The notes under the pieces were generated by a model. That model saw nothing but the letters and a program-made list of their open reading frames with translations, ran no database searches and had not been told where the DNA came from. Below are positions 1 through 35,487 of a DNA stretch of 35,487 nt, in pieces (position 1 is the first letter of the stretch; each line of letters starts with the position of its first letter). Source of the DNA: Candidatus Omnitrophota bacterium (GTDB lineage: Bacteria > Omnitrophota > Gorgyraeia > Gygaellales > Profunditerraquicolaceae); NCBI GenBank assembly GCA_016208765.1, contig JACQXK010000009.1, positions 182,255 through 217,741 of the forward strand, read 5' to 3'. Both the position numbers and the translations under genes were made by a program.

Positions 1-1125
1 GTTTAATTTAAGGTAATCTTTGGGTACTTTAAGTTTTCCTTTTGAAGCCCGGGCGATAAAATTTCCTCTTCCTTTATCCAGAAGAAAAATTGTTGCCTGC
101 TTTACACGCACGTGTTTAGTAATAATGGCAACAATGAGATTAAGCAGCTTGTCAAGTTTTCTGACGCTAATCATACCTAAAGAAGCGGCTTTCAGGGTTT
201 GATGATATTCGTATTTTTTATGGAAGAGGAATTTGTCCGTGAGGATGGTTAAAAGGCGGTCGAGCGGCTTTACCGATAAAACGATAATGAGTACTCCGAT
301 CATAGTAATCCCAAAAACCCTGATATCCAGAACATTATGGATTACGCTTTGGCCGAAAAGAATAACAACAAAACTAAAGAGTCCGAGACAAAGGCTGTAG
401 GTAAGCCCGTAAATTACGGTTTTGCGGAAGATTAAATTTATATCCATGAGCCGGTGTTTTAGGATAGCGTAAGTAATAATAAAGGCATATAGCGGAACCC
501 CAAAGGTAGCGTAAGGATTAAAGAAGCGAAGGGTTATATTGTAGACATACTGAAAATTAGAGGAGGCAGAGAAGAAACCGATAAATGTGCCTAAAAGCAC
601 ATATTTTAATTGATTTGCCCTGAGCCCCGTTGAGGTTTTATATCCTTCGTAGAGGTTATAAAAGCTAAAGACAAGTAATGTAATATAAAAAATAAGGAAA
701 AAATGGTAAGCTATTCCGGGCCGGAACATATAGTTAACATTTGGTAAGAATATTACTGATTTAATAAATAATCGAGAAAAAAGGAGTAAGAGGAAGATCA
801 AGCAGCCGGAATATGCAAAGAGAATTATTTTTCTGTGCTCCTTTTCATTTTCTACAATAGCGTACGTAAAATGCAGAAAAACGCAGGGGATGATAACTAC
901 GAAGGCCTGTAAAATCCTTGCCCAAAGAATTGCTTCATCAGGAGTCTTGGCAAAGCTCATCTGCGCATGAGAAAAACTCCAGAGGGCGACTGAAGTAGTA
1001 AACGTGGCAAACATAAATCCTGACTTGGTGCGGTAGGCCTTTAGAAAAACGATAATGCCTAAGGAAAGGCTGGTGAAAGAGGTAAGGTAAAGCGCTAAAC
1101 GGTAGAAAAGAAGATAGTAATTCAT
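1..1125 (-). CDS. Membrane sensor histidine kinase, N-terminal part (cut by window edge)
   Basis: Reading leftward from an ATG at 1125, the frame is open for 375 codons to the window edge. The first roughly 240 residues are very hydrophobic, with about seven to eight membrane segments and short loops rich in aromatic residues. This matches the 7TM sensor region found at the N-terminus of some histidine kinases (HisKA_7TM type). From about residue 310 the sequence becomes soluble and looks like the start of a GAF domain (KLDKLLNLIV, then RVKQATIFLLD). The kinase core should lie left of the window, so the call rests on the N-terminal architecture and the partner gene. The start codon overlaps the stop of the receiver gene in an ATGA, so the two are translationally coupled. 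A 7TM-GAF-GGDEF protein is an alternative. Confidence 0.72.
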   Translation of the reverse strand, partial: MNYYLLFYRLALYLTSFTSLSLGIIVFLKAYRTKSGFMFATFTTSVALWSFSHAQMSFAKTPDEAILWARILQAFVVIIPCVFLHFTYAIVENEKEHRKIILFAYSGCLIFLLLLFSRLFIKSVIFLPNVNYMFRPGIAYHFFLIFYITLLVFSFYNLYEGYKTSTGLRANQLKYVLLGTFIGFFSASSNFQYVYNITLRFFNPYATFGVPLYAFIITYAILKHRLMDINLIFRKTVIYGLTYSLCLGLFSFVVILFGQSVIHNVLDIRVFGITMIGVLIIVLSVKPLDRLLTILTDKFLFHKKYEYHQTLKAASLGMISVRKLDKLLNLIVAIITKHVRVKQATIFLLDKGRGNFIARASKGKLKVPKDYLKLN

Positions 1126-1487
1126 TTCTTTTTAAGCAGCTTCTTTACAGTTTCCTTCAGATCTTTAGCTTCAAATGGTTTGACAATGTAGTCTAGGGCG
1201 CCTAATTGAATCGCGTCCTTGGCCACATCGGTATATTGATATCCTGTAATAAAAAGCACTTTTGTCTGCGGCCTGAGGCGCACAATCTCTTTTAGAGCTT
1301 CAATACCGTTAAGCCGCGGCATTTTAATATCTAAGAGCACTAAGTCCGGGCATTCTTTCTCGGTTAATTGAACTGCTTCCTCGCCGTCACAGGCGAGGAT
1401 AAGCTTATAGTCATCTTCAAGGATAAGTTTTAAAGATTCCCGCAAACCTTCCGAATCATCGCAGATAAGTATTTTTTGCTTTGGCAT
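1122..1487 (-). CDS. CheY-like response regulator, receiver domain only
   Basis: This is a 121-residue stand-alone receiver domain. The acidic pair D10-D11 binds Mg2+, D53 in LLDIKMPRLNG is the phospho-acceptor, T81 is the switch residue and K103 precedes the conserved proline. Every catalytic position of the family is present. There is no output domain, so signalling must go through a protein contact, as in CheY or Spo0F. The start is an ATG with an AAAGGA motif nine bases upstream. It sits 21 bp after the XRE-cupin gene and overlaps the sensor kinase by 4 bp, so it is very probably the partner of that kinase. Confidence 0.9.
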   Translation of the reverse strand: MPKQKILICDDSEGLRESLKLILEDDYKLILACDGEEAVQLTEKECPDLVLLDIKMPRLNGIEALKEIVRLRPQTKVLFITGYQYTDVAKDAIQLGALDYIVKPFEAKDLKETVKKLLKKK

Positions 1488-1508
1488 GGCAAATATCCTT
1501 TCTTTTTA

Positions 1509-2060
1509 TTAAAGCGCAGCAGGAGAAGAGACCCTGAGGCACTTGGCTGTAGACTTAGCGGTATTTTTAAGTTTGTGAGGAAGCGACGCGTCAAAGTAAA
1601 TACTTTCGCCTTTTTTCAGTCTGCTTGTTTTATTATTAATTATTACTTCAACTATTCCCCCTAATACAAAAAGAAACTGTTCGGTTCCTATTGGTTTTTG
1701 TTCTATATGAGTAGAAGTATTTTTCTCTAATTTCAACAGTTCCGGCAGCATATTATGTTTTGTGGCTTGGCTGAGCAGGATTTGAGAAATAGCCCTTTCA
1801 TTATAATAGAAGATGTCGCTTGTTTGTTTCTTGTTGGTATTTACCTGAGCTTCTAAATATTCCGGTTCATCAAAGCTCTTATAAAGTAAAGAGAGGCTGA
1901 TTCTTAGAGCAGAGGCAATTTTACGGTGGGTTTCAATAGTGCCAGTAAGAAGCCCCTTTTCAATCTTGCTTATGGTTGTATAGTTTAACCCAGAGCGTTT
2001 GGCAAGTTCTGCCTGCGTCATACTGCCGCGCAGTTTCTTTATGATTTGGCCGATATGCAT
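1509..2060 (-). CDS. XRE-family regulator with C-terminal cupin domain
   Basis: The protein has 183 residues. An N-terminal helix-turn-helix (residues 2-60, with TQAELAKRSGLNYTTISKIEKG) is followed by a linker and a C-terminal cupin_2 barrel (about residues 110-180, with FLFVLGGIVEVIINN and the turn LKKGESIYFDASLPHKL). XRE-cupin proteins bind DNA and usually sense a small ligand through the cupin. I chose the ATG at 2060 over one ten codons upstream because AGGAAGGA lies just before it. It is the first gene of the operon with the receiver and sensor kinase. It probably controls itself and the divergent small ORFs through the palindromes between the two promoters. The ligand is unknown. Confidence 0.85.
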   Translation of the reverse strand: MHIGQIIKKLRGSMTQAELAKRSGLNYTTISKIEKGLLTGTIETHRKIASALRISLSLLYKSFDEPEYLEAQVNTNKKQTSDIFYYNERAISQILLSQATKHNMLPELLKLEKNTSTHIEQKPIGTEQFLFVLGGIVEVIINNKTSRLKKGESIYFDASLPHKLKNTAKSTAKCLRVSSPAAL

Positions 2061-2081
2061 TTTATCCTTCCTTTCGCTTAA

Positions 2082-2149
2082 ATTATACACTATGATTTTC
2101 TTTTTGTCAAGCCTAAACTTGACAAAGTATCAAGTATGTGCTATACTTG
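2082..2149. promoter_or_regulatory. Back-to-back sigma70 promoters with two palindromic operators
   Basis: Leftward promoter: TTGACA (complement of 2105-2110), 17-bp spacer, TATAAT (complement of 2082-2087); both hexamers match consensus perfectly. Rightward promoter: TTGACA (2119-2124), 17-bp spacer, TATACT (2142-2147). The two -35 boxes sit inside one perfect palindrome with 9-bp arms (TTTGTCAAG at 2103-2111, CTTGACAAA at 2118-2126). A second palindrome with 7-bp arms (CAAGTAT at 2131-2137, ATACTTG at 2143-2149) covers the rightward -10. These are natural operator candidates for the XRE-cupin protein encoded next to them. Confidence 0.82.
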
Positions 2150-2171
2150 CTTTACAAAGAAAGGAAAGCCA

Positions 2172-2312
2172 ATGAAACTAATATTTTTATCCACGCTGGT
2201 TTTTAGATTCTCGAGAATGAAGATTAAAAAGACAAAAAGGTCTTTGGAGAAATTCTTGGGAGATAATTACCCAGTGATCAATCAGTCAAGAAAAGCCATT
2301 TTATTTCGCTAA
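2172..2312 (+). CDS. Small basic ORF, 46 residues, unknown
   Basis: This is a 46-residue reading frame starting 24 bp after the strong rightward promoter, with the ribosome-binding sequence AAGGAAA five bases before the ATG. The N-terminus is short and hydrophobic (MKLIFLSTLVF) and the rest is rich in Lys and Arg (MKIKKTKRSLEKF). The promoter, ribosome site and start are well ordered, so it is probably translated. I do not recognise the family. It may be the regulated target of the divergent XRE-cupin regulator, or a leader peptide for the next ORF. Confidence 0.5.
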   Translation: MKLIFLSTLVFRFSRMKIKKTKRSLEKFLGDNYPVINQSRKAILFR

Positions 2313-2326
2313 TCCAATCTAGAACT

Positions 2327-2494
2327 ATGGAAAAAGACGAAATAAGCTATGACGAAAAAGAAATTTTAGAAGGCTGGCGTATGGTCAAAAGACACCGCAA
2401 AGGCCATCTCTACGCCATTTTAAAGTCCGACGGCACACAGTTTTATCTCGAAATCACCCCGGCTAAGGAAGGTAAAGTTGTTCATCCGAGGTAA
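2327..2494 (+). CDS. Small charged ORF, 55 residues, unknown
   Basis: This 55-residue frame begins 14 bp after the previous small ORF ends. Its composition is protein-like (MEKDEISYDEKEILEGWRMV, then KGHLYAILKSDGTQFYLEIT). The alternating pattern suggests a small beta-sheet, as if the chain were a helix followed by a three-stranded sheet. No ribosome-binding sequence is visible, so it would depend on translational coupling with the upstream ORF. I know no family for it. Confidence 0.5.
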   Translation: MEKDEISYDEKEILEGWRMVKRHRKGHLYAILKSDGTQFYLEITPAKEGKVVHPR

Positions 2495-2550
2495 ATACGT
2501 CTAATTGGGTTTCCAGTCAGCTCTCCTTAAAAATAAAAAATAAAAAAAAC

Positions 2551-2579
2551 TTGACAAAGATAAAATCATAAGGTAACAT
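2551..2579 (+). promoter_or_regulatory. Sigma70-like promoter of the leader RNA
   Basis: TTGACA at 2551-2556 is followed by a 17-bp spacer and TAACAT at 2574-2579. It lies in an A-rich stretch after the small ORFs. Transcription would start near 2586, about 100 bases before the terminator hairpin at 2646-2687. Confidence 0.6.
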
Positions 2580-2585
2580 TAAAAT

Positions 2586-2690
2586 TGAAGTTAAGTAGAT
2601 TTTACACAGTCGCTATCACTCGGTCGCAAGACCGGAGAAAAATAGGGCTGGTTTTCTGAAAGCAATTTCAGAGAGCCAGCCTTTTTTATT
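2586..2690 (+). ncRNA. Candidate small RNA or attenuator leader ahead of the replication gene
   Basis: The predicted transcript is about 100 nt. It contains a GNRA-capped stem (CGGTC 2621-2625, loop GCAA, GACCG 2630-2634) and then a long terminator hairpin with a U-tract. An alternative pairing of GACCGG (2630-2635) with CUGGUU (2648-2653, two G-U pairs) would open both hairpins, which is the arrangement expected of an attenuator. It does not look like any riboswitch class I can name. It could be a free sRNA or a conditional leader of the gene at 2704. Confidence 0.45.
2646..2687 (+). terminator. Rho-independent terminator
   Basis: GGCTGG (2646-2651) pairs with CCAGCC (2676-2681). An inner stem of TCTGAAA with TTTCAGA is capped by GCAA, and TTTTTT follows at 2682-2687. 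It ends only 16 bp before the next start codon, so it either ends a separate small RNA or gates transcription into the replication gene. Confidence 0.85.
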
Positions 2691-2703
2691 TATCTTTTTT
2701 CCT

Positions 2704-3078
2704 ATGGAGCAAAATTATTCGCAGCCCGGTGGGGGCTACACAAAGATTAACAACAATGTTTTAGAAGAGCTTTACAAGTCTCCTTTTAATGGTACTCAGA
2801 TTCGGGCTATTCTTGTCATAAGCAGAATGACTTGGGGGTTTCATAAGGATAGCAGGTCCTTTAGCTATGGCTGGCTGGCAAAAGCGGCAAATCTTGACAA
2901 ACGTAATCTCAGAAGGGCAATCAGCTTGCTTGTTCAGGCCAATGTTATTATAAAAGATAAAACAGGCCGTTGGAACAAGTTTGCCATAAACCAAGCTCAT
3001 ACATCTTGGGAGTTGTGGAAAACTCATGGCAACAAGAGGGCTAAATCGTCCCTACATAAGGGGCAAGGTAACCCCTAA
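2704..3078 (+). CDS. Phage replication protein O N-terminal-like winged-helix protein
   Basis: The 124-residue protein matches the DNA-binding N-terminus of the phage replication protein O family. It shows YTKINNNVLEELYKSPFNGT, a region near MTWGFHKDS, and a helix-turn-helix in WLAKAANLDKRNLRRAISLL followed by the wing (NVIIKDKTGRW). In phages this domain binds the origin and recruits helicase; stand-alone versions occur on mobile elements. No ribosome-binding sequence is visible before the ATG. After the TAA at 3076-3078 the same frame stays open for 29 codons to 3168 with typical family tail composition (KEGEFVPGKELKK, then a CTCEFC cluster), so the stop may be a nonsense mutation. It belongs to the integrase-bearing element. 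Confidence 0.72.
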   Translation: MEQNYSQPGGGYTKINNNVLEELYKSPFNGTQIRAILVISRMTWGFHKDSRSFSYGWLAKAANLDKRNLRRAISLLVQANVIIKDKTGRWNKFAINQAHTSWELWKTHGNKRAKSSLHKGQGNP

Positions 3079-3201
3079 AAAGAGGGCGAGTTTGTCCCTG
3101 GTAAAGAATTAAAGAAAATAAATAAAAAAATAGTAGTAAATAAATGTACCTGTGAATTCTGTGGATAAGTTTAGAAAATCGTTATTGATATTTTAAGATT
3201 A

Positions 3202-3339
3202 ATGAAAGAGAAAGATTTAAAGTTTAGAGAAAGAATTTTGATAAAACTAATCCTTAAAGCATCCCTAAAGAAGAAAAAAAGACTTAAGAATGCTTTTTCG
3301 GAAGAACCACATACTCTTGTGGCTCAAAATATGAATTGA
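3202..3339 (+). CDS. Possible small basic ORF, 45 residues
   Basis: This frame runs from an ATG at 3202 to a TGA at 3337-3339. It encodes a very basic helix (KEKDLKFRERILIKLILKAS, then KKKKRLKNAF). No good ribosome-binding sequence precedes it. It fills the gap between the replication-like gene and the HTH gene. The region is AT-rich, so a chance frame is a real possibility. Confidence 0.25.
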   Translation: MKEKDLKFRERILIKLILKASLKKKKRLKNAFSEEPHTLVAQNMN

Positions 3340-3363
3340 CATATAAGAATGGTATGCTATAGT
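3336..3363 (+). promoter_or_regulatory. Promoter of the HTH-integrase operon, probably leaderless
   Basis: TTGACA at 3336-3341, a 16-bp spacer, and TATAGT at 3358-3363. The ATG of the HTH gene starts only 7 bases after the -10 box, so the predicted first transcribed base falls on or next to the start codon. TATGCT occurs twice around the -10 (3353-3358 and 3363-3368), a possible site for the HTH protein itself. Confidence 0.65.
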
Positions 3364-3370
3364 ATGCTTT

Positions 3371-3556
3371 ATGAATGATTTGATTAAGAAATTAGAAGCT
3401 TACCGGTTAGAAAATAGGATTAGCCAGGAGGACTTAGCTGACAAGTTAAAAGTTTCTTTTTCAACAGTCAATCGATGGCTTAATTGGAGAACTGAACCAA
3501 ACAAGATCCAAAGTTATCATATTAAGAGATTGCTAGAAAAACGAGGTAGCAAATGA
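3371..3556 (+). CDS. Small XRE-type helix-turn-helix protein of the mobile element
   Basis: The 61-residue protein is one helix-turn-helix domain (LENRISQEDLADKLKVSFST, then VNRWLNWRTEPNK). It resembles small regulators that sit directly upstream of large serine recombinases. Its TGA overlaps the recombinase ATG in an ATGA, so the two are translationally coupled. No ribosome-binding site is present and the promoter -10 is 7 bases upstream, which fits leaderless translation. It could repress integrase expression or act as a directionality factor; the sequence does not decide between these. Confidence 0.78.
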   Translation: MNDLIKKLEAYRLENRISQEDLADKLKVSFSTVNRWLNWRTEPNKIQSYHIKRLLEKRGSK

Positions 3557-5112
3557 GGTGTGGTTTATATATCCGGGTTTCAACTGATATGCAGAAGGAA
3601 AAAGGTGAATCTTTAGAGGTTCAGCTTAAAAGACTCAAAGCCTATGTTGATTCTAAAGAAGACTGGATTATAGCTGAAATCTATAAAGATGCCGGAATAT
3701 CTGCCAAGAATACCAACAGGCCTGAGTTTAGCAGAATGCTTGAAGATATTGAGCAAGATAAAATAGACGCTATTCTTTGTACTAAACTAGACAGGGTATT
3801 CCGGAACACCAAAGATTTTTTAAATACGACTGATGATTTCGAAAAAAGGAATATTAAATTTGTATGTTTAGAGGGTAGCATTGATACTTCTACACCTGCA
3901 GGCAGGGTATTCTCTACGATGAGAGCAGCGTTTGCGCAATTTGAAAGGGAAACTACAGCCGAGAGGGTAAGAGATGTTATGCGTTCTCGTGCAGAAGAAG
4001 GTAAATGGAACGGCGGGATAAGTCCCTTTGGTTATTATTCCGAGAATAAAGAAATCAAAATTAATACTGAAGAAGCGAAAGTAATTAAAGAAATCTATGC
4101 TTTATATCTGGAACATAGGTCTATCAGGCACATTGTACATCATTTTAATGCGGGTGGAATTAAGACTAGGAGAGGTGATTTATGGTCACCGACTTCCATA
4201 AGGAGAATGCTAACTAATCCTTTTTATTATGGAATCGTAACTTATAGTAAAAGAAGCCATACTTATTCCGGAGAACTCAAAAGAAATAAAAAACCTATTT
4301 TCAGTAATGGGAGACATCCGCCGATTATTTCTAAAGAACTTTTTGATAATGTCCAAACAATAATCAAAGAGCAAAGCAAAGAGGCCCCTAAAGCCAACGC
4401 TAAGTATCTTTTAACTGGTATTGTTTACTGTACCGTTTGTGGCTCAAGGATGCATGGTATGGCCAATCGGAGGTCAAGGAAAGTACACAAATATTATAGA
4501 TGTTCCGGATATCTTCAGAAAGGGATTGCCAAGTGCAAAGGTAATGCTATTAGGGTAGATAATTTAGAAGGTTCAATTATCGGGGATCTAAAAAATTTCT
4601 CTGTAAACTCCAACAGACTAAAAGATGCATTAAAAGAAGTAACAAAAATTAATTCGGATAACTCTGGTGTAGCAAAAGAAAGGCTTAATTGTTTGAGAAA
4701 CCGTTTAGCAAAGATTCAAATCAAGAAACAGAAAATATTCGAATTATATGAAGAAGGAAACATTAACAAGGCTGATTTTTTGAGCCGTAAGGTTTTAGCT
4801 GAAGAGGAAGAATTATTAGTTAATAAAGAGATAGAAGCGTTAGAAAATAAGACTGCTGGAACTGATTTTGATTCCTATGATTTAGAACACACCCTTGGAT
4901 TGTGCAAAGATATGAAAGAAGTCTACGATGAGCTAGATTTGCCGGACAGGAAGGAATTAATCCAAGGTCTTCTTACTGAGATCAACGTTGATAAACATGA
5001 TATAAAATACTCTATACCGGTACAGCCAAAGTTTATTTCTTGTTTGCAAGATTCTGGTTTGTTTGTGAAATCGAGCGCCACGGGCAGGGGTTCATTGCGG
5101 CTACAAACATAA
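3553..5112 (+). CDS. Large serine recombinase (site-specific integrase)
   Basis: The protein has 519 residues, within the usual 450-600 range. The catalytic resolvase domain comes first (residues 1-145): R8 and S10 in YIRVS form the active site, and LDRVFRN and [11 protein letters not shown] carry conserved arginines. The recombinase domain follows (about 155-275, with SPFGYY and the LTNPFYYG motif). Next is a zinc ribbon with C293, C296, C317 and C328, then a coiled coil (about 365-440). Such enzymes make a Ser-DNA bond and recombine short attP and attB sites in one direction. The last 80 bp overlap comM on the other strand, so the integrase C-terminus is encoded across the attachment junction. 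It starts with ATG at 3553, overlapping the HTH gene. Confidence 0.95.
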
Positions 5113-6139
5113 ATGAACAGGGGAAAGTAAGTGTTTTTTGAATGCGCGAGATATGGATTAAGCTGTCTTCTAATGGCTGGCGCAGGGCTTCTAAGCAGTC
5201 GCGCCGGAATTCCGGGAGTTCGTCTAAAAATAATACGCCCTGATGCGCGAGGCTGATTTCTCCGGGTTGCGGTATTGATCCTCCACCGACGAGCGCCACG
5301 CTTGAAATGTTGTGGTGCGGCGAGCGGAATGGCCGGGTCGTCATAATACCTTCCTTGTTTGGCAAAGTCCCCATTACTGAATGAATTTTGGTAATTTCTA
5401 ATGATTCATCTAAAGTTAAATCCGGCATAATGGTTGGGATGCGTTTGGCCAGCATTGTTTTCCCGCTTCCCGGAGGGCCGATCATCAGCACGTTGTGCCC
5501 TCCGGCAACCGCAACTTCTATAGCGCGTTTTGCAAGATATTGGCCTTTAACTTCAGAAAAGTCAACCGGGTAATGCACAATTTTCCTGAATAAAGTATCT
5601 GCATCAAATTTTATCGGTGCTGCGAAAGTCGGATTATGAATAAAATCAACAGCTTGTTTTAAGGAAATAAGCGGCCATGCAGAAATATCCGGGACAATCG
5701 CCGCTTCTTTGGCATTGGCTAAAGGTATTAACAAATTTCTTGTATCTACTTTGGCAATAGCAATGCTGATAGGCAGTGTCCCTCGCACCGGCCTTAATGA
5801 ACCATCCAGGGCCAGTTCTCCGAGAATAAAGTAATTTTTTAATTTGCAAGCATCAAGTTGTTCTGTGGCAGCCAGCACCCCCAAGGCAATGGCCAAGTCA
5901 AAACAAGTACCCTCCTTTTTAATATCAGAGGGGGTGAGGCTTATGGTAATTCTTTCTGCCGGCCATTCAAAGCCGGAATTTTTTATAGCGGATTTGACCC
6001 GTTCTTTACTTTCGCGGATAGCCGTGTCTGCCAGGCCCACCAGGGTTACCGCAGGAAGCCCGCGGGAAACATCTACTTCAATTTCCATAGGATATGCTTC
6101 AATCCCGATTAGCCCAAAACTAAATACTTTTGCCAGCAT
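5033..6139 (-). pseudogene. comM: ComM/YifB family Mg-chelatase-like AAA ATPase, C-terminus lost to the insertion
   Basis: The frame gives 368 residues against about 500 in the family. Present are the N-terminal ChlI domain (1-180, with [20 protein letters not shown]), the Walker A loop GPPGSGKT (221-228), [20 protein letters not shown] with the Walker B motif (302-308), and FVAAMNPCP. From residue 354 the sequence ([15 protein letters not shown]) is foreign and antisense to the integrase. The zinc-type cysteines, sensor arginines and C-terminal helical domain are missing. ComM is a hexameric helicase that extends branches during natural transformation. This copy lacks the sensor region and should be inactive while the element is in place. 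The start has AGGAGG 6 bases upstream, and a promoter at 6160-6188 points into it. Confidence 0.9.
5085..5102. other. Attachment-site junction of the integrated element in comM
   Basis: Read on the minus strand, comM is intact up to GCCGCAATGAACCCCTGCCC (codons A-A-M-N-P-C-P). There it leaves the family consensus, which normally continues C-G-Y/F with TGCGGC. Sequence to the left is integrase coding DNA. The crossover therefore lies near 5085-5095. A second copy of the core is not visible in the 5 kb to the left, which is unsurprising because serine integrase cores can be very short. Confidence 0.65.
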
Positions 6140-6159
6140 GTGCTCCTCCTTTTGTGGTT

Positions 6160-6188
6160 CCTATATTAATAGACACCTGAATTGTCAA
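6160..6188 (-). promoter_or_regulatory. Promoter of comM
   Basis: On the minus strand TTGACA (complement of 6183-6188), a 17-bp spacer and TATAGG (complement of 6160-6165) precede the AGGAGG ribosome site and ATG of comM. It is divergent from the promoter at 6239-6267. Confidence 0.65.
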
Positions 6189-6238
6189 AATCTAACAAAG
6201 ATTTTCTGAAAATCTGCCAAAATTTAGCAGAAAAAGGC

Positions 6239-6267
6239 TTGCATTTTATTGGTTGACTAAATATAAT
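6239..6267 (+). promoter_or_regulatory. Promoter of the 6274-9652 operon, probably leaderless
   Basis: TTGCAT at 6239-6244, a 17-bp spacer and a perfect TATAAT at 6262-6267. The ATG at 6274 begins 7 bases after the -10 box, which is the expected transcription start. No Shine-Dalgarno sequence is present, so the first gene is probably read from a leaderless mRNA. Confidence 0.65.
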
Positions 6268-6273
6268 ACCACT

Positions 6274-6882
6274 ATGGAAAAAGAGCTGTTTAAGAAGAAC
6301 CTGACAGCCGGGCTCATTATTATCACCTTGTTTTCTCTGTTAAGCCTGGCTTTTAGCTTGAAACAAAAATACGATTTAATGGTTAACTTAAATCAGGCAA
6401 AGGTGCAAATAACCGGGCTTGTTGAAGAGAAACAAAACCTTTTGACATCATTAGAGAAAGAGAAAGAATCAAACTCAAAACTTTCCCAGGAGAAAGCTGA
6501 ACTCAAGGGCTATCTGAAAGCCGGAAAAAGCCGTTTGTCAAAGCTGTTTGGCTCTTATTCAGTTTCTAAAACTGAGTTGGAACAATTAAATTCAAAATTC
6601 GGCCTGCTAAAGGCAGAGAATATTGCTTTACGAGAAGACAGGCAGGATTTATCCCGTGAAAATGAAATTTTACAGACAAGGCTAAGCTCTATTGTAGAAT
6701 TGCGTCGGGCGATCAAGGAATTAAAAATACAGGCACACAGGGTGGTAAGGAAGGTTCAGGCGGCCTCGCGCGCCAATACAACTGCAGATGGAAACCGCGG
6801 ATATATCATGAAAGAAGAGAAAAAAACAAGCGTCCCTGTAAAAGTTAAGATAGAAGTAGTTCCCGCCCAGAAAAAAGAATAA
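6274..6882 (+). CDS. Membrane-anchored coiled-coil protein, unknown function
   Basis: The 202-residue protein has one membrane helix near the N-terminus (about residues 11-29, LTAGLIIITLFSLLSLAF) and then a long heptad-rich coiled coil (about 32-155, rich in Glu, Lys, Leu and Gln). The tail is basic (KKTSVPVKVKIEVVP). The topology suggests a periplasmic coiled coil held in the inner membrane. I prefer the ATG at 6274 to a TTG at 6253, because the TTG lies inside the promoter. Its stop overlaps the next ATG by one base (TAATG). The family is not recognised; its neighbours suggest an envelope role. Confidence 0.7.
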   Translation: MEKELFKKNLTAGLIIITLFSLLSLAFSLKQKYDLMVNLNQAKVQITGLVEEKQNLLTSLEKEKESNSKLSQEKAELKGYLKAGKSRLSKLFGSYSVSKTELEQLNSKFGLLKAENIALREDRQDLSRENEILQTRLSSIVELRRAIKELKIQAHRVVRKVQAASRANTTADGNRGYIMKEEKKTSVPVKVKIEVVPAQKKE

Positions 6883-7340
6883 TGGATAATTTATTTGTAG
6901 AGTTAGGTAAAAATAAGATTTTTATGATTACACTTTCTGCCTGGTTCATTGCCCAGACAGTAAAGGTAACCTTGGGTATTCTGCGGGAGAAAAAATTTGA
7001 TTTTCGCTGGTTTGTCGGCACAGGGGGGATGCCCTCAAGCCATACAACCGGCGCCTGGTGTCTGGCAACTGCCATTGGCCTTGAGTATGGGTTCGCGCAT
7101 GTTCTTTTTGCCTTGGCTGCTTCTTTTGCCATTGTGGTTATGTTTGACGCGCAGGGAGTGCGCCGGGCAACCGGAAAGCAGGCGCGCATACTAAATAAGA
7201 TTACTGAGGATATTTACTGGAAGGGCCGGCTTGACGAGGAGAAGTTGCGTGAGCTGGTGGGGCATACGCCGATTGAGGTAATCGTCGGGTTTTTGTTAGG
7301 GGTGTTAATTGCTGTTACAGGAAAACTTTTGTTTGGTTAG
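6882..7340 (+). CDS. Divergent PAP2 family protein (DUF212, YuiD-like)
   Basis: The 152-residue integral membrane protein carries the family signature GTGGMPSSHTTGAWCLATAI, then FDAQGVRRATGKQARILN, and ends with GHTPIEVIVGFLLGVLIA. The PSSH and the late GHTP histidine correspond to two conserved phosphatase-type motifs of the PAP2 fold, although no substrate is established for this divergent branch. There are about four membrane helices. It is coupled to the previous gene by a one-base overlap and followed 16 bp later by the transpeptidase gene. A role in lipid or undecaprenyl phosphate handling is plausible but unproven. Confidence 0.9.
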   Translation: MDNLFVELGKNKIFMITLSAWFIAQTVKVTLGILREKKFDFRWFVGTGGMPSSHTTGAWCLATAIGLEYGFAHVLFALAASFAIVVMFDAQGVRRATGKQARILNKITEDIYWKGRLDEEKLRELVGHTPIEVIVGFLLGVLIAVTGKLLFG

Positions 7341-7356
7341 ATAGAGGAGGCTTCTG

Positions 7357-8175
7357 GTGAAAAAGCTGGTGTTAATAATTGGTATTATAGCTGTAATTTT
7401 AATAATTGTTTTAACGGTATTTGGAGTCGGTGCAAAGATTTCTTCTGTAAACAAAACAGAAAGCGGGCCTTCTCCGGCGAGCCTTGTTTCTGAGGCGAAA
7501 GAACTTGAGGAAAGAAATGAACTGCCTGCGGCAAAAGATATTTATCAAAGGCTGGTGAATGAATTTCCCGGATCAAATGACGTGATGAATTGGCAAAAGA
7601 AGGCTGAGGATATTAATATAAAATTACTCTTTTCTCCGCTTATAACTTCCAAGAGCCAGGTTTATACCATAAAGCCGGGTGATACATTGGCTAAGATTGC
7701 CGCGGAGTTTAAAACCACCACAGACTTGATTAAAAAGAGCAATAATTTATCCAGTGACACAATTATCCCGGGAAGAAAAATAAAAGTTTGGAATGCGCCT
7801 TTTAGTATTGTGGTAGATAAGTCGCAAAACATCCTATTTTTAAAATCAGGAGAAGAGGTAGTCAAGACTTATATTGTTGCTACCGGGAAGAATAATTCCA
7901 CTCCCATCGGTGTATTTAAAATTGTGGACAAGATTCCTAATCCGCCCTGGTTTAAGCCAGGAGTAGCGCAGCCTATCCCTGCGGGAAATCCTGAGAATAT
8001 TTTAGGCACGCGCTGGCTTGCCCTGAGCGTTCCCAGTTACGGGATCCACGGCACGACCGAGCCGCAGAGCTTGGGAAAACAAGTTACCCAGGGATGCGTG
8101 CGTATGGCCAACCAGGATGTAGAGGAATTGTATACTATTGTACCTAAAGGCACGGAAGTAACTATCGTTGATTAA
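7357..8175 (+). CDS. LysM and L,D-transpeptidase (YkuD) envelope protein
   Basis: The 272-residue protein starts at a GTG with AGAGGAGG six bases upstream. An N-terminal membrane helix or uncleaved signal (3-23) is followed by a helical, TPR-like stretch (about 42-90). A LysM domain comes next (101-146, [16 protein letters not shown]), then a YkuD catalytic domain (148-272). H231 in YGIHGT and C247 in TQGCVRM are the catalytic pair. The usual motif has SHGC or SxGC; here the residue two before Gly is Thr. Such enzymes make 3-3 peptidoglycan crosslinks or attach proteins to peptidoglycan in the periplasm. The gene lies 16 bp after the DUF212 gene and 2 bp before accA. Confidence 0.93.
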
Positions 8176-8177
8176 AT

Positions 8178-9122
8178 ATGGCTGGATTAGATTTTGAAAA
8201 ACCAATTGCAGAATTAGAGAAGAAAATCCAGGAATTAAAAAACCTTGCCGGAAAGAAAATTGATATTTCTTCCGAAGTGAAGAAGCTTGAAGAAAAACTT
8301 GAGCACTTAAAGAAAGATACGTATAAACATTTAACTGCCTGGCAAAAGGTCCAGCTTGCCCGCCATCCGCACCGTCCATACACCTTGGATTATGTCAGTT
8401 TCTTTATAACGGATTTCTTGGAATTGCACGGAGACCGCGCCTTTGGCGATGACAAGGCCTTGATTTGCGGTGTAGGTAAATTAGATAATCAGAAGGTAAT
8501 TGTAATGGGCCATCAAAAGGGCCGGGATACCAAGGAAAACCTGAAGCGTAATTTTGGCTGCGCGCATCCTGAAGGATACCGCAAGGCCTTAAGGGTGATG
8601 CAACTTGCGGATCAGTTTAATATTCCGATTGTAATTTTTATTGATACTCCAGGAGCTTATCCGGGGATTGGCGCAGAAGAACGCGGCCAGTCGCAGGCGA
8701 TTGCAACAAATTTAAGAGATATGGCCAAAGTCGGTGTTCCGATTGTTGCTACTGTTATTGGAGAAGGCGGTTCCGGCGGAGCATTGGGGATTGGAGTTGC
8801 TGACAGAGTTTTTGTTTTGGAAAATTCTTATTATTCGGTAATTTCTCCGGAAGGATGTGCAGCGATACTTTGGAAAGACGGCTCAAAGGCTCCTGATGCT
8901 GCTGAAGTGTTAAAACTAACCGGCCCTGATTTACTCAAAATGGGGATTATTGACGGGGTGATCCCGGAACCTTTAGGCGGGGCGCACCGCGATCCGCAAC
9001 AAACCGCATTAAATATTAAAGAAATCATTGTTAAAAATTTAAAAGAGCTGAAGAATTTTGATAAAGCTGAATTGCTAAAGTTAAGATATAATAAATTCAG
9101 GTCTATCGGAGCTTACGCGTGA
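8178..9122 (+). CDS. accA: Acetyl-CoA carboxylase carboxyltransferase subunit alpha
   Basis: The 314-residue protein is full length for AccA (about 320). The N-terminal helical hairpin ([18 protein letters not shown]) leads to the crotonase-fold carboxyltransferase. Key stretches are [36 protein letters not shown], and the oxyanion-loop glycines in [15 protein letters not shown], then the [13 protein letters not shown] motif. It transfers CO2 from carboxybiotin to acetyl-CoA to make malonyl-CoA, the first step of fatty acid synthesis, in a complex with AccD. Its TGA overlaps the GTG start of the PadR gene. No accD is nearby, which is common because the two subunits are often encoded apart. 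Confidence 0.97.
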
Positions 9123-9652
9123 TAGAGCATGAGTTGCTTTTGTTGGGCCTCTTACGGGAGAGCCCGAAACATGGTTATGAAATTAAGACTAAGATAAAAG
9201 AAATCCTTTCCTTGTTTGCCGGAGTTGATTTAAAGTCAATCTATTATCCCTTAAGAATTTTGGAGAAAAACGGTTTGGTGGCGCAACGGGTTAGAAAATC
9301 CGGAAAAAGGCCGCAGCGTTTCGTTTATGAGCTAACTGTTAAAGGAAGGGCTCGTTTTGAGGATTTGCTTTCTAAGAGTTTCTTAGAGCTGAAACGCCCG
9401 GAGTTTAGTCTGGACATGAGTTTGTATTTTCTTGATTATATTAAACCGGAGATTGGCCAACGCCGTATCCGCGGCCGTATTTTTATGCTGCATAAAATTG
9501 CTAAGGGCATCAAACAGTTATTAAGGCAGCAGCAAAAAAAGAATTTTTCTGCAGCGCTCGCATTGATCTTAGAGCATAACTTGGAAATGATTGAAGCTGA
9601 GGCGCATTTTCTTGATGGCCTTAATGAAAAGCTTGTTTCTCCTGCCGCTTAA
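9119..9652 (+). CDS. PadR family transcriptional regulator
   Basis: The 177-residue protein has the PadR winged helix at its N-terminus ([20 protein letters not shown], then [20 protein letters not shown] and [18 protein letters not shown]). A C-terminal helical part (about 95-177) fits the dimerisation domain. It starts at a GTG overlapping the accA stop by four bases, so it is made with AccA. PadR proteins usually repress transport or stress genes in response to a ligand; the target here is unknown. It could regulate its own operon or the efflux operon that follows after the 535-bp gap. Confidence 0.88.
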
Positions 9653-9771
9653 TTTCGTAAAATAATTTAATAATACCAAAAGAAATTCTCCTGTTTCGCG
9701 TTTGGTATCACCGTAACGAGGTTTAAACCTACGCTACTGAAACACGGTTAAAAGTTTTCCCTCTCTTCATT

Positions 9772-9900
9772 AGATCCTTCAGTCGCTTGCGCTCCTTCAG
9801 GATGACGTAAGATGGCTCAACTCCTTCAGGGTGACGATAAGCGCGGTTTCTTCAGGATAGGTACCAACACTTTTTGAGTATTATGCCCAGGATGACTTAA
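9772..9900. repeat. Cluster of short dispersed intergenic repeats (CCTTCAGGATGACG type)
   Basis: The first unit (9772-9807) contains two inverted-looking CCTTCAG arms around TCGCTTGCG. Shorter copies follow: CTCCTTCAGGGTGACG (9821-9836), TCTTCAGGATAG (9849-9860) and CCCAGGATGACTTAA (9886-9900). On the other strand it reads CGTCATCCTGAAGG followed by AGCGCAAGCGA, a form widely seen as a dispersed non-coding repeat in bacterial genomes. The decay from left to right suggests successive partial copies. Confidence 0.65.
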
Positions 9901-10152
9901 AACAACATAATTGATTTTATGGTTTTGCTGACGGCACAATTAGAAAATTTTTGGCATCGCTATAACTACTGGTGTGCAAGGCATTATGGCGAACGAGAGT
10001 ACACAGGTTTTGCGAAAGCCGTTACGAGAGTGAGCCGTAAACCGATGCACACGGCAAAAAATTTCGTGCCGGAAGCGAAACCAGAAAATCAGGCAGGGTT
10101 ACCAGAATCTTCTTGCATTTAAGCAATTTGTATAGTAAACTTTGTTTAGTTG

Positions 10153-10173
10153 ATAGTTAATATAGTTAACTAT
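10153..10173. promoter_or_regulatory. Palindromic operator, probable MarR-protein site
   Basis: A perfect inverted repeat with 8-bp arms, ATAGTTAA (10153-10160) and TTAACTAT (10166-10173), and a 5-bp spacer. It lies directly before the ribosome site AAGGAGG (10175-10181) of the MarR gene, where autorepressor operators of this family normally sit. The promoter hexamers are not clear enough to place exactly. Confidence 0.7.
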
Positions 10174-10187
10174 TAAGGAGGTTAAGT

Positions 10188-10652
10188 ATGAGCGAAGTTT
10201 CTTTGTTGGAGTTTGCAGATAAGATCAGCTTGATTATGCCGCAGATAATGCGCGAGTTCAGCCGTCATCAGGCAGATGAGCTGCATAAGGGTAAAATTAC
10301 CCTGCCGCAATTCTTGATTCTTGAAAATCTTAATTCACAAGGCCAGCAAACTATGACTGCGCTTGCCCGCTATATGCATGTAACCACAGCTGCAATGACA
10401 GGAATAATTGACAGAGTGGTGAGAGATGGCTATGTTGTAAGAACCGCAGAGCCTGATGACAGGCGGATCATCAGGATAAAAATAAGCCCCAAAGGAATTA
10501 AATTAGTGGAAAAGTTTAATAAAAACCAGCGTTCCATGATACTAAAAATCTTTGGGAAGATTTCCGACAAGGACAGGCGCGATTACCTGCGCATATTAAT
10601 GCAGATCCGGGATATCTTGGTTACCGGAATAAATCCAAATATTGAAAAATGA
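10188..10652 (+). CDS. MarR family transcriptional regulator of the efflux operon
   Basis: The 154-residue protein has the MarR winged helix-turn-helix: TLPQFLILENLNSQGQQTMT, then ALARYMHVTTAAMTGIIDRV, and the wing with EPDDRRIIRIKISPKGIKLV including the conserved DDRR. It follows AAGGAGG with 6-base spacing. MarR dimers release DNA when they bind a small, often phenolic, compound. It overlaps the outer membrane factor gene by four bases, so it is the local repressor of this pump operon and probably binds the palindrome at 10153-10173. Confidence 0.93.
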   Translation: MSEVSLLEFADKISLIMPQIMREFSRHQADELHKGKITLPQFLILENLNSQGQQTMTALARYMHVTTAAMTGIIDRVVRDGYVVRTAEPDDRRIIRIKISPKGIKLVEKFNKNQRSMILKIFGKISDKDRRDYLRILMQIRDILVTGINPNIEK

Positions 10653-11947
10653 GAAAAACTGCTTTTGTTGTTTTATTTTTAATTTTTATTTTTAGCCTGC
10701 AGGCGTTTGCCGAGGAGGTTTCTCTGACGCTTGATGAGGCAGTGGCAATTGCCCTACGGGATAACCGCGATATACGCTTACGAACCGAAGAAGTAAAAAA
10801 AGCAAAGGCAAAAATCAGCGAGGCGCGCGGCGCCCTTTGGCCGTCGCTAAACTTTACCGGCGGCTATACCTATACTACAGGCCTTTCAGAAAAGAGAATC
10901 GGCCTTACCACCACGCAGACAACCTTTAAATACCCTTTGTTTGAGAGCGGAAAGATCGTCAATACGATTAAATATAACAGGTTCAACATGGAAGCAACCC
11001 AGGCAGTTTTAGATAAAACAAAATTGGAAATAATCTTGAACCTAAAGAAGGCTTTTTTTACACTGCTATTGGCTTCTGACTATGCGCAGTTAAATAAGAA
11101 AATCGTTGAAAATACGCAGGCACATTTAGATTATCTGCAGGCGCGATATAGAGAAGGAGAAGTCTCTGAGTCAGAGATTTTAAATATTAAAGATTCATTG
11201 GCCAGCGTCCAGCAGGCATACGAGACAAGCCTTAATCAGGTTGAAGCAAGTGTGGCTTTATTAAGAAACATACTCTATCTTGATAATGCTGTGATGGTTA
11301 AGCCGGAAGCAGACTTCAGTTATGACCAAAAAGATATTATTTATGATGAGGCGTTTTTAACCGCGCTTAAGAAACGTCCTGAAATTCAGCAATACGAGGC
11401 CCAACGAAAAGCTGCCCAAAAAGGAATTGAAATTACAAAAGCCGGGACGCGGCCTTCAATCTATGCCTCATGGTCATATTACAGTCGTTCAGCCAGCGGT
11501 TTATTTGCAGGTGACGGCGCAATCACCGGAGCAAGCTCTACTGCTACACGCGCCTGGAATGATTATCAGACTCTGGGTTTTACTTTTAGCTGGCCGGTTT
11601 TTGACGGGTGGGCCACCAGGGCAAAAGTAGAACAGGCGATTGTTGAGTTAAAAGAAACCCAGCTTCTAAAAGAGAAAACAATCAAGGATATTGCCCTGGA
11701 ATTAAAAAACGCTTATTTAGATTTAAAAAACGCGATTGTCAGCATAAGGGCCGTGGAAACAGATGCTGTTTTTTATAAGAATAATTTAGATGTTGCCGGC
11801 AAACAGAAGGATGCGGGTATTGCCAGCCTGCTTGATTTTGATGATGCGGATTTGAAATTCAGGGTTTCAGCTTTTAAAAAGGATCAGGCTGTTTATGATT
11901 ATATCATCGCCAAAAGTAATTTTGATAAGGCCATAGGAGGGATGTAG
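10649..11947 (+). CDS. TolC-family outer membrane efflux protein
   Basis: The 432-residue protein has a cleavable signal (residues 1-21, ending FSLQAFA) and two OEP repeats (about 25-215 and 230-430). Typical stretches are LTLDEAVAIALRDNRDI at the start, and KKRPEIQQYEAQRKAAQKGI and FDGWATRAKVEQA in the second half. As a trimer, such proteins form a beta-barrel and a long alpha-helical tunnel across the periplasm. It overlaps the MarR gene (ATGA) and precedes the fusion protein by 2 bp, so all pump parts are co-expressed. Confidence 0.93.
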   Translation: MRKTAFVVLFLIFIFSLQAFAEEVSLTLDEAVAIALRDNRDIRLRTEEVKKAKAKISEARGALWPSLNFTGGYTYTTGLSEKRIGLTTTQTTFKYPLFESGKIVNTIKYNRFNMEATQAVLDKTKLEIILNLKKAFFTLLLASDYAQLNKKIVENTQAHLDYLQARYREGEVSESEILNIKDSLASVQQAYETSLNQVEASVALLRNILYLDNAVMVKPEADFSYDQKDIIYDEAFLTALKKRPEIQQYEAQRKAAQKGIEITKAGTRPSIYASWSYYSRSASGLFAGDGAITGASSTATRAWNDYQTLGFTFSWPVFDGWATRAKVEQAIVELKETQLLKEKTIKDIALELKNAYLDLKNAIVSIRAVETDAVFYKNNLDVAGKQKDAGIASLLDFDDADLKFRVSAFKKDQAVYDYIIAKSNFDKAIGGM

Positions 11948-11949
11948 AA

Positions 11950-12837
11950 GTGTGTAAAATTAAATGTGTAATGTTCAATGTCAGTTTAGCCGGGATTTTG
12001 ATAATTTCTGCGGGATGCCTTAAGCCTGCGGAAAAAGAAAAGGAAACCGAGAAAATCCCCGTAAGAGTAGAGCAGGTCAAATTGCAGGATATTTATGAAA
12101 CAATTGATTATGTAGGCAATGTCAAGGCCAACGAGGAGGCAGTGGTTTATCCCAAGGTAAGCGGAAAGATCATTGAAAAAGTTAAAGAGGATAATGCCCC
12201 AGTCAAGAAATTTGAGGCCATTGCCTATATTGACCGCGACGAGACCGGGCTAAAATTTGAGAAGGCTCCGGTGGAAAGCCCGTTAACAGGCGTGGTGGGA
12301 AGAGTATTCGTTGATATCGGCACCAAGGTAACTACGGCAACTGCAATCGCCATTGTGGTGGATATGGACAAGGTTAAGATAAATTTGGATATCCCGGAAA
12401 AATATTTAGGTAGTATTTCTTTGCAGCAGGAGGCAAGGATCAAAGTGGATGCTTTTGGAAATGAGGAATTTTCAGGCAGGGTGACTAAGATCAGCCCGGT
12501 GGTTGATTTAAATACCCGCACAGCTCCGATTGAAATTACTTTAGATAATCCCGATCATCGCCTGAAATCAGGGATGTTTGCCAAAGTAAGCCTGATCCTT
12601 AAAGAAAAAAAGAATGTGCCGGTGATCTTAAAGGAAGCGATCTTGGGCAAAGAGCCGGAAAGTTATGTCTTTGTGATCCAGAACAACCAGGCTTTTTTAA
12701 AAAAGGTTTCTCTGGGGATCCGTCAGGGGCCTTATTATGAAGTAATAAATGGTTTAATCGGCTCGGAAGATGTTGTGATTATGGGCCAACAGCGCCTCTA
12801 TGAGGGGGCGGCTGTGCTTGTGGAAGAAGAAAAATAA
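11950..12837 (+). CDS. RND efflux membrane-fusion lipoprotein without alpha-hairpin
   Basis: The 295-residue protein starts at a GTG with GGAGG upstream. A lipobox ISAGC makes C23 the lipidated residue. The lipoyl (biotinyl-lipoyl-like) domain has halves VVYPKVSGKIIEKV and VESPLTGVVGRVFV, then come the beta-barrel domain (IPEKYLGSISLQQEARIKVD) and a membrane-proximal domain. Between the two lipoyl halves there are only about 25 residues, so the long coiled-coil hairpin that normally reaches TolC is absent. BesA of Borrelia is a known hairpin-less example. It bridges permease and outer membrane channel in the periplasm and is followed immediately by the permease ATG. Confidence 0.92.
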   Translation: MCKIKCVMFNVSLAGILIISAGCLKPAEKEKETEKIPVRVEQVKLQDIYETIDYVGNVKANEEAVVYPKVSGKIIEKVKEDNAPVKKFEAIAYIDRDETGLKFEKAPVESPLTGVVGRVFVDIGTKVTTATAIAIVVDMDKVKINLDIPEKYLGSISLQQEARIKVDAFGNEEFSGRVTKISPVVDLNTRTAPIEITLDNPDHRLKSGMFAKVSLILKEKKNVPVILKEAILGKEPESYVFVIQNNQAFLKKVSLGIRQGPYYEVINGLIGSEDVVIMGQQRLYEGAAVLVEEEK

Positions 12838-15800
12838 ATGAATATCGCAGAATTTGGTGTAAAAAAACCTGTAACTAACTTAATGATTTTCTCGGCGATA
12901 CTTATCCTTGCGTTTTACAGCCTGACAAGGGTCGGTATTGATATGATGCCTGAGATTGAGCCTCCGATATTGACGGTAATCTCTGCTTACCCTGGCGCAA
13001 GCCCCGAAGATGTGGAGATCAGGGTCACTGAAGAATTGGAGAATCAATTAGCCACTACCCCCGGGCTTGAAAAGATTACTTCAATTTCTTCCGAGGGGAT
13101 GTCGGTCGTTAATTTAAAATTCATCTGGGGGACAAACCTGGATGCCGCCTCAAATGATGTGCGCGACAGGATTGAGATGGCAAAACAGGCGCTTCCGGAT
13201 ATCCCTGATGAAATGGACAATCCTTATATTTTTAAATTTAACACCTCTAATATACCCATCATTTATGTAGGTATAACTGCCAAGCAGTCTTATTCCGGGC
13301 TTTATGATTTAATTGATAAGAGAGTGGCGGATGCGCTCAGGCAGCTACCCGGCGTCGGCACTGTGCAGCTCCAGGGAGGCCTGGAGCGCCAGATCAACAT
13401 CTGGCTTGACCGCCAGCGTTTGGAGGGTTACGGGTTTTCAATACTGGACATAGAAAATGTCTTAAAGCAGGAAAATATCACCCAGCCGGTTGGGAACCTT
13501 AAGTCCGGGTTAACGGATTATTTTTTACGCCTTCCCGGAGAATTTGCCTCGCCCGATGAAATCAATTATGTGATTTTAGGAAAGCGCAATAACCGCTTGG
13601 TGTATTTAAAGGACGTTGCGCGAATTGATGACAGCTTTAAAGAGGTTACGAATATTGTGCGCATTAACCGTGATCCCGGGATGGTAATGTTTGTTCAAAA
13701 ACAAAGCGGCACAAACACTGTGGAGGTTGCTGAAAGAGTAAAGAAAAGATTGGCCGAGCTTGAAAAAATCCTTCCTACGGATGTTAAGATGAATATTATC
13801 TTTGACAGTTCAAATGATATTATTAATTCCATTAACACTTTAAAAGAAACGCTTGGTTTTGCGGTATTCCTGGTAATTCTTGTGGTTTGGTTTTTTCTGC
13901 GCCAGTTTGCTCCCAGTATGATTGTTGCCTTAACCATTCCATTTTCACTTTTAATAAGTTTTATATACCTGTTTTTGACCGGCAATACTATAAATACAAT
14001 AAGCCTCTCGTCGGTAGCAATTGCTTCGGGCATGGTGGTGGATAACGCGATTGTTGTTGTGGATAATATCCATCGCCGGCTTGAACGTGGGAATCGCCCC
14101 CAGGAAGCGGCAATTTTCGGTACCTCGGAAATGTTTCTTGCAATTTCAGCTTCAACGTTTACTACCGTGGTTGTATTCCTGCCGATGTTGTTTATCCCCG
14201 GAGTAGTGGGGATCATGTTTGGGCAGCTGGCAATGGTGGTGACAGTTACTTTGATCGCTTCGCTTTTTACCGCGGTTACCTTTAGCCCGATGCTTTGCTC
14301 AAAATGGCTGAGGGTGAATAATGGGCAGCAAAAGCCGGGGGTATTTTCTAAATTTTATCAGGTATCTGAAAAATGGTTCAACGCCTGGGAGAATTTTTAT
14401 TCACGCCAGCTTGGTTTCTGCCTGCGGCATAAAAAACTTGTGCTTATAAGTTTTGCACTTACTTTTGTGGCAAGTTTGTTCCTTGCGCGTTTTGTAGGCA
14501 ATGAATTTATTCCCGAAGAAGATACAGGAGACCTGCGTATCACTGCGCATTTACCTATCGGGACAAGGCTTGAGGAGACCGACAAAGTAGCAAACAAGAT
14601 TGAGGATATATTTAAGGATGATGTTCCTGAAATGCGTATCTCCTTTGTTCGTAGCGGCGAGACAACCGGAATAGGCAGAAGAATGGGGCAGGCCTCCGGC
14701 ACTCACATTGCTACCGCAGGGGCAAAGCTTGTGCCTAAAGACAAGAGAAAACGCGGGGTAAAAGAAGTTGCCCAAGAAGTGCGCAAAAGAATTAATAATA
14801 TACCCGGTATCCTTAAGGCAGATATTGCAACCGGAAGCCCATTAGGCCGCTTGATCAGCGGCGCAGGAGGCAAGGCTATTCAGGTGGAAATTATCGGGCA
14901 TTCTTTTGAAGACACAGACGCGCTGGCATTAAAAATTAAAGGAATGCTTGAAAAAATTACCGGGGCAGTTGATGTCACAATCTCACGCGAAGATAAACGC
15001 CCTGAAATAAAAATTGAATTAAACCGCGAGAAAGCAGCAAGCCTGGGGCTTAATATGCAAGTGGTTGCAGATACTTTGAAGTCATCAATCCAGGGAGATA
15101 CCGCAACCAAATATCGCGAAAAAGGAAAGACGTATGATATTTATGTCCGCCTGGAAGATGCCTCGCGCAAAAATTTAGAAGATATTGAGAATCTTTCTAT
15201 TATGGCCCCTTTACCCGAGGAGTATGTTTCGTTTGAGCCGCTTGAGCAAAGCTGGGCTTTAAGGGGAGCAAAAAGAAACCAGATAAAATTAAGCAATATC
15301 GCGCGGATTTACGAATCTCGCACTCCGGAAGAAATTGAGCGCAAAAATCGCGAGAGAGTGGTAAAGGTTGAGTGCAATACTTACCGTAGGTCGTCAGGAA
15401 AGATCTTAGAAGACCTGGAAAGAGAGCTTAAAAAGATTATCGTGCCCGGCGACATCAGTATTAATATCGGAGGAGAAGCGGAGGAGCAAAGAAAGGCATT
15501 TAGAGACCTGCTTCTCTTATTGATCTTGGGCATATCTTTGGTTTATATGGTAATGGCTGCGCAATTTGAGTCTTTGCTTGATCCGTTTATAATTATGTTT
15601 TCAATTCCGTTTACTTTTATCGGGGTAATAATTGGATTTGTGCTTACAGGAACGACCCTTAGCGTAATTACATTTTTGGGGATAGTTATGCTTATGGGTA
15701 TTGTTGTGAATAATGCTATTGTTTTGATCAGCTACATCCAGATTTTACGCGCCAGAGGAATGCCTATGTTTGAGGCAGTGACCCAGGGAGGAAGGGACAG

Positions 15801-16005
15801 GCTTCGCCCGGTTTTAATGACAACGATCACTACTCTTATGGGTTTGTTGCCGTTAGCCTTATCCCGCGGGGAAGGCTCGGAAGTCTGGCAGCCGTTAGGC
15901 ATTACCATGATTGGCGGTTTAACCGTATCTACTGTAATTACATTGCTTTTTGTACCTACTTTATACGCTGTGTTTCACAGAAAATCAGATAGAGCCGGAG
16001 TTTAA
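12838..16005 (+). CDS. RND family efflux permease (AcrB/HAE1-like)
   Basis: The 1055-residue protein is full length, with 12 membrane helices and two large periplasmic loops. Recognisable parts are the N-terminus (FGVKKPVTNLMIFSAILILA), GIDMMPEIEPP, the porter motif YPGASPEDVE, and the helix-4 stretch GMVVDNAIVVVDN with D402 and D409. AcrB has D407-D408 in helix 4 and K940 in helix 10. Here the aligned residues are D402-N403, and N958 in GIVVNNAIVLI. The proton relay is therefore reduced to a single aspartate without the lysine, as in some other RND branches. It pumps small hydrophobic compounds or similar, driven by an ion gradient. The substrate is unknown. Confidence 0.95.
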   Translation: MNIAEFGVKKPVTNLMIFSAILILAFYSLTRVGIDMMPEIEPPILTVISAYPGASPEDVEIRVTEELENQLATTPGLEKITSISSEGMSVVNLKFIWGTNLDAASNDVRDRIEMAKQALPDIPDEMDNPYIFKFNTSNIPIIYVGITAKQSYSGLYDLIDKRVADALRQLPGVGTVQLQGGLERQINIWLDRQRLEGYGFSILDIENVLKQENITQPVGNLKSGLTDYFLRLPGEFASPDEINYVILGKRNNRLVYLKDVARIDDSFKEVTNIVRINRDPGMVMFVQKQSGTNTVEVAERVKKRLAELEKILPTDVKMNIIFDSSNDIINSINTLKETLGFAVFLVILVVWFFLRQFAPSMIVALTIPFSLLISFIYLFLTGNTINTISLSSVAIASGMVVDNAIVVVDNIHRRLERGNRPQEAAIFGTSEMFLAISASTFTTVVVFLPMLFIPGVVGIMFGQLAMVVTVTLIASLFTAVTFSPMLCSKWLRVNNGQQKPGVFSKFYQVSEKWFNAWENFYSRQLGFCLRHKKLVLISFALTFVASLFLARFVGNEFIPEEDTGDLRITAHLPIGTRLEETDKVANKIEDIFKDDVPEMRISFVRSGETTGIGRRMGQASGTHIATAGAKLVPKDKRKRGVKEVAQEVRKRINNIPGILKADIATGSPLGRLISGAGGKAIQVEIIGHSFEDTDALALKIKGMLEKITGAVDVTISREDKRPEIKIELNREKAASLGLNMQVVADTLKSSIQGDTATKYREKGKTYDIYVRLEDASRKNLEDIENLSIMAPLPEEYVSFEPLEQSWALRGAKRNQIKLSNIARIYESRTPEEIERKNRERVVKVECNTYRRSSGKILEDLERELKKIIVPGDISINIGGEAEEQRKAFRDLLLLLILGISLVYMVMAAQFESLLDPFIIMFSIPFTFIGVIIGFVLTGTTLSVITFLGIVMLMGIVVNNAIVLISYIQILRARGMPMFEAVTQGGRDRLRPVLMTTITTLMGLLPLALSRGEGSEVWQPLGITMIGGLTVSTVITLLFVPTLYAVFHRKSDRAGV

Positions 16006-16006
16006 T

Positions 16007-16303
16007 ATGATTATGAAAATGATAATGGTTGTTTATAATGAAGCTTTGGATATTGAGGTAATGGAAATGTTAGGTCAGTGTGATGTCAAGTACTATACTA
16101 AACTAAATGGCGTTTTTGGAAGCGGCCAGGCATCTGGAGTCCATCTTGGTAATGACATCTGGCCGGGTAGGAATAATATTTTATATGCGGCTTGCAGCGA
16201 AGCGCAGGCAAAACAAATTCTGGATTGTGTAACGGAGTTGCGCAAAAAGCTGGCTAAAGAAGGTATCAAGGCGTTTGTTTTGCCGCTTGAGGAAATGAGT
16301 TAA
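16007..16303 (+). CDS. PII-like transporter-associated protein (PG0541 type)
   Basis: The 98-residue protein begins at the ATG one base after the permease stop; an upstream start inside the permease gene is unlikely. It has a small ferredoxin-like, PII-type pattern: MVVYNEALDIEVMEMLGQCD, then KLNGVFGSGQASGVHLGNDI and WPGRNNILYAACSEAQA. I match it to the PG0541-type proteins encoded beside RND pumps, where a GxGS-x-HLG-x-WP loop is characteristic. PII-like trimers often bind nucleotides or metals and touch a membrane transporter, so it may gate the pump. Its 3' end overlaps the convergent diguanylate cyclase gene by four bases. Confidence 0.75.
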   Translation: MIMKMIMVVYNEALDIEVMEMLGQCDVKYYTKLNGVFGSGQASGVHLGNDIWPGRNNILYAACSEAQAKQILDCVTELRKKLAKEGIKAFVLPLEEMS

Positions 16304-17985
16304 CTTGCGTCTTCCAGGGTGCAAACTCGGTTTCTCCCGGTTTTCTTTGCCATATACAGGCCTTCATCAGCGCGCTTGATAATGCTGTCAATGTCATCAC
16401 TGGGTTTAAACATTGCAACTCCCAAGCTCATTTCCACATGATGAATATTTTCACGGCTTCTTACCGGATTATTCTCTACCGCCCTTCGGATTTTTTCTGC
16501 AATACTCAAGCCAAACCTTAAAGACGCGCCTCTTAAAAGCACGATCATCTCTTCCCCGCCATAACGAGCAACAACATCAGTGGAACGCACAGAGTTTTTT
16601 ATTACATTAGCAGTCTCTTTAAGCACCATATCTCCTGTCTGATGGCCGTAGGTGTCATTAAAATTCTTAAAGTGGTCAACGTCTGCCATTAAAATGCAAA
16701 AGGTAGTATCTGGGTTTGATTTTGAGAGTATTATTTCTGTTTCAACAAGGATTTTGAAATAACTGATATTATAAAGCCCCGTAAGCCCGTCTGTAACCGA
16801 CATCTTGAAAAATGTCTGCTTTTCCATGGCAACTCGCAGGAAATTGTAGGTCCCGAAGAATAAATAATTCGTTATTAAGCCCACAAGAGGATAAGAGAAA
16901 TTGATCACAATCCTGTTCTGGAAAAGAATAAAGTTAATTGCAAAGTAAATCCCCATAATGGAAAATAGCTGGATGGTTTCTCTGAGCGGCCTTTCTCCTC
17001 GGACGATGAACAGCGGTGTTAAGCTTAAAATATAAAGGATGAATATATTTACCCACAAAGGAGGGTAATAAAAGAAATTTTTGTCAATAATATTGCTGAT
17101 GGCGGTAGCAAGCACTCCTACTCCCGGGTATACCGGTTCAAGCGGCATGGCCTTGATGTCAACTAAGCCTACTGCTCCGACTGCGACAATACAAAGGCTG
17201 TTTTTAAAATCGTTAATGTTTATTTTAGGGGTTATCTTGTCCTGCACATCTTTATAGGCTGCTAAAACATCCAAGAAACTGTAATGCTTGAAAGTTGTTC
17301 CCCATTTACCAAGCCAGTTTAAAAGCATGGTTTCTTTTGGAAGGAGTGGAATGCTCAGGTTTTGGATACCATTAGATAAAACAAGGCAATCCGGCTTGAC
17401 TGTTTTAATTTGCATTCCTAAATAATCCGCAGCTAATTTTAAGGCAATATGAGGGTAAGTTTTGCCGTTTGCGTTAAATATCAACGGGATCCTTCTTATT
17501 GCCCCATCGGCATCCGGCATAATGTTGATTACTCCGATGCCCCCTGCGTTATCAAGAAATTTCTTATAAGGAAGGATCGCTTTCTGATAGTCGTAAGGAA
17601 TTGTTGTAAATGCAAAGGGCAGATAAATATTCTTATTGGCTTCAAGCTCTCTTTCAAAAAGCGCATCTGCTTCTTCAGAAGCAGGTTCTGCCAGGATAAA
17701 ATCAAAATAAATGAATTTTGCCCCAAAACTTGTCAGCGCGCGCGCCATAGCCCCGTGCCAGGAGCGCTGCCATGGCCAATTGCCGATACTGGCCACATCT
17801 GCGTCGGTAATTTCTACGATGATAATTTTCTGGTTGGCGTGAGAGGTTTTCTTGAGGTTAAAGAATAAATCAAGGCTGGCTAATTCTAAGCGGTTAAAAA
17901 AACCTTTTTGGGAAACGAAGAAAATAGCCGAGGCAACTAAAATCGCGAAAATAGCGTTAAGAAGAAAAAACTTTTTTGATTTCAA
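16300..17985 (-). CDS. CHASE2-domain diguanylate cyclase (GGDEF)
   Basis: The 561-residue protein starts at a TTG (no nearby ATG fits). A membrane helix (7-25) leads to a periplasmic CHASE2 sensor (about 30-305, with VEITDADVASIGNWPWQRSW and FIYFDFILAEP). Three more helices follow (about 311-328, 343-358, 365-382), then a cytoplasmic GGDEF domain (395-561). It carries the metal ligand D435 in DVDHFK, the signature GGEEM at 476-480 and an inhibitory RxxD site (RSTD, 467-470) five residues before it. It should make c-di-GMP and be product-inhibited. The signature ends in Met instead of Phe, a mild deviation. It lies downstream of the FecR gene, beyond a hairpin that may lower its expression. 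Confidence 0.93.
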   Translation of the reverse strand: MKSKKFFLLNAIFAILVASAIFFVSQKGFFNRLELASLDLFFNLKKTSHANQKIIIVEITDADVASIGNWPWQRSWHGAMARALTSFGAKFIYFDFILAEPASEEADALFERELEANKNIYLPFAFTTIPYDYQKAILPYKKFLDNAGGIGVINIMPDADGAIRRIPLIFNANGKTYPHIALKLAADYLGMQIKTVKPDCLVLSNGIQNLSIPLLPKETMLLNWLGKWGTTFKHYSFLDVLAAYKDVQDKITPKININDFKNSLCIVAVGAVGLVDIKAMPLEPVYPGVGVLATAISNIIDKNFFYYPPLWVNIFILYILSLTPLFIVRGERPLRETIQLFSIMGIYFAINFILFQNRIVINFSYPLVGLITNYLFFGTYNFLRVAMEKQTFFKMSVTDGLTGLYNISYFKILVETEIILSKSNPDTTFCILMADVDHFKNFNDTYGHQTGDMVLKETANVIKNSVRSTDVVARYGGEEMIVLLRGASLRFGLSIAEKIRRAVENNPVRSRENIHHVEMSLGVAMFKPSDDIDSIIKRADEGLYMAKKTGRNRVCTLEDAS

Positions 17986-18012
17986 GGCTATCTAAATAAT
18001 CCTTTGCGGAAA

Positions 18013-18046
18013 CCCCGTTAGAAAGGCTTAAGTCTTTCTAACGGGG
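18013..18046 (-). terminator. Strong hairpin between FecR and diguanylate cyclase genes
   Basis: A perfect 13-bp stem, CCCCGTTAGAAAG (18013-18025) with CTTTCTAACGGGG (18034-18046), and an 8-base loop. On the minus strand only TTT follows, so it is a weak intrinsic terminator or an mRNA-stabilising or attenuating element that would give more FecR protein than cyclase. Confidence 0.6.
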
Positions 18047-18067
18047 CAAAAAGGCAATAAGTAAGTC

Positions 18068-18535
18068 TTATTCCACCGCTTCTACTGCGACGGAAAATGT
18101 AGTTCCGCGCACCCCGACGATAGATGTTGGGGTCTTAACTTCAAATTTTGACTTTTCAGCATGAAGCTTTTTTGCTTTGATCAAAATTTCACCAAGCGCT
18201 AAATCAAGCAAGGTGCTTTGAGTTGCCTCAGCTTTATTTTCCAGTATTTCTGCTAATTGTAACTGGCTGTTTTCTTTGATTTCAACAGTAGCGGTTTGCG
18301 CTGCCCCGTCTAATTGCAGCATTGCCCACGAATCTTTCTTTGTGCGCAGGACGTCTCCCTGCTTTAAAACCATGTTCATTTTTGCAGGTATCCAGTCGGT
18401 TTGGCCGGATTTTATTTCAACCACACCTTTAAAATCAGAAAGTAAAGCTGTCCTTTGGCTTTCTTCGGCCAAGGCTATTGAAAACAAACCTAACACCAAG
18501 CCCATGATACACATAGATAAAATCAAACGCCTCAT
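18068..18535 (-). CDS. FecR-domain periplasmic protein
   Basis: The 155-residue protein has a signal peptide (1-23, ending SIALA) and a FecR domain: FKGVVEIKSGQTDWIPAKMN, then LKQGDVLRTKKDSWAMLQLD and the late motif VKTPTSIVGVRGTTFSV. I use the ATG at 18535 because AAGGAGG lies eight bases before it; a GTG three codons earlier overlaps that site. Stand-alone FecR proteins of this kind occur beside CHASE2 cyclases and surface exoproteins. Their ligand is not established. It is cotranscribed with the diguanylate cyclase, and its promoter is divergent from that of the pilin genes. Confidence 0.9.
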   Translation of the reverse strand: MRRLILSMCIMGLVLGLFSIALAEESQRTALLSDFKGVVEIKSGQTDWIPAKMNMVLKQGDVLRTKKDSWAMLQLDGAAQTATVEIKENSQLQLAEILENKAEATQSTLLDLALGEILIKAKKLHAEKSKFEVKTPTSIVGVRGTTFSVAVEAVE

Positions 18536-18577
18536 CTTGCTCACCTCCTTATAAAAATGGATTATATGCCTAATAAA

Positions 18578-18650
18578 AGTATACCTTAACTTTAAAGTGA
18601 AATCAATGTTTTTAAAGTTGTCTTGACTTAAATCTCATATTTGGTAAAAT
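18578..18650. promoter_or_regulatory. Divergent promoters for the FecR operon and the pilin operon
   Basis: Leftward: TTGATT (complement of 18601-18606), 17-bp spacer, TATACT (complement of 18578-18583). Rightward: TTGACT (18623-18628), 16-bp spacer, TAAAAT (18645-18650). The two units are only 16 bp apart at their -35 boxes, so a single regulator could couple cyclase and pilin expression. Confidence 0.55.
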
Positions 18651-18685
18651 TAAAAATGGTAATGTACTCATTTAGCAAAGGGAAA

Positions 18686-19087
18686 ATGGTTAAAAATAAG
18701 AACGGCATAACCATATTATTGTTTATTTTAATTGTGATGATGTGCGTTATATTGGCTGCGGGGCTTTTAAATTTTGTTTCCAGTAGCCATAATTTTTCTG
18801 CGAAGATATTAAATTCTACGCGGGCATTTTATTTTGCCAATGCAGGGATACGCCGCGGGCTGTATGAGGTAAAAAACAATGCCAACCCCACCGGGTGGGA
18901 GCTCAACTGGGTGTTTTCCGGGCAGACGGTAATAATAACAATCACTCAGCCTGATCCTGCAAAACCAGATGAATACCAGATAAATTCCAGTTCAACAGTT
19001 AACTCTTATAATAAATCTTTAACCGCGCTGGTGCTAAAAGACGCGGTTTCTAATTCTGTGGAGCTGTTGCAATGGCAGGAAAATTAA
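18686..19087 (+). CDS. PilX-like minor pseudopilin
   Basis: The 133-residue protein has a short basic leader MVKNKNG followed by a membrane helix (ITILLFILIVMMCVILAAGL). This is a type IV prepilin-like start with Gly at the -1 position, but without Glu at +5. The middle has RAFYFANAGIRRGLYEVKN, typical of PilX-type proteins with an AxxAG-like helix. I choose the ATG at 18686; ATGs at 18656 and 18662 are also in frame, and the first lies five bases after the promoter -10. Minor pilins of this type sit at the tip of type IV pili or type II secretion pseudopili. The next gene overlaps by 16 bp. Confidence 0.75.
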   Translation: MVKNKNGITILLFILIVMMCVILAAGLLNFVSSSHNFSAKILNSTRAFYFANAGIRRGLYEVKNNANPTGWELNWVFSGQTVIITITQPDPAKPDEYQINSSSTVNSYNKSLTALVLKDAVSNSVELLQWQEN

Positions 19088-19491
19088 GAGGATTTTCATT
19101 ATTAGAGGTTTTAATAGCGGTAATGTTGATTAGCTCGGCAATATTGGGTTTGTCAGCTACTTTTATTTGGTCGCAGGGGCGTAATGTGGTTTCAGAGGGC
19201 AGGCTTCAGGCGCAGGGCTTTGCTAAGGATTCTTTGGAAGATATACTTGATCGCGATTATAGCAGTACATCGTTAGTTGTTGGCTCGTATACACATAATC
19301 CAAGTGAGCCGCAAGAATTTGATTTGCCGGCATCAGATTTAAGAGATAAACATGCCGGTAAAAGAGAATATGTGGTAAGTGATTTCCTGGAAGGTTCAAC
19401 CAATATAGGTAAACAAGTGGATGTAACAATTACATGGACAGAGCAGGGGCTGGCTAAGCAGGAAACCCTTTCCGGGTTAGTTATTCAATAA
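19072..19491 (+). CDS. PilV-like minor pseudopilin
   Basis: The 139-residue protein has a textbook prepilin N-terminus: leader MAGKLRG, then FSLLEVLIAVMLISSAILGL with Glu at +5. The soluble domain is small and beta-rich at the end (VDVTITWTEQGLAKQE), typical of PilV/PilW-type modification proteins. It starts inside the end of the previous gene with GGAG upstream, and its stop is directly followed by the next ATG. The three form one operon. No prepilin peptidase, ATPase or secretin gene lies in this window, so they must use a machine encoded elsewhere. Confidence 0.85.
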   Translation: MAGKLRGFSLLEVLIAVMLISSAILGLSATFIWSQGRNVVSEGRLQAQGFAKDSLEDILDRDYSSTSLVVGSYTHNPSEPQEFDLPASDLRDKHAGKREYVVSDFLEGSTNIGKQVDVTITWTEQGLAKQETLSGLVIQ

Positions 19492-21888
19492 ATGAAAAAA
19501 CTCTCCACTACCTCCCTCACCCTTATAGAGCTTCTCATAACCATTAGTATAATTGTTGTGGTTATGTTGGGCATTAGTGCGATTTTTCTTAACTTTACCA
19601 AACTTACCCTCTCAAGTGTCAGTCGGGATATCCTCTATAAGAATACCAATTTTGCAATTGAACATGTCTTAAAGAATACCAAAGGAGCTAACTACATTAC
19701 TATAAGTTCAGCTAACCCTGCTACACTCAATGACTTTCAGCTCAGGTATACCAACACTCCTCCAACTCCTACAAGGGCCTACTATCTTGATGCTGCCACT
19801 AAACAATTACGCTATGTCCCTAACATATCCTCACCAACTACCTATGAAGTACTTCTTAGAAATGTAACTACTTTTACAGTTACAGGCCTGCCTATTGTTG
19901 CCGGATTAACCAGATTCTCAGGTGTAAGGATTGCCTTAAAAGCCAAAGACCCTGAAAACAAAACCACCACTGAAAGCTTCCTGCAAAGCTCAGCATACTG
20001 CAGGGTAGCTGCAGCAGGGATAGTAAGACGCATGGATTCCACACGAACCAATGTCCTTGGAATCTACAGTTCCATACAAGAAGCAGTTGATGCCGCTTCA
20101 AACGGAGACATCATCCAGGTGTCATCAAATGATAAGAAGCCGTATAAAGAGAATGTTACGGTTACTAACAAATCTCTTATCCTTGAAGGAGCATATGATC
20201 ACAAGAATAACTGGATAAGGCATGCAGGGGATGCTAATTATGAGACGATAGTGGATGGGGGGAATATAGGAAGAATATTTTATATAAATGGCGTTAATAA
20301 CACAGTAGTTATGGATTCCTTTAGTTTAACAAATGGGAAAAACAAAGATAACGTGCTTTATGGAGGCGCAGCAATTTATTCCAACGGAGTCCTTACAGTC
20401 CGTAATTGCCGGATTTTTGGTAATACAGGTATTTTAAGTTCTGATGATTACGCAACTATTCTGCATATTGAAGGAAGCCTTGGGAATAACATTATTGATC
20501 ACTGTGTTATATTTAATAATTCAGTAGAACGTTTGCCAGCAGAACCAGCGGCAGGAGTCAGGGCGGTAATTTTTAAGCGTTATGCTAGTAATCTAAACAT
20601 TGTTGATTCGGTAATCGGCGATCCTGATTTGACCGATGGATTAAGCCAGGGTAATAAAGGTAACTTAATGTACGTAGTTTTTTCAGTGGTAACGATTGAC
20701 CTTTGTTATTTTGACGGCAATTCCGGTACAGACACTATGATGTATTATTTTGGCACTGGCTCCCAGATTTCAAATTCATTTTTCAGGAGCAATACTTATT
20801 CTTTAAAAACCACCAGTTTCCATAATACTTCATATTATGGCAAAATTATATACGGTAAGACAGGCTTGCTTAATTGTTTCATTTACGGGAATAAGGCAGG
20901 AAACTGCATAGTTGATGTGTCAGATCAGCCAATAAAAAATTGCTCTTTTAGAAATAATGAAGTTTTAAGCGGAGCTATTTTAAGTTCTAATAATAACAGC
21001 GTTTCTGATACGATTTGTTCAGGCAACAGGGAAGTTGACGAACCATCAGTGGCAATCAATGGAAGTTGTTCTCTTGATAACTCTCTTGTAATAAATAATC
21101 CTATGTGGCATTGCATTTATTCCACTACTAATCCGTCAGGCAATCATATTGATCATTGCATTGTTTCTGATAGCAATGGTTGGGGATTTTTTTATGTTGA
21201 CAGGAATGCTTCCCCCGGGCTTGTGATCAGTAATTCCATTTCTAGAAATAATCAATATGGTTTTGGTATGCGCGGCGATTGCCTTATGAAAAACAACCTT
21301 ATTTATAATATCAGGGTAGCAGGAAATATTACTTGGCAAATGGATTCAACAGGCGGGATGATTTATTATAAGGTTACTTTTCAGAATTGTACCGTAGCAG
21401 GAGGAGTTGCAGGTGGTGCAGGTGGTATTGTTGGTATTAGAGCTACAAGTAATCATACTATTACAATAGTTGATAGTATAGTAGCTTTTTTTCCCGGTGG
21501 TTATGGTTTTGGGGGAGGGCCTTCCGGTATAACCATCAAATACTCAGATTTTTTTGATAACCTTCCTACGCATTTTATGCATTATAATGATCCTCCTCCG
21601 GGATCTCAATCCAGCAATACCATCCTCCCTGCCTGGGGCTGGGACGGGACTGGTGTTATTGATACTAATCCGCTATTTGTTGACGCGGCTAATGGAGATT
21701 ATCATTTGTTAGCCGGGCCATGCAAGACTGCCTCCAGCACAGGCGCTGAAATCGGAGCTTATGGCGGCTTGCCGGCTGGTTCAATCATCGGAGCTGACCC
21801 ATCTCTTGCCCAAAACACCGACGGCCTTGGCAAGCGCATTGGCTGTAAACTGCCAGGCCTTACAGCCGGAGTAGATTATATAGAATAG
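19492..21888 (+). CDS. Prepilin-like (PilW-type) protein fused to a large parallel beta-helix
   Basis: The 798-residue protein has three parts. Residues 1-35 form a prepilin N-terminus (SLTLIELLITISIIVVVMLG) with Glu at +5, but Ser instead of Gly just before the cleavage point. Residues 35-175 resemble a PilW-type head (TKLTLSSVSRDILYKNTNFA and LRNVTTFTVTGLPIV). From about 180 a right-handed parallel beta-helix begins (IYSSIQEAVDAASNGDIIQV, then repeated V-x-N-C/S-x-x-x-N-N rungs). It ends with NPLFVDAANGDYHLLAGPCK and GAEIGAYGG, the usual end of such surface beta-helix proteins. PilW-type proteins are normally 200-350 residues, so this is a fusion of pilus tip and adhesin or carbohydrate-binding beta-helix. 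Confidence 0.85.
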   Translation: MKKLSTTSLTLIELLITISIIVVVMLGISAIFLNFTKLTLSSVSRDILYKNTNFAIEHVLKNTKGANYITISSANPATLNDFQLRYTNTPPTPTRAYYLDAATKQLRYVPNISSPTTYEVLLRNVTTFTVTGLPIVAGLTRFSGVRIALKAKDPENKTTTESFLQSSAYCRVAAAGIVRRMDSTRTNVLGIYSSIQEAVDAASNGDIIQVSSNDKKPYKENVTVTNKSLILEGAYDHKNNWIRHAGDANYETIVDGGNIGRIFYINGVNNTVVMDSFSLTNGKNKDNVLYGGAAIYSNGVLTVRNCRIFGNTGILSSDDYATILHIEGSLGNNIIDHCVIFNNSVERLPAEPAAGVRAVIFKRYASNLNIVDSVIGDPDLTDGLSQGNKGNLMYVVFSVVTIDLCYFDGNSGTDTMMYYFGTGSQISNSFFRSNTYSLKTTSFHNTSYYGKIIYGKTGLLNCFIYGNKAGNCIVDVSDQPIKNCSFRNNEVLSGAILSSNNNSVSDTICSGNREVDEPSVAINGSCSLDNSLVINNPMWHCIYSTTNPSGNHIDHCIVSDSNGWGFFYVDRNASPGLVISNSISRNNQYGFGMRGDCLMKNNLIYNIRVAGNITWQMDSTGGMIYYKVTFQNCTVAGGVAGGAGGIVGIRATSNHTITIVDSIVAFFPGGYGFGGGPSGITIKYSDFFDNLPTHFMHYNDPPPGSQSSNTILPAWGWDGTGVIDTNPLFVDAANGDYHLLAGPCKTASSTGAEIGAYGGLPAGSIIGADPSLAQNTDGLGKRIGCKLPGLTAGVDYIE

Positions 21889-21954
21889 GGTTTAAGCCTC
21901 CCCTGCTTCTTCAGGAAATAATTTCTAAATGTTAAGACTTTCCAGCTCCGTCAT

Positions 21955-22030
21955 TGCGAGCGACCGAAAGGGAGCGAAGCAATCTCAAAAACAAAGATTG
22001 CTTCGTCGGGGTTCGCCCTCCTCGTAAAGA
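21955..22030. repeat. Dispersed palindromic intergenic repeat
   Basis: It begins GTCATTGCGAGCGACCGAAA and contains a perfect inverted repeat: CGAAGCAATCT (21975-21985) and AGATTGCTTCG (21995-22005). The sequence type (GAGCGAAGCAATCTC) is a common dispersed REP-like element in bacterial genomes. It separates the pilin operon from the TpsB operon and could act as a bidirectional transcription stop. Confidence 0.7.
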
Positions 22031-22068
22031 CGCGTTAGAAAAACGTGGAAACTCTGTTTTCTTTGATA

Positions 22069-22097
22069 TTGACAATTACGTTTTATAGTCGTAAAAT
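22069..22097 (+). promoter_or_regulatory. Promoter of the TpsB operon
   Basis: TTGACA at 22069-22074, a 17-bp spacer and TAAAAT at 22092-22097. The ATG at 22119 follows a short AT-rich leader with no Shine-Dalgarno sequence. Confidence 0.7.
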
Positions 22098-22118
22098 AAT
22101 TTAAATTAATATAATATT

Positions 22119-24233
22119 ATGAGAAAATCTTATCTATATTTATACAGTTTAATTTTAATCTTGATTTCTCTATCTGCAGCCTGCCTATTTATCGTAGAGC
22201 CTGTTTACGCCCAGTCACGTACAGACGTAGAAAGGGCTACGCGCGAGACAGACCTTTTGGGCCAGCAGGATGAAAAAATACAGGAAAAACTCCGGCAGGT
22301 TCCCAAGAAGCCCGCAGAGGTTGTTCCTAAAGACATACCTGTCCCGAAAGATGAAAAGAAATTTCTTGTAAAAAGAATTAATTTAGTTGGCTGCGAAAGT
22401 TTTCCCTCTTCGGATTTTGCGCCTATCCTTTCCAAATATGAAAATCAGGAACTTTCTCTTACAATGCTTGAGAACATAGGCAAAGAAATTGAGCGTGAAT
22501 ATCTAAGGCGGGGTATTATCTCGGCGGTGTTCCTGCCGGTGCAGGAAGTTAAAGAAGGCACAGTTACCATGCAGGTGGTTGAGGCAAGGATGGGTAAATT
22601 ACTCATCCAGGAACACAGATTCTTTAATGCAGAACGGCTCAAGTATTATTGGCGCGTTCCGGAGAATAAAATTATCCAGTATGATTTAATTTCCCGCAGT
22701 ATCCAGATGATGAACAAGAATCCCGACCGCACGGTAAAAGCGGCTTTGCGCGCCGGCACAAAACCCGGCACCACCGACGTAATCCTTACCGCGGACACGC
22801 ATTTTCCTCTTCACGCCACTGCTTCTTTTGATAATGAGGGTACGGTAGCTACGGGAAAATCCCGCATTGGTACAGGATTCAGGCACAATAATTTTCTCGG
22901 CCTTGATGATACGCTTTTGGGAGGGTACACTTTTGGGCAGGCATTTAACGGAGTTTACGCGTATCATTCTGTGCCGATTAGCCCGGTGGGGACGTCTTTA
23001 CTTTACGGTTTTAGCCGCAGTAAATCTGTTCCTAAAAAAGAGTTCGCCGCTTTTGGGCTTAATTCAGTAGCTTATAATTACAGCTGGTCTGTGCATCAGG
23101 ATATTTATAAGAAAGATGAATATTTGGGAGAAATGTTTTTTGGTTTTGATGCCAAGGATAAAACCACCCGTGAAAATGCAGGGGTGGATAACCGCGACCG
23201 TTTGCGTATCTTTAGCCTCGGCGGCAACTTTATTAAACGCGGGTTTACCAGCGTAACTTCTTTCGCGCCTGAATTTGCGCAAGGCGTAGATGCTTTTGGA
23301 GCATCCAGTAGAGGAAATCCTCTTGCTTCAAGAAATGCAAAATCAAATTTCTCAAAGTTTAATCTTGGCATACAACATAAAAAAATACTTCCTTTGAACC
23401 TGCAAGGTAACCTAAAATTTAAATCTCAGGTATCATCTACCAAGCTTACTCCGCAGGAAGAATTTAGCTTGGGCGGGATAGATTCGGTAAGAGGGTATCC
23501 TGCCGGTGATTATCTTGCGGATAATGCTTTGCTTGCAAGCGCGGAATTACTTGTCCCTGCTTTTTTTGTTCCGTCTGGACTGCGCCTTCCTTATGCAGAA
23601 GCGCCGTTTAAGGATCAAACCACGCTCGTGCTCTTTACTGATTATGGCTGGGGAGACCGCAGGGGCGCATTGGCTACGGATAAAAAAGAGGTAAACTTTG
23701 TGGGCGTGGGGGCGGGTTTGAGGTTTCGTCTTTATAATCAGGCGCTTTTGCGCCTTGAATGGGGTTTTCCAGTCGGTGATCCAAGCATCACCGAGGCTGG
23801 GCACTCGCGCTTTCATTTCTCAGTGGATTTGCAGGAAAAACTTCCGGAAGAGGTTGAGCGTATTCAGAAAATGCGCCAGGAAGAGAATATCAAGAAATGG
23901 GCGTGGGATATTCTAAATAAAGAGTATCTCCGCTTTGACAGCCATTTAAGAATGAATATTCTAAACAATTTTACTTTGGCCAAGAAGCTTTCCTCAGAAG
24001 GTAAATCAAAAGAGGCAAAAGAATATTATGAAAAAAGCGTAGACACTGCGCAGTCTTTGTATAATCAGGCCGAGGAGTATGTGCGTTCTTCTTTTGCCCA
24101 TGAGCAGGAATTAAGGGATTTAAATAAGCAGGCGCAAGAAAAATATAAAGCAGGCAATATATCTGAAGCAAAGCAACTTTGGCAGAAAATAATTGACGAG
24201 GCAAATCCAAAGCAATTAGTATTGGAATATTAA
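22119..24233 (+). CDS. Two-partner secretion porin (TpsB/FhaC/ShlB family) with C-terminal helical extension
   Basis: The 704-residue protein has a signal peptide (1-31, PVYAQ), a linker, and a POTRA domain (about 82-157, KFLVKRINLVGCESFP to VVEARMGKL). A 16-stranded barrel of the ShlB type follows (about 160-570). The family-defining loop-6 motif VRGY lies at 457-460 in GGIDSVRGYPAGDY. Most TpsB proteins end at the last barrel strand. Here about 130 residues follow it, highly helical and TPR-like (NFTLAKKLSSEGKSKEAKEY and AQEKYKAGNISEAKQLWQKI). That tail should face the periplasm. TpsB proteins export a large TpsA exoprotein. The candidate partner is the giant protein on the other strand. 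It is the first gene of an operon with the protease and the coiled-coil gene. Confidence 0.9.
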   Translation: MRKSYLYLYSLILILISLSAACLFIVEPVYAQSRTDVERATRETDLLGQQDEKIQEKLRQVPKKPAEVVPKDIPVPKDEKKFLVKRINLVGCESFPSSDFAPILSKYENQELSLTMLENIGKEIEREYLRRGIISAVFLPVQEVKEGTVTMQVVEARMGKLLIQEHRFFNAERLKYYWRVPENKIIQYDLISRSIQMMNKNPDRTVKAALRAGTKPGTTDVILTADTHFPLHATASFDNEGTVATGKSRIGTGFRHNNFLGLDDTLLGGYTFGQAFNGVYAYHSVPISPVGTSLLYGFSRSKSVPKKEFAAFGLNSVAYNYSWSVHQDIYKKDEYLGEMFFGFDAKDKTTRENAGVDNRDRLRIFSLGGNFIKRGFTSVTSFAPEFAQGVDAFGASSRGNPLASRNAKSNFSKFNLGIQHKKILPLNLQGNLKFKSQVSSTKLTPQEEFSLGGIDSVRGYPAGDYLADNALLASAELLVPAFFVPSGLRLPYAEAPFKDQTTLVLFTDYGWGDRRGALATDKKEVNFVGVGAGLRFRLYNQALLRLEWGFPVGDPSITEAGHSRFHFSVDLQEKLPEEVERIQKMRQEENIKKWAWDILNKEYLRFDSHLRMNILNNFTLAKKLSSEGKSKEAKEYYEKSVDTAQSLYNQAEEYVRSSFAHEQELRDLNKQAQEKYKAGNISEAKQLWQKIIDEANPKQLVLEY

Positions 24234-24234
24234 A

Positions 24235-24762
24235 ATGAAAAGAATTTTTCTTTTGGCAACGCTCGCAGTATTGGTGTTTTCGGGTATTTCTTCGGCCTCT
24301 AATTTAGATGCTAATTGTTTAGGCATACATTCTCCTGGGCAATTGGCTGGTTGGCTTAAAAATGAGTTTAAATACCGTGCTGAAATGCCTGACAAGTGGC
24401 AGAGTGCGGAAGAGACCTTTAAATTAAAGAAAGGTGATTGCGAAGATTTTGCCATTATCAGCCAGAAGATTCTCGGTGATTTGGGGATCAAGGCGCAGAT
24501 ATTAGTAATTAAATTTAAGGGTATCGTGCAATCCCACGCAGTGTGTATTTTTAAACAAGACCGGTATTATAATTTTATTTCAAATCAGAAAATAGTTTAT
24601 ACAAAAGCAGTGTCCGTAAAAGAGGCGATCAGCGAGTGTTATCCTGATTGGGAGAGAATTATTTATACTGACGCCGGAAAACTGGTTAAGAAAATTGCGG
24701 CAAGGACTAAAGAGAATATCGCTTCGCCGGAATTAATCAACAGTTCTTTAAAGGAGGAGTAA
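24235..24762 (+). CDS. Periplasmic transglutaminase-like cysteine protease (LapG-like)
   Basis: The 175-residue protein has a signal peptide (1-21) and a compact papain-like transglutaminase fold. C69 in KKGDCEDFAI and H101 in QSHAVCIF form the catalytic pair. The usual third residue, Asp, would fall near N113 in YYNFISN, so it may be Asn. The sequence around the Cys (DKWQSAEETFKLKKGDCEDF) resembles the bacterial transglutaminase-like cysteine proteinases such as LapG, which cleave surface adhesins in the periplasm. At 175 residues it is shorter than LapG (about 200-240). It lies between the TpsB porin and the coiled-coil gene with almost no spacing. A transglutaminase or amidase activity is possible too. 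Confidence 0.78.
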   Translation: MKRIFLLATLAVLVFSGISSASNLDANCLGIHSPGQLAGWLKNEFKYRAEMPDKWQSAEETFKLKKGDCEDFAIISQKILGDLGIKAQILVIKFKGIVQSHAVCIFKQDRYYNFISNQKIVYTKAVSVKEAISECYPDWERIIYTDAGKLVKKIAARTKENIASPELINSSLKEE

Positions 24763-25701
24763 ATGAAGGACAGTTTGCGTTTGGCTTTATCGGCCGTATT
24801 CATTAGTTTATTTTTATCCGTAATAAGCTCAGTCAGAGCAGACGAACTACCTGCTGCCGGGCAGGGGGCAAAGTCACAGGAGGCCCCGGCTGTCTCCGAC
24901 GAGGTTCAGGCAAAAGAAACTGAAACTGTGCAACAGGATGTTATTGAAAAATCTATGCCAAGCTACTCTTTAAATTTAAAACAATTGATTAAAGAAGCCC
25001 AGGTAAATATCAAAAAGGTTGATGCGCAAATCAAGGAGCAGGAAGTTTTGAAACGTAATCAGGAAAGAGAAGCCAAGGTAAAGGAGCTCTTTTCTAAAGG
25101 CAACGATCTTTATGGGAATGGTTTGCTGCAGGAGGCGCGCGCAGCCTGGCAGGAGGCAATCGGGATTACTAAAGATCCGGAGATGTCAGGTTATATAAAA
25201 GAGGCTGAGAAAAAGGCCCTGGAAGAGGAGCGTGCGAAAGAAGAAGAACAAGCCCGTCTTGAAAAACAAAAACGCGATGAAGAAGCAGCTGCCAGGAAAA
25301 AAGCTGCAGAAGAGAAAAAACAGGCAGCTCTTGAAGCCAAGAGAAAAACTCAGGCTGAGGCAGAAGCAAAACGCCAGCAAGATTTAGCGCAGAAGGAACA
25401 GGAGCGCCAGCAGAAAGCAGAGCAGATAAAAATAGAAAAGCAAAAACGCGATGAAGAAGCAGCTGCTAAGAAACAAGCCGCAGAGGAGAAAAAGCAGTCA
25501 GCGCTTGAGGCAAAGAATAGAGCCCGGGTTGAAGCCGAAGCAAGGCGTCAGGAAGAATTGAATCGCCGGGAAGCTGAGCGTAAGGCAAAAGCAGAGCAGG
25601 CTAAAATTGAAAAAGAAAGAAAACAGGAAGAATGTCGTATAAAGAAGGAAAAGGCTCGTCTTGAAAAAGAAAGAAAAAAAGAAGAGGCTACTTCTCGATA
25701 A
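24763..25701 (+). CDS. TolA-like periplasmic coiled-coil repeat protein
   Basis: The 312-residue protein follows directly on the protease gene, with AAAGGAGGAG upstream. A signal peptide (1-26, SSVRADE) is followed by a linker, a helical hairpin that reads like one TPR unit (VKELFSKGNDLYGNGLLQEA, then RAAWQEAIGI), and a long charged helix. From about residue 150 it is an Ala/Glu/Lys/Arg coiled coil, with a 58-residue unit (EKQKRDEEAAA) repeated twice at 174-bp spacing. This composition is typical of TolA or TonB-like periplasmic spanners. The TPR unit resembles that at the TpsB C-terminus. I infer that it may bridge the envelope or bind TpsB. Function is unproven. Confidence 0.78.
   Translation: MKDSLRLALSAVFISLFLSVISSVRADELPAAGQGAKSQEAPAVSDEVQAKETETVQQDVIEKSMPSYSLNLKQLIKEAQVNIKKVDAQIKEQEVLKRNQEREAKVKELFSKGNDLYGNGLLQEARAAWQEAIGITKDPEMSGYIKEAEKKALEEERAKEEEQARLEKQKRDEEAAARKKAAEEKKQAALEAKRKTQAEAEAKRQQDLAQKEQERQQKAEQIKIEKQKRDEEAAAKKQAAEEKKQSALEAKNRARVEAEARRQEELNRREAERKAKAEQAKIEKERKQEECRIKKEKARLEKERKKEEATSR
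25267..25466 (+). repeat. Direct repeats in the coiled-coil gene
   Basis: 26 bases (25267-25292) recur at 25441-25466, and similar sequence continues around them. The spacing is 174 bp, equal to 58 codons, so the coiled coil grew by in-frame duplication. Confidence 0.7.
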
Positions 25702-27019
25702 TCAAGTTTTCGCCTTGTTTTAAAATGGTTTTGTTTTTATAATCCGCCCCTTTACTCTCGTTATAAGGCGAAACATCAAACTCTCCCTTAATAGCAGTAA
25801 TCTTAGACCTGTATTTAGCAGGTATATAGCTCTTGGCGTATTTATTTGTTTGCTGCTCTAATTTAATGATATCAAATCCGTAACCAGCCTGTTTTTCTTT
25901 CTCAGCCTCTGGTATGGTTCCTTCTTCTGTTGCACTTTGCCCTGAAGTTAAGAGTTTTTCTTCTGCATACTTAGGCCCCTCTTCATCACCTTCTTCATAA
26001 TTGGTATTATCAAAGCCGTATTGGTTATATTCTACCTCTGATACTAAATCGCTTCCGCTTGCCATGGCAACATCATCAGGCAGGCCTTGTCCCGGGCCGG
26101 GGGTTTCTGCGCTACCTATACCATAATTATCATCAGCTTGTCTGGTTGCCTCATCCCTTTGTCCTTCTGTTAATCCTTCTCCTTCAGAAGAGCTTGCCAC
26201 TGGGAACCAGTTAAGGGTATTTCCTGAGTCGGTAGATGTAAGCGGGTTAATCGTAGTTCCGTTAATGTTATTTGAATCCTTAACATCCACAAAGGAGACA
26301 TTTCTTAATAAGCCTAAGCCTTGCGGATTAATCTTAGCCTGTGTTCCTGTAGTAGTACTTCTTATCTTGATTAAATTTCCTGCAGCTCCGGTTAAAGTAA
26401 GCTGATTAATAATGATTGTAGTTTTACCTGCTTCAAAATCTAATTCCTTGCCTGCTGTGGCGCAGGTTAAGTTATAGTAGGTATTATCTCCCATGATAAC
26501 TGCAGTAGCAGCACCATAGTATTCAGTGGTTCCTGAATTAGCATCAAAGCTTACTCCGGTTAAAGTCTGTGAGCCTATTAATCTTAATGTGCCGTCATTA
26601 CTAAGTGTTCCTGTCATGGTTAAATCGTAAGTATCCAAATCAAGAACAGCATTAGTATTGATAGTCAGATCATTAACAGTAACAGCCAAAGTAAGTAGTG
26701 GGCTATTAGCCACATTAGCGATCACTATATTATCCGTAATATTAGGCACATAACCAAGATCCCAGTTAGCTGCTGTATTCCAGGTGGTATCAGTAGAGCC
26801 ATCCCAGGTGATAGTAGTAGCAGAGAAGATCCAGTTAGTGTTATTGCCACTATCCTTTGAAGAAGCAGCAGTAATGGAATTAGTAGCTGTTGAATCTTGT
26901 ACATCTACAAAACTCACCGACTCAGTACCGGCATCATTAATATACCAGACAGCTCCAGGAGTTGAGCTTCTTAAACTGATCAGGTTACCAGCAGCTCCGG
27001 TTAAGGTCTCAATAAGCCA
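25688..27019 (-). CDS. Giant beta-helical exoprotein, C-terminal piece
   Basis: This is the last frame of the giant gene, separated from the middle piece by a frameshift. It is open from 27019; an internal ATG-like start at 26917 is not needed. It begins in the middle of a repeat (GAAGNLISLRSSTPGAVWYI) and holds the WNTAANWDLGYVPNITDN cassette. The beta-rich repeats then end (about 26210), and an acidic, disordered stretch (SSSEGEGLTEGQRDEATRQA) follows. The last 60 residues are folded-looking (KYRSKITAIKGEFDVSPYNE, then KNKTILKQGENLIIEK) and recall a FecR-like beta unit. There is no membrane helix or LPXTG at the end. The stop overlaps the end of the convergent coiled-coil gene. Confidence 0.8.
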   Translation of the reverse strand, partial: WLIETLTGAAGNLISLRSSTPGAVWYINDAGTESVSFVDVQDSTATNSITAASSKDSGNNTNWIFSATTITWDGSTDTTWNTAANWDLGYVPNITDNIVIANVANSPLLTLAVTVNDLTINTNAVLDLDTYDLTMTGTLSNDGTLRLIGSQTLTGVSFDANSGTTEYYGAATAVIMGDNTYYNLTCATAGKELDFEAGKTTIIINQLTLTGAAGNLIKIRSTTTGTQAKINPQGLGLLRNVSFVDVKDSNNINGTTINPLTSTDSGNTLNWFPVASSSEGEGLTEGQRDEATRQADDNYGIGSAETPGPGQGLPDDVAMASGSDLVSEVEYNQYGFDNTNYEEGDEEGPKYAEEKLLTSGQSATEEGTIPEAEKEKQAGYGFDIIKLEQQTNKYAKSYIPAKYRSKITAIKGEFDVSPYNESKGADYKNKTILKQGENLIIEK

Positions 27020-30000
27020 TTAACTCTTTGAGTTGTGCCTGCTGTAAAGATTAAGGACTTACCTGCTGTGGTGCAGGTTAAATTATTAAATGTAGTATTT
27101 CCTGAGAGAGTAGAGCTTTGAGTAACATCATTAAACGTAACTGTTCCTGAATTATGATTAAATGTGCCTGCACTGTGGTTAAAGTTACCTGAGATAGCCA
27201 TATTACCTGGAGCAACAAAAGTTCCGTTAGATTGAATAAAGTCATTGTAAATAGTTAAGTCACTTGCTGCGGTAAAACTTCCTATGCCTGAGATAGTTAA
27301 ATCGTAGTAGTTATTACCACCGCTAAGGCTTGTATAATTTCCGTTACCGGTATATTCAGCTATACCTGAATCAGTATCATTGACAAAGCCGGTTAAGGTT
27401 TCACTACCAATTAATTTAAGAATACCATTATTAACAAATGTAGAGCCGAAGGTAATGTTACTGCCGTTTAGATCAACAGTCTTACCACTTGAAATAGTTA
27501 CCTTAGGTAACGTAGTTGTTCCGGTAATTGTAGATGTTCCAGCACCGTCAAATATAACCCTACCTGTTCCTGTAACATTACCTGTGTTATAGCTATTGCT
27601 TACATCTCCTGCAAGATTAACATCAAAGCCTGCGGTGGCAAGGATAACTGAATTTGAGTTGGCCTGTCTTGTGCCTTCTGCGCTAAATGTAGCTGGAGCA
27701 GACTGGTTGTTGTATTCAGTCAAGATCCAGCCGGAAGAGCGGGAGGTATTAGACACGCGGGTTTCATCAATAAGGCCATCAAAGTAGGCATTGGAAAACA
27801 TGCCAATGTAGATGCCGTCAACCGTTGAATTACTGTTACTTCCTGCTACCGCAGCTAAAGCTGAACCATTCTTATAAAACGTTAAATTAGTGCCATCAAA
27901 CACACATACAAATTGTGTCCATGCGCTGTTTACATAACTAGTAGGTGTGCTTAGCGACATTGAGCCATTATCTCTAACAAAACCAAACACAACTCCTCCT
28001 AAGGGGTCGTATTTGAGTAAAGTATAAGCTACGTTGCTGGAATTAGGAGACCTTTCAGAATATAATCCATAAACCATCCCTTGGCTATCCGCATATACCC
28101 ACATCTCAACAGTAGAAGCGCCGGAGTTGGCAATTAAGGCAGTAGTTCCTGCGGTAACATACCCTGAGCTTCCGTTTAATGTAATAGCATAACCAATTAA
28201 TCCGCCTGAACCTTGAGTAGTGCCTCCTACTGTAGTCCCATCACGATTCCCAGTTGAATCATCCACAGTGCCTGAGCCTGCTGCATCATCATAGTGCCAG
28301 ACTGCCTGATAACCGCTACTCCATACCCCTGCAACATTTTCCTGGCTGGTAGTGATGCTTGAATTAGCAAAGTACATATAAATAGAAGTATCGCTTGAGC
28401 TTGATACTGTAGGCACCTTTACCCAGGCAATGTACTGGCCTGTTGCTGCATCATAGTGTTCAATTTCAAAGTCAAGCACTGTGCCTGAAGCATCCTTAAA
28501 GATAATATCATAGCCATTAGCATTGGTAACATAACCGCCACTACCTGTGCCTGCTAAATCAGCATCAGTAACAGAGAAGAGGAAAGGATAATTAGTTAAA
28601 TTCTCCCCTACCTTGGTATGGTCTATGGTAATGGACTTATAATAACCATACCCAGCACCCTGCCCAAAGCTAAGTGTGCCGTTAATATCAAGATTAGCAG
28701 TTAAGGTAATGGTTCCTCCTGAGAGCATTAAATTATAATAAGTATTTCCTGCAGCCATTCCTGTATAAGGGCCTACACCGTAATACTCAACTGTTCCTGA
28801 ATCAGGATCATTGCTAAAGTTAGTTAATGTTTCAGAGCCTTGTAACCTTAATTTACCAGTATTAGAGAAGGCCGAGGTAGCAGTAAGGATTAAATTCTTG
28901 CCATTTAAATCCAATACTCCTGAAGCATTGGAAATAGTTAAATTGCCATTAACTGTTAAATTAGCTGCTAAGCTGTAATTACCAGCATTAGAGATGACTA
29001 AATCATAATAAGTGTTTCCTGCTTTTAAACTTGTATAAGTAGATGTGCCATAGTATTCCACACTACCTGAATTGCTGTCATTGGTAAAGCCGGTTAAGGT
29101 CTCACTACCAACTAATCTAAGAGTGCCATCATTACTAAATGTCCCGGTAAGAGTTAAATTATTTGCATTTAAGTCAAGCACAGCACCGGAGTTAATAGTC
29201 AAGTTATTAATATTTACTGCTGAGCCTAAAATTGGGTCATTGGTTACATTGGCAATGACGACACTATCGCCTGTTTCAGGAACAAGATTGTAATTCCAGT
29301 TTGCAGCGGTGTTCCAGTCAGTTGAGCTTGACCCATCCCATGTCCAGATAGTGGCAAATATCCAATGCGTATTATTTCCTGAATCAATGGAATTCCTTGC
29401 AATGATATCCGTAGCATTAGTATTGTTTGAATCTTGCACATCTACATATCTGACGCTTCTTGTCCCTTGCGGGTCAATATACCAATCACTACCAGTAGAA
29501 GAGCTTCTTAAAATAACTTCATTGCCGGATGTTCCGGTTAAGGTAAATGTACCAATGATAATTTGGGCCGTACCAACACCAGCGGTAAATGTCAGCTGTT
29601 TATTAGCAGTAGTACAGGTAAAGTTATTGAATGTGCTTGAACCGGAGATAGTTGAAACCTTACTTGCATCAGTAAAAGTTACTGTACCGTTATTATGATT
29701 AAATGTTCCTGTCTTTGACCAGTTACCGGAGACATTTATATTGCCGCTGGGGGCAGTGAGAACACCGGTGATAGAAACATTATTAAAGCTGTTTTCGCTT
29801 GAGCCGGAGATTGCGGTCGCGCCGTCAAAGGTAACTGTGGAAGTGCCGGCAGTAAATGTTCCGTTATTGATCCAGTTGCCTGCGATATTGATTGTTGCAG
29901 CGCTAGAGCAGCTTAAGAATGAGCCGATTGTAATGTCGCCGTCTACATCCAGGCTACCCGTGGAAGTGATAATAATACTATCATTGAATGTTGCATTTCC

Positions 30001-30680
30001 AGTGATATTAAGGGATCCAGTGGAGATATTAATACTACCATTGGTCACTACATTTTCCGTAACATTAAGCGTATAAGTGCGGATTTGTAAGCTACCGCTG
30101 GTGTTAAGTGTTCCGGTAACATTAGTGGTACCGGCAAGATAGAAAATAGTGCCAGTTCCGGAGTCATTAAAAGTTAAATCATGATATGTGCCGGCTAATA
30201 CGTCAACATTGGTTGCAACTGCGGTGTATTGCCAAAGCGAGCCGTCATTGTTGGTCATATTGGTGATTTGTAAACCAAGCCCTCCCATGTCGCTATAGAT
30301 AATTTGTCCTGAGTTGATCAGGTTTTGAATTATAATTATTGCTGAGGCATAATAGCTTGCTCCGGAACTGATATTGAGAGTGTCTGTAACAGTTAATCCC
30401 GCCGAGCCACCACCACTGATATCCAGAATGCCATTAGTTATATATATGTTGTTTGCCTGTAAGGAGGAATTGCTTGTCATCTCTAATGTGCCTCCTCCGG
30501 TAATATAGAGCGTATTAAAAGCATCATCTCCGTGCCAAATTGTAGAAGTCCCGCTGCCGTTAAAAGTAACTGTTCCTCCATTGGCGTCAAAGCTACCGGT
30601 ATTAGTCCAGTTGCCCGCAACATTCATATTTCCCGCAGGTGCGGTAAGCGAGCCGGTGATGGCAATATTATAATTGTGCC
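27001..30680 (-). CDS. Giant beta-helical exoprotein, middle piece with DUF2341 and LamG modules
   Basis: This 1,200-residue frame opens at about 30680 (the first Met is at 30627) and ends at TAA 27001-27003. It is mostly beta-strand repeats of about 30-45 residues with N-V-S-G-N-W and G-T-V-T-F-D-G rungs. In the middle (about 27680-28660) lie a DUF2341 domain (YYKSITIDHTKVGENLTNYP) and a LamG/Concanavalin-type domain (YAITLNGSSGYVTAGTT, then GLIDETRVSNTSRSSGWILT). These are carbohydrate-binding modules found in surface proteins. The WNTAANWNYNLVPETGDSVV cassette at about 29220-29340 recurs in the C-terminal piece. The ends are set by the frameshifts on each side. Confidence 0.85.
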
Positions 30681-33600
30681 GTCAAAGGTAACAGTGGATG
30701 CTTCAGCAGTGAAAGTGCCATTATTGATCCAGTTGCCTGCGATATTAATTGATGCATTGTTAGTGCAGGTAAGTGTCCCTACTGTAAGATCACCATTAAC
30801 ATCTAATGTCCCGGTTGAAATAGTAATTGTGTCATTGTTTACTACGTCTTCTGTAACATTAAGAGTATTATCACTGATAATTATTGTACCTGCTGTATTA
30901 GTTAAGGTACCAGTAACATTAACTATGTCGTTAAGATAATAAGAAGCTGAACCGCCAGCATCATTAAAGGTCAAATCATGGTAAGTTCCGACTCCGCTAA
31001 ATACGATTACATCTCCGGAAGTCGCAGTATATGTCCAGAGAGAACCGTCGTTATTGGTGAAGGTTGTGATACTAAGGTTAGAGCCATCACTTTCGCAGGT
31101 GACGTTTCCTGAATTATCTAAGGTTGTAATGGTTTGTGTTCCTGTTCCGGTATAATAATCTGCTCCAGTAGAAATGGTAAATGTGCCGTTGACAGTTAAG
31201 CCCAAATCATTAGTTGCCATATCTAATGTGCCATTAGAGTTAGTAAGGTTATTGTTTACGCCAAGAGCATTTGTTGTTACCTGTAAAATACCCGCTCCGG
31301 AGTGGGTAAGGTTGTAGAAACTTGCTCCACCGGTAGCTAAGGTTTGTGTTATTCCTGCAGCCGCATCAAAGACAACAGTTCCGTTATTGGGGGTAAATGT
31401 TCCGCCTGTCCTTGACCAGTTGCCAGATACGTACATTGTTCCCGAAGGAGCGGTAAGAGTGCCACCAGAAATAAGAGTGCCACCAGAAATTGTTACATCG
31501 CCGTTTACATCCACGACTCCTGTTGAGCCGGTGAATGTTCCGCTTGAAATAGTCAATGTGCCATTAACTTCTACCTCACCGCTTGAACAGGTAAATGTGC
31601 CTGCATTGCCGCTGGTATTTGAAACAGTTAATCCGCCGTTAAAAGTCTGAGTTCCAGTGCTGGCTAGGTAGGTGGCGTAATATCCGTCAATAGTAGTAAG
31701 GCCAGTTACAGTAACATCATGTCCATTGGCATCAAAATAACTTCTGTTAATATTCAATGTTCCTTCTATTGTAAGATTACTTGTAAGCTGAAGCATTCCA
31801 GTGCTCCAGAAATCGTAATATCTATAAACAATTACATTGTAGAAATTTTGTCCTCCGCTGTTTAAAGTAAAAGTTCCGCTGTAAGACATGTCATAAAAAT
31901 TTACTGTGCCGTTATTATGATTAAATGTGCCTCCGGTTCTGGCCCAGTTACCACGTACATACATAGTGGAAGAAGGAGCAGTAAGAATTCCACTTGTGAT
32001 GGAAACATTGTTATCTACATACACTAAGCCGGTTGATCCGGTAAATGTGCCTCCTGAGACCGTCAGGTAACTAAATGTCTGGGTTGCAGTCTTGGCTTGA
32101 TATTCCCCGCCTGAAATTTCCATTGTTCCAGGCACATTAACCACTAAATCATTTGCATCAAATGTTCCATTAGAGTTGATAAGGTTATTGCTTACGCCAA
32201 GAGCATTTGTTGTTACCTGTAAAATACCCGCTCCGGAGTGGGTAAGGTTGTAGAAGGATTGCCCTCCAGAAGTTATAGTTTGCGTGCCATCTGTTTTGTC
32301 AAATTCAACTGTTCCTGATGTGATTGTAATAGTTCCACTTGTGTTTGTCCAGTTTCCTGAAACATACATTGTTCCCGAAGGAGTAGTGAGATAGCCTCCT
32401 GAGATTGTTACATCGCCGTTTACATCTACAATGCCGGTTGAGCCGACAAAGTTGCCTATACTACCACCGCTCGTGCTAACTGTTAATCCGCCGTTAAGAG
32501 TTTGTGTTCCTGACTTGGCTAAATAAGTAGCCCGGTAACCTGCTACTGTAGTAAGGCCGGTAACTGTAACATCATATCCATTGGCATCAAAATAAGATTG
32601 AGTAATATTAAACACGCCAAGCACAGTTAAGTTATTGTTGATGAGTTTTACTGAACCATATCCTCCTGCCCAGGCGTCTTTTTGAATAGTAAGATTATAA
32701 AAACTTTGTCCGCCACTATCTAAGGTGTATTCTGCATATCCTCCAGAATAACAAATTACAGTACCATTATTATGATTAAATGTGCCGCCTGTAACTGACC
32801 AGTTTCCATAATAGCAGGCATAAAAAGTTCCTGTAGATGGAGCAGTAAAAGTACCGCTGGTCATAGAGAAACCGTATGTAATGGTAATATCGCCTGTTGA
32901 ACCGGTAAATGTTCCTCCGGATATAGTAAGGGCAAGGAAGTTTTGTGTTCCTTCTTTAGCTAAATATTCTCCTCCGGAAATAGTAACGTTACCATATATA
33001 GTAACTGCTTTTCCATTGGCATCAAATATCCCGTTAGAATTAGTTAGTGTTCCTAACCATTCACTAGTCAAGTTTGATGTTAGTTGTAACGTGCTATCTC
33101 CGGAGTGGACAAGGTTGTAGAAGCCGCCTCCGTAACAGGTCTGAGTGGTGCCGGTTTCTCCATCAAAAGTGACAGTAGCATTGTTTGTATAAAATATTCC
33201 ACCTGTAACCGACCAGTTGCCAGATACGGTAAAACTGCCAGAAGTGGCAACAAGAATACCACTAGTAATGCTTACATTGCCATTGACATCAATGATACCG
33301 GTTGAACCGACGAATCCTGGGGTATAGCTTTCATGACTTGAAACTGTGAGTCCGCCATTAAAGGTATTTGTTCCTGCCTTAGCGTAATAAGCTGTATATT
33401 GCCCGCTTACAGTAGCAAGTCCGTTAACAGTTACATCTAAATCATTGGCATCAAATCCGCCTATTGTAATATTAAATGTATTTTCTACTGTTAGTGGGTT
33501 GTTGGTAAGCTGGACTTTATTCGTGCCCCAGATATTGGCATATTTTTCCATGTTAAGGTTATAAAAGCTTTGATTTCCACTGTCAAGTGTAACGGTTATC

Positions 33601-35487
33601 CCCGCCGGGTGAAATTCATACTCTGAATAGAATGTAACTGTTCCATCATTATGATTAAATGTGCCTCCGGTAACCGACCAGTTGCCGTAGACTGTAAATG
33701 TGCCGCTAGGGGCAGTAAGGGTGCCTGAAGTAAGAGAGACGTTGCCGTTTGAGGTAACATCTCCGGTTGAGCCGGTAAATGTGCCTCCTGAGACAGTCAG
33801 CCCACCGCTAAATGTTTGGGTTCCGCTTTGAGCCAGGTATTCACCGCCGGAAACTGTAGTCAACCCGCTTACATTAACTGTTAAGTCGCTTGCATCAAAT
33901 GTGCCGCCAGAAAGATTAAAAGCTCCGTTTATATTCAGATTGTCATTGGGATAAAATATGGTTGTGTCTGAAGGCGATAATGTCAGGTTGTTATATTGAA
34001 TTGCGGCAATATAGGTATCTTCTCCGTTATCAGGCGCGTATACTACGGTAGAATTTACAGTAGTAAGTGTGCCATCTCCCGTAATCACATCTCCTGCACC
34101 GCTTAGTGTCAGCGTCCTGTCTGTGATATCAAGGAAGAAGCTTTCGTCTATCCATATGGTAGTAGCCGTAATATTGGTCGTAGGGGTAATGTATGCTTGG
34201 ATCCAGACCGCACCTAAATCCTGACCTGTGGCTGTATTGTCTGTCCAGCCCTGCGTATCCCATAATTCAAAGTAAAAAACTCCCGATGTTGATTTGTTTA
34301 TTCGGCCGTTAACCTCTATCAAAAGATCGCCATCAATATAGACGCTAGCATCACAGCTGGCAAGGTCAAGTATTCCTTGAGTTATGGTAAGCGAACCGCC
34401 GACGTCTAAAGACCCATCTATCTGCAGGCTTGTGTCATCAGTATTGATAATAACGTTATTAAGATAGAGCTCATCGGGATTATAGAAGTATTGATCGCTT
34501 GAGCCGTTAAATATTACGGTTGTGCTACCGGGATCTATCCAGCTACCACTGTCAAGGGTGAAGTCGCCCGATATTCTGATTGTTGAGGTATAGCCGCCGG
34601 CCTCTATTGAACCACCAGAAGAAACATAAATAGCGTTGGCGCTCATATCGTAGCCATTTAAATCAAGGGAGGCGTTGGCTTCTATATAGAGGGTGCCTGT
34701 AATGGAGTTAATATCGGTCATATCACCGGCCAGGTAATAGAATGTCGCGGATGAGGGCTCAAAAATAAGATTACAGTACGGCAACGCCGCTATGGTTGTG
34801 TCAGAGCCAGATCCGGTATATACGACTGTTGAATCTGTAGTGGTAAGGTTGCCGGATACAACCAGAGGAGTTCCTGTGCCGGTCAAGATTAGGTAAATAC
34901 CGGATATATCCAGGGTATCGTCGCCACCGATACTAATAGAAGTAGCTTTTATAGCGTACGGAGTTGACACAACTTTACCTGTACCGTCGATGACTACTGC
35001 TCCAAGATTCTGAATAACATCATACGTCTGGTCACTCCATACAACAGCATCGCTGCCATTGAAAGTGAATGTACCAGTACCTTTGGTGATTGACGGGGGG
35101 TCATCAACATATCCGCTCGGAGTAATATACAAATTCCCTGCAAGCTCAACATCCGGATTATTGGAAGATAAGTCTAGATTTCCATCATAGATACTTAGAT
35201 CGCCATCAATCCCTAAGATGCCGGAAGAGATGATGACATTGTCATTGTCGGTAATTCCGCCGTTCTGTAGGATAAGATTGAAGAAACTTTGCCCGCCGTG
35301 GGTAATGATTTGATCTTCGCTCCCATCAAAGGTAACGGTGCCACTGCCTGCGTCAAAAGTTCCTCCTGTAGCATCCCAGTTGCCTGAGACGTTGATATTG
35401 TTTGCTTCAGCTTCTAAAGTACCGTTTAAATCAAGATCGGCCAGCGTAACATTAGCACCCGGCCTGTAAGTCTTGCCTGAATCAACC
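30624..35487 (-). CDS. Giant beta-helical exoprotein, N-terminal piece (partial at window edge)
   Basis: The frame is open from the right window edge (35487) to the TGA at 30624, about 1,620 codons. The chain consists of beta-strand repeats with T-F-N-G-G-L-T-V-S, G-T-F-T-G-S-T-G-x-V-x-V-N-G-x-V and A-P-S-G-T-M-Y-V-S-G-N-W motifs, typical of filamentous-haemagglutinin-like or autotransporter-type exoproteins. The real start, signal peptide and any TPS secretion domain lie right of the window. Near-identical repeat units 0.86-0.94 kb apart lie around 31.2, 32.2 and 33.1 kb. The last codons (IIILPSPARLPHLREI) are an out-of-frame tail after the frameshift at 30663-30680. It is probably the partner of the TpsB porin. 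Confidence 0.87.
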   Translation of the reverse strand, partial: VDSGKTYRPGANVTLADLDLNGTLEAEANNINVSGNWDATGGTFDAGSGTVTFDGSEDQIITHGGQSFFNLILQNGGITDNDNVIISSGILGIDGDLSIYDGNLDLSSNNPDVELAGNLYITPSGYVDDPPSITKGTGTFTFNGSDAVVWSDQTYDVIQNLGAVVIDGTGKVVSTPYAIKATSISIGGDDTLDISGIYLILTGTGTPLVVSGNLTTTDSTVVYTGSGSDTTIAALPYCNLIFEPSSATFYYLAGDMTDINSITGTLYIEANASLDLNGYDMSANAIYVSSGGSIEAGGYTSTIRISGDFTLDSGSWIDPGSTTVIFNGSSDQYFYNPDELYLNNVIINTDDTSLQIDGSLDVGGSLTITQGILDLASCDASVYIDGDLLIEVNGRINKSTSGVFYFELWDTQGWTDNTATGQDLGAVWIQAYITPTTNITATTIWIDESFFLDITDRTLTLSGAGDVITGDGTLTTVNSTVVYAPDNGEDTYIAAIQYNNLTLSPSDTTIFYPNDNLNINGAFNLSGGTFDASDLTVNVSGLTTVSGGEYLAQSGTQTFSGGLTVSGGTFTGSTGDVTSNGNVSLTSGTLTAPSGTFTVYGNWSVTGGTFNHNDGTVTFYSEYEFHPAGITVTLDSGNQSFYNLNMEKYANIWGTNKVQLTNNPLTVENTFNITIGGFDANDLDVTVNGLATVSGQYTAYYAKAGTNTFNGGLTVSSHESYTPGFVGSTGIIDVNGNVSITSGILVATSGSFTVSGNWSVTGGIFYTNNATVTFDGETGTTQTCYGGGFYNLVHSGDSTLQLTSNLTSEWLGTLTNSNGIFDANGKAVTIYGNVTISGGEYLAKEGTQNFLALTISGGTFTGSTGDITITYGFSMTSGTFTAPSTGTFYACYYGNWSVTGGTFNHNNGTVICYSGGYAEYTLDSGGQSFYNLTIQKDAWAGGYGSVKLINNNLTVLGVFNITQSYFDANGYDVTVTGLTTVAGYRATYLAKSGTQTLNGGLTVSTSGGSIGNFVGSTGIVDVNGDVTISGGYLTTPSGTMYVSGNWTNTSGTITITSGTVEFDKTDGTQTITSGGQSFYNLTHSGAGILQVTTNALGVSNNLINSNGTFDANDLVVNVPGTMEISGGEYQAKTATQTFSYLTVSGGTFTGSTGLVYVDNNVSITSGILTAPSSTMYVRGNWARTGGTFNHNNGTVNFYDMSYSGTFTLNSGGQNFYNVIVYRYYDFWSTGMLQLTSNLTIEGTLNINRSYFDANGHDVTVTGLTTIDGYYATYLASTGTQTFNGGLTVSNTSGNAGTFTCSSGEVEVNGTLTISSGTFTGSTGVVDVNGDVTISGGTLISGGTLTAPSGTMYVSGNWSRTGGTFTPNNGTVVFDAAAGITQTLATGGASFYNLTHSGAGILQVTTNALGVNNNLTNSNGTLDMATNDLGLTVNGTFTISTGADYYTGTGTQTITTLDNSGNVTCESDGSNLSITTFTNNDGSLWTYTATSGDVIVFSGVGTYHDLTFNDAGGSASYYLNDIVNVTGTLTNTAGTIIISDNTLNVTEDVVNNDTITISTGTLDVNGDLTVGTLTCTNNASINIAGNWINNGTFTAEASTVTFDGTIIILPSPARLPHLREI
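31256..32255. repeat. Long direct repeat units inside the giant gene
   Basis: Positions 31256-31319 and 32192-32255 are identical over 64 bases (936 bp apart), with more diverged flanks and a third, weaker copy near 33070-33120. A second family is near 31690-31740, 32545-32595 and 33400-33450, spaced about 860 bp. The units encode superimposable beta-helix segments, so they show recent duplication inside the gene. Confidence 0.75.

What the first reader, a model, noticed from the sequence alone, without database searches (positions are those of the whole stretch)
22069..25701. A TpsB porin, a LapG-like protease and a coiled-coil protein in one operon beside a giant exoprotein and a c-di-GMP synthase
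Sequence shows: TpsB with POTRA and VRGY, directly followed by a secreted transglutaminase-like protein with C69/H101 in GDCEDFA and SHAVCIF, then a TolA-like coiled coil. A giant beta-helical exoprotein lies convergently, and a CHASE2-GGDEF enzyme with FecR lies 4 kb upstream. Known: in Pseudomonas, CdrA/CdrB (TpsA/TpsB) and LapA are released by LapG when c-di-GMP is low. Inference: this is a new version of a c-di-GMP-controlled surface adhesin, with the protease built into the TPS operon. Against it: no LapD-like receptor is in view, no TAAG-type LapG site is seen in the giant protein, and the protease's third catalytic residue looks like Asn.
Basis: partly seen in the sequence, partly recalled or inferred. 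Interest (0 to 1): 0.7.

Follow-up and report, generated by a model that had tools for sequence, protein, structure and literature searches.

The report
Adhesin-export operon tied to c-di-GMP synthase
An uncultured Omnitrophota bacterium carries an export system for one giant surface protein, next to a secreted protease-like enzyme and a sensor that should make the sticking signal c-di-GMP; the giant protein's tail looks like the piece missing from that sensor's partner protein, which suggests the cell may sense whether the surface protein has left.

Summary
22119-24233 is a TpsB porin (two POTRAs, 16-strand barrel) with an unusual four-helix C-terminal domain; 24235-24762 is a secreted transglutaminase-fold protein; 24763-25701 is a secreted coiled-coil/TPR-like protein. 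The convergent exoprotein is the partner TpsA: its TPS domain sits at the end of another contig that overlaps this one exactly by 141 bp, and the genome has one TpsB and one TPS domain.
The Lap reading is partly supported. The protease's best solved relatives include LapG and it keeps the GDCED calcium/cysteine motif, but it scores below LapG/C93 cut-offs, has Cys-His-Ser instead of Cys-His-Asp, and LapD is absent. It adjoins TpsB in five genomes of four genera; 12 of 14 genomes with close relatives of it carry the extended TpsB.
The most recurrent c-di-GMP link is the FecR plus CHASE2-GGDEF pair, which recurs beside TpsB or TpsA in several families. These FecR proteins stop short of the domain's last strands, and the TpsA C-terminal tail resembles those strands. 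Best model: a two-partner adhesin whose retained tail is read by FecR/CHASE2-GGDEF, with an optional LapG-like release protease. Protease substrate and tail docking are inferred.

The parts
16300..17985 (-). CHASE2-GGDEF diguanylate cyclase candidate: 4 hydrophobic segments, periplasmic CHASE2, signature GGEEM with RSTD I-site
   Evidence: CHASE2 1.2e-49, GGDEF 7.5e-42; GGEEM (GGEEL once) conserved in the subfamily
18068..18544 (-). mini-FecR: secreted 158-aa FecR domain that stops about 8 residues after GTTF (profile about 1-82 of 97)
   Evidence: FecR 3.9e-11; only FecR domain in the genome; 20 such relatives aligned
22119..24233 (+). TpsB transporter: two POTRAs, 16 beta-strands
   Evidence: ShlB/POTRA_2 hits; only ShlB match in the genome; AF2 model pLDDT 80 with 16 barrel strands
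23841..24230 (+). C-terminal four-helix extension of TpsB (aa 575-704), expected on the periplasmic side
   Evidence: AF2 helices 575-604, 609-626, 630-677, 681-694, mostly at pLDDT 85-93; found in at least 17 Omnitrophota genomes
24235..24762 (+). secreted transglutaminase-fold cysteine protease candidate; Cys69, His101, Ser116; calcium-type Asp68/Glu70
   Evidence: profile hits to LapG 4fgo 5e-6 and 4u65 1.4e-5; model pLDDT 81.5, Foldseek CPR-C4, LapG, vasohibin; residues
24763..25701 (+). secreted coiled-coil protein with a TPR-like motif resembling the TpsB extension
   Evidence: no Pfam hit; homologue directly downstream of most extended TpsB genes
25688..35487 (-). TpsA, C-terminal part of a giant exoprotein; continues off the window to G000:C79:220517 and starts at C5:24600
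   Evidence: 141-bp exact overlap of contig ends C5/C79; only TPS domain above the cut-off in the genome, on C5; frame changes and N gap
25691..25861 (-). TpsA C-terminal tail, KYRTxVIVxEGxVxVxPYDExG..LxxGQ family, FecR C-terminal-like
   Evidence: tail family in 20 of 368 genomes, often ending at the stop codon; hhalign to FecR C-terminal strands prob 91, E 1.2e-6

Best explanation
This is a two-partner (type Vb) secretion system for one giant beta-helical surface protein, physically linked to a c-di-GMP-making sensor. TpsB exports TpsA from its N-terminal TPS domain. The C-terminus leaves last and most likely stays in the periplasm, tethering TpsA. There the TpsA tail, which resembles the last strands of a FecR domain, meets the periplasmic mini-FecR, which lacks those strands. 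Mini-FecR is encoded with a membrane CHASE2-GGDEF enzyme that senses the periplasm, so tail docking would tell the cell that the adhesin is in place and set c-di-GMP. The TpsB helical extension and the coiled-coil protein form periplasmic scaffolding. The transglutaminase-fold protein would be a calcium-dependent protease that cuts the tether and frees TpsA, as LapG does for LapA and CdrA. Shown by sequence: the parts, their likely secretion signals, conserved neighbourhoods and co-occurrence. Inferred: tail docking, signal direction, proteolysis and its substrate.
For: One TpsB and one TPS domain in the genome, the latter joined to the window's exoprotein by a 141-bp contig overlap. FecR and/or CHASE2-GGDEF adjoin TpsB or TpsA in many genomes of several families. 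Mini-FecRs picked by a FecR search alone again lie beside TpsB/TpsA in G044, G037, G241, G096 and G323. Tail and mini-FecR co-occur in 15 of 20 tail genomes and lie close together on one contig in nine loci. The tail resembles the strands that mini-FecR lacks: profile-profile prob 91, score 29.7 against a shuffled-column maximum of 10.6; mini-FecR aligns to columns 12-134 and the tail to 134-152 of full FecR. The protease candidate is next to TpsB in G000, G001, G377, G079 and G139; 12 of 14 genomes with close relatives of it have the extended TpsB. LapG is among its best solved relatives by profile and fold. Precedents: LapG releases CdrA (PMC4694147); D. vulgaris DvhG works with a receptor that is not LapD (PMC13090378); an operon with FecR and CHASE2 proteins is tied to biofilm in Burkholderia (PMC5192318).
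Against: No activity, interaction or structure of a complex is shown. The window's own tail scores weakly on its own against FecR (0.5 bits); the resemblance rests on the family. The tail has a weaker second match to the FecR N-terminus. The protease is absent from most TPS loci, and most of its relatives are not beside TpsB. No LapG-type cleavage site lies near the TpsA end. TpsA in this assembly is broken by two frame changes and a gap. Some mini-FecR loci (G176, G064, G080) have no TPS gene in view. Co-occurrence counts are not corrected for ancestry.
Confidence: 0.5

Rival explanations
1. A new-style Lap/Cdr system: the 24235 protein is a true LapG-like protease that cuts TpsA when c-di-GMP is low, and the FecR/CHASE2-GGDEF pair only supplies c-di-GMP.
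For: LapG is the top profile hit in PDB and among the top fold hits; GDCED calcium motif; linkage to TpsB. CdrA is a TPS adhesin cut by LapG (PMC4694147).
Against: Below C93 and LapG cut-offs, Ser for Asp, no LapD, no TAAG-type site near the tail, and the protease is missing from most such loci.
Confidence: 0.25
2. The transglutaminase-fold protein is an envelope or peptidoglycan enzyme, or a house-keeping secreted peptidase of Omnitrophota, that sits in the TPS operon in one genus by chance.
For: Paralogues elsewhere in the same genome and in most carriers are unlinked to TPS; DUF553/Transglut_core score better than C93.
Against: Adjacency to TpsB in five genomes of four genera in different arrangements, and strong co-occurrence with the extended TpsB.
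Confidence: 0.3
3. The tail and mini-FecR are unrelated; the tail is a generic C-terminal beta cap and the FecR/CHASE2-GGDEF pair is a general envelope sensor that regulates TPS expression through c-di-GMP.
For: FecR+CHASE2 pairs exist without TPS, as in Burkholderia (PMC5192318) and G176. The tail-FecR similarity covers only about 36 columns.
Against: Tail and mini-FecR co-occur and adjoin; the tail matches the part that mini-FecR lacks; the score rose as sequences were added.
Confidence: 0.35

Closest known systems
CdrA/CdrB two-partner adhesin with LapG (Pseudomonas aeruginosa)
   Same: TPS adhesin, periplasmic transglutaminase-fold protease, c-di-GMP link (PMC4694147)
   Different: No LapD, no C-terminal Cys (cysteine hook, from own knowledge) in TpsA, FecR-like tail instead, protease encoded inside the TpsB operon, Cys-His-Ser residues
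LapA/LapG/LapD and DvhA/DvhG/DvhD
   Same: Surface adhesin, calcium-type GDCED protease; DvhD shows that the receptor can differ (PMC13090378)
   Different: Those adhesins leave by type I secretion; here TPS export and a FecR/CHASE2-GGDEF pair, with no c-di-GMP receptor found
FecR-LysM + CHASE2 histidine kinase BiofilmReg operon (Burkholderia)
   Same: A periplasmic FecR protein encoded with a CHASE2 membrane sensor, tied to biofilm (PMC5192318)
   Different: Output is GGDEF rather than kinase; FecR is truncated; genes sit with a TPS system
Vasohibin / CPR-C4 cysteine proteases
   Same: Transglutaminase-like fold; vasohibins have a Cys-His-Ser triad (PMC4866520); best fold matches
   Different: Secreted bacterial protein with a GDCED calcium-type motif in a TPS operon

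Membership tests
Two-partner secretion (type Vb) | TpsB: POTRA domains plus 16-strand barrel | tested here: met
   ShlB 7.6e-31, POTRA_2 7.8e-14; 16 strands in the model
Two-partner secretion (type Vb) | TpsA with N-terminal TPS domain | tested here: met
   PF05860 1.8e-19 on C5, joined by a 141-bp overlap
LapG / Peptidase_C93 (BTLCP) | Family score above curated cut-off | tested here: not met
   C93 21.8 vs 27; LapG 18.6 vs 320
LapG / Peptidase_C93 (BTLCP) | Cys-His-Asp triad | tested here: not met
   Cys and His invariant, third position Ser116 in the TPS-linked clade, Thr in one
LapG / Peptidase_C93 (BTLCP) | Calcium-binding Asp/Glu flanking the Cys (GDCED) | tested here: met
   D68 in 47/47, E70 in 42/47 with D in the rest; role of these residues in DvhG from PMC13090378; calcium binding itself not tested
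LapG / Peptidase_C93 (BTLCP) | LapD partner receptor | tested here: not met
   No PF16448 over cut-off in 384 genomes
LapG / Peptidase_C93 (BTLCP) | [TAP]AAG site in the adhesin near its retained end | tested here: not met
   Only AAAG and GAAG inside the beta-helical body, none in the tail
LapG / Peptidase_C93 (BTLCP) | Proteolytic activity on the adhesin | not testable with these tools
   needs biochemistry
Vasohibin-type Cys-His-Ser protease | Ser/Thr at third catalytic position in a transglutaminase-like fold | tested here: met
   Ser116 by alignment, fold hits; geometry of the triad not measured
Diguanylate cyclase | Intact GG(D/E)EF signature | tested here: inconclusive
   GGEEM: both glycines and both acidic residues kept, last residue Met; GGEEF in the G176, G037 and G044 relatives
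FecR domain | Full-length domain (97 profile positions) | tested here: not met
   Stops at about position 82, as in all TpsB-linked relatives; most of the best other FecRs of the phylum reach 94-97

The most novel reading that the evidence does not exclude
A split FecR fold: the exported adhesin TpsA carries the last strands of a FecR domain at its C-terminus and a separate periplasmic mini-FecR carries the rest. Their joining reports to CHASE2-GGDEF that the adhesin is docked, and a Cys-His-Ser LapG-like protease can cut the joint. This would be a secretion-completion sensor built on strand complementation and read out as c-di-GMP.
Probability: 0.3. Interest if true: 0.82.

Novelty: new variant of a known kind. 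Interest (0 to 1): 0.6.

Why it matters
Giant surface proteins are common in Omnitrophota and are thought to serve attachment or predation, but their roles are poorly understood (PMC10066038), and a library search for 'Omnitrophota' with 'two-partner secretion' found no paper. This locus gives an exporter, a candidate retention tail and a c-di-GMP sensor for one of them, and a testable route by which a cell could know whether its adhesin is deployed. It would extend c-di-GMP control of adhesins beyond the Lap system.

Tried and rejected
LapD search (PF16448): nothing over cut-off in own genome or phylum. LapG cleavage motif in TpsA: only GAAG/AAAG in the beta-helical body. Pfam on tails alone: no FecR hit, so the tail-FecR link rests on profile comparisons made here. 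Protease relatives in plasmids: none. Solo protease copies: some lie next to PilZ or GGDEF genes, but this was not tested against chance. CdrA-like cysteine hook: no Cys in the last 150 residues of the window's TpsA. The idea that the exoprotein lacks a TPS domain was dropped once contig C5 was found to overlap C79.
Full report
What is there. The window lies in a 2.41-Mb assembly whose relatives are Omnitrophota metagenome-assembled genomes. Three genes run with at most 1 bp between them: TpsB 22119-24233, a transglutaminase-fold protein 24235-24762 and a coiled-coil protein 24763-25701. TpsB matches ShlB (7.6e-31) and POTRA_2 (7.8e-14). An AF2 model built on 16 relatives (pLDDT 80) shows two POTRAs, 16 barrel strands ending at residue 571 and four confident helices, 575-694. 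Known TpsB proteins end at the barrel with their C-terminus in the periplasm (own knowledge), so the extra helices should face the periplasm. The TpsB, protease, coiled-coil and FecR proteins each have a hydrophobic segment near the N-terminus that looks like a secretion signal.

The exoprotein is TpsA. It runs from 25688 on the minus strand off the window to the end of contig C79. Contig C5 ends in an outward-running gene with a signal-like segment and a TPS domain (PF05860), and the last 141 bp of C5 equal the first 141 bp of C79 read inward. This is the only TPS domain above the cut-off, and TpsB is the only ShlB match in the genome, so the pairing is close to certain. The frame changes at about 26.97 kb and 30.63 kb and at a 12-N gap (C79:217742-217753). 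These may be assembly errors in a repetitive gene; relatives such as G104 (1398 aa) and G274 (1343 aa) have uninterrupted TpsA proteins with a TPS domain and a tail.

The c-di-GMP module. On the other side of TpsB lie mini-FecR (18068-18544) and CHASE2-GGDEF (16300-17985), both on the minus strand. Three pilin-like genes (18641-21888) separate them from TpsB here but not in the same-genus genome G001, where the order is TpsA end, coiled coil, protease, TpsB, FecR, GGDEF, RND pump. A survey of 384 Omnitrophota genomes for TpsB, with neighbourhoods of the best hits, shows FecR and usually CHASE2-GGDEF beside TpsB in many of them (for example G151, G024, G186, G104, G293, G084, G317, G274), and FecR alone in others. 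The coiled-coil gene follows most extended TpsB genes. The cyclase signature is GGEEM (GGEEL in G104), with an RxxD inhibition site, conserved across the subfamily; the acidic catalytic positions are kept, so activity is likely but not shown.

The FecR proteins are short. All TpsB-linked ones end 0-4 residues after the model end near GTTF, at profile position about 82 of 97, while the best-scoring FecRs elsewhere in the phylum mostly reach 94-97. Mini-FecRs taken from the FecR search, without regard to TpsB, again lie next to TpsB or TpsA in G044, G037, G241, G096 and G323, and not in G176, G064 and G080 (G323). G064 and G080 do carry tail-bearing proteins elsewhere.

The tail. Many TpsA proteins of these loci end in a shared motif, KYRTxVIVxEGxVxVxPYDExG...LxxGQ, often reaching the stop codon. 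It is found in 20 of 368 genomes. It resembles the strands that follow GTxF in full FecR proteins. Profile-profile comparison of 32 tails with 17 such segments gives probability 91 and E 1.2e-6 for that single comparison; 60 column-shuffled controls reached a score of at most 10.6 against 29.7. Against whole FecR domains, mini-FecR covers columns 12-134 and the tail aligns best at 134-152. The support is moderate: individual tails range from 20 bits (G096) to no signal (the window's own, 0.5 bits), Pfam finds no FecR in the tails, and there is a weaker match to the FecR N-terminus. Known mini-FecR genomes and tail genomes overlap in 15 (of 24 and 20). Where the TpsA end was in hand, loci without the tail had no mini-FecR (Fisher p 0.001). 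These counts ignore shared ancestry, and the mini-FecR list is not exhaustive.

The protease candidate. Eleven sequences, the window's own and ten relatives, give a profile whose two best PDB matches are LapG (4fgo 5.1e-6, 4u65 1.4e-5). The AF2 model (pLDDT 81.5) matches CPR-C4, LapG and vasohibins. Asp68, Cys69, Asp71 and His101 are invariant in 47 sequences, Glu70 is Glu or Asp, and the position of the LapG Asp is Ser in this clade and mostly Asp in outer clades. Vasohibins are known to use Cys-His-Ser (PMC4866520), and the acidic residues flanking the Cys are needed for the calcium-dependent activity of DvhG (PMC13090378). So an active calcium-dependent protease is plausible, but it is not a LapG by score, triad or partner. 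It adjoins TpsB in G000 and G001 (TpsB-protease-coiled coil), G377 (TpsB-coiled coil-protease), and G079 and G139 (protease upstream of TpsB-TpsA; in G139 about 1.9 kb away). Of 14 genomes with close relatives, 12 have the extended TpsB, one of these judged from a contig-cut gene; Fisher p is about 1e-15 over 384 genomes, and the within-family product is 8e-6. Most copies are unlinked, so the protease may also have other substrates.

Model and confidence. A two-partner system for one giant adhesin-like protein, linked to a FecR/CHASE2-GGDEF c-di-GMP module, is well supported (about 0.85 in my judgement). That the TpsA tail stays in the periplasm and is read by mini-FecR is inference with sequence support (about 0.3-0.4). 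That the protease frees TpsA is inference from LapG and linkage (about 0.35).

Noticed in passing
window 18641-21888 (+): Two pseudopilin-like ORFs and a 798-aa protein with a type IV pilin-like N-terminus on a long repetitive body, inserted between mini-FecR and TpsB; absent at that place in the same-genus genome G001.
   Followed up: partly
L192 11784-12458: Secreted protein in G203 made of three tail-like (FecR C-terminal-like) repeats, right after mini-FecR and CHASE2-GGDEF, with no TPS gene in view.
   Followed up: partly
L188 1533-2171; L190 12060-12701: Secreted 212-213 aa proteins with a FecR C-terminal-like end, upstream of CHASE2-GGDEF, mini-FecR and TpsB in two same-order genomes.
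   Followed up: partly
L013 10513; L033 1915-2793; L149 10857; L015 8938; L153 2179: Solo copies of the protease family lie next to PilZ or GGDEF genes in several Omnitrophota, a possible general c-di-GMP link; not tested against chance.
   Followed up: partly
window 10188-16005 (+): MarR regulator, TolC, membrane-fusion protein and RND pump next to the cyclase; the RND pump and fusion protein are also beside it in G001.
   Followed up: no
window 3553-5112 (+): Large serine recombinase (Resolvase, Recombinase, zinc ribbon) near the window start, a possible mobile-element trace.
   Followed up: no
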